Part shown: piece after piece, positions 1 to 44,049 of the stretch | Layout of the letters: each line of letters begins with the position of its first letter | Position numbering within the stretch: the first letter of the stretch is position 1 | Source of the DNA: Flavobacteriia bacterium | GTDB taxonomy: Bacteria > Bacteroidota > Bacteroidia > Flavobacteriales_D > Crocinitomicaceae | Assembly (NCBI GenBank): GCA_947458955.1 | Contig: CANGZT010000006.1 | Coordinates: 1 to 44,049, forward strand | DNA: 44,049 nucleotides | Reading direction: 5' to 3' | The notes under the pieces: model-generated | What the model saw: only the letters and a program-made list of their open reading frames with translations | What the model was told of the DNA's origin: nothing | Databases searched by the model: none | Position numbers and translations under genes: made by a program

Positions 1-1
1 C

Positions 2-139
2 ATTTATTTAAAACCTTTGTTGGATCTTGGTTTGTTGTCATTTACTGATTTGAATTACCTAAAAAGTAAACAGCAAAAATATCAAACAACAAAAACAGGA
101 ATTGAATTAATTACTGAAAGACAATTGTCCTTATTTTGA
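2..139 (+). CDS. 3' end of an unidentified protein, winged-helix-like C-terminus (partial)
   Basis: An open frame enters from the left edge and gives 45 residues before a TGA at 137-139. The segment contains LKPLLDLGLL followed by KSKQQKYQTT and a short amphipathic tail. This recalls the C-terminal winged helix of Fic-type or AlbA_2/RecG-like proteins, where a YLxPLLexGLL helix precedes a K-x-Q-x-Y-x-x-T strand. The gene is real on two counts: the frame is open to the edge with ordinary codon use for this genome, and a strong plus-strand terminator follows six bases after the stop. It converges on the M13 peptidase gene. Family assignment is a guess from the tail alone. Confidence 0.5.
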   Translation: MYLKPLLDLGLLSFTDLNYLKSKQQKYQTTKTGIELITERQLSLF

Positions 140-144
140 ATTAG

Positions 145-187
145 TTAGTAGAGGTTTGATTACCAAATCTCTACTAATTTATCTTTT
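145..187 (+). terminator. Rho-independent terminator of the partial left-edge gene
   Basis: A 14-bp stem has its left arm at 145-158 (TTAGTAGAGGTTTG), a 5-base loop, and its right arm at 164-177 (CAAATCTCTACTAA). TTTATCTTTT follows. The only imperfect pair is G-U on the plus strand and would be C-A on the minus strand, so it is built for plus-strand transcripts. It overlaps the last codons and stop of the convergent M13 gene. Confidence 0.75.
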
Positions 188-2157
188 GGATTACGCATCG
201 CATCTCCTTCTTTGATTTCAAAAGCATCAAAAAACGCAGGGAAATTCATTAATGGACCATTTACACGATACATACCAGGTGAATGTGGATCGTTAGATAA
301 TCTGTTTTTTAATTCTTGTTCCGTAAAGTTTATTTTATAAATCTGTGCCATTGCAATGAAGAAACGTTGCTCAGGAGTAAAGCCAAATAATTTTTTACCT
401 GATCTATATTCTTCTGTTTTTTTGTAAGCATTAAACGCTAAGATTACACCTCCTAAATCAGCAATGTTTTCACCCATAGTAAGTTGTGCGTCAACACAAT
501 GTCCGTCAATAGGGCAGAAACGATTATAAGTTTCACCTAATTGTTTCGTTTTATCTTCAAACTTTATTTTGTCTTTTTCGCTCCACCAGTTTTTAAAGCT
601 TCCGTTTAAATCAAATTTTGCACCCATATCATCAAAACCGTGGGTAAGTTCGTGACCTATAATCATTCCGATTCGACTGTAATTTACTGCATCTTCTGCA
701 TTTTCATCGAAGAATGGAGCTTGCATAATTCCCGCTGGGAAAACGATTTCATTATTGAGCGGTTGGTAATATGCATTGATCATATGTGCTGGCATTTCCC
801 ATTTAGATTTGTCGACCTCTTTAGAAAGGGATTCGATTGCATGTTTAAATTCCCACTTTCTAATTTGTTTCAAATTATCGATGTAGTTAGTAGGGGTTAA
901 ATTTAGAGCACTGAAATCTTCATATTTTTCAGGAAAACCTAATTTACGTTTGATTGAAAAAAGTTTTTTTCTAGCTTCGTTTTTTGTACTGTCGCTCATC
1001 CATGACAATTTATTCAAACGTTCATCATAACTTTCAATCAGTAAATCAACCATGGTGTTAATTTTCTTTTGAGCATTTTCTGAATAGTTTTTTTGTACAA
1101 ATGATTGGCCTAACAATTCACCAACCGCTAAGTTTGTTATTTCACTTACTGCTTTATCTGAAAGTGGTTTATCTGTTGATTTTCCACTTAATACGATGGA
1201 ATAGAAAGAAAAATTGATTTTAGCGATATTATTAGATAATTTGCTCGAATAATAAGAACTTACTCTGCAGTAAATGTAATCTTTGATTTCTTCTAACGAA
1301 GTTGTTTCAATGATCGAATTTAGTTGTTTGAAATAGTCGGGTTGACCAATTACAACAAACTCTAAAGAAGGAATTGATATTTTAGAAAAATATTGGTTTA
1401 TGTCAAAAGTGGTGAAGTCGCTTGCGAATTGTGAAATCGAAAGTTTATTGTATGTTTTTTCAGGATCCCTTAATTCTGCAGGATTCATCATTTGTTTTGC
1501 AAGCTTTGTTTCTAAGATAACAGCGTTGGAAGCTATTTTTTGATTGTTGCTAACTCCAAATGCTGAAAGTAATGTTTCTAGATAAGTTTGGTATTTATTT
1601 AAAAGTGCTTTTTTATTTTCTTGGATATAAAATTGATTGTTTGGTAACCCTAAACCAGCTTGGTTGATGTAAAGACTGTTTCTAGTTGTGTTTTTTAGGT
1701 CTTGTTGCACGTCAACGGAAAAGAAAAGATTAATCCCTTGTTGTTGAAAATAAGCAATTATCTCACTTAATTGCTGTTTGTTTTGAATAGACTTAATTTT
1801 ATCTAGATCGTTTTGAATAGGTGAGATGTGAAGGGAATTTCTACGAGTTGTATCCATATAGGATGCGTAGTAATTACCAATGATTGCTTCATTGTAAGAT
1901 TTTGGTGCTGTTTTTGCATTTTCAAGTACTGCGATTAGTTTGGTTTTATTTGCATTGTCTAATTCATTCATACTTCCCCAGCGCGATTCACTAGAAGGAA
2001 CAGGATTGTTTTTTAACCATTTTCCATTACAATATTTGTAAAAATCATCCTGAGGACGAATTGATTTATCCATAAAAGATGTGTCGATACTGATTTTTTG
2101 TGCAGATAGCGTAGTTGTTATTCCAGCTATTAGTAGGGTGGAAAGTATTTTTTTCAT
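160..2157 (-). CDS. M13 family zinc metallopeptidase (neprilysin/PepO-like), exported
   Basis: A 665-residue protein with an N-terminal signal peptide (MKKILSTLLIAG, cleavage after LSAQ), so it acts in the periplasm or outside the cell. The N-terminal two thirds match the M13_N region, and the catalytic domain is C-terminal. The zinc site is HELTH with H502, E503 and H506; the third ligand is E563 in ENIADLGG, with D567 assisting. The last residues (RNPKDKLVEIW) replace the CxVW ending typical of the family. Length is normal for M13 (about 650-700). The gene lies 9 bases after the acetyltransferase gene and is probably the last gene of the carboxylase-elaA operon. It would cleave oligopeptides; the substrate cannot be told from sequence. 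Confidence 0.95.
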   Translation of the reverse strand: MKKILSTLLIAGITTTLSAQKISIDTSFMDKSIRPQDDFYKYCNGKWLKNNPVPSSESRWGSMNELDNANKTKLIAVLENAKTAPKSYNEAIIGNYYASYMDTTRRNSLHISPIQNDLDKIKSIQNKQQLSEIIAYFQQQGINLFFSVDVQQDLKNTTRNSLYINQAGLGLPNNQFYIQENKKALLNKYQTYLETLLSAFGVSNNQKIASNAVILETKLAKQMMNPAELRDPEKTYNKLSISQFASDFTTFDINQYFSKISIPSLEFVVIGQPDYFKQLNSIIETTSLEEIKDYIYCRVSSYYSSKLSNNIAKINFSFYSIVLSGKSTDKPLSDKAVSEITNLAVGELLGQSFVQKNYSENAQKKINTMVDLLIESYDERLNKLSWMSDSTKNEARKKLFSIKRKLGFPEKYEDFSALNLTPTNYIDNLKQIRKWEFKHAIESLSKEVDKSKWEMPAHMINAYYQPLNNEIVFPAGIMQAPFFDENAEDAVNYSRIGMIIGHELTHGFDDMGAKFDLNGSFKNWWSEKDKIKFEDKTKQLGETYNRFCPIDGHCVDAQLTMGENIADLGGVILAFNAYKKTEEYRSGKKLFGFTPEQRFFIAMAQIYKINFTEQELKNRLSNDPHSPGMYRVNGPLMNFPAFFDAFEIKEGDAMRNPKDKLVEIW

Positions 2158-2166
2158 TTTAATTTT

Positions 2167-2619
2167 TTAATTAAGTGTCATTTCAATATAGTCCCATTCA
2201 TACTCTTTGTATTCTTTTATGGAACTAAATTGATAGTTTTTATAGAATTGCTCTAAATATTTTAAAGCGTCAATCTTAATTTTTTCTTTTAGGTTATTTT
2301 CTTGATTATAAATAAATTCAATAGACTTACTTAAAATATTACTTGCAATCTTTTTTCTTCTAAAGTTTTCGTTTACTACTAATCTTCCAATAGACCATTC
2401 TTGGTGAACTACTCCTTTAGGTATAATACGAGATGTACCAATGATTTCGTTATCGTTATTTTTTACTGACAAATGAAAACAAAAAGGATCAATACCATCA
2501 ACCTCGGGATAAGGACAATTTTGTTCAATTACAAACACCTCAACCCGAAGTTTAAGAAGGTTATGGTATTCTAAAGTGCTTAATTCTTTAAAATGTTTTA
2601 TTTCGTAGGTTAAATTCAC
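2167..2619 (-). CDS. elaA: ElaA-type GNAT N-acetyltransferase
   Basis: A 150-residue GNAT protein. The N-terminal block LRVEVFVIEQNCPYPEVDG closely follows the ElaA signature (LRxxVFVVEQNCPYxxxDG). Next come the GNAT beta-strands and the acetyl-CoA loop region around FRRKKIASNIL, and a C-terminal YLEQFYKNYQF helix equivalent to the E. coli ElaA end. Translation starts at GTG (2617-2619), one base after the carboxylase stop, which suggests translational coupling. The start fits because ElaA proteins begin about 20 residues before the LR-x-x-VF block. The acceptor substrate of ElaA enzymes is not established. Confidence 0.88.
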   Translation of the reverse strand: MNLTYEIKHFKELSTLEYHNLLKLRVEVFVIEQNCPYPEVDGIDPFCFHLSVKNNDNEIIGTSRIIPKGVVHQEWSIGRLVVNENFRRKKIASNILSKSIEFIYNQENNLKEKIKIDALKYLEQFYKNYQFSSIKEYKEYEWDYIEMTLN

Positions 2620-2622
2620 AAA

Positions 2623-4266
2623 TCACGTTTGGATATTTCCAACATTGTACGGTTTTTCAGCCTTTTTATGATTCGCCATTTCGATTCCCATTGAGATTAC
2701 TTTGCGTGTTTCTTCTGGCTTGATAATTCCGTCAACCCAAAGTCTTGCAGCTGCGTAATAGGGAGAGATTTGTTCATCATAACGTGCTTTGATGGTGTTG
2801 TAAATTTCATCTTCTCTTTCTTTTGTAATTTCCTCACCTCTTGCTTTTAATGTAGCAACTTCAATTTGTAATAAGGTTTTAGCGGCAGCGGCACCACTCA
2901 TTACAGCAATTTCTGCGGTTGGCCAAGCAAAAATCAATCTTGGATCGTAAGCTTTACCACACATGGCGTAATTTCCTGCTCCGTATGAGTTTCCGATTAT
3001 GATTGAAAATTTTGGAACGACTGAATTCGCCATAGCGTTTACCATTTTGGCTCCGTCTTTGATAATTCCAGAATGTTCTGATTTAGAACCAACCATAAAT
3101 CCTGTAACGTCGGTTAAGAATACCAATGGAATATTTTTTTGATTACAATTCATAATAAATCGCGCAGCTTTATCTGCAGATTCATTGTAAATTACACCTC
3201 CAATTTGAATTTCTCCTTTTTTGTTTTTAATTACTTCTCTTTGGTTTGCAACGATACCGACACTCCAACCATCTACACGAGCATATCCACAAATAATCGT
3301 TTTACCATAATCAGATTTGTATTCTGTAAAATCACAATCATCTACTAACCAATCGATCACTTTTTTCATATCGTATGGTTTAGAACGTTCTACAGGAATT
3401 ACACCATGCACGTCTTTTAAAGCAATTTTAGATGGTAATGATTCGCTACGATCAAATCCTGCAGTTTCTGATTGACCAACTTTATCTACTAATTTTCGAA
3501 TGGTTGCTAAACAATCTTCATCATTTTCAGTTTTGTAATCACAAACTCCTGAAATTTCAGTATGGGTTGTAGCACCTCCTAATGTTTCATTATCAATAGA
3601 TTCCCCAATTGCAGCTTTAACTAGGTATGAACCTGCTAAAAAGATTGTCCCCGTTTTATTTACAATCAAAGATTCGTCAGACATAATAGGTAAGTAAGCA
3701 CCTCCTGCAACACAGCTTCCCATCACAGCGGCAATTTGAAGAATGCCTTGAGAACTCATTTGTGCGTTGTTTCTGAAAATTCTTCCAAAATGTTCTTTAT
3801 CTGGAAAAATTTCATCTTGCATAGGTAAGTAAACACCAGCAGAATCAACTAAATAGATGATAGGAAGTCTATTTTCCATGGCAATTTCCTGAGCACGGAG
3901 GTTCTTTTTTCCAGTAATTGGGAACCAAGCTCCAGCTTTTACAGTGGCGTCATTTGCAACAACGATGCATTGTTTTTTATGGATATAACCAATTACTACG
4001 ACAACTCCACCTGAAGGACAACCTCCGTGTTCTTTGTACATATCATAGCCTGCAAGTGCGCCAATTTCAATTCTTTCAGAGTCTTTATCTAAAAGTAAGT
4101 CAATGCGTTCTCTTGCGGTTAATTTACCTTTTTCGTGATGTGCTGCGATGCGTTTTTCACCTCCACCTTTATATATTTTTTGAAGTTCACTCTCTAGTCG
4201 TGAAATTTTCAATCGCATTTGGTCTTCATTGATATTGAATTCCAATTCTTTAGGGTCAATTGCCAT
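2623..4266 (-). CDS. Acyl-CoA carboxylase, carboxyltransferase (beta) subunit
   Basis: A 547-residue biotin-dependent carboxyltransferase that moves CO2 from carboxybiotin to an acyl-CoA. It has the N-terminal GKLTARERIDLLLD segment, the crotonase-fold block YLPMQDEIFPDKEHFGR, the AVMGSCVAGGAY oxyanion loop, and the C-terminal IIGNSYGAGNYAMCGKAYDP loop. These blocks resemble methylcrotonyl-CoA carboxylase beta more than propionyl-CoA carboxylase, which would place it in leucine degradation; that is inference. The frame extends upstream to a TTG at 4311, but that stretch overlaps a promoter-like element. The ATG at 4266 gives the usual short N-terminus, so it was chosen. No biotin carboxylase or biotin carrier gene is adjacent. 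It heads the operon with elaA and the M13 gene. Confidence 0.9.
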   Translation of the reverse strand: MAIDPKELEFNINEDQMRLKISRLESELQKIYKGGGEKRIAAHHEKGKLTARERIDLLLDKDSERIEIGALAGYDMYKEHGGCPSGGVVVVIGYIHKKQCIVVANDATVKAGAWFPITGKKNLRAQEIAMENRLPIIYLVDSAGVYLPMQDEIFPDKEHFGRIFRNNAQMSSQGILQIAAVMGSCVAGGAYLPIMSDESLIVNKTGTIFLAGSYLVKAAIGESIDNETLGGATTHTEISGVCDYKTENDEDCLATIRKLVDKVGQSETAGFDRSESLPSKIALKDVHGVIPVERSKPYDMKKVIDWLVDDCDFTEYKSDYGKTIICGYARVDGWSVGIVANQREVIKNKKGEIQIGGVIYNESADKAARFIMNCNQKNIPLVFLTDVTGFMVGSKSEHSGIIKDGAKMVNAMANSVVPKFSIIIGNSYGAGNYAMCGKAYDPRLIFAWPTAEIAVMSGAAAAKTLLQIEVATLKARGEEITKEREDEIYNTIKARYDEQISPYYAAARLWVDGIIKPEETRKVISMGIEMANHKKAEKPYNVGNIQT

Positions 4267-4283
4267 TATATATAATTTGTATT

Positions 4284-4313
4284 CAAATTTATAAAAATTA
4301 CTATTTGACAATC
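4284..4313 (-). promoter_or_regulatory. Candidate promoter for the carboxylase operon
   Basis: On the minus strand a TAAATTTG box (4291-4284) matches the Bacteroidetes -7 consensus TAnnTTTG. An ATTG lies 17 bases upstream at the -33 position. The box sits 17 bases before the ATG at 4266, which is the main reason to reject the upstream TTG start. Confidence 0.45.
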
Positions 4314-4327
4314 GAAAAAAGTGAGGT

Positions 4328-4528
4328 TTATTTCTTTCTTAATCCTTTCAAAAAATCTGAAAGTAATCCACCTAATACCATTCCGTAGATTGTACTATTC
4401 AAAGGTTTGGAAGTAATTGCGCAAGTACCTGAATCGCAACCAATAAAATGATAATATAGATATCCTCCTAAACCTCCAAGTACTATTCCAATCAGAAGTA
4501 TTAGGTGCTTTCTTAAAAATGCAATCAT
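4328..4528 (-). CDS. Small membrane protein, DUF6132 family
   Basis: A 66-residue protein with one clear hydrophobic segment near the N-terminus (ILLIGIVLGGLGGYLYY). A conserved-looking CDSGTCAITSKP motif with two cysteines follows, then a second, glycine-rich hydrophobic stretch (STIYGMVLGGLLSDF) and a basic tail. The GC-x-SGTCAITS-x-P pattern is what I associate with DUF6132; function is unknown. It overlaps the preceding DUF2892-like gene by four bases (ATGA type), so the two are almost certainly co-translated. The paired cysteines and the YgaP-like neighbour hint at sulfur or redox chemistry, but nothing in the sequence proves it. Confidence 0.72.
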   Translation of the reverse strand: MIAFLRKHLILLIGIVLGGLGGYLYYHFIGCDSGTCAITSKPLNSTIYGMVLGGLLSDFLKGLRKK

Positions 4529-4728
4529 TTTTTATGATTAGTTTTTATTCCAAATGGTAAATATATAGGGCAGAATTTAATTAAACTAGTTAATAAGAAT
4601 ACTGCTGATAGAATTACTAAAATCAATCCAAATGTTCCTGTTACCACTTTTCCTAAAAACAAACCAGTCATTATGATTGCTAAAATTAACCGAATTACTC
4701 GATCTCCTTTTCCAATATTTTGTTTCAT
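4525..4728 (-). CDS. DUF2892 (YgaP transmembrane domain-like) protein
   Basis: A 67-residue protein that opens with MKQNIGKGDRVIRLILA, the usual start of DUF2892 proteins (N-x-G-x-x-D-R-x-x-R). Two hydrophobic helices follow, then the CPIYLPFGI ending. DUF2892 is the membrane part of YgaP-type rhodanese proteins; here it stands alone without a rhodanese domain. It is the first gene of a two-gene unit with the DUF6132 gene. Function is unknown beyond membrane location. Confidence 0.8.
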   Translation of the reverse strand: MKQNIGKGDRVIRLILAIIMTGLFLGKVVTGTFGLILVILSAVFLLTSLIKFCPIYLPFGIKTNHKK

Positions 4729-4843
4729 ACTCTTTTTTTTTGCTAATTAAAGTTTTTTAAATTGAAATCAGTGTTACATGAGTTACAAAGAAAAGAATCA
4801 TTTTTGTTTTAAAAATTATTAGAATAAAGTAAGTTGTTTTACT

Positions 4844-4851
4844 TAAATTTG
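4844..4851 (+). promoter_or_regulatory. -7 promoter box upstream of the H-NOX operon
   Basis: TAAATTTG matches the Bacteroidetes TAnnTTTG -7 consensus and lies 18 bases before the ATG at 4870. No convincing TTTG is seen at the -33 distance. The box falls inside the frame extension that would begin at a TTG at 4834, which argues for the ATG start. Confidence 0.4.
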
Positions 4852-4869
4852 TTTAAAATTAATGAATTT

Positions 4870-5415
4870 ATGTACGGAATTGTAAATAAAGCAATTGAAG
4901 AGTTGGTGATTGAGAATTTTGGTCAAGAAAAATGGGAGATTATTAAATTAAAAAGTGGTGTTGATGTTGATTTTTTTATAAGTACTGAACCCTATGACGA
5001 TGATATTACTTTTAAATTAGCAATAGCTGTTTCAGAGGAGATGTCTATGCCATTATCTGATGTTTTAATTGCATTTGGTGAATGGTGGATTTTAAAAACG
5101 GGTAAAGAAAAGTATGGATATTTGATGGAGAGTGGCGGTAAAAACTTTAAAGAATTTATAATTAATCTACCTTTATTTCACAATCGAGTAATGATGATTT
5201 ACCCAAAGTTGACTCCACCAGAATTTAAAGTTTCTGATATTACTGATTCTAGTTTACATTTACATTATTACTCTAAACGAATTGGTTTGCAAGAATTTGT
5301 TAGAGGGTTGATTCAAGGACTTGCAAAATTTTATGCTTGTCATGTTGAAATTGAATTAATTTTATCACGAGAGAAAAATGCTGATCACGAAGAATTTATG
5401 ATAACATGGAATTAA
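4870..5415 (+). CDS. H-NOX heme nitric oxide/oxygen sensor protein
   Basis: A stand-alone cytoplasmic H-NOX of 181 residues. The start was set at the ATG giving MYGIVNKAIEELV, the near-invariant H-NOX N-terminus; the frame extends upstream only through a TTG. The proximal heme ligand is H104 (LPLFHNRV), P117 lies in the LTPPEF turn, and the YxSxR heme-propionate motif is Y133-S135-R137. The helix after this motif (IGLQEFVRGL) has no tyrosine where O2-binding H-NOX carry their distal Tyr; F143 seems to occupy that place, so NO selectivity is likely. The stop overlaps the next gene by 10 bases. Such H-NOX proteins usually control the activity of a partner kinase encoded next to them, as here. 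Confidence 0.95.
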   Translation: MYGIVNKAIEELVIENFGQEKWEIIKLKSGVDVDFFISTEPYDDDITFKLAIAVSEEMSMPLSDVLIAFGEWWILKTGKEKYGYLMESGGKNFKEFIINLPLFHNRVMMIYPKLTPPEFKVSDITDSSLHLHYYSKRIGLQEFVRGLIQGLAKFYACHVEIELILSREKNADHEEFMITWN

Positions 5416-7397
5416 GTTTTTCTGAAACACAAATTAATCGTTTATTTCCATTTCATTTCGTTATAGATACGGACTTTCGTATCATTTCTACAGGTGAAAG
5501 CTTATCAAAAATCAGTGATAAAATACTTGGAAACAAGCTTTTTGATATTTTTTCAATTGAAAGACCTTATTCATTGAAGAGTTATGAGTTTAGTGACTTT
5601 TCGTCCGAAAAAGAAGTTTTTTATATACTACTTTTAAAGTCTAAAAAAACATTATTTAAAGCTCAATTTGAGTTTGTAAATGATAAGAAAGGGTTATTCA
5701 TTTTAACCCCTTGGTTTAATAGTCTAGAAGATTTAAAAGAAAATAATCTGATTATTTCAGATTTTGCTAATTATGATCAAACATTTGACTTACTTCATGT
5801 GATTAAAAATATTGAAATTAACACAGATGAGTTAAGGCAACTTACTAATCAATTAAAATCAAAAAATTTACAATTAAGTCTCCAAGAAGAAAAGTTTCGA
5901 AATATCATTGAAAATATGAATTTAGGAATTTTAGAGGTTGATAATAATGATGTTATACAATATGCTAACAATTCATTTTCTCAAATCTCTGGTTATTCAT
6001 TAGATGATTTAAAAGGTCAATATGCTCACAAATTACTTACAAAAAAAACAGATGAAAAAGTAATTAGAGAAATAATCAAAGAACGTAATAAAGGAGAGTC
6101 AGGTAATTTCGAAGTAACAATCTTTACTAAGAGTGGAGAGGAAAGAATTTGGTTTATTAGTGGTGCACCACACTACAATGATAAAGGAGAAATTATTGGT
6201 TCCATAGGTGTTCACTTGGATATAACAGAACAAAAAAATCTTGAGAAAGCCTTAGAAAAAGCAAAAGATAAAGCGGAAGAAGCCTCTAGAACAAAAGAAT
6301 TGTTTTTAGCAAATATGAGTCACGAAATACGAACTCCACTGAACATCATTTTAGGGATGACTCGATTAATTAAAAAGGAAACTTTAAATGATCGTTTAAA
6401 TGAATATGTGAATCATTCTCAATATGCTGCTAATCATTTGCTTTCTATAATAAATGATATTTTAGATATGTCAAAGATTGAATTTGGAGAAATGAAAATT
6501 CAACTAAATCAATTTAATTTGCATAGCTTATCAAATGCGTTAGAATCTATTTTTACTCCAAATGCAGAGGAAAAAGGGTTGATGTTCCTATATAGTATCT
6601 CAGATGAAATTTATGAAAATTTATTAGGTGATGATTTAAGAATTAGACAAGTTTTGATAAATCTCATTGGTAACGCGCTTAAGTTTACCGAAAAAGGGTT
6701 TGTATCTTTAAATATTCGTTTAATTTCTGAAAATTTAGATAGTCAAAAAATATTATTCGAAATAAATGATTCAGGAATTGGAATGTCAGAAGATTTTGTT
6801 AATCATATATTTGATAAGTTTTCTCAAGAAGCAAATAAAGCAAATAGAAAATATGCTGGTACAGGTTTAGGTATGACTATCTGTCGCGATTTACTTTCCC
6901 TAATGGAGAGTGAACTTAAGATTGAGAGTAAAAAAGGTGAGGGGACAAAGATTTCTTTTGAATTAGAATTTAAGAAGTTATGTACGAGTATTTCTGAAAA
7001 AGAATATGTTAACGAAATCTTTAAAAATGTGACAGGCAAAAAGGTGTTACTTGTTGAGGATAATAAAATCAATCGATTAATTGCCGGAAAAAGCCTTGAA
7101 ATAATTGGTTGTATATACAAAGAAGCAGTAAATGGATTAGAAGCTCTTGAGCTTCTTAAAAATGAAACTTTTGATTTGATACTAATGGATATACAAATGC
7201 CTGAAATGGATGGTGTTGAGGCAACAAAAAATATCAGAAATGAATTGAAAATAACCATTCCAATTATTGCATTAACTGCCAATGTTTTTAAACAAGATAT
7301 TGATTCTTATTTAGCAGTAGGCATGAATGATTTTATCATTAAACCATTTGAAGAAGAGAACTTTTTTGAAAAAATATCTTTAAATATCTTTAAATAA
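5406..7397 (+). CDS. Hybrid sensor histidine kinase, HNOBA-PAS-HisKA-HATPase-REC
   Basis: A soluble 663-residue hybrid kinase with no membrane segment. Residues 1 to about 135 resemble the heme-NO-binding-associated (HNOBA) domain (NRLFPFHFVIDTDFRII, then GNKLFDIFSIERP). This is followed by a coiled coil, a PAS/PAC domain (about 165-280), a second coiled coil, HisKA with phospho-accepting H306 in SHEIRTPL, and a HATPase with N box (NLIGNALKF), NDSGIGM and GTGLGM. The C-terminal receiver domain has acidic residues E551/D552, phospho-acceptor D595 and the late lysine in IIKPFE. There is no DNA-binding output, so a histidine phosphotransfer protein and regulator elsewhere are expected. The start overlaps the H-NOX stop, indicating coupled translation. 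It most likely relays heme-NO binding by the H-NOX. Confidence 0.95.
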   Translation: MELSFSETQINRLFPFHFVIDTDFRIISTGESLSKISDKILGNKLFDIFSIERPYSLKSYEFSDFSSEKEVFYILLLKSKKTLFKAQFEFVNDKKGLFILTPWFNSLEDLKENNLIISDFANYDQTFDLLHVIKNIEINTDELRQLTNQLKSKNLQLSLQEEKFRNIIENMNLGILEVDNNDVIQYANNSFSQISGYSLDDLKGQYAHKLLTKKTDEKVIREIIKERNKGESGNFEVTIFTKSGEERIWFISGAPHYNDKGEIIGSIGVHLDITEQKNLEKALEKAKDKAEEASRTKELFLANMSHEIRTPLNIILGMTRLIKKETLNDRLNEYVNHSQYAANHLLSIINDILDMSKIEFGEMKIQLNQFNLHSLSNALESIFTPNAEEKGLMFLYSISDEIYENLLGDDLRIRQVLINLIGNALKFTEKGFVSLNIRLISENLDSQKILFEINDSGIGMSEDFVNHIFDKFSQEANKANRKYAGTGLGMTICRDLLSLMESELKIESKKGEGTKISFELEFKKLCTSISEKEYVNEIFKNVTGKKVLLVEDNKINRLIAGKSLEIIGCIYKEAVNGLEALELLKNETFDLILMDIQMPEMDGVEATKNIRNELKITIPIIALTANVFKQDIDSYLAVGMNDFIIKPFEEENFFEKISLNIFK

Positions 7398-7407
7398 ACC
7401 ATTTCAA

Positions 7408-8319
7408 ATGTCTAAAATAAAAGATCCAGGTCTAGGCTCACGTTTTCAAAAACCAGTTAAAAGGATGATGAATCAGGATGGTTCATACAATATAATTCGC
7501 AAAGGTGGCTTAACAAATTTTCAAGATTTCTATAAGTATTTGCTTGATATTGAGTGGTATCATTTTATTTTGTTGATATTGTTGATTTATATACTGATAA
7601 ATCTTGTTTTTTCGGGGTTGTATTTGGCAATTGGAATCGAACAGTTGAAAGGAATTTCTTCTTCTCAACATCCTTTTTTTAGTGCGTTTTTCTTTTCAAC
7701 TCAAACATTTACAACCGTAGGTTATGGTTCAGTCTCGCCAAACGGAACTGCAGCTGAAATAGTTGCAATGATTGAAGCGTTTTTCGGGTTGATGGGATTT
7801 GCGATTGCTACGGGCTTACTTTATGGGCGTTTTTCGAAACCAAATGCAAAAATTGGATTCTCAAAGAATGTAATTATTACTCCTTTTGAAGATACAAATG
7901 CGATGATGTTCAAAATAGTCAACTTGCGAAATAATGTTTTACTAAAAACAAAAGTAAATGTCTTTCTTGCGATGGATAAAGAAGAAGGGGAGCAATCGTT
8001 TGTTAAACAGTATTTTCAGTTAAATTTAGAGGTTGATTATATCACGTTTTTCCCTTTAACATGGACTTTAGTTCATAAAATAACTGAAGATTCTCCTTTG
8101 TATCAATTGGATGTTGAGCAGATCAGAAAACGAAATGGAGAAGTTTTTATTTTAATTGAAACTTTTGATGAGACTTATTCGCAAGATATCGTTCATAAAC
8201 ATTCGTATGCAGATGAAGATTGGTTGGAAAATGTAAAATTTGATGCGAACTTTAGACCTGATGAAAATGGAAAATTAGTACTTTATATTGATGAATTGAG
8301 TAATGTTACGCCTATCTAA
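7408..8319 (+). CDS. KirBac-type inward-rectifier potassium channel
   Basis: A 303-residue channel subunit. It has an N-terminal slide-helix region, TM1 at about 52-76, a pore helix, the selectivity filter TTVGYGSVSP (T103-G107), and TM2 at about 115-141. An immunoglobulin-like cytoplasmic Kir domain follows (about 150-300). The WYHFILLI start of TM1 and the ILIETFDETYSQ and HSYADEDW blocks are typical of bacterial Kir. It functions as a tetramer in the inner membrane and passes K+. It begins 10 bases after the kinase stop with no terminator or promoter box between, so it is probably co-transcribed with the NO-sensing pair. What gates it is unknown; a link to NO is inference from the operon. 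Confidence 0.93.
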   Translation: MSKIKDPGLGSRFQKPVKRMMNQDGSYNIIRKGGLTNFQDFYKYLLDIEWYHFILLILLIYILINLVFSGLYLAIGIEQLKGISSSQHPFFSAFFFSTQTFTTVGYGSVSPNGTAAEIVAMIEAFFGLMGFAIATGLLYGRFSKPNAKIGFSKNVIITPFEDTNAMMFKIVNLRNNVLLKTKVNVFLAMDKEEGEQSFVKQYFQLNLEVDYITFFPLTWTLVHKITEDSPLYQLDVEQIRKRNGEVFILIETFDETYSQDIVHKHSYADEDWLENVKFDANFRPDENGKLVLYIDELSNVTPI

Positions 8320-8347
8320 TTTTTAATGATTAATTGTTAGTATTTAA

Positions 8348-9718
8348 TTAAATTTCTAAAATCCTTGGGGATTTACAATGACGTAAATAACTCTGAATAA
8401 TTTGTTTGGCGTCTCGATCTTCTTTTTCTAAAGCGATTTTATCTTCCCATTTTTCGAAAGGATGTTCTAAATAGTTCGCAGGAATAAATGAAAACCCTCT
8501 GTATGTTTCGTTTTGAACTAAAATGACTGCTTTTTCGGATTTTGTTCTTCCTTGTTCGATAATGATAAAGTCAGATTGATTAAATTTTAATGTATGAATC
8601 AAACTTGAAACACGGTCATTATATTCTTCTGTACTTTCTTTTTCAATACAAGCACCTTTGCATTCATTGATTTGATAGCCAAAACATTCATGTTGAGTAG
8701 GGTAGAGTTGTGTTAATTTTTGACACAGTTTGAATTGCTTTACTTTTGAAAGTAAATATTTTTTAGCTTCTGGTAGGCTTTGAAAAACGGTAATTGGTAA
8801 TTCATTGGTTTTTGATAAATTACCAATCTTTAATTGGATATATCCTTTTTCATCTGTTATAGAAAATAATCCTAAAGGGAATAAATTCTTACGTAATTTC
8901 CTGTTATAGATAGGGGTATGTGTTTTTATTAACTGAGATTCTCTTAATAATGCAACTACTTCTGAACCTGTTAATTCATATTCAATACGCGTAATTTCAG
9001 TACGCATTTTTGATCCTTTTTTTGTTTTTGTATTTGCTAAATGTTGAATTACTCGTTTGCGAATGTGTTTACTTTTACCAATATAGATAATTTGATTAAA
9101 TTCATTGTAAAAAAAATAAACGCCTGTTTTCGCAGGTATTTCTTGTATCGATTCTTGATCAAAATTTGGGTGTAATTCTTTCGACTGCTCATTTTTAGAA
9201 ATCATTCGCTGAACAATATCCAACCGAAGATTATAAAGGTGTTGAAATAACTGAACAGTTGCATACGCATCTCCTCCAGCTCGGTGTCTTCCGTCAATAT
9301 AAATTCCTAAATCTTTTGCAATATTTCCTAAAGAATATGATTTATGTCCAGGAATGATCACTCTTCCTAATTTTACAGTACATAATGTTGGACGAGCAAA
9401 AACATAACCCAAACTTTTAAATTCAGCACGAACCATAGAGTAATCAAATCCTACATTGTGTGCTACGAATACACAACCTTCTGTAAATTCTATGATTTTT
9501 TTTGCAATTTCAGGGAAGGTGGGTGCATTTTTGACCATTTGATCATTAATACCTGTAAGTCTTACTATGAAATAGGGTATAGATGTTTGTGGATTTACTA
9601 AAGTGACAAATTCATCTATAACTTGATTGTTTTCAATTTTGTACATTGCAATTTCTGTAATCTTACTGTTTTTGGGGTTTCCTCCAGTAGTTTCTATATC
9701 TGTGATTACATATCGCAT
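8348..9718 (-). CDS. DnaQ-type exonuclease fused to GIY-YIG/UvrC-like (Cho) nuclease
   Basis: A 456-residue fusion. Residues 1-165 are a DEDDh 3'-5' exonuclease as in DNA polymerase III epsilon (D7 and E9 in DIET, D92, H145 and D150 in HRAGGD). Residues 195-285 are a GIY-YIG nuclease as in UvrC/Cho (GVYFF, YIGKSKHIRKR, acidic E260 in LLRES). Residues 340-375 carry a UvrC-like CFGYQINECKGAC cysteine motif. No helix-hairpin-helix or RNase H-like incision domain follows, so it is Cho-like rather than UvrC. The frame runs upstream to 9832 and would overlap tatA. The ATG at 9718 starts directly at MRYVITDIET, the natural exonuclease N-terminus. A role in nucleotide excision repair is likely. Confidence 0.88.
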   Translation of the reverse strand: MRYVITDIETTGGNPKNSKITEIAMYKIENNQVIDEFVTLVNPQTSIPYFIVRLTGINDQMVKNAPTFPEIAKKIIEFTEGCVFVAHNVGFDYSMVRAEFKSLGYVFARPTLCTVKLGRVIIPGHKSYSLGNIAKDLGIYIDGRHRAGGDAYATVQLFQHLYNLRLDIVQRMISKNEQSKELHPNFDQESIQEIPAKTGVYFFYNEFNQIIYIGKSKHIRKRVIQHLANTKTKKGSKMRTEITRIEYELTGSEVVALLRESQLIKTHTPIYNRKLRKNLFPLGLFSITDEKGYIQLKIGNLSKTNELPITVFQSLPEAKKYLLSKVKQFKLCQKLTQLYPTQHECFGYQINECKGACIEKESTEEYNDRVSSLIHTLKFNQSDFIIIEQGRTKSEKAVILVQNETYRGFSFIPANYLEHPFEKWEDKIALEKEDRDAKQIIQSYLRHCKSPRILEI

Positions 9719-9810
9719 AGTCACAAAAGTACGGATTACCTCGTAAAATGATGAGTTAAGAACAAAATAAACTTCTTCACTAAAACCGATATTAATTCGA
9801 TTATTGATTG

Positions 9811-9818
9811 TAAATTTG
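9811..9818 (+). promoter_or_regulatory. -7 promoter box upstream of tatA
   Basis: TAAATTTG fits TAnnTTTG and lies 7 bases before the ATG at 9826 and 16 before the ATG at 9835. If it is used, the transcript would start close to the first ATG, making the second the more natural start. No -33 TTTG is seen. Confidence 0.4.
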
Positions 9819-9825
9819 TAATTAA

Positions 9826-10248
9826 ATGACAATCATGATTCTATTTTTAAGCGATGTTGCAGGTTCAGAAATTTTATTAATTCTGATTTTTGTATTGATA
9901 TTTTTTGGTTCAAAAAGTATTCCTAACCTAGCTCGTACGCTTGGAAAAGCAATGCACGAAATTAAATCTGCTTCGAATGAAATCCAACACGAAATCAAAA
10001 AGTCAGGTTTGGATATGAAGAAAGATTTAAATATGGATGGAATTTTTCAGAGTACGAGGGAAGAAATTACTACACCTATTTTATCTGAAATAAAAGAAGT
10101 AGAAAATCATATCAATACTCCTTCTGGTGTAAAAGCATATGGTTCTGATTATAATCCTGAACCGAAAGAAGAGGAAAATCCAATCGATGAAAATCTTCCT
10201 CTTGATCAGCAGGCGGTTATGGAGACTTTACCTAAAAAAGAAGGATAA
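9826..10248 (+). CDS. tatA: Twin-arginine translocase subunit TatA/TatE
   Basis: A 140-residue Tat pore component. A short periplasmic N-terminus precedes one transmembrane helix (ILLILIFVLIFF), the FGSKSIPNLARTLGKAM hinge and amphipathic helix that define TatA, and a long charged cytoplasmic tail rich in Glu. It oligomerises in the inner membrane to carry folded proteins. The tail is longer than in E. coli TatA (about 90 residues). The ATG at 9835 (MILFLSDVAG) is an equally good start. No tatB or tatC is adjacent; Bacteroidetes often encode tatA and tatC apart. The gene converges with the membrane-protein gene, two bases apart. Confidence 0.9.
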   Translation: MTIMILFLSDVAGSEILLILIFVLIFFGSKSIPNLARTLGKAMHEIKSASNEIQHEIKKSGLDMKKDLNMDGIFQSTREEITTPILSEIKEVENHINTPSGVKAYGSDYNPEPKEEENPIDENLPLDQQAVMETLPKKEG

Positions 10249-10250
10249 AA

Positions 10251-10748
10251 TTAATGTTCCTCGTGTTCTTTTTCTTTGTTCTCGTTTTGAGTTTCTTCTT
10301 TTGCGTTTGTTTTTCGAATTTCAGTATGTCTTATTTCTCCACCAGAAGTACCAACTTGTTTAGCAAAATAAGTTGCGAAAACTGAAATTACAAATAAGCT
10401 GATATACAACCAATTTATAAACTTTTTCATTTTCCATTCTGATATCAATGTAAGAACTCCAATTAAAATTATCGCCCAAACAAATCCCATGAATTGTTCT
10501 GCTATTTCCTCGTGTTTTTCGATAAAAATTTCGCTTATTCCAGGAAGATTTTCAACGATTTCTTCAGCACCTTCTCCTGTTTCGAAAGATGGAAAAGTAA
10601 ATAAAGAACTCCCAATTAATATTAAACAACCAATGCGTTTGCTTAATGCAGATTTAGCTGCTATTCCTACTCCTAAAACAATCATACCGATGATTATTCC
10701 AACGATAGGAAAATGGTTTATAACCATATGTAAATGTGCTTGATTCAT
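10251..10748 (-). CDS. Four-helix integral membrane protein, DUF2231-like
   Basis: A 165-residue membrane protein. It begins MNQAHLHMVINHFPIVG with three histidines (H5, H7, H12) just before the first helix, followed by three more predicted helices. A conserved-looking FETGEGAEEIVENLPG loop with downstream EKHEEIAEQ lies between helices two and three. The tail is charged, rich in Glu, Lys and His. The HFPI start and the acidic GEGAEE loop recall the DUF2231 family, whose members are possible heme- or metal-binding proteins; this is a weak match. The frame extends to 10826, but the ATG at 10748 was chosen because the extension overlaps a terminator. A terminator upstream separates it from yajC. 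Confidence 0.7.
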   Translation of the reverse strand: MNQAHLHMVINHFPIVGIIIGMIVLGVGIAAKSALSKRIGCLILIGSSLFTFPSFETGEGAEEIVENLPGISEIFIEKHEEIAEQFMGFVWAIILIGVLTLISEWKMKKFINWLYISLFVISVFATYFAKQVGTSGGEIRHTEIRKTNAKEETQNENKEKEHEEH

Positions 10749-10799
10749 ATGTTTAGTATTTATTAATTTTTGATATAAAGAGTATATTATTTTAATCAA

Positions 10800-10833
10800 T
10801 AAAAAATGAGTTACGATATCAATCATAACTCAT
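10800..10833 (-). terminator. Rho-independent terminator after yajC
   Basis: A 12-bp inverted repeat has arms at 10822-10833 and 10806-10817 (ATGAGTTATGAT read on the minus strand) with a 4-base loop. On the minus strand it is followed by six T (10805-10800). Its single imperfect pair is G-U on the minus strand and C-A on the plus strand, so it terminates minus-strand transcripts. It ends the leucine dehydrogenase-nusB-DUF1573-yajC run. Confidence 0.72.
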
Positions 10834-10847
10834 AATTTATAATTCAA

Positions 10848-11117
10848 TTACGCTTTCTCGCTACCTAATAGATTTTCAGCATTTTGAGAAACAGCAGACT
10901 TTTCAAAACGGATTTTAGTACCCTCTGAATTAATCAATACAGTGGTTCCTGTTACTTCTAGAATTGTTCCATGTACTCCACCAATTGTTACTACTTTATC
11001 TCCCGCTTTTAAGTTTTCACGGAAATTTTTTAATTCTTTTTGTTTTTTCTGTTGTGGGCGAATCATAAAAAAGTAGAAAACTACCATCACCAACACGAGC
11101 ATTAAAATTTGTTGCAT
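10848..11117 (-). CDS. yajC: Preprotein translocase subunit YajC
   Basis: An 89-residue protein with an N-terminal membrane helix (ILMLVLVMVVFYFFMIRPQQKKQKE). The RPQQKKQKE sequence is the YajC hallmark. A small beta-rich cytoplasmic domain follows with GDKVVTIGGVHGTI. YajC associates with SecDF in the Sec translocon. It lies 25 bases after the DUF1573 gene, the usual order in Flavobacteriia, and is followed directly by a terminator. Confidence 0.96.
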   Translation of the reverse strand: MQQILMLVLVMVVFYFFMIRPQQKKQKELKNFRENLKAGDKVVTIGGVHGTILEVTGTTVLINSEGTKIRFEKSAVSQNAENLLGSEKA

Positions 11118-11142
11118 CTTTTTTGGGTTTATATTTATTAAA

Positions 11143-11541
11143 TTATTTACGAGTTACGTTTGCCTTGATTTGCATAATTGTCAACGAAGGTTCCGTATTG
11201 GCAATCATACGAACTTCTTTTGTTAACATACCTTCTGCTGCATTGTCTGTTCTCACAGTAGCAGTAATTTGTTCTGTTTCTCCTGGTTCAATAGGTTCTT
11301 CTGGGTATTCAGCTACCGTACAAGAACAAGAACCTTTCACTTCTGATATAATTAGTGGGTAATTTCCTGTGTTTTTAACATTGAATACAGCTTCCACTTC
11401 TTCTCCCAAAAGGACCTTACCACCATTGAACACTTTGTTCACTTCTAAAGTAGTTTTTTGTCCCATTTCAAGATTGTCTTTAGAATTACAACCTAATAAA
11501 ACAATACTTGTTAAAGCAAAAAATATTTTTTTCATTTTCAT
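11143..11541 (-). CDS. DUF1573 lipoprotein
   Basis: A 132-residue lipoprotein with signal peptide and lipobox VLLGC (lipidated C18), so it is membrane-anchored in the periplasm. The mature part is a DUF1573 immunoglobulin-like fold: GEEVEAVFNVKNTG, then SEVKGSCSCTVAEYP and an IEPGETEQITATV strand. The CSC motif is characteristic. Function is unknown; the family is common in Bacteroidetes and is often found between nusB and yajC, as here. A second ATG two codons in (MKKIFF) is an equally possible start. Confidence 0.9.
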   Translation of the reverse strand: MKMKKIFFALTSIVLLGCNSKDNLEMGQKTTLEVNKVFNGGKVLLGEEVEAVFNVKNTGNYPLIISEVKGSCSCTVAEYPEEPIEPGETEQITATVRTDNAAEGMLTKEVRMIANTEPSLTIMQIKANVTRK

Positions 11542-11547
11542 TACTTT

Positions 11548-12492
11548 TTATGCTAAACCTCTACCGATTTTTACAATTTTATTGTTTTTTTCTAATTCAA
11601 AGATAGCTTTATCAAGAATACCATTTATAAAACTACTGCTTTTTGGTGTAGAATAAAATTTAGAAATTTCAATGTATTCGTTTAATGTTACTTTTTTAGG
11701 AATATTATTAAAAACTTGTAATTCGGTAATCGCCATTTTCATTAAAATGATATCCATTTTTGCAATACGATCTAATTCCCAGTTTTTTGTAAGTTCATCT
11801 ATCAAGTTTAAATTGTCGTTATCCATTGAAATACATTTACGTAATAATGTTTTTACAAAATACATTTCATCCTCTTCATCTTTGAATAACGGTAGTATAT
11901 CTGCTTCCTGATCTTCTTCGAGACTTTTTATAGTTTTCACAACCATTGAACACATCAAGTCAATATCATCCAACCAGTGAATGCTTTTTTCTTCAAAAAA
12001 GTGATATACCAAAGAAGAATTAGCAATTTCTTGTTTGAATAAAGCTATAGCAAATTCTTTATCTTCTTCAAATGAACGAGTTTCACTGTTCATGTAAGTA
12101 AAGTATAGTTCACTTTCACGGATTTGTGTCATTATTTTTTTGAACATCTCATGATATTCCACTCCAACCCAGTTTACTTTATTTTGTTCTGAAATTAGAC
12201 GAAGTTTACGTGAATCCGAAAGCAATCGAAATACTTTATTTTCTACAAATTTTGTATTGGGATCCAAGTCAGCTTGCGTAGGTCTGATTTTGTTTTTTCC
12301 TTCAACGATTTTTTGTTCTGAAATTTCTCTTAATTCATCAAAGCTCAATAAGAAATAAAGGTAAATGTCATAAATACGATCAATCGAAACTAATAGATCA
12401 GTTTCCACTCTTTTAAAACTATCTTCGTCTGATTGAAAATAAGCATATAATGCTTGTAAAACTTTGATTCTTAAGTGTCTTCTGTTTAACAT
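11548..12492 (-). CDS. nusB: Transcription antitermination factor NusB (long form)
   Basis: A 314-residue protein, more than twice the E. coli NusB length (139). This is the usual long form in Bacteroidetes: an N-terminal extension beginning MLNRRHLRIKVLQALYAYF, and a C-terminal NusB fold with WELDRIAKMDIILMKMAITE and VTLNEYIEISKFYS ending in SSSFINGILD. It binds boxA RNA with NusE (S10) and promotes antitermination in rRNA transcription. It starts 9 bases after the leucine dehydrogenase stop and lies 6 bases before the DUF1573 gene, so it is part of one transcription unit. Confidence 0.95.
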   Translation of the reverse strand: MLNRRHLRIKVLQALYAYFQSDEDSFKRVETDLLVSIDRIYDIYLYFLLSFDELREISEQKIVEGKNKIRPTQADLDPNTKFVENKVFRLLSDSRKLRLISEQNKVNWVGVEYHEMFKKIMTQIRESELYFTYMNSETRSFEEDKEFAIALFKQEIANSSLVYHFFEEKSIHWLDDIDLMCSMVVKTIKSLEEDQEADILPLFKDEEDEMYFVKTLLRKCISMDNDNLNLIDELTKNWELDRIAKMDIILMKMAITELQVFNNIPKKVTLNEYIEISKFYSTPKSSSFINGILDKAIFELEKNNKIVKIGRGLA

Positions 12493-12501
12493 TGTTTCTA
12501 A

Positions 12502-13599
12502 TTATAGGGGTAGTTTAACATTTCCAACAGATTGAATGCGTTCTTCTGCAACTTTATCTGCAATGATATGTGTTGAAATATTTTCTTCTTTTGATCGAGC
12601 TATAATATTTCCTATCGTTTGATAAATATCTTCTGTTTTTTGCATCACCCAATCGTGAGATAAACCCTTCACTTCAGAATAACAACTAATTACACCACCT
12701 GCATTCAATGCGTAATCAGGAGCGTAAATAATTCCTTTGTCTAACAAAGCTTTACCGTGAATGGTATCGATGGCTAATTGGTTGTTTGCAGCTCCAGCAA
12801 TAACACCACATTTTAAACGATTGATTGTATTATCATTTACCGTTGCACCTAGGGCACAAGGAGCATAAACGTCAACGTCTAAATCATAAATTTCGTCTAA
12901 TCCAACAATTGTTGAACCAAATTTAGATTGTATAGACTTTAAATTCTCTTGATTGATGTCTGTGATGAAAACCTGTGCTCCCTCTTCGGAAATATATTTC
13001 ACCAAGTTTTCACCCACGTGTCCAATTCCTTGAACAGCAATTTTTTTACCAGCTAAGCTATCTGTACCATATTGTGCTTTTACAGCCGCTTTCATTCCTA
13101 CATAAACACCGTAAGCCGTCACTGGAGATGGGTCACCACTTTTACCAGGTAAACCAACTACGTGATTTGTTTCCATATTTACATAGGACATATCTGATGG
13201 ATTGATACCAACGTCTTCTGCTGTAATGTATTTACCTCCAAGACTTTCAACGAATTTACCGAATCTTCTGAATAAAGCTTCCGATTTCATTGTTTTTGAA
13301 TCGCCGATAATTACTGCTTTTCCACCACCAAGATTTAATCCTGAAATTGAATTTTTATAGGTCATTCCTCGTGATAAACGAAGAACGTCATTTAATGCTT
13401 CCGTTTCGTTGTTGTACATCCACATTCTTGTCCCTCCCAAGGCTGGACCTAAAATGGTATTGTGAACGGCGATAATTGCTTTTAATCCTGTAGCATTATC
13501 ATTACAAAACAACAACTGCTCGTGGTTGTATTTTGTCATTGGAGTTATAACCGGGTTTTCAACCAGGTTCATTTCACTAATATCTCTAACTTCAAACAT
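12502..13599 (-). CDS. Leucine dehydrogenase (Glu/Leu/Phe/Val dehydrogenase family)
   Basis: A 365-residue NAD-dependent amino acid dehydrogenase that deaminates branched-chain amino acids reversibly. The substrate domain has GPALGGTRMW, the MTYKNSISGLNLGGGKAVI block with K82 and catalytic K94, and the AEDVG motif. The Rossmann domain has VQGIGHVGENL. Sequence and length fit leucine dehydrogenase rather than glutamate dehydrogenase. A TTG three bases upstream could extend it by one codon, but the ATG at 13599 is preferred. It is divergent from the ABC exporter, an arrangement often seen in Flavobacteriia. With the MCC-like carboxylase at the left end it would fit leucine catabolism, though the two are not linked. 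Confidence 0.93.
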   Translation of the reverse strand: MFEVRDISEMNLVENPVITPMTKYNHEQLLFCNDNATGLKAIIAVHNTILGPALGGTRMWMYNNETEALNDVLRLSRGMTYKNSISGLNLGGGKAVIIGDSKTMKSEALFRRFGKFVESLGGKYITAEDVGINPSDMSYVNMETNHVVGLPGKSGDPSPVTAYGVYVGMKAAVKAQYGTDSLAGKKIAVQGIGHVGENLVKYISEEGAQVFITDINQENLKSIQSKFGSTIVGLDEIYDLDVDVYAPCALGATVNDNTINRLKCGVIAGAANNQLAIDTIHGKALLDKGIIYAPDYALNAGGVISCYSEVKGLSHDWVMQKTEDIYQTIGNIIARSKEENISTHIIADKVAEERIQSVGNVKLPL

Positions 13600-13663
13600 C
13601 AACTCAAATTTGTAAGAACGTAAATTATTTTAAAGCACTAAACGAATAATGAATTCTATCAAT

Positions 13664-13671
13664 TAGTTTTG
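13664..13671 (+). promoter_or_regulatory. -7 promoter box upstream of the ABC exporter
   Basis: TAGTTTTG fits the TAnnTTTG consensus 19 bases before the ATG at 13691, a normal distance for a short flavobacterial leader. No TTTG stands at the -33 distance. The 91-base gap with the divergent leucine dehydrogenase must hold promoters for both genes. Confidence 0.45.
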
Positions 13672-13690
13672 CAAAAATAGGAATTAAACA

Positions 13691-15442
13691 ATGAAGTCAC
13701 TAAACTACCTCAATAAATATTTATATAAATACAAAGGACGCTTATTATTAGGTGTTTTGTTCATTTGTTTTTCGAACTATTTCGGCGTTGAAATGCCCAA
13801 GGTCGTTAAAAATGCAGTCAATGATTTCTTGGGAGAATTGAATCATACCAACGATTTTCAATCGATATTAATGTTGAGTCTGAAATTAGCAGGAATATAT
13901 ATGTTGTTTTCTCTGCTAAAAGGATTTTTCTTGTTTTTGACTCGTCAAACCATCATTATCATGTCTCGATTAATCGAGTATGATTTGAAAAACGAAATCT
14001 ATGACCAGTACCAAAAATTAGATTATACCTTTTATAAAAAGAATAATACAGGCGATTTAATGAATCGAATTTCTGAAGATGTTGGCCAAGTTAGACAATA
14101 TTTAGGTCCAGGTTTAATGTACACAATAAATCTTGCGATACTTTCAATTATGGCTATTTACACGATGATGAAAATAAATGTCGGTCTGACTTTAATTGCT
14201 TTGGCTCCTCTACCAATTATGTCTATATTGATTTACAAAGTTTCAAGTAAAATGAATGCATTGAGTAAGTTCGTACAACAGGAACAATCGATGCTTTCTA
14301 CAATTGTGCAAGAAACGTTTTCTGGTATTCGTGTGATAAAGGCCTATTTACGAGAGTTAGAAATGCAATCTCGATTTGAGGAGTCGTCCAATGCGTTTAA
14401 AGATAAAACGATGAAACAAGTCAAGATAAACGCCTTATTTATGCCCACGATAGTCTTTTTGATTGGATTGAGTACGTTATTGGCGATTTATTATGGTGGA
14501 TTGTTAACCTATGAGAAAATCATTACCCCAGGTGATATTGTTGCATTTATCTTTTACATTAATATGTTAACCTGGCCTTTTGCAAGTGTAGGGTGGGTAA
14601 CTTCTATTATTCAGCGTGCTTCTGCTTCCCAAGAACGTATCAATGAATTTTTGAAAATCACACCCGAAATTCAAAATGTATCCACGGAAAAATTAGAAGA
14701 TATTGAGCAAATTGAATTTAAAAACGTTTCATATCAATATGCAGAAAATCTTCCTATGGTGTTGAAAAACATTTCGTTTAAAGTGAAAAAAGGAGAGAAA
14801 ATTGGATTTATTGGACGAACGGGTAGTGGTAAATCTACGTTATTACATTTGGTGATGCGTCAAATTGACCCAACAATCGGAGAAGTGGTCTTAAATGGGA
14901 AATCTTTAAAAACCTCTAATTTAGAACTTTACAGACAGATGTCAGGAGTAGTTCCGCAAGAGGTGTTTTTATTTTCAGATACGATTAAAAATAACATATC
15001 TTTTGGTAAAATTGACGGGGAGGTAACTGAAAAAGAATTAATTGAGGTTACAACAAAAGCGCACGTACTCCATAATATTGAAGCTTTTCCGAATAAATTT
15101 GAAACCTTGTTAGGGGAAAGAGGGGTAAATTTGAGTGGAGGTCAAAAACAACGTATTAGTATCGCTCGCGCTTTAATTCGTAAACCAAAATTATTGGTGT
15201 TAGATGACTGTTTATCTGCTGTGGATACTGAAACGGAAGATGTTATTTTGCATGGAATTGCCGAATCTACCGAGGATCAAATCACCGTAATTGTCAGCCA
15301 TCGAATTTCTTCTTTGCGTTTTGTAGATCGCATTTATGTTATCGAAGATGGAGAAATCAAAGAACAAGGTTCACAAGCTGAATTACTTGCCCTCAGAGGA
15401 ATTTATGCAGATATGTATGAAAAACAATTATTAGAAGAATAA
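13691..15442 (+). CDS. ABC transporter, fused permease and ATPase (MsbA/BmrA-like exporter)
   Basis: A 583-residue half-transporter. Residues 1 to about 325 hold six transmembrane helices of the type I exporter fold, with the typical DYTFYKKNNTGDLMNRISED coupling region. Residues 340-583 form the nucleotide-binding domain with Walker A GRTGSGKST (K381), signature LSGGQKQR (from residue 481), Walker B LLVLDD, a D-loop CLSAVD and the H-loop VSHR. It acts as a homodimer or heterodimer to export lipids, drugs or peptides; the substrate is not predictable. The catalytic acidic residue after Walker B is Asp rather than the usual Glu (LVLDDCLSAVD), which may lower activity unless paired with another half. 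Confidence 0.93.
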   Translation: MKSLNYLNKYLYKYKGRLLLGVLFICFSNYFGVEMPKVVKNAVNDFLGELNHTNDFQSILMLSLKLAGIYMLFSLLKGFFLFLTRQTIIIMSRLIEYDLKNEIYDQYQKLDYTFYKKNNTGDLMNRISEDVGQVRQYLGPGLMYTINLAILSIMAIYTMMKINVGLTLIALAPLPIMSILIYKVSSKMNALSKFVQQEQSMLSTIVQETFSGIRVIKAYLRELEMQSRFEESSNAFKDKTMKQVKINALFMPTIVFLIGLSTLLAIYYGGLLTYEKIITPGDIVAFIFYINMLTWPFASVGWVTSIIQRASASQERINEFLKITPEIQNVSTEKLEDIEQIEFKNVSYQYAENLPMVLKNISFKVKKGEKIGFIGRTGSGKSTLLHLVMRQIDPTIGEVVLNGKSLKTSNLELYRQMSGVVPQEVFLFSDTIKNNISFGKIDGEVTEKELIEVTTKAHVLHNIEAFPNKFETLLGERGVNLSGGQKQRISIARALIRKPKLLVLDDCLSAVDTETEDVILHGIAESTEDQITVIVSHRISSLRFVDRIYVIEDGEIKEQGSQAELLALRGIYADMYEKQLLEE

Positions 15443-15515
15443 TTTAACTATATGATTTCTTAGATTGTAAAAGTTTAACTTAATATGAGGTACTACATCA
15501 ATCTATAAAACTTCT

Positions 15516-15523
15516 TATCTTTA
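15516..15523 (+). promoter_or_regulatory. Possible -7 box upstream of proS
   Basis: TATCTTTA differs from TAnnTTTG only in the last base and lies 21 bases before the proS ATG. It is the best candidate in the 102-base gap after the ABC exporter; no hairpin is seen there. Confidence 0.3.
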
Positions 15524-15544
15524 CAATTCTCAAAATTTAAATGT

Positions 15545-17020
15545 ATGTCAAATAAACTGACTTCTCGCACTGAAGATTACTCAAAATGGTATAATGAATT
15601 GGTAGGTCGTGCTGATTTAGCAGAACATTCAGATGTTCGTGGATGTATGATAATCAAACCTTATGGCTTTGCTATATGGGAAAACATGAAAGATGTTTTA
15701 GATCTTAAATTTAAGGAAACAGGACATTCAAACGCTTATTTTCCTTTATTTATACCTAAGTCCTTTTTGAGTAAGGAAGCGAATCATGTGGATGGTTTTG
15801 CAAAAGAGTGTGCAGTAGTTACGCATTATAGACTTAAAAATGGTGAGAATGGCGAAGGAGTAATCGTTGATCCAGATGCTAAATTGGAGGAAGAATTAAT
15901 TGTAAGACCTACTTCAGAAACGATCATTTGGAATTCATACAAAAATTGGATTCAATCATACAGAGATTTACCAATTCTTATAAACCAATGGGCAAATGTT
16001 GTTCGTTGGGAAATGAGAACACGTTTGTTTTTAAGAACAACAGAGTTTTTATGGCAAGAAGGACATACAGCACACGCTACTAAAGCAGAAGCAATTGAAG
16101 AGGCAGAGAAAATGTTAGATGTATATACTGATTTTGTGGAAAATTACATGGCAATGCCTGTGATTCGCGGTTATAAATCAGAAAGTGAGCGTTTTGCTGG
16201 TGCTGATGAAACCTACTGCATTGAAGCAATGATGCAAGATGGAAAAGCATTACAAGCTGGAACTTCTCATTTTTTAGGTCAAAACTTTGCAAAAGCATTT
16301 GATGTTAAATACGCAGACAAAGAAGGTAAATTAGAACATGTTTGGGCTACATCTTGGGGAGTTTCAACGCGTTTGATGGGTGCTTTAATTATGACGCATT
16401 CTGATGATGAAGGTTTGGTATTACCTCCAAAAATAGCTCCTTTACATGTGGTTATTGTACCTATTTATAAAACAGATGAAGAAAGAAAAGCTATTGGAGA
16501 AAAGGCAGATGAGCTAATAAAGCAATTTAAATCGTTAGGAATAAGAGTTAAATTTGATGATGATGATAATCGTAGACCGGGTTGGAAATTTGCAGAATAT
16601 GAGATGAAGGGTGTTCCGGTTCGTATCGCTATAGGTCCTCGCGATTTAGCAGCAGGAAATGTAGAGTTAGCTCGAAGAGATACCAAGGAAAAAACAGTTG
16701 TTTCAGCAGAAGGTTTAGATGTTTATGTTAAGCAATTATTAGATGATATTCAATCGAGTTTGTTAAATAAAGCAAAAGCATTTCGTAAAGCAAACATACA
16801 TACGGTTGATACTTATGAAGATTTCAAAAAACAATTAGAAGAAAAAGGTGGTTTTTTCTTGGTTCACTGGGATGGAACGAAAGAAACAGAAGAAAAAATC
16901 AAACAGGAAACACAAGCAACAATTCGTTGTATTCCTCTTGATGCACCAATTGAAGAAGGGGTTTGTATGGTTACCGGAAAACCTTCAACAAAAAGAGTAA
17001 TTATTGCTAAAGCATATTAA
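15545..17020 (+). CDS. proS: Prolyl-tRNA synthetase, short (archaeal/eukaryotic-like) form
   Basis: A 491-residue class II synthetase that charges tRNA-Pro. Motif 2 is seen around [27 protein letters not shown], split here as RWEMRTR and [10 protein letters not shown]. Motif 3 is [12 protein letters not shown]. The anticodon-binding domain begins near LHVVIVPIY, and the C-terminus ends in a conserved Tyr (IIAKAY). The absence of the INS editing insertion and the ending Tyr identify the archaeal/eukaryotic-like ProS found in Bacteroidetes. The next gene starts one base after its stop, so they are co-transcribed. An ATG four bases upstream is out of frame and quickly closed. Confidence 0.96.
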
Positions 17021-17021
17021 T

Positions 17022-17720
17022 ATGACACAATTAGAGGGTATTTTATTGAATTTATTGCATGATAAAGCTTTATTAAAGCAAGAGGTGATTGGTGGTGCAC
17101 ATGAAAAATTTAATATGTTTAAAAAGTTAATGGCTGAAGAAGTTAAAAACTTAGGAAGTAAGTTAACTGATAAACGTATTCGTATGCAGTTTATCGATAA
17201 AGGAATCAATGAATGTCATGTTATGGCTGGAAGTGACGCTCTAGTTTTTCATCTACATACAAATGTGTTTACATTACCTTCAGAACACCCTTTTTGGAAA
17301 CACAATTACCTGAAAAAAGATTTTTCTAAAGGTTATTTTGGTGTAATTTATATCTACAACTTTTTAGCGAAATCAATTATCCAACAACATTTGGATGATG
17401 GAGGTGGTTTAATAGCTCGAATTTTTATAAACAAAGAAGGTGCTTTTTTTATAGAGGGTAGCCAACAAATTGCTGAAAAGTATTTGAGGTTAGGTAGACA
17501 CAAGTTTAATGAGAAAACAGCTAAAGAGATTTTTCTTCTAACTTCAATCAGTGCTGTTGATGTAGATTTAACGATTCCGAATTATGAAGAGGTAAATGCA
17601 ATATCAGTTGAACAATTACAAGAAATCAGCTCAAATTTAGGAATTCATACTGCAAAAAAATTAGGTTTTCAGTTACCTAACCATAATGAAATCTCTCATT
17701 TTGAGGATGAATTTGAATAA
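17022..17720 (+). CDS. Conserved protein of unknown function, coupled to proS
   Basis: I do not recognise a named family. The 232-residue protein is soluble, without signal peptide or membrane helix. It begins with a helical region (LEGILLNLLHDKALLKQEVIGG), followed by a predicted alpha/beta domain with MAGSDALVFHLHTNVFTLP, GYFGVIYIYNFLA, a DDGGGLIARIFINKEGAFFI strand pair, and an acidic C-terminus (HFEDEFE). The ATG chosen lies one base after the proS stop; the frame could extend six codons into proS, but that lacks support. The tight spacing implies co-translation with the synthetase. The DGGGLIARIFI beta-hairpin might bind a ligand, but nothing proves a function. Confidence 0.8.
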   Translation: MTQLEGILLNLLHDKALLKQEVIGGAHEKFNMFKKLMAEEVKNLGSKLTDKRIRMQFIDKGINECHVMAGSDALVFHLHTNVFTLPSEHPFWKHNYLKKDFSKGYFGVIYIYNFLAKSIIQQHLDDGGGLIARIFINKEGAFFIEGSQQIAEKYLRLGRHKFNEKTAKEIFLLTSISAVDVDLTIPNYEEVNAISVEQLQEISSNLGIHTAKKLGFQLPNHNEISHFEDEFE

Positions 17721-17765
17721 GGAATAAATATTTGTGTCAAAAAGTTTATTTTTTTTAAATAAATA

Positions 17766-17796
17766 TTTGCAAAAAGAGAAAAAACATCTATATTTG
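17766..17796 (+). promoter_or_regulatory. Full Bacteroidetes promoter for the tRNA-Glu genes
   Basis: TTTG (17766-17769), 19 bases, then TATATTTG (17789-17796) matches exactly the -33 TTTG, N19, -7 TAnnTTTG promoter of Bacteroidetes. The first tRNA begins 35 bases after the box. This is the only complete consensus promoter I found in the window, as expected for a stable-RNA gene. Confidence 0.82.
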
Positions 17797-17831
17797 CAAA
17801 CCGAAAATAAGAACACGTTCTTTTATTTCAC

Positions 17832-17906
17832 GGCCCATTCGTCTAGTGGTCAGGACGCCAGGTTTTCATCCTGGAAACAGGAGTTCGATTCTCCTATGGG
17901 CTGCCA
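17832..17906 (+). tRNA. tRNA-Glu (anticodon TTC), copy 1, CCA encoded
   Basis: The cloverleaf is complete. The acceptor pairs GGCCCAT with ATGGGCT, the D arm is GTCTAGTGGTCAGGAC, the anticodon stem is CCAGG/CCTGG around loop TTTTCAT with anticodon TTC, and the T arm is AGGAG-TTCGATT-CTCCT. Discriminator G is at 17903, followed by a genome-encoded CCA at 17904-17906. It reads GAA and, by wobble, GAG. Confidence 0.97.
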
Positions 17907-17913
17907 AATTTTT

Positions 17914-17985
17914 GGCCCATTCGTCTAGTGGTCAGGACGCCAGGTTTTCATCCTGGAAACAGGAGTTCGATTCTCCTATGGGCTG
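17914..17985 (+). tRNA. tRNA-Glu (anticodon TTC), copy 2, no encoded CCA
   Basis: All 72 bases are identical to copy 1, with starts 82 bases apart. After discriminator G (17985) the sequence reads CAAG, so the CCA end must be added by nucleotidyltransferase. It is a recent tandem duplication or a copy kept identical by gene conversion. It shares the upstream promoter and lies 37 bases before rpsT. Confidence 0.97.
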
Positions 17986-18022
17986 CAAGTTTTTAACTTA
18001 AATTAATTTAATATAAATTATT

Positions 18023-18274
18023 ATGGCTAATCATAAGTCTGCACAAAAAAGAATAAGATCTAACGAGTCTAAAAAACTACGTAACAAATACCAACACAAA
18101 ACTACTCGTAATGCTGTTCGTAAATTACGTTCATTAACTGACAAATCGGAAGCACAAACATTGTTTGTTAGTGTATCTTCATTGTTAGATAAATTAGCTA
18201 AGAAAAACATAATTCATGCTAACAAAGCAGCTAATTTAAAGTCTGGTTTAGCGGTTAAAATTAACAAATTGTAA
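18023..18274 (+). CDS. rpsT: 30S ribosomal protein S20
   Basis: An 83-residue, strongly basic helical protein beginning [22 protein letters not shown], the standard S20 start. It has a central [25 protein letters not shown] helix pair and a [14 protein letters not shown] end. It binds 16S rRNA near the 5' domain. It follows the tRNA-Glu pair with a 37-base gap and may be transcribed from the same promoter. A rho-independent terminator follows. Confidence 0.97.
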
Positions 18275-18295
18275 AATTATTTGTAATTTATATTG

Positions 18296-18324
18296 AAAGG
18301 CTGTCTATTAGATAGCCTTTTTTT
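18296..18324 (+). terminator. Rho-independent terminator after rpsT
   Basis: The stem AAAGGCTGTCT / AGATAGCCTTT has a 3-base loop and is followed by a run of T to 18324. One pair is G-U on the plus strand. It ends the tRNA-Glu/rpsT unit; the porin gene starts 15 bases later. Confidence 0.82.
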
Positions 18325-18339
18325 ATTTGATTTATTTTA

Positions 18340-20076
18340 ATGCGATTACTCATAACAATATTAATTATGACCCTGTTTTTTGAGCCTATTCAGGCGCAAG
18401 AGTCATATTTACATAGGGTAATAGATACTATTAAAATATCTACAAGGATGGGGGGGTATAAGTTAGATTCTATAGATCTAATTTATACTGAAAAGTATAT
18501 TACTACTCCTAGTTCTTTCCATTCGCATCCTTTTGGGAAATTTGGAAATGACTATTTTTCATTTTTTGCAAATCAATTCAAACAAAATAGAATATTGCAA
18601 AATCCCGTTTTTCGATATACTGCTTTACCGCATTTAGGAGCTCATTATGGATTTGGAAGTAAAGGAACTCAATATTTGGTTGTAAACTATGATCAAAGTT
18701 TTTCTATCAAGACACATTTTACCCTGTCATATACTCGAAATGTGGCAACTGGTGCCTTTCGTTTTAATGCATTTGCAAACGATCTTTTTTCTATAGGAGT
18801 TATTCATAATGGTGATCATTGGTCTCATTCAGTTTCAGCAACAACATTCAAACAACATCGAAATTTAAGCGGAGGAGTGTCTTCTTTTGATGAAATAATT
18901 AAATATGGTCTTGACTTTGCTAAGGTAAGAAAACAAAATACCTCCGATTCTTTAACTCAGTTGAATATAAATACCGAAACTCAGTATAAGATTCAAAAAA
19001 AAGAGTCTTTAAATTATTTATCATTCGTCTTTAATAATAAGTTAAATATCGACAAACGAGTATTCAGAGAACAAGATTCATTAACGATTTGGTATCCAGG
19101 TCAAATTTTATTTGATACAACAAAAACGAGGGATTTGACTCAATTATCACGAATTGATAATCAATTTGGAGTTTTATATAAAAAACATGGATTTACATCT
19201 ACATTTTTAATAGATAAAGGCTATTGGATTTATAAAACGTTCTCTCAGCAAATACGAAATGAATTAGATTTTATAGCAAAATTTAATTTTAAAAAAGAAT
19301 CTTGGTTATTTGAGTCTAAAAATCAATTAAATATAGTTGGAGCAAATAATCAATCAAGTTTTTTTCTCTTCTTAAGTAAAAAAGGAGAAAAGTGTGATTT
19401 TTCATTAAATATAAATCAAACGAATCTTTTACCAACCCCAATGCAACGTGTATACATAACAAATACATTGAGTTATGTATTAGATGAGTTAAAATTACAA
19501 CATATACAAACTGCAAAACTTGAATTTAAACTTAAGACTAAACAAGCCTTCCATTTTTCAATATTCGGTGGGAATTTCAAAAATCAATATTATTTCCTTA
19601 AAAATAGATGGAGAAATGATACCTTGAGAAATGTATCCCAATTATCTGTTCAAATTAAAGGGGATTTAAATTATAAAATGGTGCATTTACAACCTAACCT
19701 AACAATTAATTTTATTGATAAGGTACAATTGATTCCAAAATATGATTTAAGAGCTCGACTTTTTTTATCTAAAGAATTAAAAAGAAAAGGTACATTAATA
19801 AATATTGGAACAGATTTTAATTATAAATCAACGTATCAGTTGATGACCTTTGATGATCGAATTTCTTTGTATAAAATGGATTATCAAAACAGTTACTTTT
19901 TGGATTATATGAATATTGACGCCTATATTTCAATGCAAATGGACGAGTTTAGAATGTATTTCAAAATGGAGAACATTGATAATTATTGGAATTTACCTAA
20001 TGCAAGTTTTGTTAAAAATTATCCTACATCTCCTGTAATTATGCGTTTAGGTTTAACTTGGGATTTTTTCAATTAA
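18340..20076 (+). CDS. Putative outer-membrane porin (Porin_10-like beta-barrel)
   Basis: A 578-residue exported protein with a signal peptide cleaved after IQAQ. The mature part consists of alternating strands with many aromatic residues, and it ends MRLGLTWDFFN, an aromatic C-terminal strand as expected for insertion by BamA. Blocks such as NDYFSFFANQFKQN, FRYTALPHLGAHYGFGSKG and the closing MYFKMENIDNYWNLPNASF resemble the putative porin family (PF14121) of Bacteroidetes. Pore function is inferred. A run of seven G at 18450-18456, within codon 37 onward, may be a slippage site. The last 8 bases overlap the end of the convergent lpxL-like gene. Confidence 0.82.
   Translation: MRLLITILIMTLFFEPIQAQESYLHRVIDTIKISTRMGGYKLDSIDLIYTEKYITTPSSFHSHPFGKFGNDYFSFFANQFKQNRILQNPVFRYTALPHLGAHYGFGSKGTQYLVVNYDQSFSIKTHFTLSYTRNVATGAFRFNAFANDLFSIGVIHNGDHWSHSVSATTFKQHRNLSGGVSSFDEIIKYGLDFAKVRKQNTSDSLTQLNINTETQYKIQKKESLNYLSFVFNNKLNIDKRVFREQDSLTIWYPGQILFDTTKTRDLTQLSRIDNQFGVLYKKHGFTSTFLIDKGYWIYKTFSQQIRNELDFIAKFNFKKESWLFESKNQLNIVGANNQSSFFLFLSKKGEKCDFSLNINQTNLLPTPMQRVYITNTLSYVLDELKLQHIQTAKLEFKLKTKQAFHFSIFGGNFKNQYYFLKNRWRNDTLRNVSQLSVQIKGDLNYKMVHLQPNLTINFIDKVQLIPKYDLRARLFLSKELKRKGTLINIGTDFNYKSTYQLMTFDDRISLYKMDYQNSYFLDYMNIDAYISMQMDEFRMYFKMENIDNYWNLPNASFVKNYPTSPVIMRLGLTWDFFN
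18450..18456 (+). repeat. Homopolymer G7 tract inside the porin gene
   Basis: Seven consecutive G in an A/T-rich genome, encoding the end of Met37 and Gly-Gly. The reading frame is intact at this length. A change by one base would truncate the porin after about 40 residues. It is a candidate for phase variation, but the tract is short. Confidence 0.6.
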
Positions 20077-21007
20077 ACTTATTTTCAAAACTTATTTTTT
20101 GTTTTTCTTGAAGTGTCTCTAAATCTTTCGGTACTGCTTTTTTCCAACGATTATGTGACCATAACCAAAACTCTGGTGCATTTAAAATCGTCTTTTCAAG
20201 TAGTTTAGTGTGTTTTTTTGTTATTTCACCCCATTGCAACCCTTTAGGATTTTCACAGATTAATTTAAAATTCACTTCATAACAGCCTCTTTTAACTTTT
20301 ACTATTTCAAAGTATACTACAGAATGATTGTATTGATGAGCAAGATATTCACAACCAAAAATTACAGGGGTTGGTTGATTTAGAAAATCAGTCCAAAATG
20401 ATTTTCGTTCGTCCCCAGGACTTTGATCTGATAAGAGAAGTGTTGCAAATGGTGTTTGTTCATTTTCAAATAGTTTATTGATGTTTGCAGATGACCCAAT
20501 GGTCATACCAAACCTTCCTCTTCTTGCGTTTAGTGCTTTGTCCCAAAAACCATTTTTTAAAGGCATACCAATACCTATTGAATGATGTTTTAAAGCAAGT
20601 GCTTGCGATGTTATCATCCATTCCCAATTGTTATAATGGCCTGAGACTAAAATAACATTTTTGTTTTTATCATATAATGCATTCATTACCTCAAGATTAT
20701 TGAACTTGAAACGTTTTTTCAATTCTGTTTTACTAATTGAAATGTTCTTGATACTTTCTGCAAGCAAATCGGTAAAATGTCTATAAAATTTACTTTGAAT
20801 GGTCAGCTGTTCTTTTTTTGTTTGATCTGGAAATGAATTTGATATATTCTTTAAAATTATTTTTTTTCTATATGGGAAAATAAATCTAAGTATCAAGTAT
20901 AGGAAATCTGTGAATATGTAAATAACACGAAGTGGCAGAAGAGACAATGGAAAAATTAACCCGTAAAAGAGGATGAAATTTAAAGCGTAGGATATTTTTT
21001 TCCCCAT
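20069..21007 (-). CDS. LpxL/HtrB-type lysophospholipid (lipid A) acyltransferase
   Basis: A 312-residue inner-membrane acyltransferase. An N-terminal hydrophobic anchor (FILFYGLIFPLSLLPLRVIYIF) precedes the catalytic HX4E motif GHYNNWEW (H124, E129). Downstream are a RRGRFGM block and LLSDQSPGD, which corresponds to the DQ-x-x-x motif of late acyltransferases. The C-terminal region has WLWSHNRWK, typical of the LpxL family. It would add a secondary acyl chain to lipid A or act on related lipids. Its start overlaps the end of rarA by 28 bases, so translation is probably coupled. Confidence 0.9.
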   Translation of the reverse strand: MGKKISYALNFILFYGLIFPLSLLPLRVIYIFTDFLYLILRFIFPYRKKIILKNISNSFPDQTKKEQLTIQSKFYRHFTDLLAESIKNISISKTELKKRFKFNNLEVMNALYDKNKNVILVSGHYNNWEWMITSQALALKHHSIGIGMPLKNGFWDKALNARRGRFGMTIGSSANINKLFENEQTPFATLLLSDQSPGDERKSFWTDFLNQPTPVIFGCEYLAHQYNHSVVYFEIVKVKRGCYEVNFKLICENPKGLQWGEITKKHTKLLEKTILNAPEFWLWSHNRWKKAVPKDLETLQEKQKISFENKFN

Positions 21008-22260
21008 AGGTTTTCTATTTGATTCTTTATTTCTTGTTCTTTCTTACTGCTTCCGGCGTGAAATAGATTGATATTACTCAAGTTTTCAGGCATAAATTCT
21101 TGAAAAACAAAGTTTCCATCATACTGATGAGCATATTCGTAATTTTCACCATAACCTAGTTCTTTCATTAATTTAGTGGGAGCATTCCTTAAATGTAATG
21201 GTACTCCAAGGTCACCTGTTTTTCTAACTAGCTCTTGAGCTTGATTGATTGCTTGGTATGCGGCATTTCCTTTAGGAGATGTTGCTAGATAAATAGCACA
21301 TTGAGATAGAATTATTCTTGATTCTGGCCATCCAATAGATTGAACAGATTGAAAGGTTGTATTTGCAATAACGAGTGCGGTTGGATTTGCCAAACCTATG
21401 TCTTCGCTTGCAGCAATCAATAACCTTCGTGCTATAAATTTAGGGTCTTCACCTCCTTCAATCATTCTCGCAAGCCAATATACAGCTGCATTTGGGTCAC
21501 TTCCTCTAATTGATTTAATAAAAGCAGAAATTATATCGTAATGATTTTCACCCTGCTTATCATAAATCGCTAAGGTACTACCAGCATTTTTTTCAACTAA
21601 ATCATTTGTAATATTTATTTCAGGTAAATCAGCACAAATTGTAATGATCAATTCGAATAGATTCAATAATCTTCGTGCATCACCACCAGAAATTCTTAAT
21701 AATAATTCTGTTTCTTTTAAATTGATTTTTTTTGTTTTTAAAAAGGGGTCTTCAGCAATTGCAAGTTCCAATAAATGAATTAGGTCAGATTTTCCATGAG
21801 ATTCTAACGTGTACACTTGACATCGGGATAACAACGCAGGAATGACTTCAAATGAAGGATTTTCAGTTGTCGCACCAATAAGGGTAATGATTCCTTTTTC
21901 AACTGCGTTTAAAAGAGAATCTTGTTGAGATTTAGAAAAACGATGTATTTCATCTATAAATAAGATTGTCCCATTTTGATTAAATAAACCACTATTTTCA
22001 ACTTTATGAATAACATCTCTTACATCTTTAACCCCTGAAGATATGGCAGAAATTGTATGTAGATGTTTATCTGCTTTCTGTGCAATTAAGTAAGCTAGGG
22101 TTGTTTTTCCTACACCAGGTGGGCCCCATAAGATCATTGATGGGACACGACCTTTTTCAATGCTTGAAAACAAAGGAGTTTGTTGACCAATCACATGTTT
22201 TTGGCCAATATATTTTTCAAGAGTTTTTGGACGCATTCGCTCCGCTAATGGTACGCTCAT
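20980..22260 (-). CDS. rarA: Replication-associated recombination protein A (MgsA/RarA AAA+ ATPase)
   Basis: A 426-residue clamp-loader-like AAA+ ATPase. It begins [19 protein letters not shown], the RarA N-terminus. Walker A is GPPGVGKTT (K52), Walker B FIDEIHRF (D103, E104), sensor 1 GATTENPSF, and sensor 2 lies in [10 protein letters not shown]. The C-terminal tetramerisation region includes [21 protein letters not shown] and the [14 protein letters not shown] block. It acts at stalled replication forks and on single-stranded DNA ends. It heads a two-gene minus-strand unit with the lipid A acyltransferase; the joint operon has no obvious functional logic. Confidence 0.97.
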
Positions 22261-22282
22261 CAGTTGAAAATAGATTACTTTT

Positions 22283-22290
22283 CAAAAGTA
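22283..22290 (-). promoter_or_regulatory. -7 promoter box upstream of rarA
   Basis: TACTTTTG on the minus strand fits TAnnTTTG and lies 22 bases before the rarA ATG. The -33 TTTG is absent at the standard distance. Confidence 0.45.
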
Positions 22291-22339
22291 CAAATAATCT
22301 TGTGGAAAATTAGTGTATGTAAGTTTACAGTAGAAATGT

Positions 22340-22347
22340 TAACTTTG
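22340..22347 (+). promoter_or_regulatory. -7 promoter box upstream of the lipoprotein-Pmp3 gene
   Basis: TAACTTTG, followed by CG, fits TAnnTTTG and lies 20 bases before the ATG at 22368. It shares the 107-base gap with the divergent rarA promoter. Confidence 0.5.
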
Positions 22348-22367
22348 CGTTCCTCATTTTATTAAAA

Positions 22368-23021
22368 ATGAAAAACATAGTTTATAATTTTCTTTTAATT
22401 AACATATTAATATTTGTTTCTTCATGTTCTACTTCAAATGAAGTTAGTCAAAATTCACGTTTACAAAAAAGAAAATATACTAACGGTTTTTATATTTCAT
22501 CACTTCACAAGAATAGAAAAAAAGAGATTTTTCCTAACGAAACCATTGAAAATAATGAGTTGATTGCAGTAGAAAAAACTACTGAAACTGAAAACACGAT
22601 CGCTTCTATTGATCATAATTTTGTTCCTCAAGAAAGTCCAAAATCTATGTCAGAAATCGAAGAAAAGGATATTAAAATAGATTATCAATTCAAAAAACAT
22701 ACCCCTGAAACATCGTCATTTTCTGAGTATAAACAAGAAGATTTTAGTCACAATAAAGTGAAATGGTTAAGAAATAACGAGGTTAAAAAGCTTTATTTTA
22801 AAAACACAAAGAAAGAAAAATCGCAAAAATCAAAAAAAGTTAATGATGAACAATTAATTTTTATTTTATTAATGGTATTGGCATTTTTACTGCCACCTCT
22901 ATCTGTTTTATTATTTACTAATATTGACTGGAAAAAAGTACTCATTGCAACAATTCTAACTTGTTTGTGGTGGGGGCCAGGGGTTTTGTATGCGATTTTA
23001 GTATTATTAGAAATTTTATAA
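22368..23021 (+). CDS. Lipoprotein with C-terminal YqaE/Pmp3 membrane domain
   Basis: A 217-residue protein with an unusual layout. It starts with a lipoprotein signal peptide (lipobox FVSSC, C20), followed by about 140 residues of hydrophilic, Lys/Glu-rich, probably disordered sequence. The last 50 residues form two membrane helices of the Pmp3/YqaE family: LAFLLPPLSVLLFTN, then IATILTCLWWGPGVLYAIL. Pmp3 proteins are normally about 52 residues and are linked to membrane potential and salt stress. If the lipobox is used, the protein is anchored at both ends, with the linker in the periplasm. The next gene starts 15 bases downstream and is also a lipoprotein. Confidence 0.8.
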   Translation: MKNIVYNFLLINILIFVSSCSTSNEVSQNSRLQKRKYTNGFYISSLHKNRKKEIFPNETIENNELIAVEKTTETENTIASIDHNFVPQESPKSMSEIEEKDIKIDYQFKKHTPETSSFSEYKQEDFSHNKVKWLRNNEVKKLYFKNTKKEKSQKSKKVNDEQLIFILLMVLAFLLPPLSVLLFTNIDWKKVLIATILTCLWWGPGVLYAILVLLEIL

Positions 23022-23036
23022 GTTATTATAATAAGA

Positions 23037-24212
23037 ATGAAGAGAATGATTTTAAGTATTTTAACAGGTGCGATGATTTTCACATCATGTAATGGAAGTA
23101 CAGCAAAAACTGTAGAAAAGGAAAATAACAATGCTTTAAATACAAAGGACACAATTGTAAAGGTTGAGGAAAAAATTGTGAAAGATTCTATTTATATAGA
23201 TTCATTTTTTACTGACATCGCCAATACGATTGCAGGGATTGATAATAACTTTGCTAAAACAAGAAAGTTAGGTTTTAATTATTCAAATCAAGTAAATATA
23301 CAGTATTCTATTTTTCAGAAGAATAAATTAAATCCTATTTCAAATTGGGTGGCTGAACGAAATTTAGTTCCTGCAGATAAAAAATGCAAAACATTATTTT
23401 ATCCTCTAGCGGGTGCTGATTTTGCTTATGCAAATGCATTTTTTAAAGAAGTTGATAACTACATTTTGGTGGGTTTAGAAAAACCGGGTTACTTACCTAA
23501 TTACAACTCTTTCAATAATGCTGCAATTGAAAATTACAGATCTCATATTTTCAATTCATTAGGTGTTTCTATGAAGTCCGGTTTTTTTAGAACAAATAGT
23601 ATGCGTGTTCAATTTAGTCAAAAATATGTGAATGGAACCTTGCATTCGCTATTGTTTTATTTAGCTCGATCAGGAAATAAAATTAGAAAAATCGGTCATT
23701 TTATTTTGAAAGATGATGCAACGTTGAGGTCGACTTTCGGTACAGAAGCAATGTTTAGTCCAGGTCTAGATATTGAATTTTTAACATCAGATAATAAAGT
23801 GAAACATTTATATTATTACAGCTTTGATTTAAGTGATGTAAATCCAAAAATTGATAACTTTTTTAAATGGGTTAGTTCATTTGGTGAGCACCATACTATG
23901 TTAAAAGCAGCATCATATTTAAATTCAAGAGATTATTTTAAAAAGACTAGAAATTATATACTTAATTCCAGTAATCTGATCGTTCAAGATGATAGTGGTA
24001 TTCCTTACAAATATTTTGTGAACGGAAAATGGACGATTAATTTGTTCGGAATTTACAAACGAGTAATACCTTTGTTTAGTACAAGAATTCAGCCCGATAT
24101 GGTGGCTGCTTACAAAGATACAACCAAATTAGTAACAGCTAAATTACCTTTTGGTATAGGATACAATACTGCATTTGGCGAAACTAATTTACAAGTGTTT
24201 TATAAAAAATAA
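23037..24212 (+). CDS. Lipoprotein of unknown function
   Basis: A 391-residue protein with signal peptide and lipobox FTSC (C18), so it is a membrane-anchored periplasmic or outer-membrane protein. A short linker with Lys/Glu and Thr precedes a folded domain from about residue 55. The most striking segment is TLFYPLAGADFAYANAFF followed by YILVGLEKPG. I recall similar FYP-x-x-G-x-DF segments in uncharacterised proteins of several phyla, with no function assigned. Later blocks are FSPGLDIEF, YYSFDLSD and the C-terminal LPFGIGYNTAFGETNLQVF. No catalytic motif is obvious. It lies between the Pmp3 fusion and a permease, 8 bases before the latter, so it probably belongs to their operon. Confidence 0.8.
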   Translation: MKRMILSILTGAMIFTSCNGSTAKTVEKENNNALNTKDTIVKVEEKIVKDSIYIDSFFTDIANTIAGIDNNFAKTRKLGFNYSNQVNIQYSIFQKNKLNPISNWVAERNLVPADKKCKTLFYPLAGADFAYANAFFKEVDNYILVGLEKPGYLPNYNSFNNAAIENYRSHIFNSLGVSMKSGFFRTNSMRVQFSQKYVNGTLHSLLFYLARSGNKIRKIGHFILKDDATLRSTFGTEAMFSPGLDIEFLTSDNKVKHLYYYSFDLSDVNPKIDNFFKWVSSFGEHHTMLKAASYLNSRDYFKKTRNYILNSSNLIVQDDSGIPYKYFVNGKWTINLFGIYKRVIPLFSTRIQPDMVAAYKDTTKLVTAKLPFGIGYNTAFGETNLQVFYKK

Positions 24213-24220
24213 ACATTAAG

Positions 24221-25537
24221 GTGAAATCTGGTAAAAAATTTGGTTTATACACAGCTATTATGATTGTTATTGCAAACATGGTAGGTACAGGTGTGTTTAC
24301 AAGTTTGGGGTTTCAAGTAATAGGTATAAAATCTGGTTCAGCGATTTTATTACTTTGGTTTATTGGGGGATTGATCTCATTTTTTGGTGCGTATTCCTAT
24401 GCAATTTTAGGATCTTTTTATAAAAAAAATGGGGGAGAATACCTTTTTCTTAAATCTGCATATTCTGAACAATTAGGTTTTTTGTCGGGTTGGATATCAT
24501 TTTTACTTGGCTTTGCTGCTCCTATTGCATTGGCTTGTTTTGGGTTTAGTTCTTATTTTTCAGGTATGCTTCATACAGATGAAAACTCTCACATACTTGG
24601 TATCCCATTAACTGATTTATATTCGGTTATAATTTTAGTTTGTATTACTCTAATGCACTCTTACAGTCATAAGGTGAGTGCATGGTTTCAAAATGTACTT
24701 TCAAGTCTAAAAATTTTAATACTAGTAATATTGATTTTGATAGGTTTTTCAATTGATCAAAAAACAGAAGTGAATTTTCATATTGACAATCATTTTATTG
24801 GTAATATATGGAATAAAGCCTTTGTTGTTTGTTTATTTTGGGTTACTTACGCGTATTCTGGTTGGAATGCAGCGGCATACATTGGTGGTGAAGTACGAAA
24901 TCCAAAAAAGAATTTACCTCTTGCTTTAATCGTAGGTACTGGAACAGTTTCAATTTTATATATACTGTTGAATTATGTTTTTCTCAAACATATACCTATA
25001 AGCGAAATGGCTGGTAAATTAGATATAGGGATCATTTATGCAGATAAGATTTTAGGAACTGTATGGGGGAGAGTATTTGGTGGTATTATTGCATTTTTGC
25101 TTTTATCAAGTATTTCAAGCATGGTACTAGCTGGTCCGAGAGTGACTAATGCTGTAGCTAAAGATTTTCCAAAATTGAATTGGTTTAGTCAAGAAAACGA
25201 GGCCGGAATACCTAAAAGAGCATTATGGATTCAAGCTTTAATTGTAATGATTTTTGTATTGACTTCTGGTTTTGAAAGTTTGATTACTATGATCGGATTT
25301 GTATTAAATTTATTTACAATGCTAACTGTAATTGGTTCAATTAGAGTTGGTTTGAGGATTAAAAAAGTAAGTGGGTTAGTTAATAAGTTTGTTTTTCCTA
25401 CTTTTCCTATTATTTTCTTAGCATTTCAGTCTTGGATATTGTGTTTTGGTTTGTATTCCAAAACGAAAGAATCATTAATTGGATTAGGTATAACCCTAAT
25501 CGGAATACCGGTTTACAAATGGGTAAAAAAGGATTAA
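24221..25537 (+). CDS. APC-superfamily amino acid permease
   Basis: A 438-residue transporter with about 12 hydrophobic segments. It opens with a GTG start and KSGKKFGLYTAIMIVIANMVGTGVFTSLG; the GTGVF unwound part of TM1 is the APC hallmark. TM6 contains FWVTYAYSGWNAAAYIGGEVRNPKKNLP, the other substrate-site helix (split here as AYSGWNAA and GGEVRNPKKNLP). The closest type is the LAT-like or basic APC permease; the amino acid cannot be predicted. Its end overlaps the serine hydrolase gene by 19 bases. Confidence 0.9.
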   Translation: MKSGKKFGLYTAIMIVIANMVGTGVFTSLGFQVIGIKSGSAILLLWFIGGLISFFGAYSYAILGSFYKKNGGEYLFLKSAYSEQLGFLSGWISFLLGFAAPIALACFGFSSYFSGMLHTDENSHILGIPLTDLYSVIILVCITLMHSYSHKVSAWFQNVLSSLKILILVILILIGFSIDQKTEVNFHIDNHFIGNIWNKAFVVCLFWVTYAYSGWNAAAYIGGEVRNPKKNLPLALIVGTGTVSILYILLNYVFLKHIPISEMAGKLDIGIIYADKILGTVWGRVFGGIIAFLLLSSISSMVLAGPRVTNAVAKDFPKLNWFSQENEAGIPKRALWIQALIVMIFVLTSGFESLITMIGFVLNLFTMLTVIGSIRVGLRIKKVSGLVNKFVFPTFPIIFLAFQSWILCFGLYSKTKESLIGLGITLIGIPVYKWVKKD

Positions 25538-26805
25538 AAACGATATTTTTTTTGTTTTTGAGTGGGTTGATTTTTGCTCAAAATAAAACATCAGTCATGA
25601 AGGCTCCGGAGTTATTACAGACTGTGCTTGACTCCCTTTCTTTGAAATATCCAGATGTTATTAAATCCCCTGAAAAGTATAAGTTTAAACTTGTTTTTAC
25701 GCAAATTAATCGTTCTAAAACACAAGTTGCAATTGAAACTGTTTCATTTAGAGAAGATCAGAAGGAATATTTATATCCAGCGAGTATCGTTAAATTACCT
25801 GCTGCTTTAATTGCCTTGGAGGAATTAAATGAAGTGAGAAAGAAAAGTCCAAATGCATCAATAAATAACACCATCAAGTTTTTTCAAAAAAAAGGGTGTT
25901 TACCTACTGCAAATCAAATCAAGATTGGAAATAGAATGTATCCGACAAGTTTAGATGTATTGATAAAGATGATGTTGGCTGTTTCGGATAACGATGCTTA
26001 TAATCGAGTATTTGATTTTTGTGGACAACAAAGAATCAATTCACGAATTAAAGAATTAGGTTTTAAAGAAGGGAAGATTATAAGAAAGTTTGTATTAAAT
26101 TGCAATTTGAATCAAAATAGAATAAGCGACTCATTGGTGATGTTTGGCAAAAGAGGAGAGCGTGTATATACCCGAGGAACTATCATTAATAATGATTCTA
26201 TTTCTGTTGATTCTACGTACAAATTAGGTCTTCAATATGAAGGGTTTAATAAGCAAATAATTAATAAACCTTTTGATTTTTCCAAACAAAATAACTTGGA
26301 TTTATTAGATATTCATAAAACTTTAGCAGGTTTAATTTTCCCAAAAAGTAATTCTAATTATAAATTTAACATTACCGAAGAACAACGAAAATATATATTA
26401 CAAAATTTAGGTAGGTATCCAGATGAATATGGCTTAGCATATAATTCATTAGAATTTTTTCCAACCTATAAAAAATATTTGTTATTCGGTCGAGATCCGA
26501 AGTTGAATTATTTAAATGATTCTTTGAATCGTTTTCGTTCATTGAATATTGTGGGGGTGTCATTTGGTTGTGTTATAGATTGTGCTTATTTGATAGATTT
26601 TCAAACAGGTAAGGAGTTTTTATTGACAGTTGGGATGTACGCGAACCAAGATGAGGTAATTAATGATGCAAAATATGACTATGATAGTTTAGCTTACCCG
26701 TTTATGAAAGACGCTGGTCGATTATTCATGAATTTATTACCAGAAAATCCAGAAGCAATTCCTTACCTTGAAAATTTTGGAAAAGAGATGGATTTTAGGA
26801 AATAA
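25519..26805 (+). CDS. Exported serine hydrolase, class A beta-lactamase-like fold
   Basis: A 428-residue exported protein. The ATG at 25519 gives a signal peptide ending LIFAQ; the frame extends upstream into the permease but lacks support. The catalytic S-x-x-K is S89-I-V-K92 in YPASIVKLPAAL, and an SDN motif is S156-D157-N158 in LAVSDNDAYN. No KTG is visible at the third position: the matching stretch NIVGVSFG has no lysine. This fits the Beta-lactamase2-like family of Bacteroidetes serine hydrolases, whose members are probably not drug-hydrolysing beta-lactamases. A peptidoglycan-peptide substrate is a reasonable guess, with the coupled permease taking up the product, but this is inference. 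Confidence 0.82.
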   Translation: MGKKGLKTIFFLFLSGLIFAQNKTSVMKAPELLQTVLDSLSLKYPDVIKSPEKYKFKLVFTQINRSKTQVAIETVSFREDQKEYLYPASIVKLPAALIALEELNEVRKKSPNASINNTIKFFQKKGCLPTANQIKIGNRMYPTSLDVLIKMMLAVSDNDAYNRVFDFCGQQRINSRIKELGFKEGKIIRKFVLNCNLNQNRISDSLVMFGKRGERVYTRGTIINNDSISVDSTYKLGLQYEGFNKQIINKPFDFSKQNNLDLLDIHKTLAGLIFPKSNSNYKFNITEEQRKYILQNLGRYPDEYGLAYNSLEFFPTYKKYLLFGRDPKLNYLNDSLNRFRSLNIVGVSFGCVIDCAYLIDFQTGKEFLLTVGMYANQDEVINDAKYDYDSLAYPFMKDAGRLFMNLLPENPEAIPYLENFGKEMDFRK

Positions 26806-26898
26806 TTGAGTTTTAAACATTTTATTTCTGATAATTCCTTTTTTATTTTAAATTTCCTTAGAAAATTATTTTCAAATTTGTTGTGAATCTTACAATCA

Positions 26899-27405
26899 AT
26901 GGAAAAAGTACGTTTGATAAAAATTGGGAGTGCATTTGATAATGATGTTGTTATCAATGATGAATCTATTGCTCCTTATCATTTGGAATTATTTCAAGAC
27001 CAGCTTGGAAAGGTATTTCTTTCTGATTTAAATTCAACTTCTGGAACTTATATAAATGGCCAACGTGTTCAACAATTTATTCGTTTGACATTTACAGATA
27101 AAGTAACCGTTGCTGGTAAATTTATGTTTGATTGGATAAAGTTGACTAAAATTCAAGATATTAGTCAGAAGATCGAAGACTCAACAGCTAATTGGTTATA
27201 TTCAGAGAATAGAATGAATTCGGTTTATCTACCCCTTCAAGAAGACATGCAAAACACATTAGGGGTTGATGATTATGAACTTGCGGAGGATGCGAGTTGG
27301 AGTGAAAAATGGAAATACTTTTACACAAATCACGCTTCAATTGTTCATATCTTTGCTTTAAATATAGTGCTGTTTATACTGTTCTATTTGGCATTTCTTT
27401 CTTAA
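26899..27405 (+). CDS. FHA-like domain protein with C-terminal membrane anchor
   Basis: A 168-residue protein. Residues 1-90 form a forkhead-associated fold: LIKIGSAFDNDVVIND, then IAPYHLEL, then LSDLNSTSGTYINGQRV. The middle (90-140) is a linker, and the C-terminus (about 145-168, IFALNIVLFILFYLAFLS) is a single membrane helix, giving a tail-anchored protein with the FHA in the cytoplasm. The usual phosphothreonine contacts are altered: the GR arginine is S11, the VS serine is A25 and the STNG asparagine is S48, while H28 and N53 remain. Binding to phosphothreonine is therefore doubtful. It lies 38 bases before the PP2C-like/LysM gene and probably works with it. Confidence 0.85.
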   Translation: MEKVRLIKIGSAFDNDVVINDESIAPYHLELFQDQLGKVFLSDLNSTSGTYINGQRVQQFIRLTFTDKVTVAGKFMFDWIKLTKIQDISQKIEDSTANWLYSENRMNSVYLPLQEDMQNTLGVDDYELAEDASWSEKWKYFYTNHASIVHIFALNIVLFILFYLAFLS

Positions 27406-27443
27406 ATTTACCTCTTTTTGTTGAGTTAAATTCTTTATTAAAA

Positions 27444-28766
27444 ATGAAAGTTTCTTATTGTTCAAAAACTGATTTAGGAACCAAATATCCTGTTAACACA
27501 GATGCATTGGGAGACAAAAGCACTCGAAACGGACATGTTTTTGTTGTGGCTGATGGACAACCTTTTGATCAAAATGGTTCTTTTGCTTCTAAATTGGCAG
27601 TACAAAGTGTATTAGATTTTTTTGATAAAGAACAATTTGATAATATTTACATAGGTATTAATCACGCTTTTCAATTTGTAAATGAACAAGTTTATAGAGC
27701 TACGATTTCAAATGAAAACCTTAAAGGTGCATATGTTTCTTTAGCTTTGGTATTAGTTAGACCAGAGGGTGCTTACTATGGACATGTAGGAAATGCAAGA
27801 GTTGCTATTCAATCAGATGATCAATTAACGCTATTGACAAAAGATCATGGTTTTTTAGATGTTCAACCATATCAAGTTGGTAGTAGTTCTTCTAGAATTG
27901 TTAAAGCAATTGGTAATACTCCAAGTGTTTATCCAACTGTATGCAATGAACCTATATTAGGTACTCAAGGAGATGTAATTTTATTAGCAACAAATGGTCT
28001 TTTCAAATCATTTAATTTAGATCAATTAAATGAAAGTTTTGATTATTCAACAATAAATAAAGATATTGTTAGTCTTGTAGACAAGGCAAAAGGTTCTGGT
28101 TCAGCTGAAAATTTAACTTTGCAATTAATTGCTGTTACTGAAGGAAATCGTTTGAAATCAATTTCTCAAGCTAGAGTAACAACTAATACAATTAAGGATG
28201 ATCACTCTTCAGAAGAAATTAAAAATAATATGTTTAACCTCGCTGGGATGGAACGTAAGCGTATCATTCAAGTAGGTGCCATTTTGATTGCTTTTTTCCT
28301 GGTGATTTGGTTTGTTTTTAGAACACCAAAAGATGATACTGATTTAGTTTTAGATGATGCAGGAGAAGTGGTTAAAGCTGATACTACAAATCCTAATCAG
28401 GATTTAGAGAGTATGATGGAATATGATACTCCTAAAGAAAAAGTAGAGGAAGAAAAAGTAGAGGAGGAAGAGGAAGAAAGTAATACGGAGACTGAGGAAG
28501 AAACAGATTCTCAGGAAGTGGAACAAAGTGCTGATTCTGAAGTGAAAACTGAAGCTAGTTCAAACGAGCCTAAAAAAGAAGAAAAGAAAGAAACTAAGAA
28601 AGAGGAATCTAAAAGTTCTAAGGGTGGTTCTCATGTTGTTAAATCAGGTGATAATCTTGGTAAAATTGCTGAAAAATACCATGTTAAGATTGATGCGCTC
28701 AAAAAGGCCAATAATATTAAAGATGATCAAATAAATATAGGCCAAGAACTAAAAATACCAAATTAA
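27444..28766 (+). CDS. PP2C-like domain, membrane helix and LysM fusion protein
   Basis: A 440-residue membrane protein. Residues 1-235 have the PP2C fold (VFVVADGQ, YYGHVGNAR, GDVILLATNGLF, SAENLTLQL), then a helix at about 274-292 (IIQVGAILIAFFLVIWF), a long Glu/Lys/Ser-rich linker, and a C-terminal LysM domain (HVVKSGDNLGKIAEKY to INIGQELKIP). The PP2C part is cytoplasmic and the LysM is periplasmic. Only the first metal aspartate is kept (D37). The others are N117 (usually GDSR), N184 (usually SDG or TDG) and E222 (usually DN), so phosphatase activity is unlikely. The frame reaches 27309 inside the FHA gene, but the ATG at 27444 starts at MKVSYCSKTDLG, a PP2C-type N-terminus. A terminator follows. 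Confidence 0.85.
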   Translation: MKVSYCSKTDLGTKYPVNTDALGDKSTRNGHVFVVADGQPFDQNGSFASKLAVQSVLDFFDKEQFDNIYIGINHAFQFVNEQVYRATISNENLKGAYVSLALVLVRPEGAYYGHVGNARVAIQSDDQLTLLTKDHGFLDVQPYQVGSSSSRIVKAIGNTPSVYPTVCNEPILGTQGDVILLATNGLFKSFNLDQLNESFDYSTINKDIVSLVDKAKGSGSAENLTLQLIAVTEGNRLKSISQARVTTNTIKDDHSSEEIKNNMFNLAGMERKRIIQVGAILIAFFLVIWFVFRTPKDDTDLVLDDAGEVVKADTTNPNQDLESMMEYDTPKEKVEEEKVEEEEEESNTETEEETDSQEVEQSADSEVKTEASSNEPKKEEKKETKKEESKSSKGGSHVVKSGDNLGKIAEKYHVKIDALKKANNIKDDQINIGQELKIPN

Positions 28767-28785
28767 TATTATTTAATTTTTTTTT

Positions 28786-28824
28786 GATGCTTCAAAGGAT
28801 GTTTCTTTTGAAGCATCTTTTTTT
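28786..28824 (+). terminator. Strong rho-independent terminator before the CAT-type permease gene
   Basis: An 11-bp perfect stem has arms at 28786-28796 (GATGCTTCAAA) and 28807-28817 (TTTGAAGCATC) with a 10-base loop and T7 at 28818-28824. It ends the FHA/PP2C-like unit but stops only three bases before the next ATG. It may therefore also act as an attenuator or as part of the leader. Confidence 0.85.
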
Positions 28825-28827
28825 GAT

Positions 28828-30492
28828 ATGTTCAATCAACTTGTAAGAAAAAAAACATTAACTCAAATCGAGAAAGATGTTGCATTGAATAATGCTAATC
28901 CTAAGTTGGGTAAACATTTGAAGCTTAAAGACTTGACCTCTCTGGGTATCGCTGCAATAATTGGTGCGGGAATCTTTAGTACGATCGGAAATGCTAGTTT
29001 TTCAGGTGGACCTGCCGTGATTTTTTTATTTCTATTTACTGCAATCGCTTGTGGATTTGCCGCGTTTGCTTATGCAGAATTTGCCGCCCTTGTTCCTGTT
29101 TCAGGTAGTGCTTATACATATGCTTATGTTGCTTTTGGTGAGCTTGTAGCATGGATCATTGGTTGGGCATTGATTATGGAATATGCTGTTGGAAATATAA
29201 CGGTTGCAATTTCCTGGAGTGATTATTTCACTTCCTTACTTTCCAGGATGGGGTTTGACATTCCTGCTTGGATTCAAATAGATTATTTGTCTGCTAAAAA
29301 AGGTTTTTTAGAAGTGATTTTATTGAAAAATAAAGATTTGAAAATAGGGTCAAATGATATGATTGCTTTTGAAGCTTGGCAAAATGCACCGCAATTTTTT
29401 GGTTTACGCATAATAGGTGATTTACCAGCGTTATTCATAATTTTTTTAATTACCTTTTTAGTTTACAAAGGAATAAAAGAATCTAAATATGCCAGTAATA
29501 TTATGGTATTGATAAAATTGCTAATTATTTTTTTAGTATTAATTGTAGGGGTATTTTATATAGATACCAATAATTGGAACCCATTTTCTCCAAATGGAGT
29601 TGGCGGTATTTTAAAGGGTGTTTCTGCTGTTTTTTTTGCATACATAGGTTTTGATGCTATTTCAACAACCGCTGAAGAATGTGAAAATCCCAAAAAAGAT
29701 TTACCTCGAGCAATGATGTGGTCTATAATAGTGTGTACGATTTTGTATATTTTGATTGCCTTGGTTCTGACAGGAATGGTTAAATATGACACATTGAATG
29801 TTGGTGACCCACTGGCTTTTGTTTTTGAAAAATTAAATATTCATTGGATGTCAGGTATAATTGCTGTTAGTGCTGTAATTGCTATGACTAGCGTTTTGTT
29901 GGTTTTTCAAATGGGGCAGCCTAGGATATGGATGTCAATGAGTCGAGATGGATTACTTCCACCGGCATTTTCTAAAATACACCCTAAATTTAAAACACCT
30001 TCTTTTGCAACAATTATAACGGGGTTTATTGTTGGTATACCTGCCTTATTTATGAATTTAACAATGGTAACAGATCTTTGTAGTATTGGAACTTTGTTTG
30101 CATTTGTTTTAGTTTGTGGTGGAGTAGTGGTACTGCACGGTAGAAAGAAAGAACCTGTTAAACCAATTATCACTCCTTTTATCGATGCTAAAAAGATACT
30201 AGTTATATTATTTAGTGTTCTACTTAGTCTTTTTCATTTTTATTTTAGTTGGAAAGATATACCATATTCATTAATTATTTTATCCATAACAATTTTAATC
30301 TTTATTGGGTTATCTTTTTTTTATAAATTATCTGCAATACCTCTTCTAGGTTTATTGAGTTGCTTTTATATGATGACAGAATTAAATATCTCAAATTGGA
30401 TTGGTTTTGGGATATGGATGATTCTTGGGTTAGCTGTTTATTTTGCTTACGGTGTTAAAAATAGTCGTTTAAAACAAGAGAAAAAAGTCTGA
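28828..30492 (+). CDS. Cationic amino acid transporter-like APC permease
   Basis: A 554-residue permease with 12 or more hydrophobic segments. The N-terminus MFNQLVRKKTLTQIEKD and HLKLKDLTSLGIAAIIGAGIF are typical of the CAT branch of the APC superfamily, with the GAGIF site in TM1. TM6 has FFAYIGFDAISTTAEECENPKKDLPRA (split here as FAYIGFDAISTTAEE and NPKKDLPRA), the CAT signature. Substrates are probably cationic or neutral amino acids. The N-terminal match supports the ATG at 28828 even though it lies three bases after the preceding terminator and leaves no room for a normal leader; an unseen promoter in the hairpin, or read-through, must supply its mRNA. Confidence 0.9.
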   Translation: MFNQLVRKKTLTQIEKDVALNNANPKLGKHLKLKDLTSLGIAAIIGAGIFSTIGNASFSGGPAVIFLFLFTAIACGFAAFAYAEFAALVPVSGSAYTYAYVAFGELVAWIIGWALIMEYAVGNITVAISWSDYFTSLLSRMGFDIPAWIQIDYLSAKKGFLEVILLKNKDLKIGSNDMIAFEAWQNAPQFFGLRIIGDLPALFIIFLITFLVYKGIKESKYASNIMVLIKLLIIFLVLIVGVFYIDTNNWNPFSPNGVGGILKGVSAVFFAYIGFDAISTTAEECENPKKDLPRAMMWSIIVCTILYILIALVLTGMVKYDTLNVGDPLAFVFEKLNIHWMSGIIAVSAVIAMTSVLLVFQMGQPRIWMSMSRDGLLPPAFSKIHPKFKTPSFATIITGFIVGIPALFMNLTMVTDLCSIGTLFAFVLVCGGVVVLHGRKKEPVKPIITPFIDAKKILVILFSVLLSLFHFYFSWKDIPYSLIILSITILIFIGLSFFYKLSAIPLLGLLSCFYMMTELNISNWIGFGIWMILGLAVYFAYGVKNSRLKQEKKV

Positions 30493-30499
30493 TATTCCT

Positions 30500-30507
30500 T
30501 ATCTTTG
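30500..30507 (+). promoter_or_regulatory. -7 promoter box upstream of ffh
   Basis: TATCTTTG, followed by CAC, fits TAnnTTTG and lies 20 bases before the ffh ATG. No TTTG is found at -33. It overlaps the region just after the permease stop, so ffh probably has its own start. Confidence 0.5.
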
Positions 30508-30527
30508 CACCCTAAAATTATAATGCT

Positions 30528-31883
30528 ATGTTTGAAAATTTAACCGATAAATTTGAAAGAGCCTTTAAGGTATTAAAAGGTCAAGGTCAAATTACTGAAA
30601 TCAACGTTGCTGAAACTTTAAAAGAAGTTCGTCGTGCTTTGTTAGATGCCGATGTTAATTTTAAAACTGCCAAAGATTTCACAACTCGTGTTAAAGATAA
30701 AGCATTAGGTAGAGATGTATTAAATGCGATTTCACCAGGTCAATTAATGGTGAAAATTTGCCATGAAGAGTTGATAGAATTAATGGGTGGGAATGAGCAA
30801 GAGATCAATTTTCAAGGAAATCCAGGTATAATATTAATGTCTGGTTTGCAGGGTTCTGGTAAAACTACATTCTCTGGTAAATTAGCAAATTATTTAAAAA
30901 CTAAAAAAGGCAAAAAGCCTCTCCTGGTTGCTTGTGACGTGTATAGACCGGCGGCGATTGATCAATTACACGTGCTTGGAGAGCAGTTAGGTGTTGAAGT
31001 TTTTTCGAATAAAGAAGAAAAGAATCCTGTTAAAATAGCAACTGATGCAATTGCTTATGCAAAGAGCAATAGTTTTAATGTGGTGATTGTCGATACAGCT
31101 GGGCGCTTGGCAGTTGATGAGCAAATGATGAACGAGATTGAGCAAGTGAAACTAGCGCTTAATCCAACTGAAACATTATTTGTTGTGGATTCAATGACAG
31201 GTCAGGATGCGGTTAATACTGCTAAATCATTTAATGATAAAATCAATTTCGACGGGGTTGTTTTAACAAAGTTAGATGGTGATACACGTGGTGGTGCAGC
31301 TTTATCGATTAAAGCGATTGTAGATAAGCCGATTAAGTTTGTTGGTACCGGGGAGAAAATGGATGCAATTGATGTTTTCTACCCAAGTCGTATGGCTGAT
31401 CGTATCCTTGGAATGGGTGATGTGATTTCCTTAGTTGAAAGAGCGCAAGAGCAATTTAGTGAGGAAGAAGCAAGAAAATTACAACGTAAGATTCAAAAAG
31501 ATCAATTTGATTTAAATGACTTCTTGGGTCAGTTGCAACAGATTAAAAAAATGGGTAATGTCAAGGACTTACTAGGGATGGTTCCAGGTATGGGTAAAGC
31601 TTTGAAAGATGTTGATATAGAAGATGATGCTTTTAAGCATATTGAAGCAATCATTTTATCAATGACTCCAAAAGAAAGGTCTAATCCTGCCATTATAAAT
31701 GGACAACGTAAAACAAGAATTGCTAAAGGTTCAGGTTTGAATATTCAAGAAGTTAATAAATTGCTTAAACAATTTGAGGATACTCGTAAAATGATGAAAA
31801 TGATGAGTAACCCTAAAAATATGATGGGAATGATGAATAAATTAAAAGGTATGGGAATGGGTAAAGGATTTCCAGGGATGTAA
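30528..31883 (+). CDS. ffh: Signal recognition particle GTPase Ffh
   Basis: A 451-residue protein. The N domain contains LADADVNFK-like sequence (RALLDADVNFKTAKDF). The G domain has P-loop GLQGSGKTT (K112), the DVYRPAAIDQL block, DTAGRL and TKLDGDTRGGAALS. The C-terminal M domain ends in a methionine-rich run (MMKMMSNPKNMMGMMNK), which binds signal peptides and 4.5S RNA. It targets nascent membrane proteins to the Sec translocon through FtsY. It is followed by a terminator. Confidence 0.97.
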   Translation: MFENLTDKFERAFKVLKGQGQITEINVAETLKEVRRALLDADVNFKTAKDFTTRVKDKALGRDVLNAISPGQLMVKICHEELIELMGGNEQEINFQGNPGIILMSGLQGSGKTTFSGKLANYLKTKKGKKPLLVACDVYRPAAIDQLHVLGEQLGVEVFSNKEEKNPVKIATDAIAYAKSNSFNVVIVDTAGRLAVDEQMMNEIEQVKLALNPTETLFVVDSMTGQDAVNTAKSFNDKINFDGVVLTKLDGDTRGGAALSIKAIVDKPIKFVGTGEKMDAIDVFYPSRMADRILGMGDVISLVERAQEQFSEEEARKLQRKIQKDQFDLNDFLGQLQQIKKMGNVKDLLGMVPGMGKALKDVDIEDDAFKHIEAIILSMTPKERSNPAIINGQRKTRIAKGSGLNIQEVNKLLKQFEDTRKMMKMMSNPKNMMGMMNKLKGMGMGKGFPGM

Positions 31884-31904
31884 AATTATCATTCTAAATA
31901 ATTT

Positions 31905-31935
31905 AAACCGATTCTTTTTCAGAGTCGGTTTTTTT
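31905..31935 (+). terminator. Rho-independent terminator after ffh
   Basis: An 11-bp stem has arms AAACCGATTCT (31905-31915) and AGAGTCGGTTT (31921-31931), a 5-base loop and a T run to 31935. One pair is G-U on the plus strand. It overlaps the stop codon of the convergent M1 peptidase gene by two bases. Confidence 0.82.
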
Positions 31936-33850
31936 ATTCAAACATTATTTTTTTTGATATAACTGTATTTTCTGAGCTGATTTCAATCAAATAAATTCCT
32001 TTATTAAATTTCTCAGTGTTCATTTTATAACTTGAGTTTATTTCTTTAATAAAGACTTCTCTACCCTGTAAATCAATTAATTTGAATGTATAATTCCCTG
32101 GATTTGAAATTTCAATATACAATTCGTTCTGACAAGGATTTGGATAAAATTTAATAGTTTCATTTGAGGTATTTTGTAGGCTAGAATAGGGTGTGGTTTC
32201 GTGAAGTATATAATTATTGGGATCTATAGATTTGATATAGTCAATTTTCAGTGAATTAGGAAATGTAAAAACTTCATTGTTTTTTGAAATAGATAATTTT
32301 AAAATTGAATCAGGTAAATCTTGTCTAGCTACCAAAACTTCGATAGGTGTAGTAAATAAAGGTGTTTTTGAAGAAGTTGTAGTTTGTTGAATATAAATTT
32401 TAGTATCCAAATCTTTTTCTGTACGATAAGCATAAATTGGGTAGCCTTGTCCATAATACCATTCGTTGAAAAAATTACTTAAATCTAAGTTACACACTTT
32501 CTCAACCGTTTTTTTAAAATCAGAAACACATGCAAAAGAATGTGAGAAGTTTAATTGATACTCTTTTAATGATTTAAAAAATAATGAATCATTATTAACT
32601 AAATATCTTAGTGTATGTATGATTAATGCACCTTTGTCATAACTGAGCTCTCGTGAAAAAATGCGCGATTCATTTAAGGTATCATCCACAAATACACTTC
32701 CTTCTTTTTTCGTCTTAGCACGATATATGAAAGAATTTAATATTATATCTTTTTTGTCAGGGAATAATCTCTCATAGATTAAATATTCAGAGTAGGTAGC
32801 GAATCCTTCATTTAACCAAATATCTTCATAAGAAGAACAAGTTACATGGTCTCCAAACCATTGGTGAGCTAATTCGTGAGCAACCAGATTTGGGTTGAAA
32901 CCATTTAACGTTGTCATGGTTTGATGTTCCATTCCTCCGTTAATTGTACTCAAACAATGACCATATTTCTCATTTTTAAATGGGTAAGTACCATATATTG
33001 AAGAGAATGTTTTTAGATATTCTCCTGTTAAATCGATGTTTTTTTTATTCAATCTAAAAAAAATAGAGTCGGCATAAATGAAGTTTTGAATAAGAATAGA
33101 ATCTTTTTCATTTGGTAAAAATGTTTTGAACGAATAGTCTAAATAGGGACCTACAGCGAACGAAAATAAGTAATAGGTTGTGGGATATCTTGTTTTCCAA
33201 TGAAATTTTCTTAGATTATTTTCTAAGTTTGTTTTTGAAATTAATATGCCATTAGAACCAACCAAATCAGGAGCTTCAGTAGTGAAATATAAGTCTGCAC
33301 TATCAATTTTATCATTCAAAGATTGTTTACTTGGCCACCAATCTGATGCACTGAATGGTTCGCTAAGTGTATATGTTACCTTATTTTGAGAATAACTGTC
33401 AGTACCATTAATTATACCCTGACCACCCATAAATTGTGATTGAATATTATTTATTTTTCCATGATAAAAAACGCAAACATTAAATTGTTTATGTTTATTA
33501 GGAATTATTAATAAATAATTTCTTTGGATAAAGGAAGACTTTGTATTGTTTAATAGAATTGAGTCTATTTGATAATCAGGGTGTAGTTCTAATAATATAC
33601 TGTCTGATTCGTTTTTGAAGTAACCATTCTGACAAACATAACCGCTTATTTTGGTGTTTTTGGATGATATGTTTAAATCCATTACTAAATAAGTAATGTT
33701 ATAATTGTTCATACGTTCTAAATCAGATCTTTGTAAGTTTACAGACTTTTGTTTTTTTTGGGATTTTATTGATTTTGAACAATTGATTTCTTGTGTGTTA
33801 CCAAAAAAAATAACAACAAAAAAGGAAATAAATAATAAGAATAATTTCAT
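31934..33850 (-). CDS. M1 family aminopeptidase with T9SS C-terminal sorting domain
   Basis: A 638-residue secreted zinc aminopeptidase. The signal peptide (MKLFLLFISFFVVIFFGNTQ) is followed by the beta-sandwich domain and the catalytic domain. The exopeptidase motif is GGMEH (305-309, in place of GAMEN). The zinc site is HELAH (H325, E326, H329) with E348 in NEGFATY. The last 75 residues are a type A sorting domain (FYPNPCQNELYIEI, FKLIDLQGREVF, GIYLIEI), so it is exported by the type IX system and anchored to the surface or released. The thumb and C-terminal helical domain of larger M1 enzymes are absent. It is divergent from the parA gene; no convincing promoter box was seen. Confidence 0.93.
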   Translation of the reverse strand: MKLFLLFISFFVVIFFGNTQEINCSKSIKSQKKQKSVNLQRSDLERMNNYNITYLVMDLNISSKNTKISGYVCQNGYFKNESDSILLELHPDYQIDSILLNNTKSSFIQRNYLLIIPNKHKQFNVCVFYHGKINNIQSQFMGGQGIINGTDSYSQNKVTYTLSEPFSASDWWPSKQSLNDKIDSADLYFTTEAPDLVGSNGILISKTNLENNLRKFHWKTRYPTTYYLFSFAVGPYLDYSFKTFLPNEKDSILIQNFIYADSIFFRLNKKNIDLTGEYLKTFSSIYGTYPFKNEKYGHCLSTINGGMEHQTMTTLNGFNPNLVAHELAHQWFGDHVTCSSYEDIWLNEGFATYSEYLIYERLFPDKKDIILNSFIYRAKTKKEGSVFVDDTLNESRIFSRELSYDKGALIIHTLRYLVNNDSLFFKSLKEYQLNFSHSFACVSDFKKTVEKVCNLDLSNFFNEWYYGQGYPIYAYRTEKDLDTKIYIQQTTTSSKTPLFTTPIEVLVARQDLPDSILKLSISKNNEVFTFPNSLKIDYIKSIDPNNYILHETTPYSSLQNTSNETIKFYPNPCQNELYIEISNPGNYTFKLIDLQGREVFIKEINSSYKMNTEKFNKGIYLIEISSENTVISKKIMFE

Positions 33851-33955
33851 TTACATGTATGCTAGTAATTAAAATACTATTGTTCATAGATATTCAAAAG
33901 ACTCGGAATACTATTATATAAAGTTAATACTTTTATAAAGTAAAAAAATTGAAAC

Positions 33956-34576
33956 ATGCCTAAAATCATTTCATTTATAAGTAGAAAAGGAGGAACTGGA
34001 AAAACTACAAATGCTATAAATCTTGCCTCCATGTTACATAGTTTAGGGTACAAAGTGATGTTGGTAGAAACGGATACTAATTATACGCTCAATACCTTGC
34101 GAAAAATGGAGCTTTTTAAAACAGGCGCGAATGATAAAAATATGTTTCAATTAATTGCTTCAGAAGATCATATTGTTGCAGATGATATTCAAACCTATTT
34201 AAATTCAAATGTAGATTATATTATACTAGATACAGCTGGTAAAACGACAGATGTTTTTATCAAAACAATTTGTATTCACTCTAACTTAGTGATAGTTCCT
34301 ACAAGTTTATCACAAAATGATTTATTAGTTACCTATCAAACAGTAGAGGATTTAAAACCAGCGAGGGAATTAAATAAAAAATTAAAAATTGCCGTTTTAC
34401 CAAACAGAATTCATGGTTCTACCAAATCTAAAACGATAAGTGCTTCATTAGAAGAGCTAGACGCTGTTTTGTTAACTAATTTTGTACCAGCAAAAAATAT
34501 GTACGCTCAATTCAGTACAATTATGCCTGAAAAAGATTATTTAGGAATTACAAAAGAAATTGTAAATTTGTTATAA
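33956..34576 (+). CDS. ParA/MinD-family ATPase, orphan type
   Basis: A 206-residue P-loop ATPase with the deviant Walker A RKGGTGKTT (signature K11, K16), a switch I region VMLVETDTN, and Walker B YIILDTAG. It is shorter than chromosomal ParA/Soj (about 255) and has no C-terminal amphipathic helix of the MinD type. ParB is not adjacent. Orphan ParA-like proteins of this size often position cargo (protein complexes, carboxysomes, chemosensory clusters) or plasmids. The next gene, 11 bases downstream, encodes a small acidic partner candidate. The organisation resembles McdA/McdB-type systems; function is unknown. Confidence 0.85.
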   Translation: MPKIISFISRKGGTGKTTNAINLASMLHSLGYKVMLVETDTNYTLNTLRKMELFKTGANDKNMFQLIASEDHIVADDIQTYLNSNVDYIILDTAGKTTDVFIKTICIHSNLVIVPTSLSQNDLLVTYQTVEDLKPARELNKKLKIAVLPNRIHGSTKSKTISASLEELDAVLLTNFVPAKNMYAQFSTIMPEKDYLGITKEIVNLL

Positions 34577-34587
34577 ATACGAATTAA

Positions 34588-34998
34588 ATGGCTAAAAAAT
34601 CGAATACCCTAACCGACTTAACCAAATTTTTAGCTTCTGAGCAGAGTTCCTTTATTGCTGATGCTCCAATTGATACCCCTTCGTTTTTACATAAAGAACC
34701 TTTAACATTAATCGACACACAAGACAACCAGCCTGTTGAGGTTAAGTCTTTTGACGAGGATGTTCAAAAGTTTATAGATTCAATTGCTCTTCGTAAAACT
34801 AGTTTTGATGAGGTAAATGAGTTGATTAAAACATTAGCACTAGACCATAAAATGTCTGTTCAACAAGTATTAATGTTGCTTTACTATAAAAGTATTATGC
34901 CATATTCAGTTGTTAACTGGATGGATTGGACTGCTAATATTCAGAAAAGTTATACCCTTTTTATGAGTGACTTTCAAAAAAACTGGTGGAAAAAGTAA
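34588..34998 (+). CDS. Small protein of unknown function, candidate ParA partner
   Basis: I do not recognise this 136-residue protein. It starts MAKKSNTLTDLTKFLASEQ, a basic, helical N-terminus. A low-complexity middle (LIDTQDNQPVEVKSFDEDVQ) follows, and the C-terminal helical part contains FDEVNELIKTL and a run of aromatics ending FQKNWWKK. It is cytoplasmic, without signal or membrane helix. A basic N-terminus next to a ParA-type ATPase is what ATPase-stimulating partners (ParB, MinE, McdB) often look like. It lies 11 bases after the ATPase stop and no other gene separates the pair. The partner role is inference. Confidence 0.72.
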   Translation: MAKKSNTLTDLTKFLASEQSSFIADAPIDTPSFLHKEPLTLIDTQDNQPVEVKSFDEDVQKFIDSIALRKTSFDEVNELIKTLALDHKMSVQQVLMLLYYKSIMPYSVVNWMDWTANIQKSYTLFMSDFQKNWWKK

Positions 34999-35014
34999 GG
35001 TATTCAATTTTTGA

Positions 35015-35533
35015 CTACCAATGAAAAGCATTTTCTTTAAACCATTTGTTTTGAGATCGTAAGGTTTGCTCAATTACATCTCTTACGCATCCTTGGCCAC
35101 CTTTTAAAGGTGATTGGTAATGGCATATGTGTTTGATTTCCATAGCTGCATCCTGTGGACAGGTTGCGACCCCTACTTTTTCCATCACTGGATAATCTGG
35201 AATATCATCTCCCATGTATAACGCTTGTTCATCCGTAAATTGATATTTTTCTTTGCATTTTTCATAAACTTCAATTTTATTTGAAGATCTTAAAAATACT
35301 TCATGAACTCCAATTCCTTCGAGTGCTTTTTTCAAATGTTCGGAATCACCACCTGTTATGATTAAAACTCTGTATCCTGAACGATTTGCATATTGTAATG
35401 CATAGGCATCTTTAGTACTTATTGCACGTACAAATTCATCTTTCAAGACATATACTTCACCATTTGTCAATACACCGTCAATGTCAAAAATTAGGGTTGT
35501 AATTTTAGGTAACTTTTCTTTGTAACTAATCAT
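35015..35533 (-). CDS. kdsC: 3-deoxy-D-manno-octulosonate 8-phosphate phosphatase, KdsC-like
   Basis: A 172-residue HAD phosphatase of the C0 type with no cap domain. Motif I is FDIDGVLT (D17, D19), motif II IITGG, motif III the lysine in SSNK, and motif IV MGDDIPD (D109, D110). It forms the tetramer typical of KdsC. It hydrolyses KDO 8-phosphate in lipopolysaccharide core synthesis. The C-terminal GGQGCVRDVIE matches KdsC. It starts 8 bases inside the end of the DUF2520 gene, as often seen in Flavobacteriia, where they are followed by maf; maf is not present here. Confidence 0.92.
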   Translation of the reverse strand: MISYKEKLPKITTLIFDIDGVLTNGEVYVLKDEFVRAISTKDAYALQYANRSGYRVLIITGGDSEHLKKALEGIGVHEVFLRSSNKIEVYEKCKEKYQFTDEQALYMGDDIPDYPVMEKVGVATCPQDAAMEIKHICHYQSPLKGGQGCVRDVIEQTLRSQNKWFKENAFHW

Positions 35534-36284
35534 GATAGGTAGATTTTATACTTTCAGTTATAAGTTGATAGATTTCTTTTGATTTTCCCTCCAACATCGA
35601 AACATGTTTATTGATGGTTTGAACATCGTTTCTTTTTGCTGGTCCTGTTTGGTTGTCAAACGGATTGGAAGTTAAATTCTTTTTTAAAGTTTCCTCCAAT
35701 AGAAGAAGTAAATTTTCCCAAACGATTCCATTCTTGTCGGCTTCTTTTTTTGCTAAATAGAGTAGGTGATTGGTAAAGTTATTGATGAATACTGCCGATA
35801 AATGATACTTTTTTCTTTCTTCAGAAGAAACAATAGAAACATTGTTACTTATTTTTTTCGCTAATGAAATTAGATTGTTTTCAAGCGTTTTATTCGATGC
35901 TTCAATGAAAAATGGTACTTTATCAATAGCTAAAGTATCTGTTTTACGAAACGTTTGTAATGGATAAAAAACACCTATATTTTTTCCTTCAATTTCTTTT
36001 AATTCAACCGAGCCAGAGGTGTATGCAATATTTTTGTTTGGTATTTGATCGACTAAATCGTAAATCACATCATCGGGTATGCACAATAGCACTAAATCAG
36101 CATTAGAAAGCAAATGTAATTCGCTGGTAAATTGTGAATCTAAATTTTCAGCTAAACAAATTCCCTCTTTTTCATTTCTAGCATAAATGAAATTGATTTT
36201 CACCGCGCTATTTTTTAATGCTTTACCAAGATGATACGCAACATTTCCGGAACCAACAATCGATATGTTTTGAATCAATTTCAT
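35526..36284 (-). CDS. Rossmann-fold and DUF2520 domain protein
   Basis: A 252-residue protein with an N-terminal dinucleotide-binding motif VGSGNVAYHLG in a Rossmann-like domain, then GVFYPLQTFRK. The C-terminal half is the helical DUF2520 domain (AVFINNFTNHLLYLA, TGPAKRNDV, HVSML). This fits the F420-dependent/ketopantoate-reductase-like DUF2520 family; the substrate is unknown. The frame runs upstream to 36392 across the secA terminator, so the ATG at 36284 was chosen, giving MKLIQNISIVGSG. It overlaps kdsC by 8 bases. Confidence 0.9.
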   Translation of the reverse strand: MKLIQNISIVGSGNVAYHLGKALKNSAVKINFIYARNEKEGICLAENLDSQFTSELHLLSNADLVLLCIPDDVIYDLVDQIPNKNIAYTSGSVELKEIEGKNIGVFYPLQTFRKTDTLAIDKVPFFIEASNKTLENNLISLAKKISNNVSIVSSEERKKYHLSAVFINNFTNHLLYLAKKEADKNGIVWENLLLLLEETLKKNLTSNPFDNQTGPAKRNDVQTINKHVSMLEGKSKEIYQLITESIKSTYHD

Positions 36285-36291
36285 GTTAATT

Positions 36292-36320
36292 AAAGAGGCT
36301 ACCGAATAGGCAGCCTCTTT
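36292..36320 (-). terminator. Terminator after secA
   Basis: A 12-bp inverted repeat, AAAGAGGCTGCC / GGTAGCCTCTTT on the minus strand, has a 5-base loop and is followed by AATTAA. The wobble pair is G-U only on the minus strand. The downstream T run is short (CTCTTTAATT). It lies 10 bases after the secA stop, just before the DUF2520 gene. Confidence 0.6.
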
Positions 36321-36330
36321 TATTATTTCA

Positions 36331-39300
36331 TTATCCGTGACATTGTTTATATTTCTTTCCACTTCCACAAGGACAAGGATCGTTTCTTCCAATTTTAGGT
36401 TCTGTTGAAACTATCGGTTGCCTTTTTGGAGTTTCTTCCACGATTTCAGCGTCTTCAATACCATCGTTAATCTTTGCCTGATCGTAGTGGTTTTCTACTT
36501 TTACTTGTTGATTCGTTGTTTTGATATTTTCAACCTCGTAAGGAATATCCATTTTTAACAATGATTCAACAGTTTGAAGGTTTAATCTGCTTAACATTCC
36601 TTTGAATAATTCAAAAGATTCTAATTTATAAACGATTAATGGGTCTTTTTGCTCATAAACAGCTTGCTGAACTGAAGTTCTTAAGTCGTCCATTTCACGT
36701 AAGTGTTCCTTCCATTCGTCATCGATAAGCGCTAAAGTGATATTTCTTTCAAATGCTTTCACTAATGCTTGACCATTTGATTCATACCCTTCTTTTAAGC
36801 TTACAATCATTTGCATTTCCTTGATTCCATCTGATAATGGGAATAAAATATTCTCATAACGATTAGATGGATTTTCGTACACAGCTTTGATTTGCGGATA
36901 TGCTTTTTGTATAATACGATCGTTTTTGTGTTTGTAATGTTTTTCTACTTCGTAATATACCTTTTCAGTGATAATCGTTTTATCTAATGTTGAAAATTCT
37001 TCCAGCGAAACAGGGCTTTCAATTCCTAGAACGCGGAACAATTCAAATTTGAATTCATCAAATTGTTTTGCGTTAGCATAATTGAAAACAATATTTTCAG
37101 CCACATCGTAGAACATATTTGAAATATCTAATGATAAACGATCACCAAACAAAGCGTTTCTACGTTTTTTGTAGATTGCTTTACGTTGTGCGCTCATTAC
37201 ATCATCATATTCCAATAAACGTTTACGCATTCCAAAGTTGTTTTCCTCTACTTTTTTCTGTGCACGTTCTATTGATTTAGAAACCATGCTGTGCGTAATT
37301 ACTTCTCCTTCTTGTAATCCCATTCTATCCATGATTTTAGCGATTCGTTCAGAACCGAACTTGCGCATTAAATCATCTTCTAATGAAACAAAGAATTGAG
37401 AAGAACCTGGATCTCCTTGTCGACCAGAACGACCTCTTAACTGTCTGTCAACACGTCTTGAGTCATGTCTTTCTGTACCAATGATAGCAAGACCACCTGC
37501 TTCTTTTACACCTTCACCAAGTTTAATATCGGTACCACGACCAGCCATGTTTGTGGCAATAGTCACTGCACCTGCTTTACCAGCCATAGCAACAATTTCT
37601 GCTTCTTTTTGGTGATATTTTGCATTCAATACTTGGTGTTGAATTCCTTTCATTTTTAACGAACGGCTTAAAAATTCAGAAATTTCTACAGTGGTTGTAC
37701 CCACTAATACTGGTCTTCCTTCTTTTACTAAACGTTCTGTTTCTTCAATGACAGCAGCAAATTTCTCGCGTGCAGAACGATATACTAAATCGTTTAAGTC
37801 TTTACGTTGAATGTTTCTGTTTGGTGGAATTACAACTACATCTAATTTATAGATATCCCAAAACTCTTTTGCTTCTGTTTCAGCTGTACCCGTCATACCT
37901 GCTAATTTGTGGTACATACGGAAGTAGTTTTGTAAGGTAATCGTTGCGTACGTTTGCGTAGCAGCTTCGATTGTAACGTTTTCTTTTGCTTCGATTGCTT
38001 GGTGAAGACCATCAGAATAACGTCTTCCCTCCATAATACGACCTGTTTGTTCGTCAACAATCTTGATTTTACCATCCATAATCACATATTCCACTTCTTT
38101 TTCAAAAAGAGCATATGCTTTTAATAATTGGTTTACAGAGTGAATTCGCTCAGATTTAACACTGAAATTACGAATCAATGCATCTTTACGATCAACTAAT
38201 TCTTCTGTAGATAGTTGTTCTTTTTCTAAGTGAGCAATTTCAGAACCGATGTCTGGAATAACATAAAAGTTAGGATCACCACCTTCAGAGATAAGATTGA
38301 TCCCTTTTTCTGTTAATTCTACCGTATTTTGTTTTTCATCAATCACGAAAAATAATTCCTGATCGATTTTTTTCATATTTTTCCCTTGCTCTTGCATGTA
38401 AAGGTTTTCAACTTTTTGCAAGTGCGCTTTGATACCTGGTTCAGATAAGAATTTGATTAATGGTTTGCTTTTAGGCAAACCTCTGTATGCACGTAATAAT
38501 GCAATACCACCTTCGTCTAACGCTGTCTTTACATCCTTTTTATCATCAGAAGTAGCGTTGATTACAGCTAATAAGTTTTTAGCTTCAACCAAAACTTGGT
38601 TAACATATTTGCGTTGCGCATCCACTAGACGTTCTACACGTGGCTTTAACTCAACAAATTCATGTTCATCCCCTCTAGGTGTTGGACCTGAAATAATTAA
38701 AGGTGTACGCGCATCATCAATTAATACTGAATCGACCTCATCGACAATCGCAAAATGGTGTTCACGTTGAACTAAATCTTCCACGTTACTTGCCATATTA
38801 TCTCTCAAATAGTCAAATCCGAATTCGTTATTTGTACCAAAAGTGATGTCAGCTAAATAAGCATTTCTTCTTTCAGGTGAGTTTGGTCTATGTTTATCTA
38901 TACAATCTACAGATAGTCCATGGAACTGGTATAAAGGCCCCATCCATTCTGAGTCACGTTTTGCAAGATAATCATTCACTGTTACCACGTGCACCCCTTT
39001 ACCTGAAAGTGCATTTAAATAAACGGGTAGGGTAGCCACTAATGTTTTTCCTTCCCCAGTTTGCATTTCAGCGATATTACCTCTGTGAAGTACAGCACCC
39101 CCCATCAACTGAACATCGTAATGAACCATGTTCCAAGAAACAGGTGCACCAGCAGCAGTCCATGAATTGAACCAAGTTGCTTTATCACCACTAATTTCAA
39201 TTCCATCTTTTTGGTTTGCTAATTCACGATCAAAGTCTTGTGCAGTAACTACTAATTGACCGTTTTCAGCCCATCTTCTTGAAGTTTCCTTAACAACACC

Positions 39301-39636
39301 AAAAGCTTGAGGTAAAATCTCTAATAATACACTTTCGATTACTTCATTAACTTCTTTTTCAAGTTTCTCGATTTTTTCGAAAATACGTTCTTTTTCATCT
39401 ACATGGGTAGATTCAGCTTGCGATTTAATTCGTAGTTCATCAATCTCTTTTTCTAACTCAGTGATTGCATTTTGAACAAGTTGCTTAAATTCAGCTGTCT
39501 TTGTTCTTAATTGATCATCAGTTAAACTTTTATACTCTTCAAAAAAAGTATTAGAATTATCGATAAATGGCTGGTACTCTTTTCTTTCTTTAGATGTTTT
39601 ATCTCCAAAAATGGATTTTAAAATGTTTGCAATCAT
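36331..39636 (-). CDS. secA: Preprotein translocase ATPase SecA (long Bacteroidetes form)
   Basis: A 1101-residue protein, longer than E. coli SecA (901). NBD1 has Walker [10 protein letters not shown] (K197) and [20 protein letters not shown] (Walker B and DEAD-type motif). An extra segment of about 100 residues lies between the DEAD block and the [12 protein letters not shown] region, as usual in this phylum. NBD2 has [13 protein letters not shown] and [14 protein letters not shown]. The C-terminus carries the zinc SEC-C motif ([14 protein letters not shown]). It drives secretion through SecYEG. It lies 17 bases after the M16 pair, so it may be partly co-transcribed with it. A terminator follows. 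Confidence 0.97.
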
Positions 39637-39653
39637 TTTTAAGGTCGTTTTTG

Positions 39654-41729
39654 TTATTCAAAAATTTTAGCTTCGATAGGTTTGTTTACCTCTATGGCTG
39701 TCATTTTTCCATCTAACATTAGTCCGTCCATGGCAAGTGTCATTGATTTAGGGAAAATGATACCATTAACTGGTTCAAAATTTGAAAAAGTGGAAACTTC
39801 TTCTTTTTCACCTTCTACATCAATCGTTTTCACTTTCATAAAAGTTGTAACATCGTAATAGTTTGTGAATTTTTTGATACCATCTGAATAGGAAAGCACA
39901 TATACTTCCTTTCCATTTAATTGATCAATACCGATTAATTCATAATTTAAATTATTTGATTTTAAAATAAACTCAGGAAAAACGCTCACAGTTTTCTTTT
40001 TTGACTCGATTTCAAGAGCAGTCATATCCGATTTTCCTGTTTGACTATTCATTTCATATCCTTTATTATTTGCAAAGACATGTTTTTCAACTAAATTACC
40101 TTGGATTTCAACCGTAAATGTTTCTTTTCCACTTTTATGATAATAATTATTAACTAACAAAGGCACAGGAATTTGTGGAGTAGACATAGTCACTTGTTGG
40201 TGGTATGTTTTGATTTTATTGATTTTTTTCAATCCTTTTTTTACTTCTTTTTCTCCTGTAATTGCAAGTAAATATTTATCTATCAGTTCGTCTTTCGAAA
40301 TTGAAGCTTTCTTTATTTCTGCGACAGGTTGTCCGAGTGCATCTACTTTTTCAATGATTCCGTCTGCATCAAAAGCCTTCAATTTATCTAAAATATTCGG
40401 GTTTCCAACAACAATAATGTTTGCGTTTTCAGCAGTTAAATATTGCTTTGCAACTTCTAAAATTTCTTCTTTAGTCAATGCATCCAATCTTTTTAAATAG
40501 TTTTGATAATGATCCTTAGGTAGGTTGTATTTGATTGTACTTAATGCAAAACGTGCAACAGTGGATGGACTTTCTAACGAACGACCAAAACTTCCTGCCA
40601 TAGACGCCTTAATCGTTTTTAGCTCTTCTTCAGTAACTAATTCTGATGTGATTTTTTTTAGTTCAATTAAAATTTGTGCGATAGCACTATCTGTTACTTC
40701 TGTTCTAAAATTTCCAGAAATAGTATAATAACTTCCTGCATCACCAACAACAGAATTTGAATAACAACCATATGTATACGCTTTGTCTTCTCTTAAATTT
40801 TGAGTTAAACGAGCACCAAAACCGCCACCACCAAAAATACCATTTAGGGCATTTAATGCTAGATTGTTCTTATCACCAGGTTTAATGTTAATGGGAAATG
40901 AAACTGTTATTACCGATTGTGGTGCATTTTGTTTACTTACAAAAAGTACTCTATTCCCTTTATGAGTAAAACCTGGTGCGTAATTTGTGATTGATTTATC
41001 ACCTCCTTTAAAATCTTTAAAATATTTATTAAAGTAATTTGTTACTTGTTCTTTGGTAATATCTCCAACAACAACTAAATAACTACCAGTAGGGGTAAAC
41101 ATTTTTTTGTAAAAAGCAATTACATCTTCGCGTGTAATATTTTTAATTGTATTTTCAGTTTCTATCTCACCATACGGATGTTGACTTGGATAATTTGCTC
41201 TAGCTTCAGCATTACTTGCCATAGCACTTGGATTAGCCATATCAGATTTAATACCGTTTAGCTTTTGTTCTTTGATTCGATTAAATTCACTTTCCGGAAA
41301 AGTAGGGTTAAGTAAAACATCACTCATTAAGATTAACCCTTTGTCTAAATGTTTAGTAAGACAGCTAAGTGATATAACATTATAACCGGTTCCTATCGAA
41401 GCACCTATAAAATCAGATTCTAAATCAAGTTGATCTTTCGAACGAGTCGTTGTACCTGATTTTAAAAGTTCGCCAGCTAAATTTCCAACACCCGCTTTGT
41501 TACCCTCTAGCATTAAATTAGATCCCATTTCCCATAAAAAAGAAACTTTTGGAGTCTTATGATTTTCAGAAAGTACAACAGTTACACCATTTGGGAGTGT
41601 AAAAACTTGAGATTCTTTAATATTTATTGTAGGAGCAGGAGCACTTTTAGGCATTATTGTTCGATCTAACTGACCGAAGGCTACTGAATTTAAACAAAGT
41701 AGACCAACAAAAATTGCTTGTTTTTTCAT
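39654..41729 (-). CDS. M16 family peptidase-like subunit, inactive, with LolA-like C-terminus
   Basis: A 691-residue exported protein with a signal peptide ending VAFGQ. Residues 40-465 have the two M16 alpha/beta domains ([37 protein letters not shown]). The HxxEH zinc motif is missing: the corresponding stretch is [13 protein letters not shown]. The R/Y pair of the C-terminal half ([18 protein letters not shown]) is intact, as in the regulatory subunit of M16B heterodimers. After residue 480 comes an extra beta-rich domain of about 210 residues ([28 protein letters not shown]) that recalls LolA/LolB-like lipid-binding folds. It pairs with the catalytic subunit encoded 18 bases upstream. Confidence 0.92.
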
Positions 41730-41747
41730 TTTATATAAAATCTTTGA

Positions 41748-43217
41748 TTATTGAGCTTTTGGTAAGTAATATAATACTACACGAGCATCTTTGGTGTAAT
41801 ATTTTTTAGCAACACGAAGTATATCTTCTCTTGTAACTTTTAAATAAGCATCTAATTGCTGGTTTACTAAGTTTGTGTTTTTTCTATACATATAATTATC
41901 AGCAAGATCTTCTGCAATTTGGGCAACAGAAGTATTCGTAGAAGCCACACTATTTTCATACTGATTCAAAACTTTTTGTAGTTCATCAGCAGTAACTAAC
42001 TCTTTCTGGGTTAATGCAATTTCTGAATCTAAAGCATTTAATAATGTATCTAGATTAACTCCATCAACACCAATACCTGCAACCATTGCCAAACCTTGAT
42101 GTTCCATTGGTAAGCCATAAGCAAAAGCTTCAACCGCTACTTGTTTTTTCTCAATGATGTTTTTATTCATTCTTGAAGAAGCACTTCCGCTTAGTACATC
42201 GTTTAGAATTTGAAAGGCAGGAAAGTCTTTATCATTTTGAGAAGGACATCTGTAACCAACAAAAACTGCTGGGAGTTGAATGTTATCATAAATTGTATCC
42301 ACTTCTTGTTTTTTCAAAGGTTCTTCAAAAGGAGATGGAGAAGGAATTTCTGTTTTGATTGATGCATATTTTTGCATCAATTTTACTGCTTCAGGATTTT
42401 TTGAGTTGAAATAATTTTTTTGATCAAATTTAGACTTTTCAACACCATACTTAGTTTTGAACTCATCCTCCTTTAAACTTAAAAAATCACGATATAGATT
42501 TATACCTTGTCCAGCAGGAATACTACCAAAATATTTTTTTATTAGCTCTTTGGTTTGAGGAATGTTTATATCACCTGCGATAGATAATACTGCATTTGCA
42601 GGAACATAAAAGGTTTTATAAAAATTGACATAATCTTCCTCCTGTGCAGCATCCAAGTGTTCCATACTCCCAATTGGAACCCAATTGTATGGGTGTTTTT
42701 TAAAAACACGTGAACATAAGTTAGCTAAATTAGCTCCATAAGGTTGGTTATCTACGCGTTGTCTTTTTTCTTCTTTCACTACTGATCGCTGTGTTTCAAT
42801 ACCTTCTTTTTCAACACGCGCATGCAAAAGTCTTTCACTTTCTAACCATAAACCTAATTCTAATTCATTCGAAGGAAGTAACTCGTAATAAAAAGTTCTA
42901 TCTTGAGAAGTGTTTGCATTTAATGCTCCTCCACGTTTTTCAACAATTTGAGCATAATCTCCTCTTTTAATGTTTTGAGAACCTTCAAATAAAAGGTGTT
43001 CAAAAAAATGAGCAAAACCAGTTCGGTCAGCTCTTTCATTCTTTGAACCAACATGATACATGATGGTAACTGCTGTCATTGGTACGGAATGTTCTTCATG
43101 TAATATAACATGTAAACCATTCGGTAAATCGTATTCTATGAAATCGATTTTTTTCTGTTGAGACCATGTGGAACCTGCTAAAAGAAGTGCAGACAGGGCA
43201 ACAAGGTGTTTTTTCAT
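41748..43217 (-). CDS. M16 family zinc peptidase, catalytic subunit
   Basis: A 489-residue exported M16B peptidase with a signal peptide ending STWSQ. The inverted zinc motif HxxEH is H70-FFE-H74 in GFAHFFEHLLFEG; the downstream ligand is E149 or E150 in VVKEEKRQR. The second half (SGSASSRMNKNIIEKKQVAVEAFAYG) is degenerate for the R/Y pair, so substrate-binding arginine and tyrosine probably come from the partner subunit. It degrades small peptides in the periplasm, like the M16B pairs of proteobacteria. It is the first gene of the minus-strand unit with the inactive subunit and perhaps secA. Confidence 0.94.
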   Translation of the reverse strand: MKKHLVALSALLLAGSTWSQQKKIDFIEYDLPNGLHVILHEEHSVPMTAVTIMYHVGSKNERADRTGFAHFFEHLLFEGSQNIKRGDYAQIVEKRGGALNANTSQDRTFYYELLPSNELELGLWLESERLLHARVEKEGIETQRSVVKEEKRQRVDNQPYGANLANLCSRVFKKHPYNWVPIGSMEHLDAAQEEDYVNFYKTFYVPANAVLSIAGDINIPQTKELIKKYFGSIPAGQGINLYRDFLSLKEDEFKTKYGVEKSKFDQKNYFNSKNPEAVKLMQKYASIKTEIPSPSPFEEPLKKQEVDTIYDNIQLPAVFVGYRCPSQNDKDFPAFQILNDVLSGSASSRMNKNIIEKKQVAVEAFAYGLPMEHQGLAMVAGIGVDGVNLDTLLNALDSEIALTQKELVTADELQKVLNQYENSVASTNTSVAQIAEDLADNYMYRKNTNLVNQQLDAYLKVTREDILRVAKKYYTKDARVVLYYLPKAQ

Positions 43218-43252
43218 ATAGATTTTATTAGTTTCTAAATTATATAAGATTT

Positions 43253-43260
43253 CAAATATA
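43253..43260 (-). promoter_or_regulatory. -7 promoter box upstream of the M16-secA unit
   Basis: TATATTTG on the minus strand fits TAnnTTTG and lies 35 bases before the ATG of the catalytic M16 gene. TTTA stands near the -33 position with 20 bases between. The A/T-rich gap also holds the DnaA-box-like cluster. Confidence 0.5.
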
Positions 43261-43327
43261 CATATTAAGATTTAGTGTTTTAAAGTTCATTGCTGTTAAA
43301 TATATGTAAAATTCAAAAACACGATAC

Positions 43328-43392
43328 TTATTAACAATTGTTGAAAACTTCGGTTGAAAACCTGTTGTTGAAAACTTGATTGATGTGGAAAA
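43328..43392. other. Cluster of DnaA-box-like 9-mers (candidate origin or DnaA-binding region)
   Basis: Four direct 9-mers of form TGTKGAAAA occur in 54 bases: TGTTGAAAA (43339), GGTTGAAAA (43352), TGTTGAAAA (43366) and TGTGGAAAA (43384). Their reverse complements (TTTTCAACA, TTTTCCACA) are one or two mismatches from the DnaA box TTATCCACA, except GGTTGAAAA, which is three away. A TTATTAACA (43328) stands in the opposite orientation. The preceding 110 bases are very A/T-rich and could unwind. The region lies between divergent genes (M16 peptidase and rlpA). No dnaA gene is in the window. Confidence 0.45.
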
Positions 43393-43462
43393 ACAAGACT
43401 CAATTTTTAACCTTCAACCAAGCCCCTTCTTTTATATTCGCAACTTCAAAAAAACACGAAAA

Positions 43463-43843
43463 ATGAAAAAAGTATTCAACTTGAAAGTTATTTTCACTAT
43501 TTGTGGAGTATTATTTTTAATGCTTACTTCTATAATGTCTGAAAACGAAACTTACGTTCAGACTGGAAAGGCATCTTATTATTCGAGAAAATTTCAAGGG
43601 AGAGAAACAAGCTCAGGCGAAATTTTTAAACACAATAAGTACACTGCTGCTCATAAAACATTACCATTCGGTTCCATTGTAAGAGTGGTGAATATGGAAA
43701 ATGATTCAATTGTTTACGTTAAAATCAACGACCGTTTACCTAAAACTTCCAAAAGGTTGATCGATTTAACACGTAAAGCAGCTAAAGAATTAAACTTCAT
43801 CAAAAAAGGTTTAGCTAAAGTTACTGTAGAACGTGTCCTTTAA
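43463..43843 (+). CDS. RlpA-like protein (double-psi beta-barrel)
   Basis: A 126-residue protein with an N-terminal hydrophobic signal or anchor segment (VIFTICGVLFLMLTS) and one double-psi beta-barrel domain: TGKASYYSRKFQGRETSSGE, AAHKTLPFGSIVRVVN, KINDRLPKTSKRLIDLTRKAA. In RlpA the block G-x-ASYY, TASGE (here TSSGE), AAHxTLPxG and VxINDRGP (here DRLP) form the fold and active site. It probably acts as a septal-ring lytic transglycosylase or peptidoglycan-binding protein; no SPOR domain is present. The frame reaches upstream to 43376 through the DnaA-like cluster, but the ATG at 43463 starts the signal peptide directly, and a weak TATATTCG box at 43433 supports it. Confidence 0.88.
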   Translation: MKKVFNLKVIFTICGVLFLMLTSIMSENETYVQTGKASYYSRKFQGRETSSGEIFKHNKYTAAHKTLPFGSIVRVVNMENDSIVYVKINDRLPKTSKRLIDLTRKAAKELNFIKKGLAKVTVERVL

Positions 43844-44049
43844 CATTTTATCAGAACTCAAAGTTATTGACATTTCAACTGTTTTGGCAGGTCCTTCTGT
43901 CGGAATGTTTTTAGCTGAGTTAGGTGCTGAAGTAATTAAAATCGAACATCCAACTCAGAAAGATGTGACAAGATCATGGAAGTCAGCTTCTGAAGACAAA
44001 GAATCCATATCTTCCTATTTTTCAAGTATCAATTTCAAAAAGAAGTATC
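43833..44049 (+). CDS. CaiB/BaiF (class III) CoA-transferase, N-terminal part
   Basis: A partial gene of 72 codons running off the right edge. The start is GTG (43833), overlapping the rlpA stop by 11 bases, and gives SFNILSELKVIDISTVLAGP, the typical N-terminus of class III CoA-transferases (L-x-VIDxSxxLAGP). FLAELGAEVIKIE follows, another hallmark. The catalytic aspartate lies beyond the window. The enzyme moves CoA between acids such as carnitine, formate or branched acyl groups; the substrate cannot be known from this fragment. Confidence 0.9.
   Translation, partial: MSFNILSELKVIDISTVLAGPSVGMFLAELGAEVIKIEHPTQKDVTRSWKSASEDKESISSYFSSINFKKKY

Follow-up and report, generated by a model that had tools for sequence, protein, structure and literature searches.

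In mycobacteria, the genes of a phospho-signalling module lie in the order fhaB-pstP-pknA-pknB; kinase, phosphatase and reader are all active there, and the phosphatase, PstP, is not known to have a LysM domain. FHA domains that read phosphothreonine contact the phosphopeptide through an arginine, a serine and an asparagine, and phosphatases of the PP2C (or PPM) type bind their metals through the aspartates of motifs 2, 5, 8 and 11. Each half of the arrangement described below has a precedent outside these active systems, the FHA domain of SctD for one and the PP2C folds of TAB1 and PHLPP2 for the other, but none was found for the pair in the literature searched. An excerpt of PMC4045390 holds that the cytoplasmic FHA domains of SctD likely work without phosphorylation, and in excerpts of PMC12002173 a scaffold role is proposed for PHLPP. 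The literature on bacterial and Bacteroidetes pseudophosphatases contained no bacterial PP2C pseudophosphatase among the matches listed; a search for LysM, PP2C and FHA in Bacteroidetes gave no match, and one for flavobacterial FHA/PP2C/kinase gene clusters matched a single paper, whose subject is type VI secretion in the symbiont of a squid.

We analysed a stretch of 44,049 nucleotides (the window) from Flavobacteriia bacterium, family Crocinitomicaceae (assembly GCA_947458955.1, contig CANGZT010000006.1, positions 1 to 44,049), in which an FHA gene and a PP2C gene, both degenerate, stand side by side (Table 1). The locus deserves attention because an eraser and a reader that appear to have lost phosphate handling are nevertheless kept together, and intact relatives in sister genera are available for comparison. 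An earlier note on this DNA, made from its letters and open reading frames, had described the two genes as encoding an FHA-like protein with a C-terminal membrane helix and a PP2C-like protein with a membrane helix and a LysM domain; coordinates, Pfam and predicted helices all agree with that description.

Table 1. Features of the locus, with positions numbered along the window and residues numbered along each protein.
Feature	Position	Strand	Description and basis
Degenerate FHA gene	26899..27405	+	168 aa; ORF, Pfam, hydropathy scan, fold model
FHA protein, parts			FHA domain, residues 7-69; poorly predicted linker, 86-125; C-terminal membrane helix, 148-166
Degenerate PP2C-TM-linker-LysM gene	27444..28766	+	440 aa; ORF, orthologues, Pfam, fold model
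PP2C protein, parts			PP2C domain, residues ~1-235; helix, 274-292; linker, ~293-396; LysM, 397-439
Terminator-like hairpin and T run	28786..28824	+	14 pairs, stem 28786-28817; between PP2C and permease genes
Amino-acid permease gene	28828..30492	+	Pfam AA_permease_2; constant neighbour downstream of the pair

The two genes are separated by 38 bp; the list of open reading frames places the start of the PP2C gene at 27309, inside the FHA gene, and the ATG adopted in Table 1 is the one that agrees with the orthologues and with the residue numbers given in the earlier note. Pfam recognises the FHA domain at 55.8 bits (cut-off 20.7), the PP2C domain as PP2C_2 at 35.5 bits (cut-off 24) and the C-terminal domain of the second protein as LysM at 55.9 bits (cut-off 20.9). 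By hydropathy scan, the FHA protein has a single hydrophobic helix, which forms its extreme C-terminus, and the PP2C protein has one predicted membrane helix. Immediately after that helix, residues 293-330 of the PP2C protein are well conserved among orthologues; the acidic linker beyond them is, by eye, poorly conserved in the orthologue alignment, although the conservation listing is biased past residue 332, where two rows stop. A motif shared with other proteins was considered for residues 293-338 and rejected, as the segment gave one match per genome in all 13 genomes searched, and always the orthologue itself. Segment 293-330 may be a docking site for a partner.

The PP2C fold is retained, as the earlier note had supposed. 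The model (pLDDT 86, from a 15-row alignment) finds its best matches in the tPphA structures 5d2u and 5iti and in 6ihu (Z 30.1, rmsd 2.0-2.5 Å over 212-213 residues), and it resembles Staphylococcus aureus Stp1 (5f1m; Z 29.5, rmsd 2.1, 217 residues) and PstP (1txo; Z 28.5, rmsd 2.1, 211 residues) almost as closely; together with the Pfam score this places the domain among the PP2C folds. The active site is another matter. At the four metal positions the window protein has D37, N117, N184 and E222, of which one is still aspartate, and in an HMM alignment to solved tPphA these residues fall in the DGMGGH, GDSR, SDG and DN motifs respectively (the A4 profile matches the tPphA sequence at E 1.5e-29). 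Further losses comprise the motif-1 arginine (Y15), the motif-1 glutamate (T19), the histidine (D42) and both glycines, G40 and G41, of DGxGGH, while D20 is retained.

These departures extend across the genus. Among the 13 degenerate PP2Cs, Arg15, Glu19, Gly40 and Gly41 are each absent from every copy and His42 is invariably replaced by aspartate, whereas Asp20 is retained in 10/13. Position 37 is occupied by Asp in ten copies and Glu in three; 117 by Asn in eleven and Ser in two; 184 by His (5), Asn (4), Ser (2), Tyr (1) or Lys (1); and 222 by Glu in ten, Gly in two (genomes G006 and G011) and Asp in one. Hence the aspartates of motifs 2, 5, 8 and 11 that a PP2C enzyme requires are incomplete in the window protein, and all 13 orthologues depart from them at both 117 and 184. 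In contrast, every position compared is canonical in 19/19 intact PP2C homologues, a set that includes two rows (L033, L034) belonging to congeners of the window and one from genome G023 (L032), and that leaves out L135, whose row had picked up a second weak stretch, and L127 and L128, copies that share their genomes with L059 and L060. A class-wide search matched 62 of 395 genomes; in the 29 loci fetched and read besides that of the window, D37, D117 and D184 were kept in all, D222 was kept in each of the 28 that reach this position, and one locus had Ala for His42. Among all loci read, therefore, the degenerate PP2C is confined to the window's genus. The retained D20, D37 and E222 could still hold a metal.

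The FHA protein repeats this pattern on a smaller scale. Its model is of moderate quality (mean pLDDT 70, low over residues 86-125), and its best structural match is EmbR (Z 10.2, rmsd 2.3 Å over 77 residues), with further FHA domains following at Z 8-10; profile and structure thus both identify an FHA fold, retained like that of the PP2C domain. Of the contacts that define a phosphothreonine reader (Arg, Ser, Asn), the window protein has none, carrying S11, A25 and S48 instead, and in an alignment to Rv1747 FHA-2 its S11 falls on the arginine. Throughout the genus the arginine has become serine (13/13) and the contact serine is gone (13/13); the histidine is retained in all 13, and the asparagine of the SxN motif in three, being lost in the other ten. 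All the changed residues listed by the earlier note in both proteins were exact when read again, and alignment with homologues and with the solved structures, tPphA and Rv1747 FHA-2, confirmed the positions assigned to them. Since the losses are genus-wide and the sites are kept in relatives, a canonical phosphatase with phosphothreonine readout is an unlikely role for the pair, as had been proposed, and both proteins have probably lost their activity. Loss of the FHA arginine by itself is not unique, because it is missing from certain FHA domains of intact clusters as well: among the rows read, five have Lys at this position, one has Cys and one Ser, although the FHA domains of FHA-M48 proteins in those clusters keep all four residues (14/14).

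The question of whether the pair is kept together, which had been left to be checked, has a clear answer: each of the 13 congeneric genomes searched, the window's included, contains it with open frames. This agreement across 13 genomes rules out chance or a single faulty assembly. In a family-wide profile search, 38 of 240 genomes gave matches, including the 13 of the window's genus; the residue comparison leaves aside about nine matches from other genera that were weak, partial or second ones. For pairs of genomes with pS below 0.5, dN/dS (Nei-Gojobori) is 0.04-0.12 in the PP2C domain, 0.04-0.13 in the FHA gene and 0.06-0.10 in the permease, which indicates purifying selection and functional genes; it rises to 0.52 in distant pairs, where synonymous sites are near saturation. 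Three copies, those of G006, G011 and G012, have diverged much further, to 35-42% identity in the PP2C domain. Six residues of the PP2C protein (K8, D24, K25, Q77, K154 and P164) are fixed in the degenerate group and variable among intact PP2Cs, and D42 of the PP2C protein and S11 of the FHA protein are likewise fixed; such residues point to a new constraint acting on these sequences and not to free decay. A branch with support 100/100 separates the degenerate from the intact PP2Cs in the tree, although the exact sister of the degenerate group is unsure because long branches meet at this split.

The nearest intact homologues occur in gene clusters of seven other genera. In 16 intact loci (L144-L159) an FHA gene lies immediately upstream of the PP2C gene without exception, and a Ser/Thr kinase gene immediately downstream in 14; of the two exceptions, L152 has its kinase at another place within the cluster and L154 is cut off by the end of its contig. 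Of the 16 loci, 14 contain FHA-M48 genes and 13 contain FHA-ABC genes. The cluster at L144, positions 6647-19001, for example, runs through an FHA protein, a large FHA protein, a PP2C with a membrane helix, a Ser/Thr kinase, an FHA-TM-M48 peptidase, an FHA-FHA-ABC transporter and more kinases; the domains of intact clusters were verified by Pfam on this locus, where the protein labelled vWA_FHA shows FHA only. From gene content, these clusters look like a complete phospho-signalling system of the envelope. Screened against PADLOC, four of seven tested proteins of L144 match, mostly models of kinases or ATPases, which says little.

These clusters also bear on the origin of the pair. LysM exceeds the Pfam cut-off in three of ten intact PP2Cs tested, two of the three barely, and the fusion of PP2C to LysM, while real, need not be new, because kinase-linked PP2Cs with intact sites carry LysM too; LysM as a new fusion is weakened to that extent, which refines the earlier description. 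Three intact clusters further encode an FHA protein of 129-140 aa with a C-terminus that is hydrophobic by eye, the same build as that of the window, and the short tail-anchored FHAs of intact clusters group with the degenerate FHAs at 84/89, on few columns, in a tree from which, for two FHA-M48 proteins, the weak second stretch matching the FHA model was excluded. Since both a PP2C with LysM and a short tail-anchored FHA occur in intact clusters, both builds probably predate the losses. The pair looks like the eraser and the reader of a phospho-signalling module, retained after the phosphate chemistry was lost. In one short tail-anchored FHA from an intact cluster (L151, positions 14573-14962), the phosphate-binding Arg is replaced by Ser and the contact Ser by Thr, which makes it a second, and possibly independent, case of a degenerate FHA.

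No kinase gene adjoins the pair, as had been observed, but kinases are present elsewhere in the genomes. A kinase-domain protein of 423-472 aa, unlinked to the pair, occurs in 12/13, and the eight of these that were read keep the motifs HGDLYAHN and GDFG. Ahead of the kinase domain, these proteins (e.g. L068, L077) have what by eye look like leucine-rich repeats. Several genomes have additional kinase matches, among them the window's own, with one more strong match (G000:C64). G004 and G009 each have an additional, intact PP2C near a kinase; in both (for G009, L034, positions 8946-10553) this PP2C forms a fusion with an M48 peptidase domain (Pfam 68.6 bits), and the kinase adjoins it. The FHA of the pair is the sole FHA match in nine of the 13 genomes, and eleven have no second PP2C profile match. 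Several of the assemblies are incomplete (the window's is 60% complete), but G007, G008, G010 and G012, which are 90-100% complete, belong to both of these sets.

Genes upstream and further downstream of the pair vary between groups of loci, while the permease lies directly 3' of it in every locus where the contig continues (11/11). In G011, a LysM-containing fragment adjoins the permease on another contig. By eye, nine of the eleven loci show a compact hairpin after the PP2C gene, and L054 and L057 have no convincing one; the permease as a co-transcribed partner is weakened by this terminator-like element. Just upstream of the pair, window positions 24221-26805 hold another APC permease and then a beta-lactamase-like serine hydrolase, an order kept in five other loci of the genus (L037-L041) and not in the rest. 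Elsewhere the window contains two tandem tRNA-Glu (TTC) genes (17832-17986) and a 217-aa protein (22368-23021) with a Pmp3-like C-terminal match (Pfam 29.2 bits, cut-off 22.9). At 1e-5, neither the FHA nor the PP2C protein matched any PADLOC model of a described defence system.

We favour, with a probability of roughly 0.55, the view that the two proteins are a conserved pseudo-eraser and pseudo-reader that form a phosphate-independent scaffold at the inner membrane, anchored to peptidoglycan through LysM. The FHA and PP2C domains would both face the cytoplasm at the inner membrane, with LysM in the periplasm; both domains would now serve purely as protein-binding modules, without phosphate, and would probably hold each other or a common partner. 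LysM would grip peptidoglycan by way of the flexible linker of about 100 residues and so hold the PP2C protein to it, and the complex would therefore be positioned by the wall, or report on it. The presence of the pair in every genome of the genus searched suggests that an old signalling pair has taken on a new role as a wall-linked scaffold. A sensory link of the pair to peptidoglycan is offered as a hypothesis, and the neighbouring permease is tentatively a candidate client. A phosphate-free relay, derived from a phospho-relay and signalling across the envelope through protein contact, in which occupancy of peptidoglycan by LysM alters the grip of the two degenerate domains on a membrane client such as the permease, seems to us doubtful. 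If the scaffold reading is true, the locus offers a small system of two genes in which to study the work of phospho-folds without phosphate and the coupling of a wall anchor to the cytoplasm.

Two alternatives would leave some phosphate chemistry in place. The pair might still be linked to phosphorylation as a dominant-negative reader and a substrate trap, competing for or shielding the phospho-targets of the unlinked kinases; these kinases are present in all but one genome, with their motifs kept in the eight read, and substrate trapping is a known mode of pseudophosphatases (PMC10211241, in excerpt), but the residues that contact phosphate are gone, Arg15 from the PP2C domain and both Arg and Ser from the FHA domain, and we hold this to be unlikely. 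Alternatively, the PP2C domain might be alive, with D20, D37, the carbonyl of G38 and E222 binding one or two metals in a slow or altered hydrolase. Retention of D20, D37 (otherwise Glu) and Glu222 in 10/13 each is consistent with this, as is the single metal ion that the pseudophosphatases TAB1 and PHLPP2 retain according to excerpts of PMC12002173; the same excerpts, however, put the requirement of the known PPM phosphatases at two metals or more. One kept metal would not in itself amount to activity. Moreover, position 184 varies between Asn, His, Tyr, Ser and Lys, 117 is Asn or Ser, 222 is Gly in G006 and G011, and Arg15, Glu19, Gly40, Gly41 and His42 are missing throughout, which makes a living enzyme quite improbable.

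It is similarly improbable that the pair is chiefly an accessory of the amino-acid permease, which it would regulate: the adjacency in all 11 readable loci despite varying surroundings, and the LysM-containing fragment beside the permease in G011, speak for such a role, but a terminator-like hairpin intervenes in nine of those loci and the permease also occurs in three other genera (40 genomes searched) in which the pair was not found. The strongly diverged copies of G006, G011 and G012 might be taken to mean that the pair is what remains of a phospho-signalling module in decay and no longer has a function; open frames in every genome, close-pair dN/dS far below 1 and residues fixed within the group disfavour decay and leave it very little credence.

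Compared with known systems, the phosphate-independent scaffold that we favour would combine features otherwise met separately. Like SctD/YscD of type III secretion, the FHA protein of the window is a membrane protein whose FHA fold is degenerate, and it matches Pfam Yop-YscD_cpl at 41.9 bits (cut-off 33.2), a model that canonical FHA domains match too; its helix, in contrast, is the very C-terminus, and Pfam FHA outscores Yop-YscD_cpl. An assignment to SctD was rejected, as two residues follow the predicted helix and there is no periplasmic ring domain; Pfam recognised no type III secretion component among the 17 proteins of the window that were searched with it. With the mycobacterial fhaB-pstP region the locus shares an FHA gene adjoining a PP2C gene, and NCBIfam FhaB scores the window FHA at 39.9 bits, below its cut-off of 125. 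The PP2C domain has the fold of the bacterial phosphatases tPphA, PstP and Stp1 (Z 28.5-30.1, rmsd 2.0-2.5 Å, 211-217 residues), but lacks their metal, motif-1 and histidine residues and adds a membrane helix and LysM. It resembles the eukaryotic pseudophosphatases TAB1 and PHLPP2 in having a PP2C fold whose metal ligands are poorly conserved (PMC12002173, in excerpt), and differs in being bacterial, membrane-bound with LysM, paired with a degenerate FHA and known from sequence. Nearest of all are the kinase/FHA/PP2C clusters of its own family, L144-L159, which contain the closest intact homologues of both proteins, and whose PP2Cs, unlike that of the window, have intact active sites and in 14 of 16 loci a kinase gene directly 3'.
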